DNA from: a virus | DNA: 64,000 bases | IMG/VR virus record: IMGVR_UViG_3300020475_000546 | Span: 1-64,000 of that record | Reading direction: 5' to 3' (one strand) | Shown here: positions 1 through 64,000 of the stretch, piece by piece | Position numbering within the stretch: position 1 is the first letter of the stretch | Layout: the number at the start of each line of letters is the position of its first letter | Position numbers and translations under genes: made by a program | The notes under the pieces: model-generated | What the model saw: only the letters and a program-made list of their open reading frames with translations | What the model was told of the DNA's origin: nothing | Databases searched by the model: none

Positions 1-189
1 TACTGTGTGCGTGTTTCGATTGGAGTTTGATGTGTGGTAATCATTTATTGTAGTCGGAACTACGCCATTCAACAAAGCTCTCTCATTGAAGTTAGTCAGC
101 GTTGGACTGGCTAACACATCAGTATCTCTTAATCCATCATTCTGATAGGATTGTTCCGCAGATTCATGCCCTTGACCCAAGCCCGCCAT
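1..189 (-). CDS. Partial CDS running off the left edge, unknown product
   Basis: An open frame of 63 codons starts at the ATG at 189 and reaches base 1 without a stop, so only the N-terminus is present. The start is well supported: GGAGGG lies directly upstream (about 195-200) with a suitable gap. The visible peptide begins MAGLGQGHESAEQ and is polar, with no recognisable domain. It follows the tail-tip genes in the same direction and is therefore probably another tail or host-recognition component; that is inference. The TGTCA-N4-TGACA hairpin (202-217) sits directly against its ribosome binding site. Confidence 0.7.
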   Translation of the reverse strand, partial: MAGLGQGHESAEQSYQNDGLRDTDVLASPTLTNFNERALLNGVVPTTINDYHTSNSNRNTHTV

Positions 190-201
190 CAATTATCCCT
201 C

Positions 202-217
202 CTGTCAATGCTGACAG
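202..217. promoter_or_regulatory. Inverted repeat element 1 (TGTCA-N4-TGACA)
   Basis: CTGTCA-ATGC-TGACAG is a perfect 6-bp inverted repeat with a 4-nt spacer. In the minus-strand mRNA it would form a hairpin immediately before the GGAGGG ribosome binding site of the gene starting at 189. The same architecture recurs at 17844-17857, 39838-39851 and 62364-62377. On the plus strand it is followed by six T (219-224), so it could also stop antisense transcription. Function is not known. Confidence 0.6.
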
Positions 218-265
218 CTTTTTTCAGCAAATTGGGGCGGTGGCGAAATTGAGAATATGAGTCCA

Positions 266-607
266 TCAGCGTACCTCCAGTAGAACATCCACCTTTATTT
301 CATTGGTCGAGTCCTTTGTAATCGGCATGAATGTAGCACGGTAGGCAGGGGTGTCAAGTGCCGTGTCGCCATGCACTACCAGCTCTTTGATTGATTGGGA
401 TGAGGATTGCTGAGTATCAAATATAGCTGATACAGATAGGGTTCTATCATCTATCCTTCTTACATTGGGCGTAACTGTAATCTGAGGATTACCCGCCCCA
501 CCGTCTTTACTTGAAGAATCTCCACCCGTTGAACCCAATGTCATCCTTGTAACTAATGTGGAGAGATGGTCGGTAAGAGCTGACTTGAGAGTATCTAACA
601 CAGGCAT
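266..607 (-). CDS. Small tail-region protein, unknown
   Basis: A 113-aa protein. Its ATG overlaps the stop of the upstream 2605-aa gene by one base (TAATG), implying translational coupling. The N-terminal 25 residues look like an amphipathic helix. The rest is beta-rich, with a segment resembling the small accessory proteins that sit between tail hub and fibre genes in marine tailed viruses (alternating 'TPAYRATF..ITKDSTNEIKVDVLLEVR' character). No catalytic motif is visible. Position and style suggest a small tail-tip or fibre-attachment protein, but I do not recognise the family. Confidence 0.75.
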   Translation of the reverse strand: MPVLDTLKSALTDHLSTLVTRMTLGSTGGDSSSKDGGAGNPQITVTPNVRRIDDRTLSVSAIFDTQQSSSQSIKELVVHGDTALDTPAYRATFMPITKDSTNEIKVDVLLEVR

Positions 608-3600
608 TATTTCACCACATAAAATATTGATTTTGATTGACCGATAGGCAAAGCTCGCTTATTCCCACTACGCACACCTATTTTCCCCATTCCTTTTGCC
701 TCTTTCGCACCGATGAGGAATCCTCTATTGCTCACGGAACGAACTGATATACGATGAACCGCCTTTACTTTGATAGCCCCAGATACTGCAAGCTCAACCA
801 AATCTACAATCGTAGAAGCTGACTCATCTGTTGGTTCATTCGTTGAAGATACAGATTGCAGATCGGACAGCAGACCTTCAATTCCTTTGTCATATTGGCC
901 TACTACAAAGTTACTCTCAAGCCGATTGTAATTGTGTTCAGACTCAAAGACAGCATATTCTCCCCTTAGACCATGTAGTGGTAAATCAATGTTAATCATA
1001 TCTCCGGGTGTTATATCTGTAGCTCGAACAGCACCCTTGATTTCTATTACAGGTGTGGTATTCTCCGTTCTTGCTAAGATTGACTTGGCTAACTTCATGG
1101 CTTCCTGTTTGGTTTTCAAACCGGGAATGTTTTGTCTTAGAACTCTTGCTAAGTTGGATGTAGCACCCCTACCTGCTTCGCTTCTCATCCTTTCTGGGTC
1201 TTTGATAGCAACGAATACCTTCTCATTAGAAGCTAAATCATCACCACTAACAATCACTTCATTAGGCGAATCTATCATACGACTAACTCCAACCGACTTG
1301 ACGATACTCCCCATACCGATAGTAGCACCCTTATTTTTGAAGGTACTACTGCCGTATATCAGCCCGCCATTTCTTTCATTGACGAGCTGGCGACCATCTA
1401 ACTGAGTCAGATTCTTTATTGCTTCCATGATGCTTATGCCCCTTGTCTTTCGAGCTACGAATGTTGAAGAATGGTCATTGATGATGCGTAATGAAGGATG
1501 AGCTTTGAGTGTATCAGATATATCTCTATCATTAGCAATCAACGCAGAAGTCGGTGTAACATTGTATCCCGCCACATCAGCTTCAGCATCATCTAACATC
1601 ATCAAAGCTGCATCCGATGTTCTGATACCTACATACCCTAACTGGCCCAGAAGAATACCATTCTCCACATCCAAACCATGATCGGATAATGTATCTGCAT
1701 TGATATTCTTGAAAATTAAGGATGTGGTGTGGTTTTCAATCTTGACTCCACCTACTCTCAATCTCATACCATTCTTATCAAATAGATATGGTGGAGAGAA
1801 TGTTTCAGACAGCTCCCTACCATCAATTCTTATCTTTTGAATAGATGTTGATATGTTTTTCAGCTCAGCTATATTCTTACTGTTGGCTATCTTCAATGGC
1901 CTTTGACTGGTCATGATAAAGTCGGATGGATCGTATTCCAATAGGCCACGATATGTTAGAGATGTTTCTTTCACGGAATCTAATGATGTATCGTATCTTC
2001 TCCAGCTGTCTGATTCCAATTTAGCTATTACAAGTGTGTTGTCCGTTAATGTTGGTATGACTGGATAGGGTAGTGTGAGCGACCTTATGTCGTTGATGGT
2101 TGATGGTGAGGCTACGGTTGTGTAATGCAACACCTTGCCTTCTAAATCCCCAACAGATGTGTATCCTGTGATAGTGTTGCCGGATTGCGTGAGCTTGTTG
2201 CCCGATTTAGCGGAGTAAGAAAACTTGCCGCTTATTCCCGGTATGAATAAGACACCGGATGAGGGAAGTATGCTTGCATCATCAAGTATTAGGAAGGTGC
2301 TACCCGCAGTATAGTGGGATTTGACTTCAAAAGAAGGATAGGTTCTCATCAATGATTTCATTGAGATGTGCGTGACCTCATCTTCTAATCCGTGCTTAGC
2401 AAAGTCGCCACCAATGCCTGTTCCATCGTTGATATAACGAACTTGTGTTTGATATATCGGCTCACCACCACCGGGATGAAGCGTTTGAGAATATCGGGGT
2501 TCTATCTCTGGGTTAAATGAACCGTCAATTGTTTTTCGAGCTGCGTCTGATTTGAAGAATTGAAGCATAGATGCCGTTGGAATCAGATGCCACGCTATGT
2601 CGTAGTCATTCGCATCAGGCCAATCCATAGTGAATGCACCTTCGGGTGAGCCAACGAAACTACTGTTGCCTAGTCCTTGAGATACATCGGTTTCAAACAG
2701 ACCATATCTTCCATCTCTTGTGAATGGCTGATATGCTATGTTATCAGTATTGGTCGTTTTACATCTCGCACCATGAGTCCAACCATCTTGCAGAAGGCTT
2801 GATGCAAAACCAAATAACTTCAACGGCCTTACAGGTCTAACGATATAATCAACATACTTTCTTCGAGGATGACTGGTCATCGGTTTTCCGCCCGTGCCGA
2901 ATATCTCAGTAGATAATGACCCCTCTTGTGATCTGTTTAGGTAGCTCTTACGAAGGACATAGACTCCGCCCCAAGCAGGTAAATCTGCTGAACCCCTAAC
3001 TGCCCAAGCGTCAAGTGCATGGCTATTTGAATGCACTACGGGTTCTTCTGTTGTACCCGAACCAACAGTTACGGACACTAACGCATTTGACCCTGCATTA
3101 CTGAATACGATTGTAGGTTCTGAAGTATAACCCGAACCCCCATTTGTCATGGTAATGCTCTTTACCGATCCTGTTGAGGTCATAGAGGCAGTTACTGTTC
3201 CATGAGGAATAGATAAGGTAGGTGCTGTTTCATACCCTGCACCTGCATTAGTTGTTGATACACCACTCAAAGAACGAGTAGCAGATGCAAGAGTCGGTGA
3301 AAGAGATGCAAGCGTAATCCCGCCAAGAAGCAAAGGAGCTGTTACTGTGGGGTTAGATGTGTATCCCGAACCATAGTTAGTAACATGGATCTGCCTTACT
3401 GTTCCCGAACTCGCAGCCGTGTTTAGAGTCACGGTTGGCGCACCGTTGCCGAATTGGTAATTTCCGGGATAAGCTTCCCACAGTGAACCTGCGTTAAATT
3501 GTAATTCGTAAGACAAGGTGTGATTAGATTGGAAATGGTTGCCCCCAGAAAGTGTATTATTTGTAAGCACTTGAGTTACTTCATTTAGATTCAATGTTAG

Positions 3601-6600
3601 TATAGCTTGCGTAGCATTGGTGTTAGGATAATAATCGCTACCACTTTTAGCACCGTTAATCAATAATCTCCATGACGAACCCGCTTCAAAGGAATCACTC
3701 AATCGCATAGCAGTTGAGCCTGTTACATCTACTGCTGAAAGTGCGTGTCCTACATAGTAAGTAGCTGCAAAGTTAGAACCGCCCCCACCCGATACTCCAC
3801 AGCCCGCATTGGTGTTGTTGTATCCGCTACCCGCAGAAGAAATTGAAATTGAAGAAACCGCAGCACCATCTGATGTAGTCGTATATGTTCCTGTAAAAGC
3901 CGTTGTAGGATTACCACCCGATACCGATATGCTTCCCCCCGTTTCACTTGAGCTGTAAGCCCCTGAACCACCGCTATGAGATAGTCCAGATACAGATTTA
4001 TTCACGATGTAAGTACCTGCAAAGCTTGAACCGCCACCACCAGAAGCTGTTAATGTTCCATCAGAATATCCCGAACCACCTGCTGTGAGTGATAGTGCCG
4101 TTATTGCAGCACCGCCCATTCCCTTTGCATCATCACTATCTGGACTCCATGTCGGAGCTACATATTCATTTGAGTGGGTGACTGTGCTACCTGCCCCCCC
4201 ATCAAGTGTGAATGCGTCTTTCTCAAGCTTGGTCTTAACAACCCAAGAAGGCGTGATTGGGAAGTGCTGACCTACTGATAAGTCTGTATTTAGAGAGGTC
4301 GCTTTTGTTCCCATAATTTGGTATTCAACCGTTTTATTGAGGTTTCTTTCATTCTCAGTATCAATAATCAATCCCAATCTTGGTTCGGTTCTTGATTGAA
4401 CTTGGCGATGGTCGGCTATTTCAGATAGAGGAATTGCTTTCACGGTTTTAGTGGCGTTATTACTTGAATTGTATGTAGCCTCTCCCCATCCTGTTGTAGG
4501 ATAGTGTGTTTTCTTCTCACCGTTAGATGCAGCGAGCTGACGCATCCCTGAATGGTCAATTGCTGACGCATTGGTATGCAAAGCATTTCCTCGAAGGTGA
4601 TAGAAGCCACCTGTTACCCCAAATGCTGTTGTTTCACCGACAGCAGAACTCGATTTTGATTGATCGTAGGATTTTGAACCAGTATATTGCGTTAGGTCAA
4701 TGAATGGATCCGAACCTTTGTTGTGAGGTCTTGCTTTCAACGGTGTTTCAAGGTATTCTGTATCCCAAAGACCTGCGGGCATGGATGTAGGGAGAGTCAT
4801 CCCCCCAGATTCAAGTCCTAATGTAATTCCGATACCAATTGGTGACTCTCCCGAATTGACGGGCAGATTAGACCTTCTTACTGTGCTTGAGTAAGGTGTA
4901 GCATCAGCCGTATGCCCGCTAAGGACTAATCCAATAGGGGTTGAACGCTCAACACCGGAGTAATCTTTGTCGAAGAACCAAGAAGCACCGTGATCTGTGG
5001 CGTTAGGTATTTTCTGAACGGAATCATGTATTCCACCGTCAAATCTTGCCTTACCATATACTCCTTGTGTGTTAGTGCCTTCATTGGGGTCGCCCGCTAA
5101 CATATCCAGTGCATCTGAAGCTGTCCTAATGCCCCATGCCCTTATTGGTAATCTCCTACTCATATCATAGGCGACCATACTATCTCTAACTGCTATATAT
5201 TTCGTGAAAGTTTGACTATCGGTATCCACATCATAAGATATGATACCACCTTCTCTCTCTGGATTGATACCATCTCCTATACCTTCACCTCTTGAGTATC
5301 TTATATTCTCATATTGTTTGAGTAATCTGATAGTGCCGTGCGGTTCTCTAACAGTAGTATGACCCATAAGGACAGCATTCGCACTACGCAAACCATCTGT
5401 ATTCCCATGTCCTCCAGCATTCAATCCGTTGTATCCATAATTCTGAAGCCATTGATACACATATAGTCGTTCTATCGGAAGTGCGTTTTCAGCTTGAGCT
5501 GTGGTGGATGCGTGTGAATGATTACGCAGATACAGTCCTCTTACGGGTGGGTAGTTGAGAGAACGGGGCATCCCTGCTTCCCGATAGCGGAATGTGAGGA
5601 AGTGTTCTCGGCTTGTTCCAAAGAAAGCGGGATGATTGTATTCGGCAAGCCAATTACATAGAAATGCGTCAGGTTTTGCACCCGTTCCGGTGTTCGAAGC
5701 ACCAAGGAGAGCTAAATCTGCGTTGCTTGCCGTTATACCACCACCCCCACTATTCCGTGCAGCCAAATTGACATACTCAGGGTCGTGACACAAGAGAGGT
5801 GGGACTGTTGCTAACTCCGTGCCGATTCGGGGTACTGCTACGCCTTCTTCCCTTCCTGTTACGAAGTAAGCAGACGAACCAACATAGGTAATTGTAGGTA
5901 TTGGAGAGCCACCACCGAGATGGTAGTCCCCAAGCAATATACCGTTTATACTGACTTCTGAGGCCGTGTTATAGCGTGTTCCGCCCGATAATGCAGTAGC
6001 TAAAGTGAGCTTTGTAGGGCCAGCTACTGAGAAGGAAGCATCTTCACTTAATGCACCCCTTCTGACTTGATTCCCCGCCCCTAATCGTTTAGTGTGTTCT
6101 TGTCCGGGTGCAATAAGGTAGTCCAAATCATCTCTTGGCGTGACTGAGTTGTATGCAGCTTTCACATCGGGCAATCTGAATCCCTTAATTTCACCCAATG
6201 GAAGCCCGTCTGAGGCAAAAGAACCTGTTGAGTGGTCATACCCCGTCTGAGCCTTTGTATCAAGCGTATCAAGCTCAAATACGGTAGTGCTGTTAGAACT
6301 CTTACCCGATCCAAAGCCATGATGCTTGTGTTCTGTTTCAGCTTCAAACAACAAAGTGTAGGAAGAACCGTGAGAACGATGCAATTGTCGCCTCATAGCA
6401 GACGGTGTGCCTCGGTGCATTAACGGGGTAACGAAACTGTGTCCTTGCCGTGCAAAGCGTATTCTATGGTGTGGATAGGCATTTCCTGTGGGGCTACCGT
6501 TGTTCGTTTGAGTCAATACCGAACCTCTTTCTGCATGGTCAGTTATTCTATGTGCTGAGAATAAGCGTGTAGTACCGCTTGGAACAGCACCAGCGGGGGT

Positions 6601-8424
6601 ATGAGGGGTTAGACCCTGTTTCGTGCTTAAATCGGGATGCAGAAGCCTTTGTGTGTGGAAAATTAGTGTGCGGTCATGAGTGTCAAATTGGGAAGCTTCG
6701 TTTGAATCCTCAGCTATACCGGGTTTTCGAGGGTCGGGGGCGGTCAATCCACCCAACCCCCAAGTCATGTTTGAATGAGCTTGGATGCGATCATGCCCGC
6801 TTCTAACGAATATTTCTCCCGGTATTTCGGATGGGTCTGGAAGCTGGATTGCGAGATTTGGCGTTAATTTGCCGTCTGTTGTTGATGGCCCTGTAACTTC
6901 TTCTCCTGTAATTGGATCTTCTCTTGTGTTCTGTAGCTTGTAATCTTGAATCACTACGCCCCAAGGCGAACCACCGAATAAAGTCAATATGTTGCCTTGG
7001 TCGTCTTTGGTAGTCAAATCATCAAAGACCATATTCTCATTACTTATCTGCAACCCCCTAACTTTGGATGATGTGTTCAAGGATTTGGTAGTGAATATGG
7101 GTCGAGGGGCGTACCTATCGTTATCATATTTCAGACCTTGAGCTACAAAGTCACCAGAATATGTGGTCACGGATGTTAATTCATCAGTAGTATGGGCGAC
7201 TATATTCGTGGATGTGCCTGTTGTTGCCTTGTATCCTTCCTTAGTATGGAGTATATCTCCCGAAGTCATAGGTAGCTTAGTCCCATATTCCATATTCGCC
7301 ATCTTAACCTTGTTAGAACCTGTGGTATCTGAATCAACCTTTGTGATTCCTCTAAGAGATGGCTGTGTTACTGTGTAATCAGGCGGGGGAATATCGGGCA
7401 GGTCGCATGAGTTAAGTCCCTCTATGCTAAATCGGACATATCCGTGTCCCGATGAATGAGCTGTTGCTACTGACCCCTTACAATCGTAGTTAGTCGCAGG
7501 TAGCCCCATGTTGCCCCCATCTAACGGTTTAGCTAACAGATTCCATGTAGGAACGCTTTGCCCCAATCCTTGAATTACTGGGCCACCATTAGCTGGCGAC
7601 CAATAGTTGTGATCGCTATCCCAATTCGGGCTTGTAGCCCGTTGTTCCCAAGTAAGCACTATTGTATGCTTCTCCGGCTCACCCGCAATCTCAAAGGTTG
7701 CACCGCTAAGTGTATCAGGATGGCTACTCACTTGAGTAATAGTTGATGATAGGTTTTCTGTAATAGTGAAGTTGGCTTTGCTATCCTGTCCTGTGACTAC
7801 ATGGCCTAATCGCTTAGGGCCATAGTAATATCCAGATATGTTAGTGTAATTCAAAGTTAGATTTGTATGACTGGAATCATTGTAAGTAATTGTTCCTGTT
7901 GTAGGCAAATCGGAAGGGAATCCATTTCTGTAAGCCCCGTCAAACCTCAATATCAAATTGCTATCGCTTGTTGTTCTAAACGCAGATCCTGTGTATGTCG
8001 GCTTCCCAGACATTCTAACATACCTTGCTCGAAGATACCTTGTTCCGTTCTTTGATACCTGTTTTACCCGCCTACTGTTTATTTTCGCAGCGATAGCTCT
8101 TGTTGCTTCTTGGCTTCCTAAGTTGTATGTGAAGCCTGTTCCATTACTGCCCAAATCAGCATTGAGCTGATGCAAATCAACCACTATTACATTGTCAGCT
8201 TCAGATGGTACAGAAGATGTTGCTAATGGCGTTCTAATAAGTACCGTTAGCCCTTGCTTCCAGTTATTGCTATTAGCACCATACTGCCAAGTGGTAACAT
8301 CATCTGCGTATTCAGTATTGGGATAAGTAATGTGCATGGCGAAATAACCGCTTGCGGGATAACCGGATGCACCAGCTAATGGTTTGACTACTGCGGGGTA
8401 TAACTGCTTGGTATAACGAGTCAT
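607..8424 (-). CDS. Giant tail-tip/baseplate hub-like protein (2605 aa)
   Basis: A 2605-aa protein. The ATG at 8424 is preferred over the in-frame ATG at 8430 because GGGGGT then lies 6 nt upstream and the start overlaps the preceding stop (TGATG). Most of the length is beta-rich and polar. Around residues 1420-1850 there are several GGSGY-type repeats (for example 'NGGSGYTSEPTIVF'), a repeat style seen in marine-virus tail proteins. The last 300 residues resemble tail-hub proteins: a glycine-containing beta region, an 'EAMKLAKSIL' helix, then 'TPGDMINIDLPLHGLRGEYA', the usual way these proteins describe a hub beta-barrel. Probably part of the tail tip or adsorption apparatus; the hub assignment is moderate. 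Confidence 0.75.
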   Translation of the reverse strand: MTRYTKQLYPAVVKPLAGASGYPASGYFAMHITYPNTEYADDVTTWQYGANSNNWKQGLTVLIRTPLATSSVPSEADNVIVVDLHQLNADLGSNGTGFTYNLGSQEATRAIAAKINSRRVKQVSKNGTRYLRARYVRMSGKPTYTGSAFRTTSDSNLILRFDGAYRNGFPSDLPTTGTITYNDSSHTNLTLNYTNISGYYYGPKRLGHVVTGQDSKANFTITENLSSTITQVSSHPDTLSGATFEIAGEPEKHTIVLTWEQRATSPNWDSDHNYWSPANGGPVIQGLGQSVPTWNLLAKPLDGGNMGLPATNYDCKGSVATAHSSGHGYVRFSIEGLNSCDLPDIPPPDYTVTQPSLRGITKVDSDTTGSNKVKMANMEYGTKLPMTSGDILHTKEGYKATTGTSTNIVAHTTDELTSVTTYSGDFVAQGLKYDNDRYAPRPIFTTKSLNTSSKVRGLQISNENMVFDDLTTKDDQGNILTLFGGSPWGVVIQDYKLQNTREDPITGEEVTGPSTTDGKLTPNLAIQLPDPSEIPGEIFVRSGHDRIQAHSNMTWGLGGLTAPDPRKPGIAEDSNEASQFDTHDRTLIFHTQRLLHPDLSTKQGLTPHTPAGAVPSGTTRLFSAHRITDHAERGSVLTQTNNGSPTGNAYPHHRIRFARQGHSFVTPLMHRGTPSAMRRQLHRSHGSSYTLLFEAETEHKHHGFGSGKSSNSTTVFELDTLDTKAQTGYDHSTGSFASDGLPLGEIKGFRLPDVKAAYNSVTPRDDLDYLIAPGQEHTKRLGAGNQVRRGALSEDASFSVAGPTKLTLATALSGGTRYNTASEVSINGILLGDYHLGGGSPIPTITYVGSSAYFVTGREEGVAVPRIGTELATVPPLLCHDPEYVNLAARNSGGGGITASNADLALLGASNTGTGAKPDAFLCNWLAEYNHPAFFGTSREHFLTFRYREAGMPRSLNYPPVRGLYLRNHSHASTTAQAENALPIERLYVYQWLQNYGYNGLNAGGHGNTDGLRSANAVLMGHTTVREPHGTIRLLKQYENIRYSRGEGIGDGINPEREGGIISYDVDTDSQTFTKYIAVRDSMVAYDMSRRLPIRAWGIRTASDALDMLAGDPNEGTNTQGVYGKARFDGGIHDSVQKIPNATDHGASWFFDKDYSGVERSTPIGLVLSGHTADATPYSSTVRRSNLPVNSGESPIGIGITLGLESGGMTLPTSMPAGLWDTEYLETPLKARPHNKGSDPFIDLTQYTGSKSYDQSKSSSAVGETTAFGVTGGFYHLRGNALHTNASAIDHSGMRQLAASNGEKKTHYPTTGWGEATYNSSNNATKTVKAIPLSEIADHRQVQSRTEPRLGLIIDTENERNLNKTVEYQIMGTKATSLNTDLSVGQHFPITPSWVVKTKLEKDAFTLDGGAGSTVTHSNEYVAPTWSPDSDDAKGMGGAAITALSLTAGGSGYSDGTLTASGGGGSSFAGTYIVNKSVSGLSHSGGSGAYSSSETGGSISVSGGNPTTAFTGTYTTTSDGAAVSSISISSAGSGYNNTNAGCGVSGGGGSNFAATYYVGHALSAVDVTGSTAMRLSDSFEAGSSWRLLINGAKSGSDYYPNTNATQAILTLNLNEVTQVLTNNTLSGGNHFQSNHTLSYELQFNAGSLWEAYPGNYQFGNGAPTVTLNTAASSGTVRQIHVTNYGSGYTSNPTVTAPLLLGGITLASLSPTLASATRSLSGVSTTNAGAGYETAPTLSIPHGTVTASMTSTGSVKSITMTNGGSGYTSEPTIVFSNAGSNALVSVTVGSGTTEEPVVHSNSHALDAWAVRGSADLPAWGGVYVLRKSYLNRSQEGSLSTEIFGTGGKPMTSHPRRKYVDYIVRPVRPLKLFGFASSLLQDGWTHGARCKTTNTDNIAYQPFTRDGRYGLFETDVSQGLGNSSFVGSPEGAFTMDWPDANDYDIAWHLIPTASMLQFFKSDAARKTIDGSFNPEIEPRYSQTLHPGGGEPIYQTQVRYINDGTGIGGDFAKHGLEDEVTHISMKSLMRTYPSFEVKSHYTAGSTFLILDDASILPSSGVLFIPGISGKFSYSAKSGNKLTQSGNTITGYTSVGDLEGKVLHYTTVASPSTINDIRSLTLPYPVIPTLTDNTLVIAKLESDSWRRYDTSLDSVKETSLTYRGLLEYDPSDFIMTSQRPLKIANSKNIAELKNISTSIQKIRIDGRELSETFSPPYLFDKNGMRLRVGGVKIENHTTSLIFKNINADTLSDHGLDVENGILLGQLGYVGIRTSDAALMMLDDAEADVAGYNVTPTSALIANDRDISDTLKAHPSLRIINDHSSTFVARKTRGISIMEAIKNLTQLDGRQLVNERNGGLIYGSSTFKNKGATIGMGSIVKSVGVSRMIDSPNEVIVSGDDLASNEKVFVAIKDPERMRSEAGRGATSNLARVLRQNIPGLKTKQEAMKLAKSILARTENTTPVIEIKGAVRATDITPGDMINIDLPLHGLRGEYAVFESEHNYNRLESNFVVGQYDKGIEGLLSDLQSVSSTNEPTDESASTIVDLVELAVSGAIKVKAVHRISVRSVSNRGFLIGAKEAKGMGKIGVRSGNKRALPIGQSKSIFYVVK

Positions 8425-11400
8425 CACCATACCCCCTTAGCATCCCATAAAGCCGTTGCATCGGCTTGTGTCAATGGATAATTATGTATTGCTACATTTG
8501 ATAGCGTTCCCGAAAAGAAGAGGGTATCGCTAATATCCATTCTTCCATCATTAGCCCCATCGGATGCGTCTATGAATGTGCCATCAGAACCTTTCTTGGC
8601 TATATGACTCATCTCCACATAGGAACTGCTTGTTATTGCATCATAGGGATGTTGATACATTTTTCCAATCATATTCGTAGTTGTTGAAGAACCGAAACTA
8701 ATTTTCTTCAATGCAGAAACGCCAATCAAACTCATCTTTGTTGCAGCAGTAGTGCCGAGAGCTGAGGGTATGGATGCTGCAACATAGAGAGCCGAAGATG
8801 AAGAAGTAGTAGATACATTCACTTCATTACTCAAAGAACCCCCATCGTGAACTCTTCGAGATGTGGTAATGTCTTGCATTCCTGTTAAATTAACAGTCCC
8901 AATATCCCATGAACCGCCTATGTTGTTGCCACCGAACTTCAACCCCGTTGCGTTAGCCAAATAGATTGTTGCGTTATCGCCTGACTTAGATGCAACAACA
9001 CAAGACCATGCGTCACGATCTATTCTCAGCCCGCCCCTATCTACATCATTAAAAACCACTTTCTTATTACCCGATGATGTGGCATAACAGAAGGCGACTT
9101 GGATATACTGATTCACACCCGCATTCTTTCCAGCTAAAAACAAACCCCAAGGCCGACCATTGGAATCTAAACCGGAGATTATTGGCCCACAAGTAGGATT
9201 TGATAATGACCCCTGATTAAAGAATGCACTAATTGAAAAATCAGTCCGGCAATCAAAATCTGCCATTGGCCCATACTCAGCTTCTACACCCGAATTGTAA
9301 TTGTATAGCGCAATACACTGGTCTTTCTCTCCTGTTCCGCCATCATTAAACTGAATGCCTTTATCTGCACTATCAACGCTATTTGCAGGGCCATTTACAA
9401 GCGTGAAATTAGCACCTGTTCCTGTTACACGAATCGGGGATCCATATATGTCCTCAGTCATTTGGGCATTGTTCTGACTATGAGAACCCGATGCAACCGT
9501 TTCATTCATCCTCACATATACTCGGCAACCATCAACCATGTTACCAGAACTATCCACGATTAACTTGTGATGGAATCCTCTTAGGGTGTTTTCGTTTATC
9601 GTATCTTCATTTGTTATGTCTGTAAAATCAAGAACGGCTGAAGCTGTTGATGTTTCGTGTAGGTTTTGGAATCCGCTAAATCCGGTAGGGCCTTTAGATA
9701 GGAAGTGTTTGTAGTCCGATGAGTAATCATTTGCCGTTCCATCGCTTATATCAAGCACCACACCCGTATGACCGCCACCAAAGAACACTATCCCATTGGG
9801 ATCGAGGCGAGGCCAAAGAATCTCAACATCTATGTTGTTAATCTCCGTAGCTGCATCTCCTACATCCTCATAGAATATCTGATAGAAAGAATCCAAATCC
9901 TCTCTGGGATATATCTTGTGGATATAGAATGCGTTTGTTGATGTTCCCGAACCTACCGATTGACTGATGTATTCAAAATCGGCTAATTGACCTTTTACTC
10001 TCATTATGCCTTTGTTAGCAGCAGAAGTCAATGCCCCTATCCTCTTCATCCAATCCTCAGTTTTTATGCTAACAGCTAATCCTGAGATATATCCTGTTGA
10101 TACTGCTGATGATACATTTGCTTGAGGAAATACCATTTTGCCGTTCCATAGTGCGTATGTATTTCCATCGGATGTTTGAACAACGGAAGGAGTTGCGACT
10201 GTCTTTATCTTGCATACGCCACCTAACCCATCGTATGACCTTATGTTGCCCTCGGCATCGTGTATAGAGCCGTGCGGTGCGCCTCTAAATGTGGATATAG
10301 GTACATAGGTTTCTCCATCCGAACCTATCGGTAACGGTGCAGGGAATGAGTTGGGGTGATACGACCTACTATTGTTAGCCGACAACCCCCCATACCCTAT
10401 TACCGTAGCTGGTTTGTAGGCATAGGGTGTGTTGTTGTTGATGTGTACGCAGAAGTTTCTGCCTGTTGCACCGGGAACGGTACTGTGTATTACAATTGAA
10501 GCCCCTGCTTCACCATCTCTACTCTCAGTATCCTTGCCCATGAAAGCTCGAACATACCCCATGTGCGTTCCTGTATCTGCATTAGTCGTAGCAAACAAAG
10601 GTGGCGGGTCAAAGGCACTACCACTTTGACTATTCTTAGCTTGGGGATGGCCCGCCATGTTGATTCGCCTAATGACTTCTTCAACACATAGATTGAAGTC
10701 GCCCATTTTGACGGCAATATCGTTGAAATCTAGCTCTAATGGTCGAACATAGTCCAATGCAGAACCATCGGATTTTTTGCCTTTCAATGAAAGGTGGCTA
10801 CATTTCATTATGACTGGAGGATCGGTATAACGGTCAGCAGATGCTTCTTGAACCTCAGCTATATCCCAATCAAAGGCTTCCATGTTAGGGCCTTCTTTGA
10901 TTAGGTATCGAGCTACATTATCGGGGTCTTGTTGTCTTGCAGATGAAGTCTTGCCTAACAAATTACAAGCTGCGGTAGCCATTTCTTCAGCTAACAATGG
11001 TGCTAATTTTGAGAACTCATAACCATCTAACGAGCTTGGTGTACCATGTGCTGAGTTGTAAGCTGCAATTACATCAGCCAAACTAGCTATGAAGTCTGCA
11101 TTTGTTACTGCGGTTGAGCTGTTACTACCATCTGCGTTTTGCACATACCCTACGCCCAAGTGTATGTATCCGCCCAATGTAGCTACAGAACCTGTAAAAA
11201 GCCCGTTAGGTGTTGTTGAGTCTTGGTCGGCCAATGTCACTGGATGGCGTATGGGGATTCCATTTACTCTCGTCAAAGTAGTGGCGTTGGTATATGTGAC
11301 CTTTACTAATTGACCTAAGCCATCGTTAATCGTAGGATGGCCTTCACCTATTGTGATCCAAAATGTATTATCACAATAATCTGCACTACCCCTCTCCAAA

Positions 11401-14400
11401 GTAGATTTAGCAAATGCAGAAGCATCATCCAGTGTGAAAACACCGCTATTGTAAGTCGTGATAACGCCTTGAACCGATGGCCTTTGACATCTTGAAATCC
11501 ATCTGCCTGTATCAGCCGTAAGGAAATCCCAATACTGGTCTGTAATTTCAATTGACGACACATCGTCAGCCATCCCCCAATCAATAGAAAACCTGCTTTC
11601 GTATGTTTTCATCTGAGGTCTGTTTGTTGCCGTCATGGTGCAATCAATACTCATCTTAGTGGATCGGACTGAGGATAGCGGTGTCCTTGAATCGTTATCC
11701 GAGTTTTCAATTGAATCAACATCGAAAAACATAGACGGGAATAATGGTATTTCGGTAATAGCTCTTGTTGAGGCATAATAGGTGGATGCTTGCTTGTCAT
11801 TCCTAACTGAAGCATTACCACTACCCACTATCCTGTCTTTCCAACCGGGAAATAGCGGGTGTTCGGTGTATGTGGGTTGAATATCTATTCCGCCCTGTCC
11901 TAATCCGCCTAAAGTCAAGCTAACAGTCGGTGTTCCTAAATCTCCTATTTCCTTAATCGGAGAACCCTGACTCAAATTAAAATCTCGTATCGCCCTGCTA
12001 TCTGCAATATCCATCAGTATTGAACGCCCCCTCAATACCAATTGAGTAGTACCCATATCGTCAGATATAGGGGCTACCTCTTCGATTCTTCCTTTCATAA
12101 GATTCAATTCAATTATAGCGGTTGATGAATTGCCACCCCCATCTCTTGTAGTCAGTATATCGTCTAATGTAGCAAATCTGCTTCTCTTAGCTGGATGGAC
12201 TAAGACTAAGCTCTCGTCTGTTTTGAGGTCATTGTCTATCAAATCAAAGCCTGTTAGATTAGACCGTCTAAATGATGCAGGTGTTTGGGTTTGCCCTCTA
12301 TAATCGGTCTGTTTTGACCGTTGTATGTTTTCTATGAATAATGAATGGTATTCCGAGTTGCTTGTGTCATCGGGGGTGTTAGTGCTTGGAACGGGCTTGG
12401 GTCGGCCATATCCTTGAATGCCCGTGCCTACTGTAACTACGCAATCTTCGATATTGATGAAAGGAGAGGGTGTTATGTCGCCTGTCGGTGAAGCTGTTAG
12501 CGAATGGCTTGAGAATGTGCCGTTGAATGATGCTGTTGGAACTGAAATCAGCCCGCCCGGAGCTGTAATCTTGAATAGTATGTCTTTGTGATTAGCAGGT
12601 GTGCTTGAAAAGGGCTTTCTAAGCCATTCTGAGAGCGACTTAGAGCCAAAGTATGCACTACCACAGGGAACGGTCTTACGCACGACCAAATAGCCTGTAT
12701 TCCCTATTGCATGATAGCCCGTAAGTTTGGTGTTGATTCCGCTTCTAAGATTAAACCCTGTTCCAGCTACTACTTCTCCAGTCAAATCTATTGCATCATA
12801 ATAGACTAACACTTTCGAAGGGCCACCTGCACTAACAAGTGCGGTTGGTGATTTGATAACTGCAATCCGAGCTTCCTTCTCTGGGGTTAGGTGTCGGATG
12901 TATGCGTCATTGGTGGGAACGCCATTGGATAATTGAGCTGTATGATCCGTATCTAAGCCCTTTAGCATGAATGGCCTAATATCTTCAACCGCCAAAGCGA
13001 CTATTTCATCACGGGTTGATGCAGAAAAGCTGTTGGTAGCGTATGCCCCTACTCCTGATTCCGTAATTATCCTGTTGAAAGGAACGCTACTTGCATCTGT
13101 AGCTAATACTGATGACGAAGTATTAGTAACTCTTGTAATTCCACCAGAATATACATTCTCAGTAACTTTGACTATATCGTTCTGCCCAATAATAGAGCCA
13201 ATAGACATATCATCGCTAATGTATTCAAACGAGTTAGCAATTCCTTGAACAGTCTGCTTCACCGTCTGCTCATCGGGCTGTGGTAATTTTTTGAGGAAGA
13301 AATCACCATCAACCAATGTGTATGATGTAACACCACCCATAGCTGGATATGTATCAGCAGGGTCAGCTAACACAGTAGCACTATTTGATGAAAGTGTGCG
13401 ACTTTTTGGAGATATGAAATATGCGTCATTGTTGAACTCGGTGCTATCCGAGAATCTTTGATTCTGAGTAAATGTGTATTTTGTAAATGTGTCCTTTGCC
13501 CTTGTTTTCTGACCGCCTACGCTTGCATGGGTATTCTCATTACCTTGATCAATCAATACATCGGATTTTCCTAATACAAACCATACAAGTGCATCCGTGC
13601 TTGGTGGGAACAATGGCTTTTGGGTTTCGGGGAGATTATCAACACCATTGTTCTGCTCATCATTAGCCAAATGAATAGATGTATAACTCAATTTACTATT
13701 TACGAAATCTATTGCAGTAATCCTAACTCTTTCTGGAACTATTGACATGGGATTCATATCAACCGCAGTAGCTGAAGCTGTTGCTACATCATCAGACCAC
13801 CTAATCATCTTGCTTGCCGGACTGGTGCAAAGACCAGTTAGTGGGTGCGTTCCAGAATGGTTGATTATCGCATTTAATGAAGTTGAGGCAACCCCGCTAA
13901 AGTATTCTGCATCGGTTAAGCTCAATGTTCCCGAAGCATACCATGTTTGATTCTTAATGTCCTCCAAATCAACGCCTGTGATGTAAGATGCTAACTTTTC
14001 CAATGCGGTATAACGATCCACACTTGCATTGGGATTAGCTGGATAATCACGGATCTTGAATGTAGTCCCGCTATCGCCTGTGAATGTATGTCCTACTGCT
14101 ACCATAGGTAAAGGCATCAAACCATCATGAGTATCCGGCCCATCTCTCCCTTGATTGGTAACTGCTGCACGGGCATTATCAAAGAAGTAAATATCGGGCA
14201 TTTCAAAATCATCTTCAAATAACCACAGTCCAAGTGTGGTGTCGTTGTTGGTTAATGGTTCTAATTTAGGGTCTGTAATCCCTCGATTCAATCTTATTGA
14301 CTCTATTATCCCCCTAAACTCTCCACCTTGACCCCCTATAAACAAGTCAGAAGATTTCTCAGCTACTAACGGTTTTTCACCTGCGAGATTTTGTTCAGCA

Positions 14401-14921
14401 ACAAGATCGCCATTGATATAACAGCGAATGAACTGCCTTGTGAATTGAGCTGTGAGCATTACCAATGGTTGTTCTCCAAGAGTAAGGTCGTGTGGCTTAT
14501 GCTCACTACCACTATATGTTCCTGAGTTGCTTTGAGTAGCTACAGGTGCATTGTATGTGGTTTCTAAGCGATATGTGCGTTCATCAGTAATAACATCAAA
14601 AACCATCGGCCCAGAAGAAAAAGGATTCCCATAGGTTAGCTTGAATTGTCCGGGTTTTTCAAGAACAACACCACCATAATCTGGGATAATACACGCATCA
14701 ATAGTAAATGAACCTCTAATCGTATTCAACGGATTAGAAATCGAAGGCTCATGCAACCTACCTATTCTTGGTGCATCGCTCTTAGGTGATTTTGCTGTTG
14801 CGGCAAATGCAGGGTGTCTTAGATCTATGCCCGATTCACGGAACTTGCCTGTCGGCACGACTAATCCATCAGTTAGGCCATTTAGCCTAACGGCTTTACC
14901 ATGATAACGAATCAACCCCAT
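8424..14921 (-). CDS. Giant distal-tail protein with LamG-like domains (2165 aa)
   Basis: A 2165-aa protein. The open frame extends to a TTG at 14948, but the ATG at 14921 almost abuts the upstream stop (14923) and is preferred. An N-terminal concanavalin/LamG-like fold is suggested at about residues 50-240 ('SFTIDACIIPDYGGVVLEK', 'IRCYINGDLVAEQ', 'DLFIGGQGGEFRGIIESIRL'). A second one lies in the last 350 residues ('FSISAFFNQG', 'PWGLFLAG', 'SNVAIHNYPLTQADA'). Such jelly-roll domains bind glycans on many phage tail proteins. The middle 1500 residues are beta-rich and unrecognised. Its gene overlaps the next by one base, so the two giants are probably made together. Confidence 0.75.
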   Translation of the reverse strand: MGLIRYHGKAVRLNGLTDGLVVPTGKFRESGIDLRHPAFAATAKSPKSDAPRIGRLHEPSISNPLNTIRGSFTIDACIIPDYGGVVLEKPGQFKLTYGNPFSSGPMVFDVITDERTYRLETTYNAPVATQSNSGTYSGSEHKPHDLTLGEQPLVMLTAQFTRQFIRCYINGDLVAEQNLAGEKPLVAEKSSDLFIGGQGGEFRGIIESIRLNRGITDPKLEPLTNNDTTLGLWLFEDDFEMPDIYFFDNARAAVTNQGRDGPDTHDGLMPLPMVAVGHTFTGDSGTTFKIRDYPANPNASVDRYTALEKLASYITGVDLEDIKNQTWYASGTLSLTDAEYFSGVASTSLNAIINHSGTHPLTGLCTSPASKMIRWSDDVATASATAVDMNPMSIVPERVRITAIDFVNSKLSYTSIHLANDEQNNGVDNLPETQKPLFPPSTDALVWFVLGKSDVLIDQGNENTHASVGGQKTRAKDTFTKYTFTQNQRFSDSTEFNNDAYFISPKSRTLSSNSATVLADPADTYPAMGGVTSYTLVDGDFFLKKLPQPDEQTVKQTVQGIANSFEYISDDMSIGSIIGQNDIVKVTENVYSGGITRVTNTSSSVLATDASSVPFNRIITESGVGAYATNSFSASTRDEIVALAVEDIRPFMLKGLDTDHTAQLSNGVPTNDAYIRHLTPEKEARIAVIKSPTALVSAGGPSKVLVYYDAIDLTGEVVAGTGFNLRSGINTKLTGYHAIGNTGYLVVRKTVPCGSAYFGSKSLSEWLRKPFSSTPANHKDILFKITAPGGLISVPTASFNGTFSSHSLTASPTGDITPSPFINIEDCVVTVGTGIQGYGRPKPVPSTNTPDDTSNSEYHSLFIENIQRSKQTDYRGQTQTPASFRRSNLTGFDLIDNDLKTDESLVLVHPAKRSRFATLDDILTTRDGGGNSSTAIIELNLMKGRIEEVAPISDDMGTTQLVLRGRSILMDIADSRAIRDFNLSQGSPIKEIGDLGTPTVSLTLGGLGQGGIDIQPTYTEHPLFPGWKDRIVGSGNASVRNDKQASTYYASTRAITEIPLFPSMFFDVDSIENSDNDSRTPLSSVRSTKMSIDCTMTATNRPQMKTYESRFSIDWGMADDVSSIEITDQYWDFLTADTGRWISRCQRPSVQGVITTYNSGVFTLDDASAFAKSTLERGSADYCDNTFWITIGEGHPTINDGLGQLVKVTYTNATTLTRVNGIPIRHPVTLADQDSTTPNGLFTGSVATLGGYIHLGVGYVQNADGSNSSTAVTNADFIASLADVIAAYNSAHGTPSSLDGYEFSKLAPLLAEEMATAACNLLGKTSSARQQDPDNVARYLIKEGPNMEAFDWDIAEVQEASADRYTDPPVIMKCSHLSLKGKKSDGSALDYVRPLELDFNDIAVKMGDFNLCVEEVIRRINMAGHPQAKNSQSGSAFDPPPLFATTNADTGTHMGYVRAFMGKDTESRDGEAGASIVIHSTVPGATGRNFCVHINNNTPYAYKPATVIGYGGLSANNSRSYHPNSFPAPLPIGSDGETYVPISTFRGAPHGSIHDAEGNIRSYDGLGGVCKIKTVATPSVVQTSDGNTYALWNGKMVFPQANVSSAVSTGYISGLAVSIKTEDWMKRIGALTSAANKGIMRVKGQLADFEYISQSVGSGTSTNAFYIHKIYPREDLDSFYQIFYEDVGDAATEINNIDVEILWPRLDPNGIVFFGGGHTGVVLDISDGTANDYSSDYKHFLSKGPTGFSGFQNLHETSTASAVLDFTDITNEDTINENTLRGFHHKLIVDSSGNMVDGCRVYVRMNETVASGSHSQNNAQMTEDIYGSPIRVTGTGANFTLVNGPANSVDSADKGIQFNDGGTGEKDQCIALYNYNSGVEAEYGPMADFDCRTDFSISAFFNQGSLSNPTCGPIISGLDSNGRPWGLFLAGKNAGVNQYIQVAFCYATSSGNKKVVFNDVDRGGLRIDRDAWSCVVASKSGDNATIYLANATGLKFGGNNIGGSWDIGTVNLTGMQDITTSRRVHDGGSLSNEVNVSTTSSSSALYVAASIPSALGTTAATKMSLIGVSALKKISFGSSTTTNMIGKMYQHPYDAITSSSYVEMSHIAKKGSDGTFIDASDGANDGRMDISDTLFFSGTLSNVAIHNYPLTQADATALWDAKGVW

Positions 14922-14922
14922 C

Positions 14923-16206
14923 TCAAATACCGACCAATTGCTCAACAACAGCCAAGCTCAATTCATAACTCCAAAATCCATCGCCAGCTTCGTATGAAGG
15001 ATTCCAAGTCAGAAGAGTACAAGGTAATGCAACACCCTGTTCCAAATATGGGTTGGGTCGCACTTTTTCGTTATTTACAATTGACACAGGGTCAAACTCT
15101 CTTGTGTTTTGTGAGGCAGAATAGTTTGTTCCCGGCCCTGCGGGTATTATGAATTGCCTCAATACTTCTTGGCCTGTGCTTGAACTTGCTATTGACTCAT
15201 AAGGAACTCGAACACCTACGATATACTTCTTCACCACTTCGGCATCTTCAATTTGTAAGAACCTTGATGCGTCAAAAGATGCAACGCTATCGGGCAAATC
15301 AATTACATCGCCCGTTAGTGTATTTGGGGAGAGTAAAGCACCACCCGCAGACATATTAGCAAGATTCAGTAATTCTTGCACCTTATCTCCCATTGTCATT
15401 TTATTGGAATTAACGCCACCAGTCATATTGCTAACATAGAACGACTTATCCCATTTAGCTCTTGAACCATCAACCAAAGCGTATGTATTACTACCTGCAT
15501 TCACGCCTTTTTGAATTGAAACCGCAACATCTCCGCCCGATCCTATTGATTTATTCTTGATTAAGATCTGCTCGCCATTATAGACGGTGCTTATATCGCC
15601 TGTTTGGTGAAAATATGAATTATTCATCTGTTGGCCTTTGGCTTGAGATATGGAAAAGGCCGTTGTGAAGGCGGTTGTTGCACCATCAATGGTTATACTT
15701 GCAGAATTGAGTGCATTTACAATAGTAGTAGCAAGAGAGTCTGATGTAGTCGTTGAGCTGATATTTACACCGATTATACTATCTCCTACACTTGATGTTG
15801 TAGTGCCGTTGGCGAGCCTTATGGCAGTAGTTTCTCCTAGCCCTGCATCAAGTTGCCCTTTTGATTTGAATGAAATCTCAACACCGTCTAAATCTGCTTT
15901 TACTGTGTTCCATGCACCTGATGATGTTGAATACTGCCCATACCATGTTGAGCTAGGGATTGTTCCTGAAGCTTGAGATAGATCTATGGTAAAAGCTGAC
16001 CCTGTACCCAATACTTCGCTATCGTCATCTGTAACTATTCCACCTATGCTGATTCCTACATCGGTTAGGTTGGTATCAATACCAAAACGCTGACCTAAGA
16101 ATGGTATCGGTGCAACCGTAGTGTTTCTTTTCAAATCAAAGGTGATGGTATTCGCATCTAACTCGATAATTGAGCTATCCCTTCTAATGAGCTGTATCTT
16201 CGGCAT
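14923..16206 (-). CDS. Distal tail protein, probably directly below the tape measure
   Basis: A 427-aa protein, starting at an ATG preceded by GGGGTGTC, 2 nt after the tape-measure stop. It begins 'MPKIQLIRRDSSIIELDAN', like distal-tail proteins that open with a short beta-strand describing a displaced material frame. It then carries a Ser/Thr/Gly-rich beta region (about residues 60-250) and a C-terminal domain ending 'FWSYELSLAVVEQLVGI'. No enzyme motif is present. The order tape measure, this gene, giant tip proteins fits a Dit-like adaptor in a siphovirus; the family is not recognised from sequence alone. Confidence 0.65.
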   Translation of the reverse strand: MPKIQLIRRDSSIIELDANTITFDLKRNTTVAPIPFLGQRFGIDTNLTDVGISIGGIVTDDDSEVLGTGSAFTIDLSQASGTIPSSTWYGQYSTSSGAWNTVKADLDGVEISFKSKGQLDAGLGETTAIRLANGTTTSSVGDSIIGVNISSTTTSDSLATTIVNALNSASITIDGATTAFTTAFSISQAKGQQMNNSYFHQTGDISTVYNGEQILIKNKSIGSGGDVAVSIQKGVNAGSNTYALVDGSRAKWDKSFYVSNMTGGVNSNKMTMGDKVQELLNLANMSAGGALLSPNTLTGDVIDLPDSVASFDASRFLQIEDAEVVKKYIVGVRVPYESIASSSTGQEVLRQFIIPAGPGTNYSASQNTREFDPVSIVNNEKVRPNPYLEQGVALPCTLLTWNPSYEAGDGFWSYELSLAVVEQLVGI

Positions 16207-16208
16207 TA

Positions 16209-17828
16209 TCAGACACCCCTTGTGAAGCCCATTCCTCTTGACCTATTTCTGAATGTGCGTTGAACCTCTTGACTGACGGCTCTAGCTATATCCTTAGCAT
16301 TACCGCCACCCTTCACAGCGATATTAACCGTGATGTTATCTCCACTACCGCCACCCATTCCTTTGACGGTTACAGGGATAGTCCTACCGTCTGGAAGAGG
16401 AACTACCGCTTCCGTTCCGTGTAATGCGACAGGGTATCCGCTTGTTGGCCCTCTTGATATACCCCCAGAAGCAAACGGATTCAGACTATCTAACAAACCA
16501 CCACCCGCATCCATAAGGCCACCTAATGATATTGAGTCAATTGCATCAATTAACTCATTGATTGGGGACATAACATAATCAATAGCTTCTGTTATTGGAT
16601 CCTTTATTGCATCATACATTGATTCGAATATGCCCGCTACTTCTTCAAATACATACACAAATGGTGCGATAATCGCTTCCCCAATGTTGATGAATATCGC
16701 TACCAAAGAGTCAAACAAATCTCCGGCTATATCCAAAACCTTGCTAAACAAGCCACCGATGATTCCCGGTATGTCACGCCAATTCCCTGTGAATATAGCC
16801 ATCCATACATCTGCAATTGTTTTCATCACGGCAAAAGCGATTCTAAATGCAGCTACTACTATTGCTATTGCCCCCGCAATTACATTTATGATGATTTTAA
16901 CTACACTAACAATTCCAACAGCAATTGGCCCTAAGAAGAATGCGAGAACTTTTGCGGTTAGAACCAATATCTCCCCTACTACGATTACAAAGGGTGGTAA
17001 AACCGCACCTATCCAACCAATCAAATCCGCAAAGAATAGCAATAACCCGCTATTTATCATGAAATCAACAAAACCGCCAAAGATTGCTGATACTGCCGCA
17101 AACACCGAATCAAAGTTTATACCGAAGGCATTCAATATCTCTCCAATGTAACCAAAGACCAATAATACTGCGGTCAAAATGCCTGAATAGCCATCAATAA
17201 TAGCTTGGAATGCACCTGTTTCGGCCATATATGTGAATAATCTAGCGAACTCTCCAATTACCATAGCAATTACATTGAATGCAAACACATAGAATTGCAT
17301 TATTAGTGATATAAGACCCATGATTGCTACTGTTGCTACATTCAGTAAAGGCGACCAGTCTAATGCAAGAATTGTAGCTCCGATAGTCTGAAGATGACCA
17401 ATGACTTCCATTATAGAGTCCTTAATATTTTCAAATGCGGCAAAGAACTCAGGGAACGCTGCCGTAGCCCCTCCTATTGATCCTGTAAATATCACAAGAG
17501 CTGTTGATACCAAAGCAAATATTCCAACAAGGAATAAAATCGTCATTTTCATGGCTTGAAGCGTCTTTGTTAGTGGGCTTAATGCGTCACTCAACGCTTC
17601 AACGGATTCTGTTGTTTCATCAACGGTCTTATCCGTGTCTGTAAATGCCTCAGCTAACAGAATAAGATACTGTTTTGCCTTCATGAATATATCAGTTAGT
17701 GGCCCTAATGTCGTATTCAGAACTTTGTACTTCAATGCGGCTACTTGTGCTTCTTTGCTAGATTTTTTCATCCCAACCATAGCGTTGGCTAATCCACTTA
17801 ACCCGGCTGTAAAATCACCTGCCGCCAT
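16209..17828 (-). CDS. Tail tape measure protein
   Basis: A 539-aa protein with an ATG preceded by GAGGGGAGAGGGAG. The first 100 residues are helical with a coiled-coil-like stretch. Residues about 95-400 contain many hydrophobic segments, as in tape measures that insert in the host membrane during genome entry. The C-terminus has the hallmark 'FASGGISRGPTSGYPVALHG' followed by 'EAVVPLPDGRTIPV', seen in many tape measure proteins. It lies directly after the frameshifted chaperone pair, the canonical position. By the usual rule of about 0.15 nm per residue the tail would be about 80 nm, indicating a siphovirus-like or short contractile tail; no sheath gene is visible. Confidence 0.9.
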   Translation of the reverse strand: MAAGDFTAGLSGLANAMVGMKKSSKEAQVAALKYKVLNTTLGPLTDIFMKAKQYLILLAEAFTDTDKTVDETTESVEALSDALSPLTKTLQAMKMTILFLVGIFALVSTALVIFTGSIGGATAAFPEFFAAFENIKDSIMEVIGHLQTIGATILALDWSPLLNVATVAIMGLISLIMQFYVFAFNVIAMVIGEFARLFTYMAETGAFQAIIDGYSGILTAVLLVFGYIGEILNAFGINFDSVFAAVSAIFGGFVDFMINSGLLLFFADLIGWIGAVLPPFVIVVGEILVLTAKVLAFFLGPIAVGIVSVVKIIINVIAGAIAIVVAAFRIAFAVMKTIADVWMAIFTGNWRDIPGIIGGLFSKVLDIAGDLFDSLVAIFINIGEAIIAPFVYVFEEVAGIFESMYDAIKDPITEAIDYVMSPINELIDAIDSISLGGLMDAGGGLLDSLNPFASGGISRGPTSGYPVALHGTEAVVPLPDGRTIPVTVKGMGGGSGDNITVNIAVKGGGNAKDIARAVSQEVQRTFRNRSRGMGFTRGV

Positions 17829-18554
17829 CTCCCTCTCCCCTCATGTCAGCATTGACACGATCAAAGAAATCTTCCAGCTCCCCCGCATCACTGGTAGTCC
17901 GTATAACACGCCCGCCTTTATTGTTGCCTTTGTTATACTGCCTTTGTTGCTCTTTACGCTGTTTATCCAAAGCTTCTGCCTGTTTTTCTTGCGACACCTG
18001 CACGAACATATAATCGAGCATAACACGATCATATGGTTGGTCATCCCATGAATGAGGTGGGCAATTAAAATGCGTTCCAAGAACAAATCTAATCGTTTGA
18101 AAGGTCAAGGCGTTTGTTTGTTCCTTGCTGAAAGGATTGACCTTCCCTTCACTATCAATATACTTCTTCAAGTTGGGGAAGGTTATCCCAAAGGGGATGT
18201 TTCGCCACCTATGTTCTCCATCAATTGAGTAAGGCTAGGCAATACTGCCTGTAGCTTTGAGCCGACTTCAGGCTTTAGCTTATTCAGATCCGACTTTTTG
18301 ATTTGAGGCTCGGTTTTCACTACACACTTGTTTAGAACATATTTCCAATAACCGCCAAAATCCAATTGGGGGCTAATATCATCTCCCTCCATATTGAACT
18401 CAACGAACTTAGTAAGAGCTTCTTGTTGCTCAATCCAAGATAATGGTTTAATCCAAACCTCAAGGTTGCCCTCTTTGGTTTCTATTGTATGATGATCTGG
18501 ATCACTACTAATTATGAAACGACTACTCAATCGTATCACCTTCTGACTCGCCAT
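17815..18554 (-). CDS. Tail assembly chaperone GT (product of -1 frameshift)
   Basis: The 'T' part is the frame 18171-17815, whose only candidate start is a weak TTG. It lies in the -1 frame relative to the chaperone that ends at 18183. A CCCTTTG slippery heptamer (18195-18189) lies two codons before that stop. Slippage there would produce a fusion whose sequence after the slip begins GITFPNLKKYID and ends at 17815. The T domain is charged and helical with a Lys/Gln-rich stretch ('DKQRKEQQRQYNKG'). This is the lambda G/GT arrangement, in which a minority frameshift product recruits tail tube subunits to the tape measure. Its 3' end overlaps the tape measure gene. Confidence 0.75.
17844..17857. 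promoter_or_regulatory. Inverted repeat element 4 (TGTCA-GCAT-TGACA)
   Basis: A perfect 5-bp inverted repeat with the 4-nt spacer GCAT. It lies inside the last codons of the frameshifted chaperone and directly before the GAGGGGAGAGGGAG ribosome binding site of the tape measure gene (ATG 17828). The spacer and arms match element 1 on the opposite strand. As an mRNA hairpin it would sit next to the tape-measure start, as element 1 does for the gene at 189. Confidence 0.55.
18183..18554 (-). CDS. Tail assembly chaperone G
   Basis: A 123-aa protein starting at the ATG at 18554, which overlaps the upstream SAP-domain gene by 32 nt. The segment 'GNLEVWIKPLSWIEQQEALTKF' followed by a helical region is the common look of tail assembly chaperone N-terminal domains. 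It sits immediately before the frameshifted T frame and the tape measure, where this chaperone is nearly always encoded. Normal termination at TAA (18185-18183) gives the major product; slippage at 18195-18189 gives the GT fusion. Confidence 0.75.
   Translation of the reverse strand: MASQKVIRLSSRFIISSDPDHHTIETKEGNLEVWIKPLSWIEQQEALTKFVEFNMEGDDISPQLDFGGYWKYVLNKCVVKTEPQIKKSDLNKLKPEVGSKLQAVLPSLTQLMENIGGETSPLG
18189..18195 (-). other. Programmed -1 ribosomal frameshift slippery site
   Basis: In the zero frame the codons read T-CC, CCT, TTG, GGA, TAA. The heptamer C-CCT-TTG fits the X-XXY-YYZ slippery pattern exactly. A slip of -1 leads into the open frame ending at 17815, and the zero-frame stop follows after one more codon (GGA). 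The known G/GT logic and the lack of an ATG for the downstream frame support use of this site. Confidence 0.75.
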
Positions 18555-18912
18555 CAACCGCTATTTCATCAGACTCCCCCGAATCCTCCACAGCTTCTTC
18601 CACTACAACCCCAACACCATCGGGGTTGGATGCTTCCCAAGCCCTAAGTCGAGTAATTAAATCGCTCTTGTTACCATAAATTGGCTCTCCCCTTTCTGTT
18701 AAGAGAACTCTCAAATCTACTACCGTCAAACTTTCGTAATTATCAGTCACAACCGCTTCCGCTTCAACCTCAACAGGGATAAACAAAGAACCAGTCCAAG
18801 ATAGCCCTGCTGAGCTTAAACCACCCGCAGATGTTATTGTTCCCGTTTCATCAATAGTCCAATCAACAAGGTGGCTTGAACCACCGACAATTACTGTTCC
18901 ATGTATCCTCAT
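18523..18912 (-). CDS. Small tail-region protein with SAP domain
   Basis: A 129-aa protein with ATG at 18912. Residues 1-55 are beta-rich ('MRIHGTVIVGGSSHLVDW'). Residues about 60-93 fit a SAP motif: leucines spaced as in 'LTVVDLRVLLTERG', then 'GNKSDLITRLRAWEA'. The C-terminus is an acidic tail. SAP domains are 35-residue helix-extended loop-helix modules that usually bind DNA. Their presence on a protein encoded between tail tube and tail chaperones is unexpected. It could be a tail-terminator-like or a DNA-contacting protein inside the tail; the fold call is good, the role is open. Confidence 0.7.
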   Translation of the reverse strand: MRIHGTVIVGGSSHLVDWTIDETGTITSAGGLSSAGLSWTGSLFIPVEVEAEAVVTDNYESLTVVDLRVLLTERGEPIYGNKSDLITRLRAWEASNPDGVGVVVEEAVEDSGESDEIAVDGESEGDTIE

Positions 18913-18951
18913 TGTATCATCTCATCTTTCTCTCTTTCATAACAGTTTTCA

Positions 18952-21153
18952 TCATAGTATGAAGTATGGCGAGTTTTCAGACACCTTCATGTGCCTTACG
19001 ACTATCTCCACATCAGCCATGACGGGAGATTTATCAGACGGAACTTGGTGTTCCGATTTAGTAATCGTATAGTCCTCTAAAGTAATGGTCGCAGTTTCTC
19101 TTGTTGCATTACTTCCAACCTTAGTCATAGTGATTGTAATGTCATTGGTGTTTTTGTGATGTTTTCTGGTTCTCAATTCATCCCAAAGCCTCTCATCCTC
19201 AACCATTACCTGCATAGAGAAGCTGTATTCTCTCTTGCCCTCAGTAATCTCAAGTGGAAGTTGTGTTGCACCGTGTTGAATCTGATCGTTATCAACGGTA
19301 GTGCCTTCATATCCTCGAATAAACCATCGTGATTCCAAATTATTAGTTACAGATAGGCTGAACTGTGTTCCTCTAAGGACTGGTCTGCCGAACACTTCAA
19401 CATTCACATCTTGGAACAGATATGGTTTCTCACCATCTACTGCAATACCAGATATTTTTCTATTTACCGCAGATTCAGCAGTATTGTCAAACATCCTGTG
19501 AGGCTTCATCGTGTTTGTTGTAGCGGTGTAGTGCCTTGCAGCTTCATAACTTAGGTTTAGTTTGACTTCGCCCTCAGAATCAGCATCAATGGTAGCTTCA
19601 GTAGCCTTGCACCCGCTATACAGACGAAGCAATTGCTTTGAATCCACATCTGCGTCTTTCTGCCTAAAGGATTGCTCAACCGTGAATGAAGGCAATACAT
19701 TGTGTCCGAACAAAGTATGAGTCACACCGAATTGTAGCTCTTTTGATGTTGCATCTATGTGTGGGCTTCCTCTTTGATTGCTCGTTCCGGTGTATTGTAG
19801 CCTCTCAACGCCACATGATGTAGATGTGTGGTCAAATGTTAGTGGTTCTTCCACATAAATATAATCGGCATCATTACCGTTAGATGTGCCTATTGCTATA
19901 ACTCTTCTAAGCTCATTCTTGAATATCTGACGATCTGTTTCAGCTGCATCTTGCCCCGGTATGGTGTGCTTGTCTTTGTCTATGATTTGCACATAACTTG
20001 TTCCAGCTGTGAACTTAGCAGCATTAGCCGAACCGACTTTGATTCTAATATCGCCCGCAGATATGTTAGCAGTAACACTACCTAACAGATAAACCGCTTT
20101 ATCTTCAGTCTGCGCCCTCGCTAAAGCTCCAGAATCTATATCTGCACAGCTACTCAAAACCGCCCCAGAAGCTGAACCGTAGGATCCATAGAGGACAGCA
20201 CCCGTAGCTGAGAGAACCTTGAAGATTCCACCCGTTGTAAGGGCGTTTTCGAATGTGGTTGCGATTGCAGTATCAAATGTAATGTCCGTGCCTGTGTCTG
20301 CCGTAACCATTCCACCCAATAGGAAATTACCCGTTAGGCTATTTCCTGTCATAGTAAGAGCCGAGCTATTTGTTGCGGTGATTGAAGTGTCTGTGTCGTC
20401 TGAAACGCCATATCCTTGAGCTGCAAAAGTAGCGGAAACTGAACCCGTTTTGATATTTAGAGGGAAGCCACCTATCGCTGTCCCTGCTGCCGAGCTGTAT
20501 GCGAACTCACCTTGACTCTTGGCCGAATGACCGCCCAATGCGTATTTCATCCACCTTAGAGTATGTGCATTTAGTTGCATAGAACCGCCCGATAGGGTTT
20601 CTCTCCCGCTTGTTAGGATATTTACATCTCTTCCAAGACCTACAATGTGCTGTTGTCTAACATCAATTTCTGGTTCGGGTATTGCGAACTCATTCAACAA
20701 GCCAATGAACTGATCCGTCTTTACCTGCTGATTAGTTGTAGTCATAGTTGATTCAAAGGTAGGACACCGATAGAAATCAATTACCAAGTTATCGTCATCT
20801 GTAGTCGCTGTTGCGGCAGTAGTCAATAAAGCAGGTTGAACGGTAATCGTACCTGCTCCAGTATCATTTGCAGTAATGTAATATGTTCTCTTAGTGGTAG
20901 CAAAGTCATCTGCGGAATAAGCACCCCCGCCTTCAATCCTCATTGTGCAACCAACAAGTATGTTATCGGGCAGTTTCAAATCAGGGCCTGTTGCTGTCCA
21001 GTATTCGTCAGCACCCAATGTCAAAAGACTGGTATTTCCAGATACCGAAGTATGAACCCAATTGGCTTGAGATGTTTTTCCATCAATTCTAAGTCCGGTT
21101 TCCTTGCCGAATGATACTTCCGCTAAGTCACCTTTGTAAAGCGTGTTCGCCAT
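18952..21153 (-). CDS. Major tail tube protein, enlarged (733 aa)
   Basis: The frame opens at a TTG (21180), but the ATG at 21153 ('MANTLYKGDLAEVSFGKETG') is the natural start. Neither has a good ribosome binding site. The C-terminal 250 residues look like a tail tube protein: 'PSFTVEQSFRQKD', then 'RGTQFSLSVTNNLESRW', and a final strand series 'TITLEDYTITKSEHQVPSDK' leading to 'DVEIVVRHM'. Tube proteins are normally 150-350 aa, so about 400 extra residues are present (about 200-500, Thr/Ala/Gly-rich), probably surface-exposed decoration domains. Its position between the connectors and the chaperones supports the call. Confidence 0.75.
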   Translation of the reverse strand: MANTLYKGDLAEVSFGKETGLRIDGKTSQANWVHTSVSGNTSLLTLGADEYWTATGPDLKLPDNILVGCTMRIEGGGAYSADDFATTKRTYYITANDTGAGTITVQPALLTTAATATTDDDNLVIDFYRCPTFESTMTTTNQQVKTDQFIGLLNEFAIPEPEIDVRQQHIVGLGRDVNILTSGRETLSGGSMQLNAHTLRWMKYALGGHSAKSQGEFAYSSAAGTAIGGFPLNIKTGSVSATFAAQGYGVSDDTDTSITATNSSALTMTGNSLTGNFLLGGMVTADTGTDITFDTAIATTFENALTTGGIFKVLSATGAVLYGSYGSASGAVLSSCADIDSGALARAQTEDKAVYLLGSVTANISAGDIRIKVGSANAAKFTAGTSYVQIIDKDKHTIPGQDAAETDRQIFKNELRRVIAIGTSNGNDADYIYVEEPLTFDHTSTSCGVERLQYTGTSNQRGSPHIDATSKELQFGVTHTLFGHNVLPSFTVEQSFRQKDADVDSKQLLRLYSGCKATEATIDADSEGEVKLNLSYEAARHYTATTNTMKPHRMFDNTAESAVNRKISGIAVDGEKPYLFQDVNVEVFGRPVLRGTQFSLSVTNNLESRWFIRGYEGTTVDNDQIQHGATQLPLEITEGKREYSFSMQVMVEDERLWDELRTRKHHKNTNDITITMTKVGSNATRETATITLEDYTITKSEHQVPSDKSPVMADVEIVVRHMKVSENSPYFIL

Positions 21154-21204
21154 GGCTATCAAATAGACTACGAAGGACAATCGTTCTTAAGCAGTTGCTA
21201 AAAA

Positions 21205-21480
21205 TCATTCTTCTTCAGCGTCTGGTTCTTGATTTTCCGGTATAACGCCCTCATCTCTAATGCGGATTGCATTCTGAATCTCGCTAATATCGTTCAATAA
21301 TTGCGTTCTTGCACCATCAACGGCTGCATAGAATCTCTCTAAAGCTCTAACGAAAACTAATCTATCGGCAGAAATAACTTCAGATCGCTTGAGCATATTC
21401 AAAAGCTCTTCTCCTGATATAACACGCTCTTGCGGTTCTACTGTTTCTTCGACCTTTTCAGACTTGCCTTTCTTCGCCAT
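21205..21480 (-). CDS. Small helical acidic protein, unknown
   Basis: A 91-aa protein with ATG at 21480 and no clear ribosome binding site. It has a Lys/Glu-rich start ('MAKKGKSEKVEETVEP'), a central amphipathic helix ('NMLKRSEVISADRLVFVRAL', 'LLNDISEIQNAI') and an acidic tail. No motif is recognised. It sits between the methyltransferase-like gene and the tail tube. A small coiled-coil virion or assembly protein is plausible. Confidence 0.65.
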   Translation of the reverse strand: MAKKGKSEKVEETVEPQERVISGEELLNMLKRSEVISADRLVFVRALERFYAAVDGARTQLLNDISEIQNAIRIRDEGVIPENQEPDAEEE

Positions 21481-21497
21481 TAGTGCAGGGGGATGGC

Positions 21498-22109
21498 TTA
21501 TGGTTCTTGAATGCTATCATCCTTGACAGGAATGTAAGGCCAATTCCAACCGTTTATGTCGCCTACGAAATCTCCATACTTCTCAAACATTCTTTGGATG
21601 TATTCTTCTATCGGTTCTTCGTGAGTAAGCCAAGTATCAAACCAAGCGAAATCCCAATAGCTTCCTTCTGGGGCTTCCCATGTGTCTATATCGGCATGAA
21701 TCAATGTAAATCGGTCATCTTTCGAACAATGTTCCCAAACCAAATCAATCACATCTTGCTCTTTTTCAACAATAGTAACGCTTGTAATATCGTCTGAAGC
21801 TAATAGGGGGATGTTAATCATCCCTATCCCTAAACCGCCAATAAGAACAGAACCACTTCTCTCAGTAACCCATTTATGTTCTTTGTATTCTCTCGGTGAG
21901 TCTTGCATTATATTGAGCTTAGCGTTTTGAGGGCCATAAGCCTCAAACAAAACAGTATATGTTCCATCGGGCAAATCTGCATATTTACAATAAGTCTGCC
22001 AAGATAAAGGGCCTTTTGGCTCGGTATCAACCCTTTGATAATCTAATATCTGTATAGAAAATCGCCCTGATTCTCCTTCAGGTATTCCTGTTACCTCCCA
22101 ACGACTCAT
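21498..22109 (-). CDS. Class I SAM-dependent methyltransferase-like protein
   Basis: A 203-aa protein. It has an N-terminal beta-rich region (1-80), then a Rossmann-like methyltransferase core: 'SVLIGGLGIGMINIPLL' (about 87-103, glycine motif I), an acidic residue at the end of strand 2 ('VTIVEKEQDV', E115), 'FTLIHADIDTW' (D140) and 'YWDFAWFDTW' (152-160). The order resembles spermidine-synthase-like or protein/small-molecule methyltransferases. No DNA methyltransferase NPPY/DPPY motif is present. It lies 4 nt after the propeller/FN3 gene and within the tail block, so it may modify a virion protein or travel with the tail. The substrate is unknown. Confidence 0.7.
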   Translation of the reverse strand: MSRWEVTGIPEGESGRFSIQILDYQRVDTEPKGPLSWQTYCKYADLPDGTYTVLFEAYGPQNAKLNIMQDSPREYKEHKWVTERSGSVLIGGLGIGMINIPLLASDDITSVTIVEKEQDVIDLVWEHCSKDDRFTLIHADIDTWEAPEGSYWDFAWFDTWLTHEEPIEEYIQRMFEKYGDFVGDINGWNWPYIPVKDDSIQEP

Positions 22110-22113
22110 ATTA

Positions 22114-24072
22114 TCACGGAATCTCTATATTCACTTTAAGTTGCGTGGCTGTGGTACTGCCTGAGCTATTAGTAGCAGTAGCATCAACATCAAAATGAAA
22201 CCCATCGCCCGATTGACTCAACAACAAATATCCTCTTCCTCCTGAATTGTGTTCCGCAACAGCCGTTTCGCCTATTCCGCCCGTACCCGTGCAATCTTGA
22301 GCTGTTGATGGCGTACCAGATGTGCTGACACTCGCAAGTGCGCTAAAGGTGTCTTGATTTACAGTAGCACCGCTTAAATCCCATGCGTAGCTAGTAGCCC
22401 CTGATGCACGAATATAAGCTCTCACAGCCCATCTTAGAATACCGCTATTATTCAATAGAGCCTGATTGTAATCTTGACCAAAAACCAGATCTAATGTCAC
22501 TTGATTACTTGAAAAACCACTACCATCAGATGCGGGTGCTGATGTCATAGGATTTTGACCGGAAGCCCCAAGTGTAGTCAATTCAATACTGACCGCATTA
22601 TTGTAATTTCCACTTGAGCTGGTTGCTATGCTTACCCCTGATGGTGCGCTTGCATTATTCTGAGTAGTTGCGTTAGCTACAGAAGAATAAGCTCCATCCC
22701 CTCCGGGGTCGGTATATGCTCGAACTCTAAAGTAATAAGTGGTATTCAATGTCAATCCCGTTGCATTATAAGATGTGGATGCTGTAGTCCCAATCTGAGA
22801 ATATCCCGAACCGGATGATGTGGATCGTTCAATTTTGTATCCGGCTTCCGTGCCTGTGGGGTTATTCCATGACAAATTGATTTGAGTATTTGATACCGCA
22901 CTTGCAGACAGTCCAGAAACTTGATTAGGTAATGTAAAACGGTTCTCTATACTTGAATATGCACTGGTGCCTTCAGTATTTACAGCTTTGATTCTGTAAT
23001 AGTACCGTGTCCCTGCACTTAATCCAGTATCGTTATATGATGTTGCCGTAACACCTGACGCAATTTGCGAATATCCCGAACCGGATGAAAGAGAGCGATC
23101 AATTGTGTATGAATCCGTGCTTCCACTACCCGAACCATCTGACCAAGATAGGTTTAGCTGTGAAGTTGAAGCTGTGGTTATTGCTAAACTTGTAGGCACT
23201 CCGGGTATTTGAGCTAACACGACTCTATTAACTTCATCATCCGTTTCTTCTATGATATACAGATAACTCCAATCGTCATCAAACCAAATACCGCCACCCG
23301 TGCTTAATCCAAAACCCCCCGATGACGAATGAAATGCTGCTGTTGATATATCCCATGCAGTTGTAAGATTGTATTTGTGACAATCGCCACCACTATTATC
23401 ATACACTACAAAGGCATATCCATCACTTGAAAAATGGAGTCCAGATGTAACTACTGATTTTGCCGATATGTCAAATGATTGATTATGACTCGCTGTGCCT
23501 AAATCATAAGCCGTTGATAAGTCATATTCATCTACATTGTCTGGTTGATAGCCAACAACATATAGCTTTAGGCCATCATTTCTCACATAGCCATCATACA
23601 TAGTAGTGGTTTGACTTGAAACTGATAATGTGTTCGTTACATGAGATCCTGTTGAGAGGTCATAAGCGGTGGATAAATCCCACCTATCAACAACAGTCCT
23701 TCCAAATGTGAAGAGCTTACTACCATCATCTGCAAAATCAAAACCACCGAGTAGGTGTTCGTAAGTGCCGATAGATAAGTGGTCTGAAGCTGTGCTTGAT
23801 ACGGATGCCGTTGAAAGGTCAAAGTTGGTACTTAGGGGGTATTCAATCACATAATCATTGAATGTTCCCGCCATTGAACCCGCAAACAAAATAGAACCGT
23901 CTGGTTTTAGCCCAACGCCATGAGCGTATGTTGTTTTGCCGTCTAAATCGTAAGTCTGATCAATATTGCCACTATTGAAGCCGGATAATGTCTTAGCCCA
24001 AATATCGGGGTCTGCTTCGTTAGCAGATTCAAATTGTTGAATACAGCCAATCAGACCTTTCATGTATGCCAT
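22114..24072 (-). CDS. Beta-propeller plus two FN3 domains, putative host-binding tail protein
   Basis: A 652-aa protein with ATG at 24072 and GGGTGATTCA upstream. Residues about 50-280 contain blade-like repeats of the type 'DLSTAYDLSTGSH', 'FSSDGYAFVVYD', 'DDWSYLYIIEET', as in beta-propellers. Two fibronectin type III domains follow (about 285-375 and 380-465), marked by 'LNLSWSDGSG..', 'RYYYRIKAVNTEG', then 'INLSWNNPTG..', 'TYYFRVRAYTDPGG'. The C-terminal 180 residues are beta-rich. Propeller plus FN3 layouts are typical of extracellular adhesins and tail fibre accessories. It lies 4 nt after the 2855-aa fibre-like gene, suggesting that they work together on the virion surface. Confidence 0.75.
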   Translation of the reverse strand: MAYMKGLIGCIQQFESANEADPDIWAKTLSGFNSGNIDQTYDLDGKTTYAHGVGLKPDGSILFAGSMAGTFNDYVIEYPLSTNFDLSTASVSSTASDHLSIGTYEHLLGGFDFADDGSKLFTFGRTVVDRWDLSTAYDLSTGSHVTNTLSVSSQTTTMYDGYVRNDGLKLYVVGYQPDNVDEYDLSTAYDLGTASHNQSFDISAKSVVTSGLHFSSDGYAFVVYDNSGGDCHKYNLTTAWDISTAAFHSSSGGFGLSTGGGIWFDDDWSYLYIIEETDDEVNRVVLAQIPGVPTSLAITTASTSQLNLSWSDGSGSGSTDSYTIDRSLSSGSGYSQIASGVTATSYNDTGLSAGTRYYYRIKAVNTEGTSAYSSIENRFTLPNQVSGLSASAVSNTQINLSWNNPTGTEAGYKIERSTSSGSGYSQIGTTASTSYNATGLTLNTTYYFRVRAYTDPGGDGAYSSVANATTQNNASAPSGVSIATSSSGNYNNAVSIELTTLGASGQNPMTSAPASDGSGFSSNQVTLDLVFGQDYNQALLNNSGILRWAVRAYIRASGATSYAWDLSGATVNQDTFSALASVSTSGTPSTAQDCTGTGGIGETAVAEHNSGGRGYLLLSQSGDGFHFDVDATATNSSGSTTATQLKVNIEIP

Positions 24073-24076
24073 TGAA

Positions 24077-27000
24077 TCACCCGATGTATATCCACTTATC
24101 AGCTACAGGGCTAATGTAGGTTCTTGCGGTTTCATCGGCCATAGCAGCGTGAGCTGTCCAGTTTGTTGCGATTGCGTTGCCTGAACCTAAGCTTGGTGTT
24201 GCTGCACCATTTGTATTGTTGATGATAACGAACTGCTGACCTGCTTCGGCATTAGCGGGTAATGTAAGTGTCCCACCAGTCCAATAAATGGTCTTGCCCG
24301 AATCAGCATCTACTAATGATGTGTTAGAGCTAACTGCCTTGATAACGGTCTTGTAGCCTTGAATTGTTCCGGCAACAGTCAAAGCTGAACCATCAAAGGT
24401 CATATTTGCTTCTGCGTTCATAGCGTCTGCGCCTGTTGCCGTTAGGACTCTATTGTTAGAGCCGTTAGACATGAAGTCAGATACATCTACGCTGAAGGTA
24501 GTACTGCTCAAATCTAAACCTGTTCCAGCTGAGTAGGTAGTGTTAGTATCTGTAACAGTAGATGTAATAGTAACTGTTCCATCAGCAGTTGTTTCAGTTT
24601 CTATTCCTGTTCCACCTGTAAATGTCAATGTTTCTCCATGAGCAATTGTTGTAGAATTACTATTTGTATCTACACCAATATTGAATGTAGTTAATTGGTT
24701 AGTGTTAGTATTAGTATCGGTAGGCGTTGCCCATGTTCCATCCTTCCTCAAGAATGTATCATTGTGAGTAGAGCTACCTGCAATAACAAGCCCTGCTGCG
24801 TATGAGTTACCGCTACCCATCGCACTATATGTCGTGTTAGTGTCGGTATCGGGCGGAACTACCCATGTTCCATCTCTTCGAAGGAAATACCCACCATGAG
24901 TAGCATTACCCGCAGGTGTTAGACCCGCAGCGTATGAGTTACCGCTACCCATTGTAGAATATGTCGTATTAGTATCAATTGCATCTTGTAAATTATCAAG
25001 TGTCATATACTTCCAAGCATCAGCCGATTCATCCCATAACAGGATTTTATCATCGGTAGCATCAGTTGATTCATTTAATTCCGATAGGTTTGCAGGATCA
25101 TCTAACCCTAATGTAGCTGAATAACTACCCGAACCAGTATTTGTTTCACTTGATATTGTAATAGGAGAAGTTACTGTTAAATCAACACCAGTTATATCGC
25201 CCGTATTTGTTGTATATCCGTATGCTAAAATCTTATCTTCAATAGCGGCAGAAGTCATTATTGATGTATCATTGTTAGAAAAGGACTCGCTACTGAGCTG
25301 TATGCTATTAGCGGCAAACTCAGATACAGTCAAACCGCTTACATTGAGAGTTACGCCACCGCTTGACCCTCCACCCGATAACCCCGTTCCGGCAGTTACG
25401 CCTGTAATGTCACCTGTATTGGTAGTGTAGCTGTATGATAGAATCTTATCTTCAATAGCAGCTGAGGTCATTATTGATGTATCGTTATTGGCGAAGGATT
25501 CTGATGATAATTGAATTGAGTTGGCTGCAAACTCAGATACAGTCAATCCACTCACATTAAGCGTAGCAGATCCACTGGTAGCTCCGCCACTCAATCCCGT
25601 TCCAGCTACTACTGCTGTAATGTCGCCTGTATTGGTCGTATAGCCAAAGTCCGTGACGAAAGTATGTATCTGATCGGCGGTGGCTAAACCACTTCCACCA
25701 TCAGCAATTGTAGCGGTATCTAAGACCGCACCCGTTCCTAACCCTAAGTTGGTTCTTGCTGTTCCGGCATTAGCTAAGTCAGATAAGTTGCTCGATTTAG
25801 CGAGCTTAGTGCCGATGCTTGTAGTAATAGTGGATGAGAAGGAAGCATCATCGTTAATCGCTGCCGCCAATTCGTTTAGCGTGTCTAACGCAGCAGGGGC
25901 AGAAGCGACCAAGTTAGATACAGAAGTATCAACATAGGTCTTGATTGACTGTTGGGATGCAGCGTGAGTCGCTGAGTTTGAAGTCATATCATCTTCATCT
26001 TTCAAATCAATATTGAGCGTGACACCGCCACTTGAACCGCCACCAGATAGACCTGTACCCGCAGTAACCCCAGTTATGTCGCCTGTGTTGGTAGTATATC
26101 CATAAGCCTCAATCTTATCGGCAATAGCAGCAGAAGTCATCAAAGAAGTGTCGTCATCAGAAAATGACTCGGAACTTAACTGAATACTACCTGCTGCTAA
26201 TTCTGAAACAGTAAGACCACTTACATTGAGAGTTGCAGAACCACTTGTTGCACCGCCACTCAGACCTGTTCCAGCTACTACTGCTGTAATGTCGCCCCCG
26301 CCTGTTCCATATCCGTATGATTCTATTTTATCTGCAATAGCGGCAGAAGTCATCAAAGATGTGTCGTTATCTGTAAAACTGGTGGCGATTGTAGTAACAG
26401 TAGCACCGCTTCCTATCTTAATACCCGAATTGTTTGCTGTGAGTTTGGTTGAGCCACCTGTACCAAGTGTTATCACATCAGGAGTAAATCCAATTTTTGT
26501 ATTTGTATCCCCATCGTGAATAATTTCTGTTTCTACTGTAACGGTGCTGAATGACGGATCTGCACTTACATTGAGAGTAGCTGCACCACTTGTAGCTCCA
26601 CCCGAAAGATTTGTTCCGGCTACTACTGATGTAATATCTCCTGTGTTAGTCGTATATCCATAGCTCTCAATTTTCTCCTTAATTGCACCAGATGACATAA
26701 TATGGTCATCAGTATCAACAAACTCAGAACCAATATCAATATCATCAAACGCATGACCGCCTATTGTTACCGAACCTGCGGTAGTAAATCCGCCCGCAGT
26801 AATTACACCTGATGTTGTATCGTTAGCGTTATTGACTAAGAAAGCATCATCCACATTGAAAGTAGTACCACTCAATGAGATGTTAGTACCTGCTGAGTAA
26901 GTCGTTCCCGAATCTCCCCATTCTAAGATAGTACCGCTTGATGGAACTTTCAATATCTGACCAGAAGAACCTATTGTGTTAGGTAGTTTGAAAACAACCG

Positions 27001-30000
27001 CACCCTCCTTATGTATCTCAACATTCCCCGTACCATCAGTTTCTAATTCAATATGAGAATTAGCTGCTGCGACACTATCATACGCAATTGTGATTTTCGA
27101 GTGTCCTGTTGCCGCACTATTCCTCAATATCAAGTTATGAGAACCCGATGTGAGCGTTCCCGCTGCCGCACCATTGGCTATATTGAGCGTGTTAGTCGCA
27201 TCAGTATAGAAGAAAGTGGATGACCCTGTAATGTTCGTTCCGCTTCCAAACGCTACCTGAGTATTAGCGATGCTACCCCCAATCCCTCCCGATGCAGTAG
27301 TGTCAATGGAATCTTGTAGGTTATCAAGCGTCATGTATTTCCAAGATCCGGCAGACTCATCCCAAAGCAGAATCTTATCGTCAGTAGCATCCGTGCTTTC
27401 ATTAAGCTCAGATAGATTAGCAGGGTCATCTAAACCAAGTGTTGCCGAGTATGAACCAGATGTTGTGTTTGTTTCACTTGAAATTGTAATCGGAGATGTG
27501 ACGGTTAAATCAACACCCGTAATATCTCCTGTATTCGTAGTATAACCGTATGCTTCTATCTTATCTTGAATTGCAGCTGAGGTCATCAAGCTCGTATCGT
27601 CATCTGAGAAAGACTCAGAACTGAGTTGTAAGCTATTTGCAGCCAATTCAGACACAGTAAGGCCACTAACATTGAGAGTCGCAGACCCACTCGTAGCCCC
27701 GCCCGATAAGCCCGTTCCCGCTACAACAGCAGTTATGTCGCCTGTGTTGGTTGTGTATCCGTATGCCTCTATCTTATCTTGAATTGCGGCACTTGTCATT
27801 ACAGAAGTATCATTATCAGCAAAGGACTCAGAACTGAGTTGAATACTGTTAGCAGCGAACTCAGATACTGTTAGCCCACTAACATTGAGGGTTGCAGACC
27901 CACTCGTAGCTCCACCAGAAAGTCCTGTCCCTGCTACTACCGCAGTAATATCTCCTGTATTCGTAGTGTAACCGAAATCAGTAACAAATGTATGTATCTG
28001 ATCTGCTGTAGCTAACCCCGAACCCCCATCGGCTATCGCAGCAGTATCTAAAACCGCACCTGTGCCTAATCCTAAGTTTGTTCGAGCCGTACCTGCATTG
28101 GCTAGATCCGATAGATTACTTGATTTTGCGAGTTTAGTACCAATACTGGTAGTAATAGTGGATGAGAAGCTTGCATCGTCATTGATAGCGGCAGCTAATT
28201 CATTCAAGGTATCTAATGCACCGGGGGCTGAAGCGACTAATCCAGATACTTCTGCATCCACATACGCTTTGATTGATTGCTGAGAAGCTGCGTGTGTTGC
28301 GGAGTCTGAAGCCATGTCATCTTCATCTTTCAAATCAACATTAAGCGTAACACTACCACTTGACCCTCCACCCGATAATCCTGTTCCAGCGGTCACACCA
28401 GTAATATCACCCGCATTTGTAGTATAACCAAATGATTCTATTCTATCGTTAATTGCGGCAGAAGTCATTAGAGTTGTATCATTGTCTGCAAACGATTCTG
28501 ACGATGTAGTTAGAGATGCACCTGCTAATTCAGATACTGTTATCCCACTTACATTCAATGTTACAGAACCACTACTGCCTCCACCGGATAATCCTGTCCC
28601 GGCTGTAACTCCTGTAATATCTCCCGTAGTAGTAGAATATCCGTATGATTCAATCTTATCTGCAATTGCAGCGGAAGTCATTACAGAAGTGTCATTGTCT
28701 GCAAAAGATTCTGAGCTGAGCTGGATGCTATTAGCAGCAAACTCGGACACGGTTAATCCACTTACATTAAGCGTAGCCGATCCAGATGTTGCCCCGCCCG
28801 ATAGCCCTGTTCCAGCTACGACAGCAGTAATATCTCCCGCACCCGAACCAAAACCTTGAGCATCTATGTAATCATATACTGCATTACCTGTAACTAAACC
28901 TGCTTCTCCGTCTGCAACGCCCGATGAACCATCTGTAGCTACTGCCTTTACCGCAGCCGTGCCTAATCCCAAATTAGTCCGTGCCGTTCCAGCATTGACC
29001 AAATCAGAAAGGTTGCTTGATTTAGCAAGCTTAGTACCTATACTGGTTGTAACTGTTGTTGAGAATGACGCATCATCATTCAAAGCGGCTGCAAGCTCGT
29101 TTAGAGTATCTAATGCGTCTGGTGCAGAATCAACAATACTTGCCGTCTTATTGTCTATGTATGTCTTGATAGACTGTTGAGATGCTACTTTTGTAGCACT
29201 ATTGCTCGCCATGTCATCTTCATCTAACAAATCGGATGAGATAGCGTAGTTATTCGCACTTGTAGCTATACCGTCTAACTTAGTCTTGAGAGTATTAGTG
29301 AAGTTATTCTGCGTTAATCCCCCGTCACCAACGCTATATGTGGTGTTAGTATCTGTTGATGCGATTGTTACTGCACCTGCACTTTCAGTTATTGTTACAT
29401 TAGAACCCGCAGTAAAGGCAAGGGTTTCTGATGCCCCAAGAGTATTGCCCCCCGCAGTTACTGTTCTGACTGTGTTTGTATCTATCTTGTCTTGAAGGTC
29501 ATCTATTCTAATGTAATTCCAATCACCTTCGCTGTTATCCCAAATGTAAATCTGATCTGCATCATCAACAATTGTAGTGCTTCCCGCACCATCATCCGTC
29601 AATTGAGATACGGAAGCAGGGTCATTGAGAGAAAATACAGTACCATTCAACAAAAGCCCCGTTCCGGCAGTATAAGTAGTGTTTGTATTAGTGGTAAATG
29701 TTAGATTGTTCTGCATATAGGTCTGCAATACAGATGTATCCATTTTTTTAAGAACACCTGCATCGCTAATCACAAACTCATCGGTGCTTGCTAATCCGCT
29801 TGTAATTGCAGCTTGACCTGTTATATCCCCTACAACAAAGTTAGATGAGCCTGATGTAGCGAAGTTTTGAGCTGCGATATAATCAAACACAGCATTACCC
29901 GTAACCAAATCACCCTCACCATCGGCAACACCGCCCGAACCATCAGTAGCAACGCCCTTTACCGCAGCAGCCCCCAATCCTAAGTTTGTTCGAGCTGTTC

Positions 30001-32644
30001 CCGCATTAGCTAAGTCCGAAAGATTGCTTGACTTTGCTAATTTAGTACCGATGCTAGTGGTAATTGTTGTTGAGAAAGAAGCATCGTCATTCAATGCGGC
30101 TGCTAACTCATTTAATGTGTTCAATGCGGCAGGTGCAGTATCTACAATTCCAGATACCTGTGAATCAACATAAGCCTTGATTGATTGCTGACTTGCGGCA
30201 GCAGTAGCACTATTTGATGAAAAATCATCTTCATCATGTAGTGTTAATTGTGTATTCGTATCTGTTGATGCAATAGTTACTGCACCGCTACTTTCACTAA
30301 TCGTTATGTTAGATCCTGCCGTAAAAGCCAATGTTTCAGAAGAACCTAATGTATTTCCACCTGCCGTAATGGGTCTGAATGTATTAGTATCGCTAACAGA
30401 ATTAGTAATTGTTACTGCACCACCGCTTTCAGCGATAGTAATCCCCGTTCCGGCAGTAAAGGCCAATGTTTCTGATGCCCCTAATGTGTTGCCACCTGCG
30501 GTGACTGTCCTAAATGAGTTAGAATCGGTGCTATATCCATAAGACAATATCTTGTCTTGTATAGCGGCAGAAGTCATTAAGCTCGTATCATTATCAGCAA
30601 AAGATTCTGAGCTAAGTTGAATACTGTTGGCGGCCAATTCCGATACCGTCAATCCACTAACATTGAGAGTCACCGTGCCTGATGTTCCACCACCCGTCAA
30701 ACCAGTCCCTGCAACAACGCCTTCAATATCAGCTGCATTGGTGGCTATTGTGATTGTATCTCCGCTTGGGGTTATGGTGATGTTAGTACCTGCTTCAAGC
30801 GTAATATCGTCATTACCCGTTCCACTACCCCCTGCTGTAAGGCGGATAATTGCATCATCACCAGAATCAACGGCACTAATTGAGTAAGTAGTATCTGTAT
30901 CTGTTACGGATTCAGTAGCTGAAGCTATGCCTGTTACATGGCCGTCTGAATCAAGAGTAATGTCTTGAATGTAAGTCCTACCACTATTATCTACTGAGCT
31001 GGCTGCACTAATGTTGGGATGAGCTGAAGCTATGGTTATCTGATCGGGTGTTGTTGAAGTATCGGGCGTTATAGTGATGTTAGAACCCGCAACCAATTTC
31101 ACCGATACCGTTCCAGAACCACTACCACCTGCTATCAAATCAATCAAAGCATCACTTGAGCTATCAGATGCAGCGAGCGTGTAAGTCGTATCTGTATTAG
31201 CTGACGATGTATCTATTGAGTCTTGTAGATTATCAAGAGTCATGTATTTCCAAGCAGAAGCGGATTCATCCCAAAGCAATATCTTATCATCGGTAGCATC
31301 TGAAGCTTCATCAAGTTGAGATAATGTTACCGGATCTGCAAGTCCAACCGTATCGCCCGTCAAAGTGATTGGGGATGAAACAGCAAGATTCGTATCATCA
31401 CTAACATCAATCTGACCTAATGTGATTGCTTGGCTGCTTATTGATAGATAGTCATGACTAGATGTTATGAGAGTCACATTAGTTGAGTTATCAGTACCTG
31501 CTGCATCAACACCTAAGTTAGTCCGAGCTGTTCCCGCATTAGTAAGGTCAGAAAGATTACTTGATTTTGCTAACTTAGTCCCAACAAGATTGGTAATTGT
31601 AGTATGAAATGATGAGTCGTCATTGATTGCAGCGGCCAATTCATTTAGTGTATCTAACGCACCCGGAGCAGATGCAACCAAATCTGTAACTTTTGTATCA
31701 ACATACGCCTTTATTGATTGTTGAGATGAAGCATGGGTAGCTGAGTCAGACGACATATCATCTTCGTCTTTCAAATCAAGATTGAGAGTAACTGAACCCG
31801 ATGAGCCACCACCTGATAGGCCAGTCCCTGCGGTCACACCTGTAATATCGCCTACTTGTGTAGTGTAGCCATAGCTCAGAATCTTATCTTGTATGGCGGC
31901 AGAAGTCATCAATGAAGTATCATTGTCTGCAAACGACTCAGAACTAATCTGAAGGCTATTTGCTGCTATCTCAGATACTGTAATTCCACTTACATTCAAG
32001 GTAACTGCACCGCTTGAGCCACCACCCGTCAAACCTGTTCCGGCTGTGACGGAAGTAATATCGCCTAACTCTTGAGTAGTCCAAACTCCATCAATAGCTA
32101 CAACAGCGTGATTGTTTGTAGGTGTAAGATTAGCAAACTCGGTCAGTTGAGGATCATAACTTTGCCATACATCTGCACCAACAATGTCATTCGTTGAAGG
32201 ATTGATGAATGATACATCACTACCAGCTGATAGGCTAAAGGTGACTACCTCAAATTGCATTGTGTATCTAAACAGCTTCTTTGCCCTGTCCGATAAGTCG
32301 GTTCGAGTCTTGAAGATAACACGATCAATGTTTTTGTTATCTCCCTTCCTAAACCCATGAAGTATTCTTCTAACCTCATTTCTTATTTCAGACAAACGCT
32401 TTCTGCTCTTGACTGTTCTAATGTCTATTGTGAGGTTGATATGCTCATTGACGAAATCATACAAAAGCTCTGGTTGTGATTCATTGTGAGCTGTTTCAAA
32501 GATTCTGATTACATCTTTATCTTGTAGCCTTACTCTCTTACCATCGCCCTTGTCTATGTTAGCAATATCTTGTATAGATGGCTTAGGTGCTTTAGACCAA
32601 TTAGCGTCAAGAATATTGACGAGAATTGCGATTGCGTCAGTCAC
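24077..32644 (-). CDS. Giant modular fibre-like protein with N-terminal virion-attachment domain (2855 aa)
   Basis: Start is a GTG at 32644 after GGGGTG, overlapping the upstream 84-aa gene by 8 nt. Residues 1-150 are a distinct charged helical domain ('VRLQDKDVIRIFETAHNESQ', 'KSRKRLSEIRNEVRRIL'), resembling small tail-completion proteins and probably the anchor. Then three module types alternate: module A ('AGTGLSGGxxSG' to 'TSAAIxDKIxSYGYTTN', about eleven copies), module B ('SQQSIKAYVD' to 'LNELAAAINDDASF' to 'AGTARTNLG', five) and module C ('DKILLWDES' to 'MTLDNLQDSID', three plus one diverged). The C-terminus ('GKTIYWTGGTLTLPA' onward) is a typical fibre tip end. The modules match repeats known from marine-virus long tail fibres. 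Probable receptor-binding fibre. Confidence 0.8.
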   Translation of the reverse strand: MTDAIAILVNILDANWSKAPKPSIQDIANIDKGDGKRVRLQDKDVIRIFETAHNESQPELLYDFVNEHINLTIDIRTVKSRKRLSEIRNEVRRILHGFRKGDNKNIDRVIFKTRTDLSDRAKKLFRYTMQFEVVTFSLSAGSDVSFINPSTNDIVGADVWQSYDPQLTEFANLTPTNNHAVVAIDGVWTTQELGDITSVTAGTGLTGGGSSGAVTLNVSGITVSEIAANSLQISSESFADNDTSLMTSAAIQDKILSYGYTTQVGDITGVTAGTGLSGGGSSGSVTLNLDLKDEDDMSSDSATHASSQQSIKAYVDTKVTDLVASAPGALDTLNELAAAINDDSSFHTTITNLVGTKLAKSSNLSDLTNAGTARTNLGVDAAGTDNSTNVTLITSSHDYLSISSQAITLGQIDVSDDTNLAVSSPITLTGDTVGLADPVTLSQLDEASDATDDKILLWDESASAWKYMTLDNLQDSIDTSSANTDTTYTLAASDSSSDALIDLIAGGSGSGTVSVKLVAGSNITITPDTSTTPDQITIASAHPNISAASSVDNSGRTYIQDITLDSDGHVTGIASATESVTDTDTTYSISAVDSGDDAIIRLTAGGSGTGNDDITLEAGTNITITPSGDTITIATNAADIEGVVAGTGLTGGGTSGTVTLNVSGLTVSELAANSIQLSSESFADNDTSLMTSAAIQDKILSYGYSTDSNSFRTVTAGGNTLGASETLAFTAGTGITIAESGGAVTITNSVSDTNTFRPITAGGNTLGSSETLAFTAGSNITISESSGAVTIASTDTNTQLTLHDEDDFSSNSATAAASQQSIKAYVDSQVSGIVDTAPAALNTLNELAAALNDDASFSTTITTSIGTKLAKSSNLSDLANAGTARTNLGLGAAAVKGVATDGSGGVADGEGDLVTGNAVFDYIAAQNFATSGSSNFVVGDITGQAAITSGLASTDEFVISDAGVLKKMDTSVLQTYMQNNLTFTTNTNTTYTAGTGLLLNGTVFSLNDPASVSQLTDDGAGSTTIVDDADQIYIWDNSEGDWNYIRIDDLQDKIDTNTVRTVTAGGNTLGASETLAFTAGSNVTITESAGAVTIASTDTNTTYSVGDGGLTQNNFTNTLKTKLDGIATSANNYAISSDLLDEDDMASNSATKVASQQSIKTYIDNKTASIVDSAPDALDTLNELAAALNDDASFSTTVTTSIGTKLAKSSNLSDLVNAGTARTNLGLGTAAVKAVATDGSSGVADGEAGLVTGNAVYDYIDAQGFGSGAGDITAVVAGTGLSGGATSGSATLNVSGLTVSEFAANSIQLSSESFADNDTSVMTSAAIADKIESYGYSTTTGDITGVTAGTGLSGGGSSGSVTLNVSGITVSELAGASLTTSSESFADNDTTLMTSAAINDRIESFGYTTNAGDITGVTAGTGLSGGGSSGSVTLNVDLKDEDDMASDSATHAASQQSIKAYVDAEVSGLVASAPGALDTLNELAAAINDDASFSSTITTSIGTKLAKSSNLSDLANAGTARTNLGLGTGAVLDTAAIADGGSGLATADQIHTFVTDFGYTTNTGDITAVVAGTGLSGGATSGSATLNVSGLTVSEFAANSIQLSSESFADNDTSVMTSAAIQDKIEAYGYTTNTGDITAVVAGTGLSGGATSGSATLNVSGLTVSELAANSLQLSSESFSDDDTSLMTSAAIQDKIEAYGYTTNTGDITGVDLTVTSPITISSETNTTSGSYSATLGLDDPANLSELNESTDATDDKILLWDESAGSWKYMTLDNLQDSIDTTASGGIGGSIANTQVAFGSGTNITGSSTFFYTDATNTLNIANGAAAGTLTSGSHNLILRNSAATGHSKITIAYDSVAAANSHIELETDGTGNVEIHKEGAVVFKLPNTIGSSGQILKVPSSGTILEWGDSGTTYSAGTNISLSGTTFNVDDAFLVNNANDTTSGVITAGGFTTAGSVTIGGHAFDDIDIGSEFVDTDDHIMSSGAIKEKIESYGYTTNTGDITSVVAGTNLSGGATSGAATLNVSADPSFSTVTVETEIIHDGDTNTKIGFTPDVITLGTGGSTKLTANNSGIKIGSGATVTTIATSFTDNDTSLMTSAAIADKIESYGYGTGGGDITAVVAGTGLSGGATSGSATLNVSGLTVSELAAGSIQLSSESFSDDDTSLMTSAAIADKIEAYGYTTNTGDITGVTAGTGLSGGGSSGGVTLNIDLKDEDDMTSNSATHAASQQSIKTYVDTSVSNLVASAPAALDTLNELAAAINDDASFSSTITTSIGTKLAKSSNLSDLANAGTARTNLGLGTGAVLDTATIADGGSGLATADQIHTFVTDFGYTTNTGDITAVVAGTGLSGGATSGSATLNVSGLTVSEFAANSIQLSSESFANNDTSIMTSAAIEDKILSYSYTTNTGDITGVTAGTGLSGGGSSGGVTLNVSGLTVSEFAANSIQLSSESFSNNDTSIMTSAAIEDKILAYGYTTNTGDITGVDLTVTSPITISSETNTGSGSYSATLGLDDPANLSELNESTDATDDKILLWDESADAWKYMTLDNLQDAIDTNTTYSTMGSGNSYAAGLTPAGNATHGGYFLRRDGTWVVPPDTDTNTTYSAMGSGNSYAAGLVIAGSSTHNDTFLRKDGTWATPTDTNTNTNQLTTFNIGVDTNSNSTTIAHGETLTFTGGTGIETETTADGTVTITSTVTDTNTTYSAGTGLDLSSTTFSVDVSDFMSNGSNNRVLTATGADAMNAEANMTFDGSALTVAGTIQGYKTVIKAVSSNTSLVDADSGKTIYWTGGTLTLPANAEAGQQFVIINNTNGAATPSLGSGNAIATNWTAHAAMADETARTYISPVADKWIYIG
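24960..32060 (-). repeat. Interspersed coding repeats of three module types in the fibre gene
   Basis: About eleven copies of module A, five of module B and four of module C alternate through the fibre gene. At protein level the copies are nearly identical. At DNA level they differ at many synonymous positions, for example in the copies of 'VVAGTGLSGGATSGSATLNV' near 25.6, 27.7 and 27.9 kb. Confidence 0.8.
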
Positions 32645-32891
32645 CCTGCATCACCCCTTCAAAGGGCTTGATAGCATCTCTTAAGGTGTTAGTGAAAGGA
32701 TGGTGTTCTATCTGCCTATCTACTATACCTTCTATCTCAACATCGGTGTATTCCAACCCATCTTCAATTGATGATTGCTTCTCGGTTTGTATTAACTTCT
32801 CACGAATCATAGGCATCTTCGATACATAATTTTCCATAGCTACTACTAATTCTTCAGTAGCCTTTGCCAATTCATTAAAAAACGCATCCAC
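32637..32891 (-). CDS. Small helical neck protein, unknown
   Basis: An 84-aa protein. Its GTG start directly follows the stop of the 612-aa connector gene, with GGGGTGGGTGG upstream acting as ribosome binding site. The sequence is helical ('FFNELAKATEELVVAMENYV') and acidic, and the gene overlaps the fibre gene start by 8 nt. Size, charge and position between a head-tail connector and tail genes suggest a head-completion, neck or tail-terminator type protein. No diagnostic motif is visible. Confidence 0.65.
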   Translation of the reverse strand: MDAFFNELAKATEELVVAMENYVSKMPMIREKLIQTEKQSSIEDGLEYTDVEIEGIVDRQIEHHPFTNTLRDAIKPFEGVMQGD

Positions 32892-34730
32892 TCAACCACC
32901 CACCCCTGCTACGATAATGGTTTCTTGATAGGGTATTAGCAATCTCTTTGTTTCTTCATCTAACTTTTGGATTTTAGCATCAAGTGAAACATTCTGCGTT
33001 CCTTCTGGGAATAGAGATGTGTAATCGTCAGACATTAGAATATCTCTTACTACTAATTTAGTGCAAACATCCTCAATGACCTTATCCAAATACCTCTCGC
33101 CATAAATGTATGATACTTTCAAGCTATGATTCTCAAAGAAGGGATATTGATTGTTGAACATGATTGCACCGTTATCCTCAATAGACCACCAATCCTTTTG
33201 CCTTTCTTCATCACTAACATCTGTTTTGAATCTGTATTGCTTTATCTTGCCTACAACCGCAGTAGCAGAAGCTCCCGATCCACCACCGCCACTAAAGGTA
33301 ACTGCTATGTTACTATCTGTTGATAGGTAAGCCGAACCTGCATTTGTGATTGTAATACTGGTTACAGACCCATTAGTGACTGTTGCGGTAGCTGCCGCAT
33401 TTACTCCACTACCCCCCGAAATAGAGATAGTTGGTGCAGAACTGTATCCACTACCCCCCTTAACTAGGGTAATATTGCTTAATCCCCCCACATTTGAGGC
33501 GAAACTTGAGGTTAAATCGGTGGTAATTGTTATACTATCATCATCTCTTGAACACAATGCTACATGATTTGCACCATTTAACCCTTCAATGTAATACAAT
33601 CCAGAACCTTGAACCATACCGCTTGCATCGGTTGTAGTAAAGGAAGTAGTAGGCGTTCCTGTTTCTGTTAGAAGATCAACAGCGATTTCGTTACCCTTAT
33701 CGAATGTAAAGCTATTTCTTTGACTAACTGCAATAGTGCTGTTAATACCATCTTCGCCTTCTCTCATACTACTAATGCAAACTACCCCATCACCCTCATC
33801 GCTATTTGCTGTAGCTAAGTATTCGTTTGATACATTCAAAGCCGAACCATTTTGAGTAAGACTTCCAATCTGTATTGCAGCTTTACTGGTATCTGAATCT
33901 TCATTGATTAACGCACCAATTTCTTCAGCTACTGATTTCTTACCAAAATCTCTAACCCATTTAGTAGTAGTTGTAGCAGATGATTGAGCTGCTTGTAGTG
34001 TTCCAACATGAGCTACATTAGGGCATAGGAATATTTTATCGGTATCAGCCATCTTATGCGTCTTATCTACATACAGCTCCATACGACCCGCTGCAAGCTC
34101 ACGATAGTAATCGCCTTGCCAAACACCCATTTTGAGAATCTGCCTAATGCTTCTATGATTTAGATAGACAGCACCTACATAGTCAGTATAGTATCTCCTT
34201 CTATACGGTTTGAAAGTTGTGAAGTTTTTGTATTCATCCACTACAATACGGGGTCGCCAAGCCATTCTTGTAATCGTATCAATGTAATCCTGTCTTTTCT
34301 TGATTAGATTCTCAACGCCCGATTTTGTAATGCCTCTCTCATTACTATCAGTCAATATGCTTGCAGGTTGAACATAGGCATTGTTAGCAGTAGTGAATGA
34401 GTTATTTTGGGATTCTGGTGCTAACAACCATACCAACCCACTTGAACCAGCTGATTGTGTTCCATTCAAAATGTAATCAATACCTTTAGCATTAACATCA
34501 TCATAGACCTTTACAGTATCACCAGAAGCAAAACCCCACCTTCTGAAATCCGCACCTGCAATAGGTATTCGAATAGTAGTGCCTGATATTGATGTATCTC
34601 CACCAAGAGCTACAGGTTCTGTATCAGGTAGCTGAAGGTACTGAACTACCTTAGCTACTGTTGAATAAACCAATGCGTCTGGAAATAACGGTTGGCTTGG
34701 TCTATGGCCGGGATTGAATGTTCTTGGCAT
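32892..34730 (-). CDS. Head-tail connector-like protein with inserted GGSGY repeat domain
   Basis: A 612-aa protein with ATG after GGAGGGTGAAGG. The ends look like one connector protein: an N-terminal helix-strand region (1-190, ending 'RMAWRPRIVVDEY') and a C-terminal helical region ('YLDKVIEDVCTKLVVRDIL', 'KIQKLDEETKRLLIPYQET') similar to gp6-type head-tail connectors. Between them (about 400-490) lies a Gly/Ser beta domain with 'GGSGYSSAPTISISGGSG' and 'ITITNAGSAY' repeats, the same family as in the giant tail-hub protein. This looks like a surface domain inserted in a neck protein. The connector identity is inferred from position and C-terminal style. Confidence 0.65.
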   Translation of the reverse strand: MPRTFNPGHRPSQPLFPDALVYSTVAKVVQYLQLPDTEPVALGGDTSISGTTIRIPIAGADFRRWGFASGDTVKVYDDVNAKGIDYILNGTQSAGSSGLVWLLAPESQNNSFTTANNAYVQPASILTDSNERGITKSGVENLIKKRQDYIDTITRMAWRPRIVVDEYKNFTTFKPYRRRYYTDYVGAVYLNHRSIRQILKMGVWQGDYYRELAAGRMELYVDKTHKMADTDKIFLCPNVAHVGTLQAAQSSATTTTKWVRDFGKKSVAEEIGALINEDSDTSKAAIQIGSLTQNGSALNVSNEYLATANSDEGDGVVCISSMREGEDGINSTIAVSQRNSFTFDKGNEIAVDLLTETGTPTTSFTTTDASGMVQGSGLYYIEGLNGANHVALCSRDDDSITITTDLTSSFASNVGGLSNITLVKGGSGYSSAPTISISGGSGVNAAATATVTNGSVTSITITNAGSAYLSTDSNIAVTFSGGGGSGASATAVVGKIKQYRFKTDVSDEERQKDWWSIEDNGAIMFNNQYPFFENHSLKVSYIYGERYLDKVIEDVCTKLVVRDILMSDDYTSLFPEGTQNVSLDAKIQKLDEETKRLLIPYQETIIVAGVGG

Positions 34731-34743
34731 CCTTCACCCTCCA

Positions 34744-35088
34744 TCACTCCTTCCATGTACTCGGAACTGATGCGAAGTCACGCCCCGATTCCATAGACCT
34801 TCGCCTTGATTTGCATTTGTTAGCGGGCTTTCTTGGATCTTTACCGCAACGCTCGCCTGTTTCAGCACCACATTGAGGACAGGGTGCAGCTTTAGCAACC
34901 GCCCATGCCTTTTCAAAAGAGCAATCGCACATTTCATCGTCTGCGAACATCAGCTCGTTATCCCCGCCTCTCTTGGGCATACCGCAATCTTCGCAATTAT
35001 CTGTTCCACCCATAGCTTGATTTTTCAAATCCCTCAACGGATCAAAATAATTTGGGCCGAAGAACTTCTTTACATCGTCTTTGCTCAT
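34744..35088 (-). CDS. Small zinc-binding protein with internal KAW tag
   Basis: A 114-aa protein whose ATG overlaps the preceding stop (ATGA, 35088/35085). Two CxxC pairs are visible: 'CEDCG' near residue 33, and 'CDC...CPQCG' around 54-74 followed by 'RCGKDPRKPANKC'. Between them is 'SFEKAWAVAKAAPCPQC', a perfect copy of the F-E-K-A-W-x-V-x-K tag otherwise found at N-termini of genes near 50 and 62-64 kb. A methionine just before it (about residue 53, 'MCDCSFEKAW') could start a short isoform. The C-terminus is basic. Probably a small virion or assembly protein with zinc ribbons. Confidence 0.65.
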   Translation of the reverse strand: MSKDDVKKFFGPNYFDPLRDLKNQAMGGTDNCEDCGMPKRGGDNELMFADDEMCDCSFEKAWAVAKAAPCPQCGAETGERCGKDPRKPANKCKSRRRSMESGRDFASVPSTWKE

Positions 35089-35390
35089 GAATACTTCCCC
35101 ATATTGTAGTCCATCTTACCGCCACACCCTGCACAGGCGGGAGTCCAACAGAAATGTAGTAGTCCACAGTCGGTGCATCTTGTACCTGCACCTATGTTCT
35201 GAATATCAAATCTTTCTCGGCCTCTAGTTTGAACCCGGACTGAATGAGAGTTTTTCTCCATATTCTTCTTACTGAAGATGGATTCATCGGAACGAGCTGA
35301 ACCAGTAGTCAGCTCAGCAAGACGCTTACCACGCCTCTTCTCTATCTCCAATGCTTCTTGGAGATTTATTTCACCTACTTGAAGTCCCAT
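35085..35390 (-). CDS. Small CxxC zinc-ribbon protein
   Basis: A 101-aa protein with ATG at 35390 preceded by GGGG. The N-terminus is charged and helical ('LQEALEIEKRRGKRLAEL'). The C-terminus carries 'CTDCGLLHFCWTPACAGCGG' (about residues 72-91), a CxxC-x13-CxxC zinc ribbon. It overlaps the next zinc protein by 4 nt. The pair may form a small neck or assembly complex; function is not known. Confidence 0.65.
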   Translation of the reverse strand: MGLQVGEINLQEALEIEKRRGKRLAELTTGSARSDESIFSKKNMEKNSHSVRVQTRGRERFDIQNIGAGTRCTDCGLLHFCWTPACAGCGGKMDYNMGKYS

Positions 35391-35404
35391 AAGGCAAGCC
35401 CCGC

Positions 35405-35728
35405 TTAGGCTCGCCCACCTGTGACCGAGATATATACGGTGAGTGCTGATAGATCCACTCCATTAGCTACTGCTATCAAAGCTCCATCTGCACCTGCATC
35501 GTAGTCTGCATAGTAGGCAAGCAGTTTATTTTCCGATCTGTCATAGGCCCATGCGTATCCACCCAAATCAGATTCAATATGAACCGTATCAATATTAGCC
35601 ACATAATCTGTGAGAATCAATTCCTCACCTGCGGCAAGCCATGACGAATCAGGTGTTATCTTCAAGGCAACCGACAAGCGATTACCACTTACATTTGTTC
35701 TTCCAAGTTGCTCGACAGTTAGTGCCAT
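35405..35728 (-). CDS. Small beta-rich virion protein
   Basis: A 107-aa protein ('MALTVEQLGRTNVSGNRLSV'). There is no ribosome binding site, but a TATA-like box ends exactly 24 nt before the ATG, so the mRNA is probably leaderless. The protein is a beta-sandwich-like sequence ending 'GVDLSALTVYISVTGGRA', much like small capsid-decoration or phage neck proteins. A T7 tract in the gap before it suggests that a new transcription unit starts here. The exact role is unknown. Confidence 0.7.
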   Translation of the reverse strand: MALTVEQLGRTNVSGNRLSVALKITPDSSWLAAGEELILTDYVANIDTVHIESDLGGYAWAYDRSENKLLAYYADYDAGADGALIAVANGVDLSALTVYISVTGGRA

Positions 35729-35752
35729 ACAGAACTATTCATGGGACAATCC

Positions 35753-35760
35753 TATTTAAT
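35753..35760 (-). promoter_or_regulatory. Archaeal-type TATA-like promoter for the gene at 35728
   Basis: On the minus strand ATTAAATA spans 35760-35753 and ends exactly 24 nt before the ATG at 35728. No ribosome binding site precedes that ATG. In archaea the TATA box is centred about 26-27 nt before the transcription start, so this layout would place the start at or next to the ATG and give a leaderless mRNA. The same 24-nt spacing is seen upstream of the prohead protease (39797). Confidence 0.5.
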
Positions 35761-35768
35761 GGATTTTG

Positions 35769-35775
35769 AAAAAAA
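35769..35775 (-). terminator. T7 tract, possible archaeal terminator
   Basis: Seven consecutive T on the minus strand lie just after the stop of the 161-aa gene (35780) and before the TATA-like box at 35753-35760. Archaeal RNA polymerase can terminate at such T tracts without a hairpin. Together with the promoter-like box this marks a plausible boundary of transcription units. Confidence 0.4.
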
Positions 35776-35779
35776 CGGC

Positions 35780-36265
35780 TTATTCGTAAATAATGACCAT
35801 TCTTATTGTTCCGCCTGTGAATGCACCTGCACTCGTAGCTAAAGTGATTTTCAAAGCCCCGCAGACCAAACCATTCCATGATGCAGCTACACTACCCGGA
35901 CTGGTAACGGTGAAATGAACACCTGCTGTATCGGTGTTAGCTCCTTCCGCCACTTGAAAGTGCAAAGGTGTATTACTTGCTGTTCTGAAGTCCAAGCTAC
36001 TTACTGCATTACAGTAAGTGTATTCGGTGCTACCTGAATCCTCAATATCCATTGAAAAAGTCATAGACCCTGATGATGAAGTTACAGAACCATTAGAAGT
36101 AGCTCGGCTTGGATCTAAGACGATTCTTCCAATCTTACCATTGAGCTGTATGGTTTCGGATACACTACTACCCGATAAGTCAAAACTCACAACCCTCCGG
36201 TTGATTCTTTGTCTTGAAGCGTAGCGACCATCGCCATCATCAATGTCCGTGAAATTATCGGTCAC
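35780..36265 (-). CDS. Beta-rich virion protein, probably head decoration or neck
   Basis: A 161-aa protein. The GTG start overlaps the previous stop (GTGA). The sequence is beta-rich and Ser/Thr/Gly-heavy ('GSVTSSSGSMTFSMDIEDSG', 'PLHFQVAEGANTDTAGVHF') and ends in hydrophobic strands ('GGTIRMVIIYE'). No enzyme motif. Its ending resembles that of the 122-aa protein two genes upstream ('DTVRMTVLYA'), so the two may be related virion beta-sandwich proteins. A decoration or neck role is inferred from the position after the major capsid gene. Confidence 0.65.
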   Translation of the reverse strand: MTDNFTDIDDGDGRYASRQRINRRVVSFDLSGSSVSETIQLNGKIGRIVLDPSRATSNGSVTSSSGSMTFSMDIEDSGSTEYTYCNAVSSLDFRTASNTPLHFQVAEGANTDTAGVHFTVTSPGSVAASWNGLVCGALKITLATSAGAFTGGTIRMVIIYE

Positions 36266-36831
36266 TCAGAAGCCCCCGCTAAATATTGGCGGGCTTTTCC
36301 AGTTAGTGATGCTTTCGTGTCGGTATTAACGGTAGCTATTCCTCTTGAGCCACACCAATTCTGCATCTGCGCCCTTGTCATACCTGCCGAGAATCCAGCT
36401 CCCATTAGCATCTCATCAGTCACATCGTCAGCAGTTAGAGTAGTTTCTTCACTTACTATTTCTGGAACTTCCGGTACTAAGTCCTCACTTGTTACAGTAG
36501 TTGGTTCTTCAACGACTGGCTCAGGTTCGGGTTCGGGTTCTGGTTCGGGTTCGGGTTCGGGTTCAGGTTCAGGAGTTGGCTCAGCTACAGGTTCAGCTTT
36601 CTTGGCTGCATCTTGAAGAGCTTTGATCATCTCTTTGCCTTGTGATTTTGGGGTTGCCCCAGATACGACCCACATTGTAGTGCCGTTAGCAATAGCAGGT
36701 AGTATCTCTTGTTCTATCCACCAATCGGGAATATCATCCCTGCTAACGCCTCTTGCGAAGCCATACCGAACACCATTTATTGATAGCTCGGTGTAAGCCT
36801 TCCCACCTGCATATTTCAAGGTTAGAGCCAC
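36262..36831 (-). CDS. Virion protein with (EP)n linker and SAP/LEM-like C-terminus
   Basis: A 189-aa protein. The GTG start follows GAGGTGAGCCA. Residues 1-75 form a small mixed domain ('MALTLKYAGGKAYTELSING', 'DDIPDWWIEQEIL'). Residues about 83-105 are an uninterrupted Glu-Pro dipeptide linker encoded by a hexanucleotide repeat. The C-terminus (145-185, 'TRAQMQNWCGSRGI' then 'DTKASLTGKARQYL') has helix spacing like SAP or LEM modules. A rigid EP rod between two small domains suggests a spacer that projects one domain from the capsid or neck. Confidence 0.65.
   Translation of the reverse strand: MALTLKYAGGKAYTELSINGVRYGFARGVSRDDIPDWWIEQEILPAIANGTTMWVVSGATPKSQGKEMIKALQDAAKKAEPVAEPTPEPEPEPEPEPEPEPEPEPVVEEPTTVTSEDLVPEVPEIVSEETTLTADDVTDEMLMGAGFSAGMTRAQMQNWCGSRGIATVNTDTKASLTGKARQYLAGASE
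36520..36575. repeat. In-frame hexanucleotide repeat coding (EP)n
   Basis: The plus strand reads as near-perfect 6-nt units GGTTCG/GGTTCA/GGTTCT over about 55 nt, encoding alternating Glu-Pro. Units are multiples of three, so copy-number changes would alter rod length without breaking the frame. Confidence 0.75.
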
Positions 36832-36840
36832 TGGCTCACC

Positions 36841-37209
36841 TCAAGCATACAGCACAGTCATTCTTACGGTATCGGCCGCAGCAGCTGTCCATGAAATGGA
36901 TGTAGTGCTGTTAAGCTCGTAATCGGTAGCCAAAGCCGGACTTGTGCCGGGATTGGTTGCACCAAGGAAAGCCAAGATTCTTGTTCCGCTAACGCCAGTA
37001 ATTCCTGTATCTGTTATGTCGAACTCACAGGCTGCCGTTGATGCTTGAACTAGATCCACTACAAGTAGCTTCAGTCCGTTTTCTGCATCACCAGATGATA
37101 CACCTGCTATTCCATTCAACCATGAGGTTGAACCATCTCTCGTTCCAGCCCATAGTCCTAAATCAAGAACTACTGAGCAGCTTGCTTCTGTTAGATTTGT
37201 GTTTGCCAT
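36841..37209 (-). CDS. Small virion protein following the major capsid protein
   Basis: A 122-aa protein with ATG after GAGGTGACAAGAAA. It is a beta-rich sequence with alternating hydrophobics ('SCSVVLDLGLWAGTRDGSTS', 'GTRILAFLGATNPGTSPAL') and ends 'ADTVRMTVLYA'. It is encoded directly after the major capsid gene, the usual site of a capsid decoration/cement protein. No specific family motif. Confidence 0.7.
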   Translation of the reverse strand: MANTNLTEASCSVVLDLGLWAGTRDGSTSWLNGIAGVSSGDAENGLKLLVVDLVQASTAACEFDITDTGITGVSGTRILAFLGATNPGTSPALATDYELNSTTSISWTAAAADTVRMTVLYA

Positions 37210-37245
37210 TTTCTTGTCACCTCTTTATCTCCATATCCTCAGCAC

Positions 37246-38415
37246 TTATGCGCTCAAGTCCCTCACTTTTCCATGCGCCCCGTAAAACAGTTGCCATAGG
37301 TCGCCCATTGTGTGGAACATTCCCATTTGACCGAGCCTGTTGATTCCGAATGGATCGCCAGTTTCGATACCACTCTCATGATAGAGAGTTGGTTTTGCTG
37401 TGCAGAAGTATAGATAATCAGTATCCATGTAGTAAAGGCGACTTAGACCGCCACCATCTTCGACTACATCTTTAGAAGGAATTAGAGGAACACCGTTGTA
37501 GGTAGCTACGATGAATCCGGCTTCCATACCGGGAACACCCTTTACACCATTCACACCGGGAACTACTCTCTTCATCTCAGTAAATCTTTGCTGAGGCTGG
37601 AGAAGTTGTTGAATCTTCTCAAGAGTATCGTAGCCAGTTAGGATAACCTTTGGCTGACCACCACGCTCCCACACACTTCGGAACATTCCGTCAAGGATGT
37701 TCAAAGTTAGTGGCCTTTGAGCTGATGTAGTACCCGCATCCACATTGGAATCATACCAAGACTGGGAAGAACCATCGTCTGCCCTATCAATGTTGTATTG
37801 CTTGTGGTCGCCCGCAGCTACATCGCTGAAGCTTGTAGTTTCAATGTTGGTTGCTGAAAGACAGCGATCCAATGACTCGAAGTCATTCAAAGTAGTAGAA
37901 CGATTGCTTACATCGCTTAGAAGCATCTTATTGATGACCTCAGCGTGATGCTTAGCCATCTCCATCTTCATAACAGCTCTTGCATCTCCAAGACCGTCAT
38001 CTTTGTCTGCAAGGAACATAGCAGTTTCGCTCAGATCGAATGTGTGAGCTACTGTGCGTGGTTTGTCGCTTACATGAGCAAAGGTAGGCTTGATTGTATC
38101 TGGTAGTGTTCCGTTCTCAGGAAGCCCGCCACCTACTGCACCTGCGTTAGGCTTGGCTGTGACGACTCTCCATCCAGACTTCTCCCATGGCTTCTTTGGC
38201 AGAATTGAAAAGGCGTTGAACTCTTGGTTGAGTTGCGACCATACCTTTCGGCCAAAAATTGCTTGGTAAGTACCTGCTGTGGTACTCATTAGCGGAGAAT
38301 CAGCCTTGAGAAGGTCTGTTCCACTATATGCCCACGCATTATCACCAGCACCTGCACCGTAGTACAGGCGTTCCATATCTTCAATTGTTCTAATGTATCC
38401 TCTTGATCCACTCAT
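37246..38415 (-). CDS. Major capsid protein (HK97 fold)
   Basis: A 389-aa protein. The frame opens at a GTG (38424), but the ATG at 38415 has GAGGTGA 6 nt upstream. The N-terminal 35 residues are followed by 'TYQAIFGRKVWSQLNQEFNAF'. A mid-region includes 'HTFDLSETAMFLADKDDGLG' and a long helix ('AVMKMEMAKHHAEVINKMLL', like the HK97 spine helix). The C-terminal part contains 'PKVILTGYDTLEKIQQLLQP' and 'YMDTDYLYF', the pattern of A-domain strands of HK97-type capsid proteins. It follows the protease/scaffold gene directly, the canonical order. Confidence 0.85.
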   Translation of the reverse strand: MSGSRGYIRTIEDMERLYYGAGAGDNAWAYSGTDLLKADSPLMSTTAGTYQAIFGRKVWSQLNQEFNAFSILPKKPWEKSGWRVVTAKPNAGAVGGGLPENGTLPDTIKPTFAHVSDKPRTVAHTFDLSETAMFLADKDDGLGDARAVMKMEMAKHHAEVINKMLLSDVSNRSTTLNDFESLDRCLSATNIETTSFSDVAAGDHKQYNIDRADDGSSQSWYDSNVDAGTTSAQRPLTLNILDGMFRSVWERGGQPKVILTGYDTLEKIQQLLQPQQRFTEMKRVVPGVNGVKGVPGMEAGFIVATYNGVPLIPSKDVVEDGGGLSRLYYMDTDYLYFCTAKPTLYHESGIETGDPFGINRLGQMGMFHTMGDLWQLFYGAHGKVRDLSA

Positions 38416-38456
38416 TTTTTTCACCTCAATTTTTATCTCCGTATTCTAAGGAACAA

Positions 38457-39797
38457 TCAGTTGCCCCTTACAGCCCTCCGTGCTAAGTCCTCAACGGCTC
38501 TCCAGCCATCAAGGTCTGTACCCATAGCTGCATATTCTTCATGCGTGGGGACTCGAATATCTGTTGGTTGAACAACAGCAGATTTCTGAATCTCGCTGTT
38601 AGTTGTTCTTAGATTTGCGATTTCACTCTTTAGAGCGTCAATTTGCCCTGAGTAATCTTTTGATTTCTGAACCGCCAAAGCTCTTGCTGTTTCAGCATCG
38701 TAGCGGGACTCCCAGTCAGACTTTACCAAGTCTTTGAGAGCTTCTTCATCTCTTAGACTGGCGTATGCCCTGTATCCCTTCTCAAGACCTGCTGGTGTAA
38801 TTTCACCAGATGGCTTGCTTCTGCGGGATTTGATTACATTTCTGTTTCCAGATGGTTTGTTGTAAGCCATGTTGGATACTCCGGGTTGCTTGATAACATA
38901 TTTGTTACCGCCCGGTGCTGCAAGAGATGGATATGAAGGCTCGGAAGCATCTTCTCCGCTACCAATTTCATCGCCCTGACCCCTATGGGTGTGGCCGCTG
39001 TTACCATCTACACCTGCTAAGTATGCCTTTTCAAGTCCGAAATGTCCTCGTAGCTTATCGAGGTCAATTCCTTGCTCATGGGCAAACTTCTCAAGAGTAT
39101 CAATGTATGCTACTGCATCATTGTTCTCAGTTTCTGTCTTTGCTACCGATGATCCATCATCCATGTGTTTTAGCACACGGGCTAGTCCATCTCTTATTTC
39201 AGTCAATGCTTCACTTTCTGTCACTTTTTCACTTCCTTTTACTATTTCAGATTCATCCATCTTTAGGATTGTATATCGAGCTTCAGGATTTATCCCTTTC
39301 TTGCATAGAGTAACCTCATGCAATTCTAGCTCGGTAATCTCACGGTGGCTTCCATGTTCTGGTGTATGTTTTGATACACGGAACAATGCTTGCCCTCCTA
39401 TTGAAAAGGCTCGTAGGTCGCCATCCCTAATTTGGTTCTGCACCTCTCTTGCCTTCTGTATGTCGCTTCGTATCTTACAAACGACAAAGAGGCCGTGATC
39501 ATCCACTTCGGATTTCCACACACGACCTTGTGAATCTTGGTGGTCGGCTACAACCTCTCCAACCTGTATTCCGCTATGAGCAAGCTGGACATTTCTAAAC
39601 GCTTTGTTATCCATGAACTTCTCAAATGCCTTTTTCAAAGCCTCACCGGGAATCCTGTCACCCTGCTTATCTACCATATCTACACTTGCATATCCAGCGA
39701 TGTATAGATCGCCACCAACCTGTGATTTCAGAATGAAATCTGAACCTACTGCACTCCACTTAAGGGAGGGTTGTAACACAGCTTCTGCGGTTGTCAT
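38457..39797 (-). CDS. Prohead protease fused to scaffold
   Basis: The frame opens at a TTG (39818), but the ATG at 39797 is preferred: a TATA-like box ends exactly 24 nt before it and neither start has a ribosome binding site, so translation is probably leaderless. Numbered from that ATG, residues about 30-180 form an HK97-type serine protease: 'LYIAGYASVDMVDKQGDRI', a catalytic His in 'VQLAHSG' (about H74) and a catalytic Ser in 'LRAFSIGGQ' (about S132). The C-terminal 150 residues hold a coiled coil ('IDALKSEIANLRTTNSEIQK') and look like scaffold. Protease plus scaffold in one chain, before the major capsid gene, is a known arrangement; the protease cleaves the scaffold during maturation. 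Confidence 0.85.
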   Translation of the reverse strand: MTTAEAVLQPSLKWSAVGSDFILKSQVGGDLYIAGYASVDMVDKQGDRIPGEALKKAFEKFMDNKAFRNVQLAHSGIQVGEVVADHQDSQGRVWKSEVDDHGLFVVCKIRSDIQKAREVQNQIRDGDLRAFSIGGQALFRVSKHTPEHGSHREITELELHEVTLCKKGINPEARYTILKMDESEIVKGSEKVTESEALTEIRDGLARVLKHMDDGSSVAKTETENNDAVAYIDTLEKFAHEQGIDLDKLRGHFGLEKAYLAGVDGNSGHTHRGQGDEIGSGEDASEPSYPSLAAPGGNKYVIKQPGVSNMAYNKPSGNRNVIKSRRSKPSGEITPAGLEKGYRAYASLRDEEALKDLVKSDWESRYDAETARALAVQKSKDYSGQIDALKSEIANLRTTNSEIQKSAVVQPTDIRVPTHEEYAAMGTDLDGWRAVEDLARRAVRGN

Positions 39798-39802
39798 TGA
39801 CA
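39792..39802. promoter_or_regulatory. Palindrome TGTCA-T-TGACA at the protease start codon
   Basis: TGTCA and TGACA half-sites flank a single central base over the ATG at 39797. They are the same half-sites as in the four N4 elements but with a 1-nt spacer. Lying over the predicted transcription start, this would suit an operator. Confidence 0.4.
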
Positions 39803-39821
39803 GACTATCGTTATTCAATGG

Positions 39822-39829
39822 TATATGAA
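39822..39829 (-). promoter_or_regulatory. TATA-like promoter box for the prohead protease
   Basis: On the minus strand TTCATATA ends at 39822, exactly 24 nt before the ATG at 39797, the same spacing as for the gene at 35728. There is no ribosome binding site. Element 2 lies 8-10 nt upstream of the box and a second TGTCA/TGACA palindrome lies on the predicted start, so the promoter is flanked by probable operators. Confidence 0.5.
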
Positions 39830-39837
39830 TAGTAGGT

Positions 39838-39851
39838 TGTCAATACTGACA
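39838..39851. promoter_or_regulatory. Inverted repeat element 2 (TGTCA-ATAC-TGACA)
   Basis: Perfect 5-bp arms with a 4-nt spacer, in the gap between the 1137-aa gene and the protease gene, just upstream of the TATA-like box. Same architecture as the elements at 202-217, 17844-17857 and 62364-62377. Confidence 0.6.
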
Positions 39852-39858
39852 GGATATT

Positions 39859-42800
39859 TTACACCGAATCCGTGCGAATCGTAGGCTGTGCCTCTAAATC
39901 TGCATTTTTTTCATTTTTTTCTTTGATTGGTATTCTCATAATCACTTTCTCGCCTTCAAACTCAATTTGTGGTTGTTCAACCTCAGAAGAAGGGTCTAAT
40001 TTAAGGTTAGGAATATCTATCTCATCAGCTTCCCTATCTTCATTTTTAGGGTCAGCAAATGTGGTATTGTTTTCGTCAGTTATTTCTGTTGCACCCATAG
40101 GTGCTGTAATGTCTGCTTGCATACCCGACCAAGCTCCACCATCGGATGAAGCTCTATTCATTCGAGGAAATGCAAACTTTTCAACAACAGTAGTATCGGC
40201 TATGTCGTCATCAATAGCTTCATTCAAAGTCCATTTGTTATCTTCCGTTTGCTCAATGCCGTATTCGCCACCAAATCTTAGCAAGTGATCATGTTTCAAA
40301 CCCTCAACCTTCTCTTCTAACTCTTCTGAGCTAAGAGATTCTTCAGCATCATCTATTGCCTCTCTAACATGACCCATCATGTGATGAACACTATCTTCCT
40401 CTTCATCATCAATTATTGCAGGTGCTTTTTCAACAAGCTTACGCTTTTTTCGCTTTGTAGCTACTGAATGAACGGGTTGGTATGTTCCTTCGGTGGTTGA
40501 AGATACCATTCCTGTACCGCCACCCCCGCCATCACCACCACCAGCTCCGCCTTCTTTCAGCAAGAATGCAACAGGTGGTGTCCAAAGGACTTCTTGAGAT
40601 TGAGCTTGTTTTACCAAATGAGGTTGCCCTTCGTAAGTATCAATGTATATTCCATCGTCATCTTTAGCCAACATTACTTTGACTGGAGATAGGATTTCAG
40701 GATATTCCAAGATTACGGTATTTCCTTTGACCATTACTTCTGGTAAAGGAGGGTATATTTTTGATTTAGAAATATCATCGTTGGCGAATAATACCCACTT
40801 GGGGTGCAATTCCTTCTCTTTGATGAATGTAGATGTAGCATCTCGGATTAAGAACTCGCCCCTATCAAAAGAAGCGATTGCCTTTACCAGTCCTTCATCA
40901 TCTGAATTAACACAATTAGAAGGTGCGGGGAAGTGGATATTATCTGTTGAATGGTATAATGTTCTCAAAACATTGATTCTATCTTCTAATGGTTCAAAGG
41001 ATAAGTCCGTTCCTTTATGCACCAACAAATCAACAACATTCAATGTTTCATCATCCAAATACGCATCAAGGGTAAAATCACCTTTCATATCTTTCAAATC
41101 CTTAGATACGGTATTTGGAACACGGGGTTCTATGCTTTTACCCCTTTTCTCAATAAGCATACGCTCACCTGATGGTTTGTGTTGAACAATCCAATCACCG
41201 CTAAATCCTTTCAATGTAGTCAAATCATCTATATCTTTCACCACATGAGCTGGTGTAATGAGCTTCTTACCAAACACGCCCGTTGGCTCATAATCATCAT
41301 CCGATTTATGCAAATCAGTAACGAGAGAAGGATAACCCATGTGATTTGATGTTAGTAATCTAATGTCCTCATCTTTAGTTTGAATAGGTTTCTTGCTATA
41401 TGCAGGGTCTATCATACGAACATGACCCTCATGAGCCGTTCTTTGCATAATTGTAAATGGCTGTTCAGCTAATGAGAAAGTTATCCCGGTAGTCGGATCG
41501 TCAGACCAAATCAATGTAGCGGGCATTCTATGACCCCAAGCATCGGTATTGCCTGTATTGAATATTGGTGGAACAACCCCCATTGATGTAGGGGCAACAG
41601 GGCCTAATGTTCCATCTTGTGATGATAGTTGCCCAGAACTAAGGTCTGCTAAGGGCATTACTGAATGACCACCTGCATCTCCATACTTCATTAGTGAATA
41701 ATTCGCAGCGACCATCAATTGCTGTATGTTGCCTCTTGCTACGGTATTAGCTTCAACATCACTCCAAGCATCTTCACTTAGACTTCCAATCAATACTTCC
41801 GAACCTAATTGCTGATTTACTATACCCGCAAGTCGCATAGCTTCTCTAGTCAAAGCCTTATCAGCTTCTGCAAAGAAAGAATTGTGAAGCTTGTGATAAT
41901 CAGGGTTAGAGTTTGGATGACTCATACCAATAAACTGTGCAAGAGGCGCACCATGCTCTCCAACATTCATCATAGCTCTACCAAATGGTGCAATCATGTA
42001 GGCACTATGCGGTATCTCCATCATTGAGCCTTGAGATTGTATCTCAGAAGGATGCAGATGGTGATGGAATGATGCAGCACCACTCCAATTAGCTCGCTTT
42101 CTTTCAAAATCTAAATCGGACATTGAGTCAGATGATACAACACCAGCTAACTCGCCTTGACCTGCTTCAGTATTAGCAGCCATTGGGAAGTGAGAACCTG
42201 CAATCGAATGCCTACCCATCAAGGGTATTCCGTCAAATAGCATATCTCCAAGCCAAGAACCGTTGAATATCTTTGAGTAGCTTTCAGAAAACATTGTTTT
42301 CAAAGAGCCAATATCTCGACCTACACCACCCCAATATAGGAATGGTTGCCACCAATGGTGATTATGATTAGGTACTATCCCTTCTTCGCTTAGATTCCAA
42401 GGTGAATTGTGATGCCTATCTGGAGCTGAGGCATCAGCCCCTGCTTCAACAGGCCCAGATTTATCAGCAGGTCGCATCCACCATGAAGCCAAAGGCGTGA
42501 ATCTATCTCTCCAATTGCGTAATGCCCTGCCCCATGATACGCCTGTCTTTTCAGCTAACTTGTTGTATATCGTTTTAGCTTCGGGAGAACCATCTTCTGT
42601 TTCTCCTAACCTACTCATCAAATCCATGAATGAGTCACGCTGTTGAGATGTTTGATACTCTAAGCCAAACAAGTAGGATAGCAAACCAAAGTCATTTGTA
42701 AGCTCGGTTTTCTTATTCTCAATGTATCCTTCATCAGAAAGCTCGCCAAAACGACTTCTATCTATGTTGTAAAGGTCTAACATAGATTCAGTAGGATCGC

Positions 42801-43272
42801 CCATAATGTCAAAGATTGGCCTAACATCATTTCTGATTCTCCTTTCTGCTTCTCGATTATCGCCTAACTGGTTAATGAATCCAAGAATGTGTTCGGCATA
42901 CATGGGGCTACCATGAACTGCACCATGCAATAGAGGACAGCTATTTGATTCGGGATGAAATGGATGATGTTTTCCAAATCTATTGTCTATATCAGCTTCA
43001 GGCCAATCACCTGCATAACTCGTTGAAATCTTTGTATGACCGCTAAGGTAGGCATTCATGTCTTGCGGGATAACCATCGTTGAAGGATCCATCGGGTTAT
43101 CCAAATCTCTCATTGAATATGGTGGCGGGTCTGAAGCTACTGCAAGAGTAGCTGCATCTTGAGGTGAATCAACAACACCCAATTCTTCCTTGTATAGGTC
43201 TATGTCATAATCAGCACCAGTAAGTGCGGAGAGTAAAGTTTCTGTTCTCCTTCTTACTAACTCATCCGACAT
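39859..43272 (-). CDS. Large virion-module protein with degenerate ATP-dependent DNA-ligase-like domain
   Basis: A 1137-aa protein with ATG after GAGGTGAGTAT. Residues about 675-850 match the order of DNA-ligase adenylation motifs: motif I 'HKPSGERMLI' (K699, fitting KxDGxR with S for D), motif III-like 'DFTLDAYLDDETLNVVDLL' (732-750), a IIIa-like 'GTDLSFEPLEDRINVL' (754-770), then 'RGEFLIRDATSTF' (804 onward), where motif IV should end in K but has R. Motif V (KxK) is absent ('KWVLFANDD'). The lysine nucleophile is kept, the rest is eroded. The N-terminal 660 residues (His/Trp-rich, 'HNHHWW', 'SFHHHLHP') are unrecognised, as is the acidic, Gly-linked C-terminus. Lying between portal and protease genes, it may be a virion or packaging component. 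Ligase-like ancestry is likely; activity is doubtful. Confidence 0.7.
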   Translation of the reverse strand: MSDELVRRRTETLLSALTGADYDIDLYKEELGVVDSPQDAATLAVASDPPPYSMRDLDNPMDPSTMVIPQDMNAYLSGHTKISTSYAGDWPEADIDNRFGKHHPFHPESNSCPLLHGAVHGSPMYAEHILGFINQLGDNREAERRIRNDVRPIFDIMGDPTESMLDLYNIDRSRFGELSDEGYIENKKTELTNDFGLLSYLFGLEYQTSQQRDSFMDLMSRLGETEDGSPEAKTIYNKLAEKTGVSWGRALRNWRDRFTPLASWWMRPADKSGPVEAGADASAPDRHHNSPWNLSEEGIVPNHNHHWWQPFLYWGGVGRDIGSLKTMFSESYSKIFNGSWLGDMLFDGIPLMGRHSIAGSHFPMAANTEAGQGELAGVVSSDSMSDLDFERKRANWSGAASFHHHLHPSEIQSQGSMMEIPHSAYMIAPFGRAMMNVGEHGAPLAQFIGMSHPNSNPDYHKLHNSFFAEADKALTREAMRLAGIVNQQLGSEVLIGSLSEDAWSDVEANTVARGNIQQLMVAANYSLMKYGDAGGHSVMPLADLSSGQLSSQDGTLGPVAPTSMGVVPPIFNTGNTDAWGHRMPATLIWSDDPTTGITFSLAEQPFTIMQRTAHEGHVRMIDPAYSKKPIQTKDEDIRLLTSNHMGYPSLVTDLHKSDDDYEPTGVFGKKLITPAHVVKDIDDLTTLKGFSGDWIVQHKPSGERMLIEKRGKSIEPRVPNTVSKDLKDMKGDFTLDAYLDDETLNVVDLLVHKGTDLSFEPLEDRINVLRTLYHSTDNIHFPAPSNCVNSDDEGLVKAIASFDRGEFLIRDATSTFIKEKELHPKWVLFANDDISKSKIYPPLPEVMVKGNTVILEYPEILSPVKVMLAKDDDGIYIDTYEGQPHLVKQAQSQEVLWTPPVAFLLKEGGAGGGDGGGGGTGMVSSTTEGTYQPVHSVATKRKKRKLVEKAPAIIDDEEEDSVHHMMGHVREAIDDAEESLSSEELEEKVEGLKHDHLLRFGGEYGIEQTEDNKWTLNEAIDDDIADTTVVEKFAFPRMNRASSDGGAWSGMQADITAPMGATEITDENNTTFADPKNEDREADEIDIPNLKLDPSSEVEQPQIEFEGEKVIMRIPIKEKNEKNADLEAQPTIRTDSV

Positions 43273-43281
43273 ATACTCACC

Positions 43282-44073
43282 TCACAGGCGAGCATAGACT
43301 TGTTCGGTAAGGCTCGCAATTTCTTCAATGATGCCGACTTTACCGGGATAAGATTTCTTGAGCTGAGTCAATTTTTCTTCCCATTGATCTATGTTATCAG
43401 CTACTCCACCGCCATCGTTTAGTTTCATGTGCAAGGATGAACCGTCTGCACCGTAGCCTGTTTGAGCTACTGACGGCATTTTCGCAACCTCGCTAATCGG
43501 GCTTCTTGATGGCCCATCTTCCATGTAAGGAACTCTTTGATTGGTACTATACACGGTTGCTCGTATCTGTTCGCTTCCTGATACTTCCATAAGTTGAGGA
43601 ACAACATCATTAACAGATGTTTCTTGTTCGTATTTGACGATAATACCTCTCTCTCTTAGGAATTGAGTAGTTGCATCGCCTTTCTTCATTTGCTTAAAGT
43701 CGTCACCATCAATGTCACCATCCTTGTCCTTATCAAGCTCTTTCTGACCACCGACTAAAGGTTTCTTGCCCTTTTTGGATTTGCCCGCCATATTCTTATT
43801 TCCTTTAGGAGAAGGAAGATTGGGCATTTTTCCATCGCCCCTGTCAGACTTGTATCCCTCTTTTGCAGATTTCTTAGTATCGGAGTTAGGAGAACACACT
43901 TCACAAGTTTCTCCTTCATCACTCTTACAACCCATGCAATTCATGTTCTTATCCATGTAAGCCATACTGCCGTTCTTTGACTTGACTACATTTTCTAATT
44001 GCTTGACGATTGCCAAAAGCTGGCCTTCGGGAGTATCTTCCATTGGGTCGTGATATGCAAATCCGTGATTCAT
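43282..44073 (-). CDS. EF-hand-like and CxxC-containing head protein, unknown
   Basis: The frame opens earlier, but the ATG at 44073 overlaps the preceding stop (ATGA) and has GGAAGAGGCG upstream, giving 263 aa. The protein has 'NCMGCKSDEGETCEVCS' (two CxxC pairs, about 45-61), a Lys/Gly-rich linker, and 'ELDKDKDGDIDGDDFKQM' (about 124-141), a textbook EF-hand calcium loop with D at positions 1, 3, 5 and I at 8. The C-terminus is helical ('QWEEKLTQLKKSYPGKVGII'). It belongs to the gene run between portal and protease; a calcium-binding assembly or head protein is likely but unproven. Confidence 0.65.
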   Translation of the reverse strand: MNHGFAYHDPMEDTPEGQLLAIVKQLENVVKSKNGSMAYMDKNMNCMGCKSDEGETCEVCSPNSDTKKSAKEGYKSDRGDGKMPNLPSPKGNKNMAGKSKKGKKPLVGGQKELDKDKDGDIDGDDFKQMKKGDATTQFLRERGIIVKYEQETSVNDVVPQLMEVSGSEQIRATVYSTNQRVPYMEDGPSRSPISEVAKMPSVAQTGYGADGSSLHMKLNDGGGVADNIDQWEEKLTQLKKSYPGKVGIIEEIASLTEQVYARL

Positions 44074-44399
44074 GTTCGTGTCGCCTCTTCCGCATCTATC
44101 CATTCCTGTAGCTCATCATAGCGACTTTTTGATTTTGTAAATAGGTCGCCCGAACCATCGAAAGGAGTATCAATTCTCATATCATCTGTACCTGCTCTAT
44201 TTAGGGGGTCAAATGTTTCAGCCGCATGAGGTGTAGTAACTCTCATCCAACCTGCTTTTTGCATCATTGTTTCTGGATCAGAAACTGCTTTGCGTAGCTC
44301 TAGGTTCTCATTCTCAACAAAAGCAATTCTTTCATTTAATGCACGAAGCTCTCCTACGACTTGTTTCAATATTTCTAATTCGCCACTTTCATCGCTCAT
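44070..44399 (-). CDS. Small coiled-coil head-region protein
   Basis: A 109-aa protein with ATGA overlap on both sides. Residues 5-40 are a coiled coil ('LEILKQVVGELRALNERIAF'). The rest is polar with a C-terminal acidic helix ('KSRYDELQEWIDAEEATRT'). Encoded between portal and protease genes. Size and coiled coil suggest an assembly or scaffolding helper; no family is recognised. Confidence 0.65.
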   Translation of the reverse strand: MSDESGELEILKQVVGELRALNERIAFVENENLELRKAVSDPETMMQKAGWMRVTTPHAAETFDPLNRAGTDDMRIDTPFDGSGDLFTKSKSRYDELQEWIDAEEATRT

Positions 44400-44938
44400 A
44401 ATCCCATACCTCCAAACATACTATTCAAACCATTTACGGGCGGGTTAGCCACATTAGGGTTTGCTATATCCGTCATGTTAGGGGCTTGGACTGGTGCGTC
44501 ATACTCTAACATCGTCATAACCTGTGGGTCTTTCTGCATAGCGGCCAACAAAGAAAACATCTCATCGTATTTTTCCATAACTAACCCCAATACCATATCA
44601 AATTGGGATATGCCTTCACTCGGCATACCATTACTTGCCCATTGAGCCAAATAGCCCTTCCTTGAACCAAGCATATCTCCTAACTGTCCGGCTGCCGATA
44701 ATAGCTCATCGTAGTATTTCTTACCTGCTGCGGAAGCAGGTACTACCGGGGGAACGAGAGATTGGTCTTGAACAGGTTGAGTATTAGCTAACCCTGCACC
44801 TGCGGGTGTATTTGGGTCAGAAGCCATCATAGCAGCATTAGGATCTGCTGGCCCTGCTTTCTGAATAAGAGTTGAACGAATAGACAAAGACCTCATTCGG
44901 TCTGCTATTGAACCTCTATCTGATGTAAATCCCGCCAC
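44396..44938 (-). CDS. Head-region protein, Pro/Asn-rich
   Basis: A 180-aa protein. The GTG start follows GAGGTGAAAAG. It has a low-complexity segment (35-70, 'PAGAGLANTQPVQDQSLVPP') and a helical region (70-140) containing 'KKYYDELLSAAGQLGDML' and 'QFDMVLGLVMEKYDEMFSLL'. The C-terminus is Asn/Pro-rich and ends 'SMFGGMGL'. Unknown; its helical core and position after the portal suggest a minor head protein. Confidence 0.65.
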   Translation of the reverse strand: MAGFTSDRGSIADRMRSLSIRSTLIQKAGPADPNAAMMASDPNTPAGAGLANTQPVQDQSLVPPVVPASAAGKKYYDELLSAAGQLGDMLGSRKGYLAQWASNGMPSEGISQFDMVLGLVMEKYDEMFSLLAAMQKDPQVMTMLEYDAPVQAPNMTDIANPNVANPPVNGLNSMFGGMGL

Positions 44939-44947
44939 CTTTTCACC

Positions 44948-45319
44948 TCAGAACACTTGATGCTTTCGATAGAGCTTATCGCTTCTGCCGGGTCTTACAA
45001 CACCATAAGCAATAGCATCTTCTCCACCATTGAAGTTGCCTTCCGTGTTCTGGGGGGTGTATGTAACACCCTTTCTTATCTCATCCGAAGGGATTTGATT
45101 ACCAAGTGCTTTATGCAGGGTATCGTGAAGAACTAAATCTTCTGAAAGAGCTTTGAGAGCATTCGTAGCAGCTTCAAGATGTTTTGCTACATCGTCACGA
45201 TTATTCAAATCAATTGCTTTCTGCATGGCTTCAACAGAAGCTACACATCTGCGAGCCATAGGATCCATTTTTGAGAGGTCAAATAGTGCTTCGCCCATAT
45301 CCATCAACCCTCTTAGCAT
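44948..45319 (-). CDS. Small helical protein after portal, unknown
   Basis: A 123-aa protein. The ATG at 45319 is chosen because AGGAT lies just upstream; an earlier TTG and later ATGs are possible. Helical throughout ('RRCVASVEAMQKAIDL', 'KHLEAATNALKALSEDLVLH'), with a C-terminal 'NGGEDAIAYGVVRPGRSD'. Encoded 12 nt after the portal stop. No catalytic motif; possibly a portal-associated or minor head protein. Confidence 0.65.
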   Translation of the reverse strand: MLRGLMDMGEALFDLSKMDPMARRCVASVEAMQKAIDLNNRDDVAKHLEAATNALKALSEDLVLHDTLHKALGNQIPSDEIRKGVTYTPQNTEGNFNGGEDAIAYGVVRPGRSDKLYRKHQVF

Positions 45320-45331
45320 ATACAATCCTAT

Positions 45332-47113
45332 TCAAGAGTTTTCATCACTCTTACCTCTTTGCCCGTCTATATTCAATCTTTTCAGTTTAGCATCAGCTAT
45401 CTTCTCGGCTGATGTTTTGTCTGTATCTTTATTGCCTTTAGAAGATGTAGGAGAGCCTTCATTGTGTATTACTCTTTGATTCTTTTTTGTTTGCCCGCCT
45501 CTTGTTTGAGCTACGCCACCTTCTCGTAATGGCTTGATACCAGAACCTCTTGTAGATACCATAGCTGAAGCGTCTGGGATGCTACCATGAACAGGATCGG
45601 TTACATCTCTTTTGAATAGCTCAAACTGCCCCATTTTCTGAACGGGAGTTTGCCCCCCTCCTTGTTGCTCGGCCATCGCAGCCTCTTGTGCAGCTACTTC
45701 TTCTTCATTTGGTTCTGAATAGTCAAACTTGAGATATACATCATCTATATCATCTCTTAACTTAGCGTTGAACCCTGATTGCTTCATCTGCATCATGTTG
45801 CGGATAGCCATTTCATCCCTGCGTAGTTGCATAATCTCATCTTCCTCTTCATGAGGTGTAAGGGTAATCTCCCATTCATCTATACCAAACGCTTCAAGCA
45901 ACGCAGGGAATAGTAGCCTGTTGTAAATTGATTGTGAGAATGATACAGAACGATTGCTAACTACAATCTGCATACCTTCGTTGTTCAAACCACCACCCGA
46001 TACATCATTCATGAATACATTTGAAACACCATAGAACGCAGATATTCTTTGACGAATATCATCTTTGATAGGTATGTATTGTAATTCTTCAAGCGTATCC
46101 ATCATACGGACATACTCTAAACCACCCCTACCTGATTCGGTTTCAACACCAATCGTAGGGATGTAATTGGGATCACGCTCAAGATGCTCTTGGATATTAC
46201 GAGCTGTTCTTTCAACAGTTTCCATATTTGATGATTTGATGACCATAACACCTCTCGGCATCCTTCTCTTTTGATAAGCTGAATAGACATAGTTATCCAT
46301 AGCTATGAGAGTATTTACCTGTCGCCACATCGTAGCTACAGGGCTTCGGCCATACAGTTTAGATGGCGACCACTTGCTAATGTGTATAACTTCACCTTCA
46401 GTATAGACTTGACCCGAACCAACACCTGCGAGATTCATGTAATGAATAGGTACTACGGCCATACCAGTAGTTGGGCAAACCGAATCAGGGTCTGTTGTTC
46501 TATACGCCCTATCAACCAAACTTGTATATTGAGAACCACCTCTAACCCCTCTTTTATCCGAAAGTATTCTCATGAATATAGGGTCAGCTCTTGAAATCTC
46601 TTTGATTCTAAAGAAGGTGGCTGATTTTGTTTGAGGGTCAATGAAATACTCTTTGGTAACTATTAGGTATGCGTCATCTACAATGTTCAAATCCATTTCA
46701 ATTTCTCTTAGAATGTCTATGAATGTTTGACCCATACCATTAACATTGTTGAATATAGCATCTGCATATTCAATTTGTGACCTATCTGCCTTCCTTACTT
46801 CGCCACCTGTTTCAGGATCCATTTCATACTCTTGGTTATATTTCCGGTCTGTATCTACGCTTTTAACAACAAATCTCGGCTTCCAACCCCACCCCTTTCT
46901 GAATGTTTCAACACAAAGATGGTTCAAAATAGACCTGAGAACCATACATTCGTATGAAGCGGCATATAGAGCTGGGATGGTAATTCCTTGAAGTAGGGGT
47001 GGTTCTTGCACACCCGATGTAAATAACGGCATAGATGGAATGGGCGTAGTGTGCCTTTCCATATCCAATCCAACGGCTGAAAATATCTTATCCATTCGCT
47101 TCTTATCAACCAC
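45332..47113 (-). CDS. Portal protein
   Basis: A 593-aa protein. The GTG at 47113 is supported by GAGGTGACGAAGA immediately upstream. The core looks like a HK97-type portal: 'YMNLAGVGSGQVYTEGEVIH' followed by 'SKWSPSKLYGRSPVATMWR' (about 245-265), then the long helices 'KDDIRQRISAFYGVSNVFMN' and 'NRLLFPALLEAFGIDEWEI'. The segment 'SKLYGRSPV' is the common portal 'YG.SPl' motif. The C-terminal 150 residues are disordered and Gln/Gly/Lys-rich, longer than typical. Portal dodecamers form the DNA entry channel. The gene lies two genes after the terminase, as expected. Confidence 0.9.
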   Translation of the reverse strand: MVDKKRMDKIFSAVGLDMERHTTPIPSMPLFTSGVQEPPLLQGITIPALYAASYECMVLRSILNHLCVETFRKGWGWKPRFVVKSVDTDRKYNQEYEMDPETGGEVRKADRSQIEYADAIFNNVNGMGQTFIDILREIEMDLNIVDDAYLIVTKEYFIDPQTKSATFFRIKEISRADPIFMRILSDKRGVRGGSQYTSLVDRAYRTTDPDSVCPTTGMAVVPIHYMNLAGVGSGQVYTEGEVIHISKWSPSKLYGRSPVATMWRQVNTLIAMDNYVYSAYQKRRMPRGVMVIKSSNMETVERTARNIQEHLERDPNYIPTIGVETESGRGGLEYVRMMDTLEELQYIPIKDDIRQRISAFYGVSNVFMNDVSGGGLNNEGMQIVVSNRSVSFSQSIYNRLLFPALLEAFGIDEWEITLTPHEEEDEIMQLRRDEMAIRNMMQMKQSGFNAKLRDDIDDVYLKFDYSEPNEEEVAAQEAAMAEQQGGGQTPVQKMGQFELFKRDVTDPVHGSIPDASAMVSTRGSGIKPLREGGVAQTRGGQTKKNQRVIHNEGSPTSSKGNKDTDKTSAEKIADAKLKRLNIDGQRGKSDENS

Positions 47114-48443
47114 TCTTCGTCACCTCTTCTTTCATCAAGTCAAACTCACTTACTGATAACTTCTTACTCTTCAAAAACTTCACTTGTTTCTTCTTATCCA
47201 ATGAATCATGCACCATCACAGTAAGAGCATTCTTATCGTGTCTGAGAGCCTTCTCTAACATGAATGCTTCGTGATTCTCGGATGTTATGTGCGGTAAAGC
47301 CATATCTAATGCTTTCAAAACACCTTTTTCTCCTTCTATTATTAGGCCACCCGTTGAAGGCTTTACACATTCAACCCCTATTTCTTTGTTCAAAGCATTC
47401 GAATACCAAGGTGCAGTAGGGGCTTTGAAGTTTAGCTCTATGCGGGGATTAGACCTTACATCAAACTTAACCTTTGAACCGCTTTCAATTAACCCTGCTA
47501 AGAATCGGGGTGCATCCTTTAGAATTACATCCCGCCTCTTTATGTCGTAAAATAAACCTCTTCCAACCGACTTACTAACTACGCCAACAGATACAATATC
47601 ATACAAAAATCCATGTGATTTGATTAGTGATGAAATCTCAGCTGGACTTGCACTAACGCCATTAAACTTCAAAGTGTGAGCATTCAAAGCACCCTTGCGA
47701 ATTAGTAAATCTGAACATTGTTGTAGTATGTTTCTTTCACGATTTGAAATACGCTGATCGGCATCAACAACAGATTTCCATATATTGTATGAATCATTTT
47801 TTGCTTCCGATGTATTTGCAGATTCCCACATCTTAACGAATCTTCGAAAAGGTATTCCTAATCTTTCGGAATATCTGTTTAGCCTATCATAATCAACATC
47901 GGTCAATGGTAATTGCTTTACTAAATGTGGAGATACACCGGGAAAAGAGGATATTATGGCTCTTTTTTCTGCAAGAAGCAAAGGGTATAATGCGTCTAAA
48001 GCTTCTAACTCTTGTTTTTGTATCAATAATGAAGCCATTTCAGAACCAGTCATGCCGAAGTTATTCAAAAACCAATTCTTATCAAGAGATAATTGAATGT
48101 CGGTAGGTAGTCCATCCTCAGTCGGTGCAGATACTTTTTCATCAACATCGGCAGACGGAGATGAGCTTTGCGAATTGTTCATCCCTTCAATCTCCGCCCC
48201 TTGTCCTTCTTGAGTCTTAGCCCTCTTAGCCCTGTCAGCATCTGTTTTCTGTGATGATTGCAGATCTTTCGTAGCTTGCTCAACCTTCTCTTGGGCTATT
48301 CTTGTAGCTTCAGAACCTATGCCCGTAGCTAAACCACCTACTGCTGCTAAACCTGCCGCAGCTAATGGGTTCTTCCTAATGTCAAGTGAGTCTGCAAGAG
48401 TTTCAACACCGACCAATGGCTCAATGTATCTTCTCTCACGCAT
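47106..48443 (-). CDS. Unknown 445-aa protein between terminase and portal
   Basis: The frame extends upstream, but the ATG at 48443 has GGGGTGG before it and overlaps the terminase stop by 8 nt, so 445 aa. The first 45 residues include a small hydrophobic, Gly/Ala-rich segment ('AAAGLAAVGGLATGIGS') and could touch a membrane. Residues 45-110 are charged and disordered. Residues 120-400 form a helix-rich, well-ordered domain ('LLIQKQELEALDALYPLLLA', 'RLGIPFRRFVKMWESA') without catalytic motifs. The C-terminus is Lys-rich. I do not recognise it; a minor head, internal or ejected protein would fit its position. Confidence 0.7.
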   Translation of the reverse strand: MRERRYIEPLVGVETLADSLDIRKNPLAAAGLAAVGGLATGIGSEATRIAQEKVEQATKDLQSSQKTDADRAKRAKTQEGQGAEIEGMNNSQSSSPSADVDEKVSAPTEDGLPTDIQLSLDKNWFLNNFGMTGSEMASLLIQKQELEALDALYPLLLAEKRAIISSFPGVSPHLVKQLPLTDVDYDRLNRYSERLGIPFRRFVKMWESANTSEAKNDSYNIWKSVVDADQRISNRERNILQQCSDLLIRKGALNAHTLKFNGVSASPAEISSLIKSHGFLYDIVSVGVVSKSVGRGLFYDIKRRDVILKDAPRFLAGLIESGSKVKFDVRSNPRIELNFKAPTAPWYSNALNKEIGVECVKPSTGGLIIEGEKGVLKALDMALPHITSENHEAFMLEKALRHDKNALTVMVHDSLDKKKQVKFLKSKKLSVSEFDLMKEEVTKSG

Positions 48444-49899
48444 CTTGCCACCCCAACCTTCTTTGCCATGTAGCACCGTCAAGTATAACGATGTTCTCTC
48501 TATATTCCTTAGTGGCTTGAACAGATAAAGCCAACGCAATTACCATATCGTCATGCGCCCCCAAGCTCTCCATTTTACCATTCTCAAGCATGGTGAAGTA
48601 AGATAACTCGGTCAATAAAGCATTCATGTGCCTTCGAGTAGCACCTTCATCTTTGTAAGGGATAATCAGATGCTTCTGCTCAAAGTGTAGTTGTAAAGTA
48701 TGTATCAAAGCTTCCTTTCTCATACGACTCATATTGAACGGTTTGATAGGTAAATCGCTTATTTCTTGAAGAACTTGATTGAAAGCCATAGCAAAGTTGT
48801 TCGTTTCTAACTCTATTATGACAGGATTGAATCGAGCGTTTAATTCTATGATTTTGTCTATCTGCTGATTAAAATCCATATTTTTCTCATGATGAACATG
48901 AACGATGCGTTTGTGTCTATTCTCATCCATACCTATTACTATCATGCAAGTATAGTCAGCTCTCCTGTCTGCGCTGATTGCCGGATCCCAACCTATGTAG
49001 TAATTCAGATGCTCATCTGTATCGGGATAGTAAGACAACGATAGAGAGTCATCCTTCACACGCTCTAGTGTTTCTTCTGGGAATAAGCTAGACTCGCTTG
49101 CTATCGGTTTGCATAGATACTCTCTTGTAAATGCAATAGAAGTCATCTCACCCTTACGAGCATTCAACGCATCAAGATTCCATCTCTCCGGCCATAGTGG
49201 TTCTCCTGTAGCTTCATTGATTGCGGGGTATTCTCTAACGCAATAACCATCCAAGCCCTTTAGCTCAGAATACAAGTCAGTATATGAGAAAGGCGTTCCT
49301 ACAATACACATCTGAGCTGTGTGGTGCAGAACAGGTAGAAGTGCGGTATAGAACCATGTAGCTATGGATTTTAGCTGAGTCTGAGCTTCACTAGATAGAA
49401 TATCGTCAAGCACTACAATATCAGGGTGCGCCCCACGAACCGCTTTACCGATAGACATAGCTCGAATAGATGAACGGTTTGTGAACTTGAATAACTGCTT
49501 AGCCCAACCTCTCTTTGGTTTTAGGTGAGCTAAAGCAGGTGTAGTCACTATAAGCTCATCCATCTTACTCATGTGGTCAATAGACTGGTGCTGACTGTGG
49601 CTGAAGAATAGAACCTCAGTATTGGGATTGTAAGCCATCTTCCATAGCAAGTAGCATCTAAAGAATACAGATTTGCCGTGATCACGACTTGCTATAACAC
49701 ATATCTTACTGTTATTCTCGGCATTCTCATACCATTCTTTGTGAAAGTGTGCAAGCTGGAATCCGCATATATCCTCAAAGAAGTATTGGAAGTCACGCCT
49801 TCCCATCTCAAAATCAACCTTACTGGCTAATCTTTGAACTGCGTCACTCAGTATCCCACCCCGCAGGTAGCAAGCTTGTATCAGCTCTTGGTGCTTCAT
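48436..49899 (-). CDS. terL: Terminase large subunit
   Basis: A 487-aa protein from the ATG at 49899; a GTG at 49917 and an ATG at 49806 are alternatives, and the 5' end overlaps the previous gene by 56 nt. The ATPase half shows a Walker A-like 'VIASRDHGKSVFF' (about 69-79) and Walker B 'DIVVLDDIL' (about 160-168), with the coupling 'CIVGTPFSY' after it. The nuclease half starts 'YYIGWDPAISADRRADYTC' (catalytic D about 305), continues with 'PVIIELETNNFAMAF' and ends with 'GAHDDMVIALAL', the RNaseH-type acidic triad pattern. It pumps DNA into proheads and cuts it. No separate nuclease is needed. Confidence 0.93.
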   Translation of the reverse strand: MKHQELIQACYLRGGILSDAVQRLASKVDFEMGRRDFQYFFEDICGFQLAHFHKEWYENAENNSKICVIASRDHGKSVFFRCYLLWKMAYNPNTEVLFFSHSQHQSIDHMSKMDELIVTTPALAHLKPKRGWAKQLFKFTNRSSIRAMSIGKAVRGAHPDIVVLDDILSSEAQTQLKSIATWFYTALLPVLHHTAQMCIVGTPFSYTDLYSELKGLDGYCVREYPAINEATGEPLWPERWNLDALNARKGEMTSIAFTREYLCKPIASESSLFPEETLERVKDDSLSLSYYPDTDEHLNYYIGWDPAISADRRADYTCMIVIGMDENRHKRIVHVHHEKNMDFNQQIDKIIELNARFNPVIIELETNNFAMAFNQVLQEISDLPIKPFNMSRMRKEALIHTLQLHFEQKHLIIPYKDEGATRRHMNALLTELSYFTMLENGKMESLGAHDDMVIALALSVQATKEYRENIVILDGATWQRRLGWQDA

Positions 49900-50764
49900 C
49901 TCCCTTGTTGAATGCACTTGATGGTAATAGGCTCATATCATCTCCTTGTCTTGCATCAAAACCTGCGTTTTTGAGAGCATCTTCTGGTGAGTCGCCCTTG
50001 ATTAAATCGGGCTGAAGTGAGAATGTGGGTGTATCATCGTGCGTAACTTCGGGTGGTTGTTCCTCAGTTAGGGATGCAAAGCCATCATTGAAGAACGGGT
50101 TTGCGAATGGATCCTTAACGACAGTCCAGCTATCTGCTACTTGATGTGGTTCTGAAGCCCTTTCTAATAATTCATCAGCTACCGTTTCATCTATGTCGGG
50201 ATTTTCCATAAGAATATCCTTAGCCCGTTGAGTCCTTCCTCTTTCTCGTTGAATATGTTCGGGCATAGGCGGTGTAGGCGCACCCTCAGCTCCGCCTCTA
50301 AATCCTGTTCGAGGAATCTCAGCTCTAACGGTTTCTGGTCGGATTTCGCTTGGCTCAACACTCTCACGCTCTCTTGGTGGTGGTGTGGCCGTGACGGAAT
50401 CTACCGACTCAGGCATAGCAGGTGGCGGTGGCCTGTTCATAGCCTCTAACGCTCGATGATGAGCTTCAACGCCAGCTTCTAAACCATCGGGGTGTCTAAT
50501 CAGATTATTGACTATGTATGCGTTTCGAGCCTCTTGTTCCCTTTGCTTCTGCTTTACCTTTCTTGCGAAATTGTCAAAGAAGCCCTTTTCCAAATCCTCA
50601 TCGCTTTCGGGTTTTGGCTTTGGCTTTGGCTTTGGTTTGCCTGTCTTTGGTAATGGCCCACCACGCTTTCTTCTCTCATCCATCTGATTCCAATCATCAG
50701 ACGAAGGTAATCTCCAACCCTTAGCAACATTCCAAGCTTGGTCAAATATATCATCTGTAGGCAA
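49844..50764 (-). CDS. KAW-tagged disordered protein upstream of terminase
   Basis: A 306-aa protein. The start is a TTG at 50764, strongly supported by GGAGGT 8 nt upstream. The N-terminus is 'PTDDIFDQAWNVAKGWRL', the F-D-x-A-W-x-V-x-K tag. It continues with a KP dipeptide stretch ('KPKPKPKPK'), charged helices and a Pro-rich disordered region, then 'DSWTVVKDPFANPFFND', which looks like a second, diverged tag copy. No enzyme motif. It precedes the terminase, with overlap. A packaging or scaffold adaptor is possible; it may carry the tag to localise itself. Confidence 0.65.
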   Translation of the reverse strand: MPTDDIFDQAWNVAKGWRLPSSDDWNQMDERRKRGGPLPKTGKPKPKPKPKPESDEDLEKGFFDNFARKVKQKQREQEARNAYIVNNLIRHPDGLEAGVEAHHRALEAMNRPPPPAMPESVDSVTATPPPRERESVEPSEIRPETVRAEIPRTGFRGGAEGAPTPPMPEHIQRERGRTQRAKDILMENPDIDETVADELLERASEPHQVADSWTVVKDPFANPFFNDGFASLTEEQPPEVTHDDTPTFSLQPDLIKGDSPEDALKNAGFDARQGDDMSLLPSSAFNKGDEAPRADTSLLPAGWDTE

Positions 50765-51875
50765 GTCGAACTACCTCCGTACTTCGCCTGTCCGTTATCT
50801 CCAATCTTGCTTTATGGATTCCATAGTAATGGTTGAGAATATCTTCTGAAGCTTGTATAGCAGATGTATCTCCCGCCATCAGCCTCCTTTGTTGATTCTG
50901 AGCGTTAGCCATATCTTGTCTGCCCTGCCCTCTTTGATATGCGTTATACCCTGCACCTAACACATTTGACATACCACCCGTCAAAAGACCGAGATAAGGG
51001 TTAGTAGCAAAGCCACCCTTTGTATTCGCCCGCTTGTTCGCCTCGGTTAATGCCGTCTGAGAATCCGCTATTGCTGTATTTCCAAATGCTCTTTTCGCTT
51101 CTTCTCCAAGATTATACGGTTGCTGATTCTGAGCAGGTTGCCCCTCAGAAGCGTTTTGTTCGGGCGGTGCTTGATTCACTGGCGTTTCTGTTGTGGAGGC
51201 TTGTGGTGGCGATGCTTGTGGTATGCCTTGCCCTGCTGACCCTAATCCTACATTGGATTGGTTAGCTCGGACTTTGTTGTAAGCACCTACGCCTTGGCCG
51301 ATTAGATTACCTACGCCCGATGCGAATTGACCCATGAAATCGGTAGCACTACCACCTGTGGCTGCTCCTGTTTGAGATTCAACCAATGGATCTTGACCGC
51401 CTTGTATATTGCCCATTGTGTCCTTTGCTTGGTCTGAAGCTAACCCCGGAGCATTCCGCATGAGCTTTGTTTGTGCAGCGTTTTGACCTGCTAACTTACT
51501 ATCCACCTTCTGTTGTTCTAAAGCTGCATTTTGCTGTTCTACAAGACCTGATTGTTTATCTGGACTCATTCCCGTTCTCTCTCTTTGAGCCGCAGCTCGA
51601 TTAGATGCGGTTGGTAGATTACCAGAAGCCATAGCTGAACCTGCATCTCTCACAGCTCCAAGAGTATTCATTACAGAACCGCCTGTTCTAACTCTTTGAT
51701 TATCGGGTGCTTCTGGGTTTTTGCCCAAAGGAAGTGGATTTCTGCTTTGACCACCTGCCGACAAATCCCCTTGCGTTCCTGTAACTCTATCAAGAGCATT
51801 AACGGCCATTTGCCCCAAGCGTTTTTCAAGTTGTTCTTGCTCATAGAGGCGGGCTTTGAGAATCAAATCATTCAT
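50751..51875 (-). CDS. Gln/Asn-rich low-complexity protein, unknown
   Basis: A 374-aa protein whose ATG overlaps the previous gene by 8 nt, with GAAGGTGG upstream. Residues 1-35 are helical ('LILKARLYEQEQLEKRLGQM'). The middle is Gln/Asn/Gly/Ala-rich with repeated 'QNAA..Q' character, including alternating hydrophobic patches that resemble ejected or internal virion proteins ('GSATDFMGQFASGVGNLIGQ', 'GLLTGGMSNVLGAGYNAYQR'). The C-terminus is basic and ends 'STEVVRLAYR'. Similar Gly/Ala helices occur in internal head proteins that form a DNA-ejection conduit. The role is unresolved. Confidence 0.65.
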   Translation of the reverse strand: MNDLILKARLYEQEQLEKRLGQMAVNALDRVTGTQGDLSAGGQSRNPLPLGKNPEAPDNQRVRTGGSVMNTLGAVRDAGSAMASGNLPTASNRAAAQRERTGMSPDKQSGLVEQQNAALEQQKVDSKLAGQNAAQTKLMRNAPGLASDQAKDTMGNIQGGQDPLVESQTGAATGGSATDFMGQFASGVGNLIGQGVGAYNKVRANQSNVGLGSAGQGIPQASPPQASTTETPVNQAPPEQNASEGQPAQNQQPYNLGEEAKRAFGNTAIADSQTALTEANKRANTKGGFATNPYLGLLTGGMSNVLGAGYNAYQRGQGRQDMANAQNQQRRLMAGDTSAIQASEDILNHYYGIHKARLEITDRRSTEVVRLAYR

Positions 51876-53712
51876 GGAATGCCACCTTCACTATTTGCAC
51901 CTGTTCATGCTGAACGCCTATTGTCTTAGCGATGTTTCTCCAATCGCCCTTTGAGAATAATATGCTGATTACATCAGAAGTAGGTCTTTGAATGTGCGCC
52001 CCCATCATGGCTATGTCTGTTGGAGAGTTTATATCAAAAACAGGCACATCATAACTATCCTCTAAAACAGCCTTAGCAATCTCCATTTGCACATTTTCAA
52101 GATATTGCTCTATTTGATTTGCATCGTCAGAACGCAAGATAGTCCTGTTTCCGGCTATACGGCCAAGAATTGTAGCTATCTGATCCATAATACCGCCCCC
52201 GCCTATACCCTGTGCATCTGCACCCGTCAATGGTATATTTGTGTTTATACCGCTTTGGGGATTAAGAGTAGGTATTGGTGATGAAACTAATGGAGGTGGT
52301 GTGTTTGCTTCTGGTCGAGCTATTGGGGCTACAGGGGGTTCGGGGGCTTGGGGTGGCGGTGCGGTATGTACTGTAATCGGTTCGGGTCGTTGTAGTACCT
52401 CAGTCGGTTGTTGTACCGCAGCTTGTGAGGGGTCTAATGCCTCAGCTACATTTGGCGGTGGTGCATCGTCATACCATGTAGGTACTGCTGATGATTGAGT
52501 TACATGATGATTGAGTAGAGCTTCTAAGAATCTATTCTTGATACTACCACTTGTAGGCATACCGTTCTGCTTTCTACTTACATCTTCTACGAATTGTGAA
52601 GCTTCCATCTCATCCATGAAATGATGGTCGGTCAAATAGCCTACTACCTTTGGATTAGCCATTCCTGTATCTTTGTCATAGAATGAATGTCTTTGATTAG
52701 ATACCATATTTTTCAACCATGTGGTTTCTCTATGATCGGGGTGTATAACGGCTGAAGGGTTAGTCTGCGGAGCTTGAGTTACTTCGGGGTCAGTACCCTG
52801 CCTCATCTGCATTTCGTGTTCTATCTCCGCATCGGAGAACGGTTGCTCGCCATCATCTGGGCGTATAACACGGCCATAGGTTGATTCTTGGGCATGGTGA
52901 TGATGCCCAGTCATGTGGAATGCCCTGTTGTCTTGCATCCACATTTCCTTTGCGTGGTTCATGGCTGAAGATCTATCCAACCCCTGAGCAAGAGCTTGTT
53001 GAAAATGCTCACGAACTGCGGTATTCATCTGTAAAGCCTGATTATTGTCATTAAACGAAATCAGATTACGATTGCTAAGATCCTTATGCCCTCGGATATA
53101 CCTATCGTTTCTCTTTGTTTCTTCTCTCCCTGAACTTTGTAGTGCTTCTTCATAGGGTCTTGCCCAACCTTCTTCCCTTTTCGTATTAGAACTCGTTATA
53201 TGAGTAATCAATTGATTATTAGAATTAAAGGGGTTTGCGTTTTTTGTTCCCGGTAGGAGTACCTGCTTAGGTTCGGCAGAAGCACCATGTACCCAAGGCA
53301 CATTAACTTGAACAGAACCAGTCCTATCCGATTGGAACGCCATAGGCATAGGTGGTATTCCCCTACCTGCATTGATTTGATTTTGTTGTTGGATTGCAGT
53401 ATTGATGATAGGTGCGCCCGCTTGTATAGCTAACTTTGCGGCATTCTCAAACTGAGGGTCAGTAGGGCCACTATGCAATACCTCATACACTTCAGATGTA
53501 ATCAAGGCATTACGAATAGCCATGTCTATTGCGTCTATCTCAACCCCCGATAACAAACCTTCTCGAACATTATGATGGTCTAATTGCATTAAATCTTGAA
53601 CCGCAGCTCCCTGACCATTGACAAAGGACTCTATCACTTGGTCGAGGTCATACACTCCCCAACCCTTTTGGATAGTGAAATAATTAGGGTCAAACATCCA
53701 TGAACGGCTCAT
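51868..53712 (-). CDS. Large unknown protein of the packaging region (614 aa)
   Basis: Its ATG overlaps the upstream stop (ATGA). The N-terminal 130 residues are helical ('VQDLMQLDHHNVREGLLSG'). The middle is His-rich ('AFHMTGHHHHAQESTY', 'YLTDHHFMDEMEASQF') with a glutamine/proline-rich linker (430-500). The last 100 residues are a compact helical domain ('QIEQYLENVQMEIAKAVL', 'DVISILFSKGDWRNIAKTIG') that could be a helix-turn-helix-like or portal-contacting domain. No family is recognised. Confidence 0.65.
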   Translation of the reverse strand: MSRSWMFDPNYFTIQKGWGVYDLDQVIESFVNGQGAAVQDLMQLDHHNVREGLLSGVEIDAIDMAIRNALITSEVYEVLHSGPTDPQFENAAKLAIQAGAPIINTAIQQQNQINAGRGIPPMPMAFQSDRTGSVQVNVPWVHGASAEPKQVLLPGTKNANPFNSNNQLITHITSSNTKREEGWARPYEEALQSSGREETKRNDRYIRGHKDLSNRNLISFNDNNQALQMNTAVREHFQQALAQGLDRSSAMNHAKEMWMQDNRAFHMTGHHHHAQESTYGRVIRPDDGEQPFSDAEIEHEMQMRQGTDPEVTQAPQTNPSAVIHPDHRETTWLKNMVSNQRHSFYDKDTGMANPKVVGYLTDHHFMDEMEASQFVEDVSRKQNGMPTSGSIKNRFLEALLNHHVTQSSAVPTWYDDAPPPNVAEALDPSQAAVQQPTEVLQRPEPITVHTAPPPQAPEPPVAPIARPEANTPPPLVSSPIPTLNPQSGINTNIPLTGADAQGIGGGGIMDQIATILGRIAGNRTILRSDDANQIEQYLENVQMEIAKAVLEDSYDVPVFDINSPTDIAMMGAHIQRPTSDVISILFSKGDWRNIAKTIGVQHEQVQIVKVAFHE

Positions 53713-54884
53713 TTCTTGCCCACTACTCCCGCTACTAAGAGGGGAGTAGCATCATGATAGAACATCCAAGGCTTCTCATCGTTTTCTGTTCCGCCTTGAG
53801 GTGCGCTTGCAGTATCTTGACTAGGGGTAGCACCTGCCTTATCTTTTGCTTCGTTTTCGGGTGTCGCCTTCGTCAATTTTTCTAATTTCCTCATCAACGC
53901 CTCAATTTTCTTTTTGAGTCCGATAATTTCTGTTCTGTTTAAGCTACCTAAGCCACCTTTTGATTTTAGCATCTTTAACGGATCTTCCGAACCAAGAGGG
54001 TCGCCAAGCTGTTTGTCCGTGAGCTTATCGGGTTTTCTTGATTCCTCTCTCATAGGCATAGGCATCCTTGTTCCCATATTAGGAGAAGGTGGTAGCTTTG
54101 TTCCCCTGCCCTGTTTCATATCGGGCATTGGACTACCTGCACCCATTCGCCTCTTTGATTGCTGTTGGTTATATTGACCCGGATTGCGGAACTTTAGAGG
54201 CATCTGAGCTTCAGACCCCCTGCTTCTTGGCGGTGGTGCAGCCCCTCTCTTAGGCATCGGCATCTTCTTTTTTGCTTTCTTTTTGGCCTTGCCTTTCTTA
54301 GCAGGTCGCTTGTTAGACCTCTTTTCACGCTTGTTTGATTTCTTCTTAGGCTTTTCATCATCCTCGTCATCTTCATACTTGCGTGACTTGTACTTGTCTT
54401 TCGCAGCTTTGAGTAAATCTTCTGACTTGCCGAAGGCATTAGTAGTGCCTCGCCCATAATTCACATACGGTGTATCGCTTCTAACCGTGCCTCTATGTGC
54501 GCCAGCCGAGAAGGATAATCCTCTTGCACCCAAATCTACCCCCAATCTTGACTCAAGAAGTTTGTTTTCTTCTTCAAATCTCGGAGAACGCTCGATTACA
54601 TCAGACATAACTTCTGGTTTGATTTGTATGTGTTGTAGTCCGGGCATCAATTCCCTCAAAGCTCTTTCACGCCTCTTATCGGGGTCAGCTTGATCCCTGC
54701 TTTCTGTATCCTCAGTCGTGTTGCGAGAGTTATGAGCTAAATCATCATCATCTTCATTGGGGTTGATTTGCAGATCTAAGACCTGTCTTGGATTGAAACC
54801 ACCTGTCATCTCTTGGGTTCGTGGTCGCCATATATTCCCCATATCACGGGGATTAGCTGCTATTTTGACGATTTCATCAGTCAC
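53709..54884 (-). CDS. Lys/Pro-rich basic protein, possible DNA-condensing virion protein
   Basis: A 391-aa protein. The GTG start at 54884 follows GGGGGTTGCATAA. It contains acidic patches (near 'NEDDDDLAHN'), then a strongly basic block (about 165-215, 'KKKSNKREKRSNKRPAKKG', 'KAKKKAKKKMPMPKRG') and further Lys/Met/Pro-rich disorder. A coiled coil ('GLKKKIEALMRKLEKLTK') precedes the C-terminus. The basic block resembles histone-tail or internal DNA-binding proteins. It could help condense or tether DNA during packaging; this is inference from composition. Confidence 0.65.
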   Translation of the reverse strand: MTDEIVKIAANPRDMGNIWRPRTQEMTGGFNPRQVLDLQINPNEDDDDLAHNSRNTTEDTESRDQADPDKRRERALRELMPGLQHIQIKPEVMSDVIERSPRFEEENKLLESRLGVDLGARGLSFSAGAHRGTVRSDTPYVNYGRGTTNAFGKSEDLLKAAKDKYKSRKYEDDEDDEKPKKKSNKREKRSNKRPAKKGKAKKKAKKKMPMPKRGAAPPPRSRGSEAQMPLKFRNPGQYNQQQSKRRMGAGSPMPDMKQGRGTKLPPSPNMGTRMPMPMREESRKPDKLTDKQLGDPLGSEDPLKMLKSKGGLGSLNRTEIIGLKKKIEALMRKLEKLTKATPENEAKDKAGATPSQDTASAPQGGTENDEKPWMFYHDATPLLVAGVVGKK

Positions 54885-55381
54885 TTATGCAACCCCCTTC
54901 TTGCTATGTCATCCTCTCTTCTGATTGCCTCTCTTGCTCTATCTCTTTCAAGTTGCCTAATACCTTTGAATGCCGTTGCGACACGCATGGGTAGGTTGAG
55001 ATACCAATGAGATAAAGATGGAACTCTCGCATAGGATTTAGCTAGTGGGAGATATGCGTTCTTGAGCTTGTTCATCTGCTTCATAACATCAACAAAGTCC
55101 ATTTGTTCGGTGCTTTGTTCGTCTAAGTATGAATAAATCGCAAATCTTGTGTTTATGTTATGACTGTATATTTCATGCGATACTTCTTCCGCCATATCGG
55201 TCAAACCAAAGGGTATCATTGATTCTCCCCATTCCTTGATTACATAGTCCATAGCGTCAAGCAATTCGAATAGACCATCGTATGTAGTAGGCAAATCGCC
55301 ATGCAATACTGATTCGTAGTTGCTATACGGCCCTTCCTTGAGCTGTAATTCCTCCGGCCTTCTTCCGATATGGTAGCTCAT
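54881..55381 (-). CDS. Helical protein between zinc protein and basic protein, unknown
   Basis: A 166-aa protein with ATGA overlap on its 5' side. It is mostly helical ('TYDGLFELLDAMDYVIKEWG', 'DVMKQMNKLKNAYLPLAKSY'), with Arg/Asp-rich C-terminal helices ('RQLERDRAREAIRRED'). No motif is recognised. Its position after a possible small terminase suggests a packaging-related helper. Confidence 0.65.
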   Translation of the reverse strand: MSYHIGRRPEELQLKEGPYSNYESVLHGDLPTTYDGLFELLDAMDYVIKEWGESMIPFGLTDMAEEVSHEIYSHNINTRFAIYSYLDEQSTEQMDFVDVMKQMNKLKNAYLPLAKSYARVPSLSHWYLNLPMRVATAFKGIRQLERDRAREAIRREDDIARRGLHK

Positions 55382-56088
55382 TCATCCATCACCCCCGCTT
55401 CTGCTAACATCTGCCTAATCGTTCTCCACTCGTCTGGTGCCTTCTCCGAGAAATACTCTTGCATTATGGTGATTACAGACACACTTTCAACCTTATCCAC
55501 TTCCTTGAGCTTATCCATCCATTTGGCTAACTCTCCCAATGTTTCACGGACTTCACGGTGCATCTTGATGGCTAAATCCAAATCCTTGCTTGATACCATA
55601 TCTGCATTCTCAACCATCTGTTCCTCTAATCGGTCTAAGTGCATAGATAGCAAAGTATCCATTCTATTCATGTTAGATTCAACACGATTCAAGCTATCGT
55701 GCGTAGTTTGAATTGCTTTCGGTATAACTTCGATATTTGCCTGTCTTTGGATTAGAGGCTTGGTATGTTTCTCCATGTGATGAGTAATGGTCAATTCGGG
55801 AATATCTAATTCTTCCGAAAAATCAATTATTGTAGCTCTATGGTCAAGAATGGCCGATTCTATTTCAGACCTTTCTGGATGAGTACAGACTGGGCAATCC
55901 ACATTTGACTCATTGAAGAAAGCACCTGCATGGTTTCTCATGTGCCTGTGAGCTAAACCATTAGCCCAACCTTGATCTCTATCTACATCATTAGTGTCAA
56001 GCTTCCCAGCTCTTATGTCTAATTCAATAGAATCTCTTTCTGGATGTTGGCAGAAGGGACAATTCTTGCGTATCCGCCTACCACCCAT
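55378..56088 (-). CDS. Tandem zinc-helix protein, candidate small terminase or regulator
   Basis: A 236-aa protein. No ribosome binding site is clear at the ATG (56088); AATAA ends 24 nt upstream, so it may be leaderless like 35728. Two similar zinc domains are visible: 'NCPFCQHPERDSIELDIRAG' ending in H-x3-H (about 10-53), and 'DCPVCTHPERSEIESAILDH' followed by 'ELTITHHMEKH' (about 64-108). This C-x2-C...H-x3-H with a helix-turn-helix-like middle occurs in phage DNA-binding proteins and some small terminases. A coiled coil (130-220, 'LDLAIKMHREVRETLGELAK') could oligomerise it. Small terminase is a reasonable guess. Confidence 0.65.
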   Translation of the reverse strand: MGGRRIRKNCPFCQHPERDSIELDIRAGKLDTNDVDRDQGWANGLAHRHMRNHAGAFFNESNVDCPVCTHPERSEIESAILDHRATIIDFSEELDIPELTITHHMEKHTKPLIQRQANIEVIPKAIQTTHDSLNRVESNMNRMDTLLSMHLDRLEEQMVENADMVSSKDLDLAIKMHREVRETLGELAKWMDKLKEVDKVESVSVITIMQEYFSEKAPDEWRTIRQMLAEAGVMDE

Positions 56089-56122
56089 GTATTGCTTGAT
56101 GTTATACCATCGTTATTGGCTA

Positions 56123-56524
56123 TTACGCTTCATGCTTGCGTAGATGTATGCCACAATAACCCTTTTGTGATTTGTCCGATATACGCCTTTGACACCTATT
56201 TCCAGATGATGTTACTGCTATGCACCTTTCTTCATCAGTTGGGTTTCGATAGCACTCAACGCACACCCCCGTTTGATACTTTGATTTCTTTTTCAATGGC
56301 TTCCCACACCGAGAACATTCTTTCTTGCGAGGCAATACTTGATCGGCTAAAGCGTGTAAATCATCAATCCCTAACTTGCCGTCATTATTCCTATCAGCTA
56401 CAGCCCTTATGTCTGCAAAATTGACCTTTCCATCCCTGTTAAAGTCAAGTGGTGAATACCCCTTGTTTTGAGAAGGCTGTTGATAGAAGGCCGCTGGTGT
56501 AGGTGGGCGGTACTGCCCCGCCAT
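56123..56524 (-). CDS. EF-hand/dockerin-like plus zinc-finger protein
   Basis: A 133-aa protein from the ATG at 56524 (a TTG two codons upstream is possible). Residues about 25-60 contain two calcium-loop repeats, 'DFNRDGKVNFADI' and 'DRNNDGKLGIDDL', in the spacing of a dockerin or paired EF-hand. The C-terminus has 'CSRCGKPLKKKSK' with 'GVCVECYR' and then 'RCIAVTSSGNRCQRR', 'GYCGIHLRKH', a zinc module of the C-x4-T-x2-G-x-RC...C-x2-H type. Calcium plus zinc binding in one small virus protein is unusual. The function is open. Confidence 0.7.
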   Translation of the reverse strand: MAGQYRPPTPAAFYQQPSQNKGYSPLDFNRDGKVNFADIRAVADRNNDGKLGIDDLHALADQVLPRKKECSRCGKPLKKKSKYQTGVCVECYRNPTDEERCIAVTSSGNRCQRRISDKSQKGYCGIHLRKHEA

Positions 56525-56541
56525 CGGCAAAGATGGGGGGC

Positions 56542-56796
56542 TTACCGAAAAGCCGCATATTGTCTAACTGCAAGGAAGAATGTAAAGAATACTCCAAATA
56601 TAGCAACCATAGAGAAAGTCGGATCCATAGACGGGCCTTTCCAAAGCATTACAGATGTAATTAGAAGCATGAAAGATATGATAAAAATCATCGTTGCACT
56701 TTCAACCAACATTTTGTTCGGTGCAAACATTTCCATTGTCGTATCAGCCATTGTCGTTCCATAAGGTGTTCTTTGTTCCCTATCTTCTTCCTTCAT
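56542..56796 (-). CDS. Small two-helix membrane protein
   Basis: An 84-aa protein. Its start overlaps the preceding stop (TAATG). Two membrane segments are clear: 'MIFIISFMLLITSVMLW' (about 36-52) and 'FSMVAIFGVFFTFFLAV' (about 61-77), with a short loop and an acidic N-terminus. It is encoded in the GTPase cluster. It could be a holin-like exit protein or a partner of the GTPase; no family is recognised. Confidence 0.7.
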   Translation of the reverse strand: MKEEDREQRTPYGTTMADTTMEMFAPNKMLVESATMIFIISFMLLITSVMLWKGPSMDPTFSMVAIFGVFFTFFLAVRQYAAFR

Positions 56797-56957
56797 TATT
56801 CTTCTTCCCCCTTTGTTGAGCCGCCAAGACCCGAAAACATACTACTAACGAAAACCTTTCTTCGTCTATTCTTTTTCAAACGATACTTACCAGAAAGAAA
56901 ATGCTTCTTGCGAGCTTTGAACTTACTCCAGTATCTTGCTCTAACGCCTTCCTTCAT
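56796..56957 (-). CDS. Small basic protein (53 aa), unknown
   Basis: An ATG at 56957 follows GAGGGGATTCAA, a strong ribosome binding site, and the stop at 56796 overlaps the next ATG (TAATG). The 53-aa product is very basic ('KFKARKKHFLSGKYRLKKNR' then 'RRKVFVSSM') with an acidic end (GEEE). It is short enough to be missed by ORF length cut-offs. Nucleic-acid or phospholipid contact is plausible. Confidence 0.75.
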   Translation of the reverse strand: MKEGVRARYWSKFKARKKHFLSGKYRLKKNRRRKVFVSSMFSGLGGSTKGEEE

Positions 56958-56967
56958 TTGAATCCCC

Positions 56968-57600
56968 TCATATTAGAGCTGCTGCCCCTGCACCCATAGC
57001 ACCCATACCGCCTTGGTTCTGCATTTGCTGACCTAACAGGCCACCGACTAAGCTACCAAAGAATCCCGGTTGAGGGTTCATCATAGGGTTATGTGCTTGT
57101 AGTAGCATTTGTGTTTGTTGTTGATTCATCTGAAGCTGTTGTTGAGCTGATTGCCTCAAAGTCTGCAAAGTCAAAGCAAGGTTTTCAGGAGATAGTGTTG
57201 CTATGTTAGCGGGGAGCGTAGTTGTGTCTAAACTGAGCTTACCATCTTCACCTGCTGCAAGTTGAACATTAGAAAAGAAGTCCTTTAGCGATAGTGTAAC
57301 AATTTCTGCTACTAAATCCATCATCATGCTAAATTGATTAGCTACAATGAATTGATTTAGAGGGTCGTAATACTGCAACAATCTTGATGTGGCGATAACT
57401 GGGTCATTAGCCATCTGTTGCATCATGGGATTTTGCCCCATCTGTTGCATCATCATCGGATCCATCATTCCACCCGCAGCACCCATAGCACCCATTCCAC
57501 CTTGCATTCCATATCCTCCCATACCTGTCATTCCCATGCTATTTGATGCACCGAATTGTTGTGTTGGGGTTTCATTATTCCTGTTAAAAAACCAGCCCAT
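56968..57600 (-). CDS. Met/Gly/Gln-rich protein, unknown
   Basis: Starts at the second ATG (57600), which has GGAG 8 nt upstream; 210 aa. Residues 1-65 are Met/Gly/Ala-rich. Residues 70-180 are a helical domain ('LNQFIVANQFSMMMDLVAEI'), and the end is Gln-rich, then Gly-rich and mildly hydrophobic ('GFFGSLVGGLLGQQMQNQ'). Its composition is like virion proteins that form helical oligomers or touch membranes. It sits directly after the HNH-like cysteine protein of the GTPase cluster. Confidence 0.65.
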   Translation of the reverse strand: MGWFFNRNNETPTQQFGASNSMGMTGMGGYGMQGGMGAMGAAGGMMDPMMMQQMGQNPMMQQMANDPVIATSRLLQYYDPLNQFIVANQFSMMMDLVAEIVTLSLKDFFSNVQLAAGEDGKLSLDTTTLPANIATLSPENLALTLQTLRQSAQQQLQMNQQQTQMLLQAHNPMMNPQPGFFGSLVGGLLGQQMQNQGGMGAMGAGAAALI

Positions 57601-57615
57601 TTTCATTTCTCCTTT

Positions 57616-58599
57616 CTAATTTGTTTGTTGCCCTACTCCCGTTGATTGAGGACTTTGATTAACCCCTGCCTGTGCAGACGGTATTGTATTTTGGGTCATA
57701 TTGGCGTTTTGAAGGCCAATCGCTTGCCTTTGGGACATAGCGTCACTCATCTGCAAAGCTCTAAGGTCAAATGTAACCGACACTAAATCGGCCACACCTG
57801 TTATTGGATTGGGATATTGAGTTAGGACAATGCCCTTCTTGTGTTTGGTGTCTTGCTGAATCATCTTGAAGAATGGTTCGTATTTTAACAAGGATTCTGT
57901 TGTTGAACGGTTTTGGGCAGAAGAACCCCCCATCAAAGCACTCATACCGGGAACTTTGAGAAACTTAGTACCTTTGCTGACTGGGCGTAAGCCATCGGCA
58001 GACATTTCATCCTCTTGCACTAGCTTTCTCAATGTATGATAAATATGCAGATGAGCCGGACATAGTGTGCTATTCATTTCATCACCATGATCGCCTCTTG
58101 TTCGAGCATGAGGGATTATTGAGTTGCCTGTTTCATCGTCAAACCAATACAAATCTGCTAAACTGACCTTACCGGGCAAATCATAATCAATAATTTGGGC
58201 GTAATCGTTATCCCCTTCAAGAAAACGCCTCACATCAACACCACAGCAAGCACACTCAAATGTTCCATTATATCTGTAAATACGCCAAAGACCCAACAAA
58301 TAGCTCGGTGGCCTCAACGCTTTTCGCAATTTCTTGATGTTTTTCTTTCGTGCCTTTTTGGGATTATCGGGGTTTTGCACCAATTGAACCTCAACCGTAG
58401 GTACTACTTCCTCAGCTCCACCGTAGCCACCAGTAGCTCCGGCACTTGCGATTTCAGCTCTTTGTTGGGCTTTCAACATAGGAAATGCAAGCCCTGTGTT
58501 GGCCGCTACCTGTTTTAATTGTTCATCGGTTAAACCTGCTAATTTTGCGTTGGGATTGCCCGCAATCCAGTTGGGCAAGATGTTGCCTGTCCAGCTCAT
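57616..58599 (-). CDS. Cys/His-containing protein in the GTPase cluster (327 aa)
   Basis: The ATG at 58599 is chosen over a TTG at 58626 because GGTTGGGAT precedes it. Residues about 115-205 hold 'FECACCGVDVRRFL' and 'HARTRGDHGDEMNSTLCPAH' followed by 'LHIYHTLRKL', a C-x2-C...H...C-x2-H arrangement that resembles an HNH-like or zinc-binding fold without a clear catalytic triad. Flanks are charged and disordered. The C-terminus is Gln/Asn-rich ('GVNQSPQSTGVGQQTN'), as in virion proteins. Could be an inactive nuclease fold used structurally; uncertain. Confidence 0.65.
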   Translation of the reverse strand: MSWTGNILPNWIAGNPNAKLAGLTDEQLKQVAANTGLAFPMLKAQQRAEIASAGATGGYGGAEEVVPTVEVQLVQNPDNPKKARKKNIKKLRKALRPPSYLLGLWRIYRYNGTFECACCGVDVRRFLEGDNDYAQIIDYDLPGKVSLADLYWFDDETGNSIIPHARTRGDHGDEMNSTLCPAHLHIYHTLRKLVQEDEMSADGLRPVSKGTKFLKVPGMSALMGGSSAQNRSTTESLLKYEPFFKMIQQDTKHKKGIVLTQYPNPITGVADLVSVTFDLRALQMSDAMSQRQAIGLQNANMTQNTIPSAQAGVNQSPQSTGVGQQTN

Positions 58600-58642
58600 G
58601 TTAGCTATCCCAACCTTGACAACCAATTAAGCATTCCGTGTT

Positions 58643-59371
58643 TTACAGTAGTTCTACAATAGATATTAACACCTTTTCCACATTTACGCCATGTTGTGCC
58701 GATATTGCATCTATATCGGCTCTAACTCCGGCCTTTCTAAGCCGTCTTAACTCGTTTCTAAAGGGGGCAACGATGGGATGTTCCCTTTGCAGGTTATTAT
58801 CCCAAAGGTATTGAGCTTGAGGCGACCACCATAAATCCATTTTATTCACTAAGAATACTACGACTTTCGGCATATAGTTGCTACGAGAAGTTTTTTTCGC
58901 CTTTCTGGATATGGCCGTGCTAACATCTTTTCGAGTTATGTTGTCTATTAAATATCTAAATGAAGCCAAAGAATCCTTAGCAAAAGACGGACTTGTTAAT
59001 ACTCTATGATCCACCATGAATATGACTATCTCGCACTTACGGCCAAACATATCTTCTATCCAGAGATTCCTAAATTGAGCTTGCCCTGCAATATCCGAAT
59101 TAGAAATTGGGATCCTATCTTTTTTGTATTTGATTAACTTTCTATGAGGTTTAGGGGCTTTGGCGTGACCATTGACCATAGGGTGGGATGTTCGCATCTC
59201 AATTGGTATCGGGTCTATGTCGCCCGGAACGGTCAGATATTGGTCTAATGTAGTCTTACCAGTCATACTTGGGCCGTATATTCCAATACGATATGGCCTA
59301 AGAATACGGTAAAACTTCTGCAAGGCGTGAACCGAGCTAATTAGCAGATGCCCTGCGATGACCGCACTCAT
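58643..59371 (-). CDS. Ras/Arf-like small GTPase
   Basis: A 242-aa protein with all four main guanine-nucleotide motifs in order: G1 'GIYGPSMTGKTTLDQYL' (P-loop 33-41), G3 'SDIAGQAQFRNLW' (D93 to G96-Q97, the Ras 'DTAGQ' and Arf 'R.LW' style), G4 'VVFLVNKMDLW' (NKMD 176-179) and G5 'AISAQHG' (223-228). A 'VIFMVDH' strand (116-122) sits as in the family. Residues 5-24 are an amphipathic, hydrophobic helix before the core, a possible membrane anchor. Ras/Arf-type GTPases are normally host proteins; a copy between a virus's membrane-protein genes is very unusual. Its start overlaps a 6-codon mini-ORF (59388-59368). GTP binding is very likely. Confidence 0.85.
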   Translation of the reverse strand: MSAVIAGHLLISSVHALQKFYRILRPYRIGIYGPSMTGKTTLDQYLTVPGDIDPIPIEMRTSHPMVNGHAKAPKPHRKLIKYKKDRIPISNSDIAGQAQFRNLWIEDMFGRKCEIVIFMVDHRVLTSPSFAKDSLASFRYLIDNITRKDVSTAISRKAKKTSRSNYMPKVVVFLVNKMDLWWSPQAQYLWDNNLQREHPIVAPFRNELRRLRKAGVRADIDAISAQHGVNVEKVLISIVELL

Positions 59372-59384
59372 ACGGCCAGCCCAC

Positions 59385-59606
59385 TCATATTTGGTCTTTC
59401 AAATACTCCCAAAGCCCGACTGGGGATGTTCCTAATTCGTCTAATATAATTAAGATGGCGAAAGTTCCGCCTATGCCTATTGCTAATGCTACAAATGTGC
59501 GAACCCAACCCGCCATTCGTTCCATTTTTCTTTCGTAGGAGTTTTCTGCTAATATCTGAGCCATTTCTGCTGCTTGTCTTTCTTGTCTTGTTGAAAACGG
59601 CCACAT
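59385..59606 (-). CDS. Single-helix membrane protein in the GTPase cluster
   Basis: A 73-aa protein with ATG after GGTGGGGACTAA. A charged helix (5-32, 'RQERQAAEMAQILAENSY') leads to one membrane segment ('FVALAIGIGGTFAILIIL', about 38-55) and a short acidic/aromatic tail. The ORF in the +1 frame here is only a shadow. Encoded just before the GTPase and after a two-helix membrane protein; likely a partner in the same assembly. Confidence 0.7.
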   Translation of the reverse strand: MWPFSTRQERQAAEMAQILAENSYERKMERMAGWVRTFVALAIGIGGTFAILIILDELGTSPVGLWEYLKDQI

Positions 59607-59622
59607 TTAGTCCCCACCTACT

Positions 59623-60090
59623 TCAGTTGTTGGATCGCCCATCATCCTCATCTGAAGCAGGTGTGTTGGGAAGTCCAAATACATCTCTTCCTTGAGATTG
59701 TTGCTGCATAACAGCCATTTGCCCCTGTAGCTCTTGGTAATATTGTTGTTTTTGCATACGCCTGTTGGTCATTTGCATTTGATTTCTAAACCATTTGTCA
59801 TAACTCGCTTCCTTTGAAAACTCAGCTCTCATAGCCATACTATCTCTTATTCCGCCTACTTGGAACAGAACCATAGATGTGCATAAAAAGCCAAATGCGA
59901 TTAGTCCGTATTGTAATCCCATTTCGGCTGGTGTTGCATTCGGTAGATACCAATCTTTGTGAGATATGCCTACTGCAACGCCTGTAAGAAGCGATTGCCA
60001 TAGAAGCATAGCTATCAGATTAACATCAACCCTATTCCCTGTTTGTTCAGCTGGTGGTTGCCACATTGGTATTTGTGATGATCCATTCAT
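59623..60090 (-). CDS. Two-helix membrane protein with Gln/Met-rich tail
   Basis: The ATG at 60090 is preferred because GGAAGG lies 8 nt upstream; 155 aa. It has two membrane segments: 'LIAMLLWQSLLTGVAVGI' (about 25-42) and 'GLIAFGFLCTSMVLFQV' (about 61-77). Then follows a long polar helix rich in Gln/Met ('QMTNRRMQKQQYYQELQGQM') and an acidic end. The layout suggests a membrane-anchored coiled coil. It is the first of three small membrane proteins around the GTPase. Confidence 0.7.
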   Translation of the reverse strand: MNGSSQIPMWQPPAEQTGNRVDVNLIAMLLWQSLLTGVAVGISHKDWYLPNATPAEMGLQYGLIAFGFLCTSMVLFQVGGIRDSMAMRAEFSKEASYDKWFRNQMQMTNRRMQKQQYYQELQGQMAVMQQQSQGRDVFGLPNTPASDEDDGRSNN

Positions 60091-60094
60091 TTTC

Positions 60095-60238
60095 TTATCC
60101 TTCCTTTTGCTCATCTATGAGCCTAAAGTAGTGCTGCAACGCATGATTCACATACGATGATTTGGATTCTCGACCCCTTTCTTTCTCCATTCTGCGGTAT
60201 AATTCTTCCCACATCACTACCGATACATGACGGCTCAT
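60095..60238 (-). CDS. Ribbon-helix-helix-like DNA-binding protein
   Basis: The ATG at 60238 gives 47 aa: 'SRHVSVVMWEELYRRMEKER' then 'KSSYVNHALQHYF'. The strand, helix, turn, helix pattern with a basic strand is that of Arc/CopG/MetJ-type ribbon-helix-helix dimers. An upstream in-frame ATG (60340) would give 81 aa but overlaps the preceding gene by 44 nt. The start overlaps the stop of a 21-codon mini-ORF (60300-60235), suggesting coupled translation. It could act on the palindromes at 62106-62118 or on TGTCA-N4-TGACA elements; this is inference. Confidence 0.65.
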   Translation of the reverse strand: MSRHVSVVMWEELYRRMEKERGRESKSSYVNHALQHYFRLIDEQKEG

Positions 60239-60300
60239 CGTATCGGCCTGTAATATGAGAGCCTTATGAGCGTTGTTATAGATGACAGGGTTGAAATCAT
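60235..60300 (-). CDS. Possible 21-aa coupling mini-ORF
   Basis: ATG overlaps the stop of the Gp88-like gene (ATGA) and its own TGA overlaps the ATG of the ribbon-helix-helix-like gene. The 21-aa peptide is hydrophobic/basic (MISTLSSITTL...). It may only allow ribosomes to reinitiate at the next gene. No homolog is recognised. Confidence 0.3.
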   Translation of the reverse strand: MISTLSSITTLIRLSYYRPIR

Positions 60301-62084
60301 ATTTTACGCATGAATTGAGTAATATCCAAACCAGAATCAACGACTCTCGGTTTTAGGTCATCACCATAGGCGACTCTAAGATTTTGTCGTGAGTTAAGAT
60401 TTTGAGGACGGTTTTTGGTACTGCCTTGATGAACATTGAAACTTATCGGTTCAGTTCCATGCCAACAATCATCACAATTGTAATCTTCACAATTACCTCC
60501 TAACATAGAAGCGGGGCATGACTTAACTGAAGGATCTAAGGAAGATGCCGAGCTTGCCTTTATTCGAGGATGCTCTAATAATTCTTCATAACCTGCTGAG
60601 AAATCCTCTCCCAAGAGAGGCAAACCATACGCTTCATTTATTTCATTATCAACAGCTTGTCCTATCCATGGTAATGACAACATGACATTCATATTCTTAG
60701 GTATAGCATCCCATCCTCTTCTATCTAAGAATGATTTGACCCCTGCCGATTCTCTTGTAGGCAACCAATGTTCTAATTGAGGTGTTGCTGAAGCTATATC
60801 GTTCAACATAGCGAAATGTTGCGCCCCATAATCACGATCTGTTTCTTCTTCACCTTCTTGTAAATCCCCACTATCCATGTGCCTAAACTTGTTAGTGCCG
60901 TAATAAAACGATTCAGCTGGCGCACGGTGAGCAAAGGCAGAAGCGTAGCTCAAAGGGTCATCATCCGTTAGTCCGTGAAAGTTCCTCCATAGTTGAGTCT
61001 GTTTTGGGTTCAATGGGTATCTGCCTTGCTTTGCATAACACATTTTACCGTCTGAGCCACCGCAGGTTGAACCAGCTACCATACCTAATCGGCCACCTAC
61101 ATGACACAGATGCACAGGCAAACCGAAGGAAGCTCCGGGCATTTTATCCGGTGCGCCAAAACCTCCACTCGGATTCATACTAACTATTTTATTGGCTTCG
61201 CTCACGGGTCTTTTACCCGAAGTTCGCCCCATTGTGTCTGAAAACTTAGGGATTTTGACTTGTTCATCAACATCCCATCTAACCTTTCTATCGTCTTTGT
61301 ATCTATTCATTATGTCCTTGTTGTTTTCTAACCAATCAAATATCTGGCGACCATCACCCGGATATTTGCCCCCAAAGAACCGATCCCACCAAAACATATC
61401 ATCGGGGTCGCCAAGAGCTTTCAGTAGCAAAGAGCGAATGGTCATCGGTTCGCCAGTATGAATATCTTGGAATTGTTGGGTGAAAGGCAGGTGTTTTGAA
61501 TCGCCTCTTGGCTCGAAAGGTGTGCCGTCTTTTTTCCAACCGCCCGCATGAATGTCGCCTCTTCTGCCCGCATCAACGGTTTGCTCTTGCGATCTGTATG
61601 TTATTTCACTGGATAACGCTTCAGCAAAGTCCTCACTAAGATTCGCAGCTTCGTTTGCAGGGTTAAACAGCGACACAGCTAATTCCATGCGTTCATCTTC
61701 AGAAAGATTGGGGTTATGCTCAAACCTTGAAAACTGCGTTCTAAACTCATCTAACAAATCACGGTATCTGTTTATCTCGGAATGAGGTAGCAAACCCAAA
61801 GGTCGAGGATAAGGCAGGGGGTTAGAGAAGTATCTTTCATCATACGCCTCTCTCTCTTCTTCTGACATTTCTTCCCAATCACGGGGATTGCTACCTTTGC
61901 CGTGAGCTTCTTCCCAATACTCGTTTGGATGCTTTTCTGCATAGCCTTCTGGGACTAATCCAGTAGGATCATATTCAGCTTGAAAATCAAACCTATCGGG
62001 CTTATCATCGGATTCCTTAGTGATAGACCAACCCACTTCAAAAGGGCTAACGCTACCACTCATGCTAACAATGTGTATTACCAT
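60297..62084 (-). CDS. Gp88-like cysteine-rich protein with degenerate KAW tag
   Basis: A 595-aa protein from the ATG at 62084, which has no ribosome binding site; CATTATG ends 24 nt upstream. Residues 13-23 ('SPFEVGWSITK') are a diverged KAW tag. The C-terminal 290 residues fit the mycobacteriophage gene-88 family: 'HLCHVGGRLGMVAGSTCGGS' with 'KMCYAKQGRY' (C327, C341, C349), then 'FRHMDSGDLQEG', 'LEHWLPTRESAGVKSF' and a cysteine-rich end 'KSCPASMLGGNCEDYNCDDC'. That family has the C...CYA and R-H-x2-SGD motifs and no known biochemical function. Residues 40-290 are acidic and helical, specific to this protein. Confidence 0.75.
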   Translation of the reverse strand: MVIHIVSMSGSVSPFEVGWSITKESDDKPDRFDFQAEYDPTGLVPEGYAEKHPNEYWEEAHGKGSNPRDWEEMSEEEREAYDERYFSNPLPYPRPLGLLPHSEINRYRDLLDEFRTQFSRFEHNPNLSEDERMELAVSLFNPANEAANLSEDFAEALSSEITYRSQEQTVDAGRRGDIHAGGWKKDGTPFEPRGDSKHLPFTQQFQDIHTGEPMTIRSLLLKALGDPDDMFWWDRFFGGKYPGDGRQIFDWLENNKDIMNRYKDDRKVRWDVDEQVKIPKFSDTMGRTSGKRPVSEANKIVSMNPSGGFGAPDKMPGASFGLPVHLCHVGGRLGMVAGSTCGGSDGKMCYAKQGRYPLNPKQTQLWRNFHGLTDDDPLSYASAFAHRAPAESFYYGTNKFRHMDSGDLQEGEEETDRDYGAQHFAMLNDIASATPQLEHWLPTRESAGVKSFLDRRGWDAIPKNMNVMLSLPWIGQAVDNEINEAYGLPLLGEDFSAGYEELLEHPRIKASSASSLDPSVKSCPASMLGGNCEDYNCDDCWHGTEPISFNVHQGSTKNRPQNLNSRQNLRVAYGDDLKPRVVDSGLDITQFMRKI

Positions 62085-62105
62085 TCATGAAAAGATTACC
62101 GCACT

Positions 62106-62118
62106 ATTCATAATGAAT
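62106..62118. promoter_or_regulatory. Perfect palindrome ATTCAT-A-ATGAAT, putative operator
   Basis: A 13-bp perfect palindrome with a one-base centre. It overlaps the TATA-like box (CATTATG on the minus strand) that lies 24 nt before the ATG of the Gp88-like gene. Such an overlap would let a bound dimer, for example the ribbon-helix-helix-like protein at 60238, block the promoter. Confidence 0.45.
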
Positions 62119-62136
62119 TGTAGTATTAGTAATATT

Positions 62137-62230
62137 GTGAGAGGAAGCAGACTCGTCTAAGCGTTCATTTTGACTCCCCTATTGTATGTGCTGCAATTTA
62201 CCATACATTCTTTCCTTGCTTCCTCTCGCA
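62137..62230 (-). ncRNA. Long stem-loop in the main intergenic region
   Basis: Arms GAGAGGAAGCA (62139-62149) and TGCTTCCTCTC (62217-62227) pair perfectly over 11 bp, and the pairing extends past one mismatch to about 14 bp. The 67-nt loop has an inner stem TGTATG/CATACA. It lies between the 45-aa membrane gene and the Gp88-like promoter. I see no open frame or tRNA fold. Could be a processed leader, a small RNA or a termination signal. Confidence 0.4.
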
Positions 62231-62235
62231 CCTCA

Positions 62236-62373
62236 CTAAACCCCTAATTTTCTAGTTAGAGCTACGACAAAATCAATAATCTTCACCATAGGCCACAGTA
62301 TCATGGTTAATGGTAGCACTATCGCAAACGCCAACAATTCGACTAACATATCCGACTTAGAGCTGTCAGACAT
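62236..62373 (-). CDS. Short membrane peptide (45 aa)
   Basis: ATG at 62373, TAG at 62236; GGGGTG lies 10 nt before the start. The 45-aa product has a polar start, then two hydrophobic stretches ('MLVELLAFAIVLPLTMILWP' and 'IIDFVVAL') and a basic end. It may span the membrane once or twice. The start codon lies inside inverted repeat element 3, so its translation could be regulated. The interval 62374-62436 holds only the upstream region of this gene, and 62085-62235 contains the stem-loop and palindrome listed separately. Confidence 0.55.
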   Translation of the reverse strand: MSDSSKSDMLVELLAFAIVLPLTMILWPMVKIIDFVVALTRKLGV

Positions 62374-62377
62374 GACA
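62364..62377. promoter_or_regulatory. Inverted repeat element 3 (TGTCA-GACA-TGACA)
   Basis: Perfect 5-bp arms with a 4-nt spacer lying over the ATG (62373) of the 45-aa membrane peptide. In the mRNA the start codon would be at the arm-loop junction. Same architecture as the elements at 202-217, 17844-17857 and 39838-39851. Confidence 0.55.
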
Positions 62378-62436
62378 ATGGCGCACCCCTATGCGTATAT
62401 GTTCCTTTTCAATCCGAACAACACCATTGATAAGAC

Positions 62437-62874
62437 TTAGAAATGCTCATTCCAATGTTCTTCGCAAAGCCAGCTCGCTGATCCTTCTCCGGCATTAACG
62501 CCTACGGATGGTTTCATGCACTCGCCCGTTTCATCACCATAATCACAGATTCGCTCGTCTGGATAATTTGGGTTTTCCTTTTGTGAACCCGGCCCGTGAG
62601 AGTAAGCTATATCAGCACACTTTTCACACACGCCACCATCGGGTGAAAATCTGTCGCAAACCTCAACCGAACATTCAGAAATACTTTCTATCGGCATCCC
62701 CGTTTCTTCATCCACATCCCAGCTCACAGGTTTCTCCATGTCATGGTCAATAATTCGGAATCCTCTCCGTTCTCCTTCTTCGTGATATTCTTTTACCCTC
62801 TCGCCCCATTCTCGGAGCTTTTCGGGGTCATCTGAAAACTTGACTATTTTCCAAGCCTTGTCGAATGCGGTCAT
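62437..62874 (-). CDS. KAW-tagged Cys-rich protein 3
   Basis: 145 aa from the ATG at 62874; the ATG at 62883, overlapping the preceding stop, is the alternative. The N-terminus 'MTAFDKAWKIVKFSDD' is the tag. Then follow a charged helix ('KLREWGERVKEYHEEGERRG'), 'VSWDVDEETGMPIES' (about 52-66) and a cysteine-rich part with 'CSVEVCDRFSPDGGVCEKC' and a late CDYGDETGEC. A WDVDE segment is also in the Gp88-like protein. Zinc binding is likely; function is unknown. Confidence 0.7.
   Translation of the reverse strand: MTAFDKAWKIVKFSDDPEKLREWGERVKEYHEEGERRGFRIIDHDMEKPVSWDVDEETGMPIESISECSVEVCDRFSPDGGVCEKCADIAYSHGPGSQKENPNYPDERICDYGDETGECMKPSVGVNAGEGSASWLCEEHWNEHF
62851..62874 (-). repeat. 24-bp 5' coding repeat, copy 3
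   Basis: The first 24 coding bases (through the codons for MTAFDKAW) are identical to copy 2 (63018-63041), including synonymous positions, while the rest of the gene differs. Copy 1 (63421-63444) differs at one base. Confidence 0.8.
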
Positions 62875-62879
62875 CTTAA

Positions 62880-63041
62880 TCATCTCGTATTTTCCAAATG
62901 TTCATTATGACATTCTCGGCATAAGCCATGATAAAAAGGGCCATCAAAAGGCACACGGGCAACAATTGGCTTATTTTCATTACATGAGTCGCATTCTTCT
63001 TCGTCTTTCACAATATCCCAAGCCTTGTCGAATGCGGTCAT
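62880..63041 (-). CDS. KAW-tagged zinc-binding protein 2
   Basis: 53 aa. The frame opens earlier, but the ATG at 63041 follows GGGAGGTGAGG, an excellent ribosome binding site, and starts the tag 'MTAFDKAWDIVKDEEECDSC'. After the tag there are CxxC (18-21) and 'GLCRECHNEH' (CxxCxxxH), a minimal zinc ribbon. It is essentially a tag plus a zinc module. Encoded 7 nt after the first tagged gene. Confidence 0.75.
   Translation of the reverse strand: MTAFDKAWDIVKDEEECDSCNENKPIVARVPFDGPFYHGLCRECHNEHLENTR
63018..63041 (-). repeat. 24-bp 5' coding repeat, copy 2
   Basis: Identical to 62851-62874 over 24 bases, and to 63421-63444 except for one synonymous base. Confidence 0.8.
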
Positions 63042-63048
63042 CCTCACC

Positions 63049-63444
63049 TCACCTCCCAAACTCATCCCATTCCCATGAATCGGTATCAGTATGATTAGTA
63101 AAACCGCATTCCCAACAATTCATAACCATATCTTCCTCGTTTAGAAGGTATGCCTCCATATTCATATCACCACAGTTAGGGCATGGTTGAGGCACGATTC
63201 TGATTTCTGGATTAAAATCAGAACGGGGTTTTATCTCTTCATCTTCCTTCGTTGGTGAGTTAGGATTTCTCATTACCCCTGACTCAATCAATCTTCTATC
63301 ACTACAATCATTACAAAGCGACCCCGGTTTAACATCATGATAGGAGACACGGGATATGTTTTGTCCGGTAAGTTCTATTCCACAGGATGAACAATCGCTT
63401 TCAGAATCTTTAACAATGCCCCAAGCCTTGTCAAATGCGGTCAT
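63049..63444 (-). CDS. KAW-tagged zinc-ribbon protein 1
   Basis: 131 aa. The ATG overlaps the preceding stop (ATGA). It opens 'MTAFDKAWGIVKDSESDCSS', then two zinc modules: 'CSSCG...CNDC' (18-46) and 'PCPNCGDMNMEAYLL' with 'NCWECGF' (about 88-115). The sequence between is charged. No catalytic residues are evident. It is one of three tandem genes whose first 24 bases are almost identical while their bodies differ. Confidence 0.75.
   Translation of the reverse strand: MTAFDKAWGIVKDSESDCSSCGIELTGQNISRVSYHDVKPGSLCNDCSDRRLIESGVMRNPNSPTKEDEEIKPRSDFNPEIRIVPQPCPNCGDMNMEAYLLNEEDMVMNCWECGFTNHTDTDSWEWDEFGR
63421..63444 (-). repeat. 24-bp 5' coding repeat, copy 1
   Basis: The first eight codons of the gene at 63444. 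It matches copies 2 and 3 at 23 of 24 bases; the single difference is at 63433 and is synonymous. Confidence 0.8.
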
Positions 63445-64000
63445 CTGTAAGCCTCTACATAAGCTCGCATCAATTTAGAACCGTTTAATCCGAGAATGCG
63501 TGATACCTGCCTAACAGCATCCATGACTTCATAACCCTGCATGACTAACTCTCTTACATCATCTACATAGAAAGCTTCATCTGATTTCTTTACAGGGCCA
63601 GCCTTTCTTGCTCTATCAATCAGACCTTTTGAACCAAGAGCATTGGGGGCTGAATGTGAAGGCGGTTCGTTGTCAAACATATCCTTGAGCCTTTCATACT
63701 CATCTTCAATACCATCATTATCTGTTTCTAATATGTTAGCCATAACCTTTCGATTATGATCCTCACCAGTCGTTGGCTTCAAATCGCTAAACTTCTCTGG
63801 AACGCCTCTTGCACCTTCCTTCATCCTTCGCAGCTTTTCGTTAAACTTCTCTCCGAATCTTTCATTCTTAGCTACAGTCCAAGCCTTCTCAAAATTATCA
63901 GGTTGCATCAAACCGCCATCGGCATTATCATGCACATCGTCAATATGTGCGTTTAGCCCAAACTCTTGAGCTACTTGACCCAATGCCTTTTCCAATTCAA
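63441..64000 (-). CDS. KAW-tagged protein 0, partial at the right edge
   Basis: The frame is open to base 64000, so the true start may lie outside the window. An internal ATG at 63908, with GGCGG just upstream, would begin 'MQPDNFEKAWTVAKNERFGE', the tag, which would match its three neighbours. The remaining sequence is acidic and helical ('KLRRMKEGARGVPEKFSD'), and ends with a compact region 'DDVRELVMQGYEVMDAVRQV' to 'LNGSKLMRAYVEAYR' that resembles a small helix-turn-helix. No enzyme motif. The residues before 63908 ('GQVAQEFGLNAHIDD') may be part of the same protein. Confidence 0.6.
   Translation of the reverse strand, partial: ELEKALGQVAQEFGLNAHIDDVHDNADGGLMQPDNFEKAWTVAKNERFGEKFNEKLRRMKEGARGVPEKFSDLKPTTGEDHNRKVMANILETDNDGIEDEYERLKDMFDNEPPSHSAPNALGSKGLIDRARKAGPVKKSDEAFYVDDVRELVMQGYEVMDAVRQVSRILGLNGSKLMRAYVEAYR

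Follow-up and report, generated by a model that had tools for sequence, protein, structure and literature searches.

A Ras-superfamily GTPase encoded alongside small membrane proteins in the magrovirus late operon

Results and Discussion

The analysed stretch of DNA, referred to here as the window, comprises positions 1 to 64,000 of the IMG/VR record IMGVR_UViG_3300020475_000546 and encodes a small GTPase whose gene belongs to the core of the magrovirus late (virion) operon. The linkage of this GTPase to genes for small membrane proteins is strict and old. The protein constitutes a separate viral family inside the Ras superfamily, and its most likely mode of action is that of a membrane switch controlled by GTP. 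We tentatively propose, with a confidence just short of even, that the GTPase and its co-encoded partners form a GTP-switched module that remodels the membrane when virions are assembled or leave the cell.

Source virus and host

The complete record is a viral contig of 74,349 bases, encoding a portal protein (PF04860), the terminase large subunit TerL (PF17289), an SU10-type MCP (PF17236) and an S78 protease (PF04586). The best relatives of the MCP in INPHARED belong to the Druskaviridae, at 33–34% identity, and the MCPs of Druskaviridae and magroviruses are reported to cluster together (PMC8651126). A close relative of the virus is present in the Poseidoniales assembly AG-422-I20, on a contig of 106 kb, with identities of 83% for the MCP, 88% for TerL, 80% for the portal and 61% for the GTPase. 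From its name, AG-422-I20 is presumably a single-cell genome. Because of the Druskaviridae-related MCP and the close relative in a Poseidoniales assembly, a combination of capsid protein and host that characterizes the Magrovirales, the source virus is, as judged from its genes, a magrovirus, a tailed virus of Poseidoniales. Poseidoniales are abundant archaea of the ocean.

Organization of the gene cassette

The window genes were represented by HMMs and scanned over 84 sequences, namely the window, a short fragment of the same record and 82 further contigs. From upstream to downstream, the region contains the following genes:

59623..60114, minus strand: 2TMa, 163 residues, two transmembrane helices (TMs) and a long Gln/Arg-rich C-terminal tail, by hydropathy; 82 of 84 loci
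59385..59606, minus strand: 1-TM protein, 73 residues, one TM by hydropathy; between 2TMa and the GTPase in 42 of 42 dereplicated loci
58643..59371, minus strand: Ras-superfamily small GTPase, 242 residues, ATG start; from motifs, AlphaFold (AF2) model and Foldseek
57616..58626, minus strand: Cys/His protein, 336 residues, inner ATG at 58605; 84 of 84 loci
56968..57606, minus strand: Met/Gln/Gly-rich protein, 212 residues, with a conserved core; 84 of 84 loci
56796-56957: basic open reading frame of 53 residues
56542..56796, minus strand: 2TMb, a two-TM hairpin of 84 residues with a short basic C-terminus, by hydropathy; 83 of 84 loci
55378..56088, minus strand: p236, with two Cys/His halves, an HTH-like stretch and a coiled coil; 83 of 84 loci
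51868..53712, minus strand: p614, a large conserved late protein; 82 of 84 loci
48436..49917, minus strand: terminase large subunit with a PF17289 nuclease domain, the anchor of the late operon

The genes for 2TMa, the 1-TM protein, the GTPase and the Cys/His protein are closely packed on the same strand, with gaps of approximately 13–16 bases. An earlier note on this DNA had placed the GTPase among one single-helix and two two-helix membrane proteins, and all three are recovered by Kyte-Doolittle hydropathy, the method behind each of the TM assignments; in all three, size and position are conserved as well. The 2TMa reading frame extends to 60114, position 60090, previously taken as its start, being an inner ATG. 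The two loci without 2TMa (L025 and L029) are truncated by a contig end that lies shortly upstream of the 1-TM gene. The 1-TM protein consists of an N-terminal segment of about 36 residues, the TM and a short C-terminal tail, with conserved residues F4, T6, N22 and R30; in the divergent clade it is missed by its own HMM, and its count of 42 of 42 is by position and pattern. The likeness of 2TMb to small two-TM holins is confined to size and layout. The 53-residue basic protein, formerly included in the cluster, lies outside the conserved unit; besides the window, the nearest relative (L001) is the sole contig that has it.

The Cys/His protein contains the invariant residues C125, C189-P-x-H192-x-H194-x-x-H197, K91, R93 and R118, and is a probable zinc-binding partner; it corresponds to no Pfam family and has no match in INPHARED. 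Further downstream, p236 is a candidate terminase small subunit, as we infer, and p614, again without a match in INPHARED, closes the conserved block on its downstream side, ahead of terL.

Conservation and linkage

The order 2TMa, 1-TM, GTPase, Cys/His, Met/Gln-rich, 2TMb, p236, p614 and terL, as well as the strand, is fixed in the 82 other contigs, among relatives that are 33–97% identical. The membrane-gene linkage on which the earlier proposal hinged is thereby borne out, although the unit is larger than described at the time: beyond the membrane genes it takes in the Cys/His and Met/Gln-rich proteins, p236 and p614, and reaches up to terL.

Every sampled contig that is long enough upstream of terL or the MCP gene has the GTPase. 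In a sample not selected on the GTPase, it is carried by 12 of 18 long MCP contigs; the coordinates of the remaining six leave less than about 17 kb upstream of the MCP gene, short of the roughly 21 kb at which the GTPase is expected. Similarly, 16 of the 22 TerL contigs with 10 kb of upstream sequence show the GTPase there, and the other six are GTPase loci already listed. The possibility that the GTPase is an accessory gene was rejected, since the contigs lacking it stop too near the MCP or TerL gene. The cassette reading frames are under purifying selection, with dN/dS values of approximately 0.025–0.15 where dS can be estimated. Pairwise distances of the GTPase are correlated with those of its neighbours (r 0.78–0.90 overall), and track those of p236 best (r 0.90 overall and 0.88 within group 1).

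The correlation with p236 and the linkage to p236, p614 and terL, which is unbroken across two deep clades, also suit a head-assembly or DNA-packaging module, in which the GTPase would act as a chaperone or timer with p236, p614 and TerL, while the membrane proteins would anchor prohead initiation. A cassette near terL could serve packaging or prohead assembly equally well. However, in the Druskaviridae, which have a related MCP, the late operon starts with terL and portal without such a cassette, as in HCTV-1, and we know of no tailed virus that needs three conserved membrane proteins for packaging, which counts against this unlikely alternative. Alternatively, the cassette could encode virion components that are delivered at infection and act on the membrane of the new host, in genome entry or in a block of superinfection. 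The location in the late operon among structural genes, the high conservation of the GTPase and the resemblance of the Met/Gln-rich protein to a structural or scaffold component are compatible with such a role, but no sequence feature marks the cassette proteins as virion proteins, and we regard it as improbable.

Sequence and predicted structure of the viral GTPase

The GTPase has the following segments:

Residues 2-24: N-terminal amphipathic helix (AF2 model)
Residues 33-41: G1, GPSMTGKTT
Residues 60-61: candidate G2, R60-T61
Residues 93-97: G3, DIAGQ
Residues 176-179: G4, NKMD
Residues about 222-225: G5, ISA

Motifs G1, G3, G4 and G5 are thus present in the 242-residue reading frame in the order reported earlier, in agreement with the P-loop GxxxxGK[ST], DxxG, NKxD and SA-like G5 patterns of the Ras superfamily. 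Relatives were collected by pattern-plus-tblastn scans of IMG/VR, yielding 16 and subsequently 236 and 266 sequences in overlapping sets, and reach down to approximately 33% identity with the window protein. In 79 dereplicated homologues, residues G33, G38-K39-T40-T41, D43, R60-T61, D93, G96, W104, D107, D121, R123, N176-K177 and D179 are invariant, while G5 reads S-A or A-T. Switch II has the sequence D-x-[AG]-G-[QEDH] with the conserved W104, and the leading Trp of the Arf motif WDxGGQ is absent. Position 97, the equivalent of Gln61 in Ras, is variable, with Gln in 50, Glu in 15, Asp in 12 and His in 2 of the 79 homologues. As a consequence, hydrolysis may need a partner, and the protein need not follow a classic hydrolysis cycle. 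Three inserts are conserved, i.e., residues 47-76 (a long switch I), residues 145-170 (approximate boundaries) and residues 180-202.

The AF2 model calculated from the 79 sequences has a pLDDT of 90.5 and a pTM of 0.87 (an earlier run with 17 sequences gave a pLDDT of 65), and displays helix 2-24 followed by the canonical strand and helix order of small GTPases. The N-terminal helix proposed in the earlier note is therefore also predicted by the model, and it directly precedes strand β1, as is typical of Arf proteins; its best hydrophobic moments in sampled members are 0.27–0.42, and none of these members shows a clear TM in this segment. A Foldseek search against the PDB returns Rab27B, Rab43, Rap1 and Rab6 as best matches (E ~1e-8), with target-normalised TM-scores mostly of 0.55–0.72 and a probability of 1.00 for Rab, Rap and Ras proteins, consistent with the canonical G-domain fold of the Ras superfamily. 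The search of viral models is headed by proteins of giant viruses, mostly named Ras, Rab or Ran, and the top 50 include no tailed-virus protein. With a Rab/Rap fold and invariant G motifs, an unrelated P-loop family, the outcome that would have spoken against the original assignment, was not found. The invariant motifs together with the confident fold also rule out a chance P-loop, and a RecA/AAA/Sak4-like ATPase was rejected, since the weak matches of this kind are limited to the P-loop and the fold lends them no support.

Pfam searches with the window GTPase give sub-threshold matches to Arf, Roc and Ras (E 0.006–0.05); with its relatives, GTP_EFTU and RagA appear in addition to these families. 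The window protein scores 16.5 bits against PF00025 (Arf), below the cut-off of 22.3 bits, and the best E-value for this family among 17 GTPase members is 8e-4. The best sequence-profile match in the PDB is the 'GTP-binding protein' 8oun (E 2.2e-6), in an alignment spanning the helix and G1–G3, with Arl8 behind it. We take the 8ou* entries to be Asgard Arf-like proteins. PHROGs gives no notable match and INPHARED no match for the GTPase. Of the Ras/Arf-like label given earlier, membership of the Ras superfamily with Arf-like features stands, but assignment to a single eukaryotic subfamily is not justified. It is because the protein falls below the Arf family cut-off and is not a member of the archaeal ArvA group (see below) that it is treated here as a family of its own.

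Cellular relatives in archaea

The viral profile finds a match in one of 194 Poseidoniales genomes, and this sole match is the viral contig itself; with the other 193 genomes devoid of a match, a recent capture from the host was rejected. Neither Arf nor OapB is found in 60 Poseidoniales genomes, and an ArvA profile, run without a positive control, has no match in 97. A Ras search of Poseidoniales yields mostly weak matches in reading frames of 370–680 residues, which are probably larger GTPases, and one genome has strong, partly split matches resembling eukaryotic contamination. Small Ras GTPases are almost absent from the sampled Poseidoniales.

These surveys bear on the possibility that the viral protein mimics a cellular small GTPase in host physiology (signalling, polarity or defence evasion), in which case its linkage to membrane genes would be mere operon order. 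The Ras-like fold and the captured Rab/Ras proteins of giant viruses would agree with this. On the other hand, the sampled hosts, without an Arf-family or OapB match, have hardly any small Ras GTPase that a virus could copy, and the same partners accompany the viral gene in fixed order over 33–97% identity. There is also no convincing PADLOC match, the reason for which a defence gene was rejected, and host mimicry appears to be improbable as well.

In the wider phylum Thermoplasmatota, 93 of 390 genomes match the viral profile, mostly with E-values of 1e-6 to 1e-2. ArvA-like GTPases of approximately 211–238 residues are present in 28 of the 29 matching regions that were fetched; one such region, when checked, proved to adjoin a gene for OapC (PF09845, E 5e-24), and the OapC-like start 'MPHQCLKCGK' is seen in two further regions. 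ArvA proteins score 21–27 bits with the viral profile, versus 1–6 bits for archaeal Ras-like controls. In profile–profile comparisons with the virus, however, only 43 columns align for ArvA, versus 155 for Ras-like proteins and 177, with the best score, for an orphan archaeal GTPase. Despite the prevalence of ArvA-like proteins in the fetched regions, membership of ArvA was rejected on account of the short alignment and a different G3 motif. The orphan, an Arf-like GTPase of Thermoplasmatota (loci L258/L302, genome G458), is the best full-length cellular match, with 41.7 bits to the viral profile. It is a PF00025 member that shares DxGG, DHR and NKxDxW with the viral protein, but its gene neighbours are unlike those of the virus and it is the only such match among the 390 genomes. 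A plasmid search with the orphan as query gave no lead.

Proposed membrane-remodelling mechanism

The proposal of a GTP-controlled membrane module is made because of the invariant G motifs, the predicted amphipathic helix and the fixed late-operon linkage to membrane proteins, from which we infer the membrane binding, the complex and the step of the viral cycle. GTP binding would free the N-terminal amphipathic helix, allowing it to insert into the cytoplasmic membrane. Once placed at the membrane, the GTPase would recruit or organize the 1-TM and 2-TM proteins encoded in the same cassette, and the Cys/His protein might be its effector, its exchange factor or its activating protein. Together, the GTPase and the membrane proteins might bend the membrane or open it while virions are assembled or leave the cell. 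The position in the late operon before terL fits a role in morphogenesis or exit.

According to a review, how most tailed viruses of archaea leave the cell is unknown, endolysin–holin systems are unsuited to archaea without a peptidoglycan-like wall, and isolated archaeal viruses had by then yielded no holin (PMC4456609). A structure-based survey of 2025 has proposed putative archaeal-virus holins, which are as yet untested (PMC12596118). A functional precedent in Euryarchaeota for GTPase-driven vesicle release is ArvA, deletion of which lowers, and overexpression of which raises, the release of vesicles in Haloferax (PMC10927574). A bolder version of the proposal, which we consider somewhat unlikely, is that a virus-owned counterpart of Arf/ArvA vesiculation, equipped with 1-TM and 2-TM partners, replaces holin/endolysin lysis in hosts that lack such GTPases. 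If true, tailed viruses would have a non-bacterial way out of these hosts.

For tailed viruses leaving archaea without a peptidoglycan-like wall, the cassette offers concrete and conserved candidate genes, which may perform the exit step in very common ocean viruses. The archaeal Arf/ArvA-like GTPases, which are relevant to the origin of eukaryotic membrane traffic, also gain a viral branch from it. The statement in the earlier note that no tailed-virus example was known agrees with the absence of precedents from INPHARED, PHROGs and the top viral fold matches. The word 'GTPase' is not mentioned in the magrovirus-related papers PMC10160649, PMC8651126, PMC10768690 and PMC5332604, nor in PMC5628999, PMC7318539, PMC13108676 and PMC12999244, while an earlier mention in Philosof 2017 or Prabhu 2025 is possible. 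Within the collections and papers searched, this would be the first small-GTPase membrane switch as a core gene of a tailed-virus lineage.

Comparison with known systems

Phage lysis cassettes (holin/endolysin/spanin) likewise have small proteins with one or two TMs, encoded in the late region near terL. However, the tested proteins of the viral cassette have no Pfam match to an endolysin-type or wall-degrading domain, and no lysis cassette containing a GTPase is known to us. The MglA–MglB module differs by its roadblock/LC7 (MglB) domain, which is absent among nine neighbours of the viral GTPase at E-values up to 1. Giant viruses, including pithovirus, klosneuvirus and Bodo saltans virus, also encode Ras/Rab GTPases, which are the top viral fold matches, but these viruses infect eukaryotes and their GTPases are only 10–18% identical to the magrovirus protein. 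To our knowledge, giant-virus Ras/Rab GTPases are not part of a fixed membrane-gene cassette.

Closer similarities are observed with Arf/Arl and archaeal Arf-like proteins (8oun, 8oum and Arl8), the best sequence matches in the PDB, which share with the viral GTPase the amphipathic helix and, apart from the leading Trp that the virus lacks and the Gln that varies in it, the D-x-[AG]-G-Q motif followed by the invariant Trp of switch II. Unlike Arf, the viral protein contains the long switch-I insert 47-76 and the inserts 145-170 and 180-202, and it begins with MSAV, without a Gly2.

ArvA (HVO_3014 in Haloferax) differs in G3, which is DTPG (invariant in 20 ArvA-like proteins) instead of D-x-[AG]-G, and has PF01926 as its best Pfam match. 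Its partner ArvB/OapB (PF09846) was not found in the viral record, and ten proteins from the cassette and its surroundings gave no match to ArvC/OapC (PF09845); three membrane proteins stand in their place in the viral unit. Nevertheless, ArvA is, like the viral GTPase, an archaeal protein with a single G domain (about 220 residues) and a hydrophobic N-terminal helix directly before strand β1. Both share the P-loop IGIYGPxxxGKTTL and the switch-I pattern IPxExR(T), in a segment of 43 columns with 40% identity (probability 96), and both have a zinc protein, probable in the virus, nearby in the operon. With these resemblances on either side, the viral GTPase may function like Arf or ArvA.

Genes in and around the GTPase cassette

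In and next to the cassette that contains the viral small GTPase, the window has the following genes, listed from the upstream to the downstream side:

60297-62084, minus strand: protein of 595 aa in which a GP88 domain is recognised (PF17338, E 5e-11)
60095-60340, minus strand: 81-aa ORF, ribbon-helix-helix-like in appearance, adjoining 2TMa on the upstream side
56123-56530, minus strand: protein of 135 aa that combines zinc-binding cysteines with a calcium loop of the EF-hand/dockerin-like type
55378-56088, minus strand: p236, whose two halves are both CxxC/H-rich and which also has a coiled coil and an HTH-like stretch

The GP88-domain protein lies immediately upstream of the cassette and is present in 44 of the 84 loci scanned. 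The 135-aa protein is found in approximately 51. The 81-aa ORF is a possible regulator of the late operon. The tail of p236 carries a conserved SP-x-x-W motif, and the protein is a candidate for the small terminase subunit.

A short motif in late proteins

About 17-18 otherwise unrelated late proteins share the short motif F-[DES]-x-A-W-x-[IVL]-[VAT]-K, in most cases N-terminally. Its sites include:

window 62437-64000
window 49844-50764
window, near 34917
L254 (record 64001-74349)

A six-frame search of the 74 kb gives 19 matches, against 0.01 expected from shuffling. The relative L005 has 11 in 20.7 kb, and the remaining relatives tested have 0-3 each. The motif looks like a docking tag or a virion-cargo tag.

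Small GTPases in Poseidoniales and other archaea

Arf-family, OapB and ArvA-like proteins are apparently missing from the Poseidoniales genomes sampled (G001-G097); they are present in Thermoplasmatota outside this group. Strong Ras matches in one Poseidoniales assembly (G067:C7 and G067:C15), one set of which is broken into several pieces separated by stops, are probably eukaryotic contamination.

The top full-length cellular match of the viral GTPase family (41.7 bits) is an orphan Arf-like GTPase:

L258 1483-2097, minus strand: orphan Arf-like GTPase, Thermoplasmatota genome G458

Near this gene are a transposase-like gene and a neighbour encoding a 248-aa protein of unassigned family.
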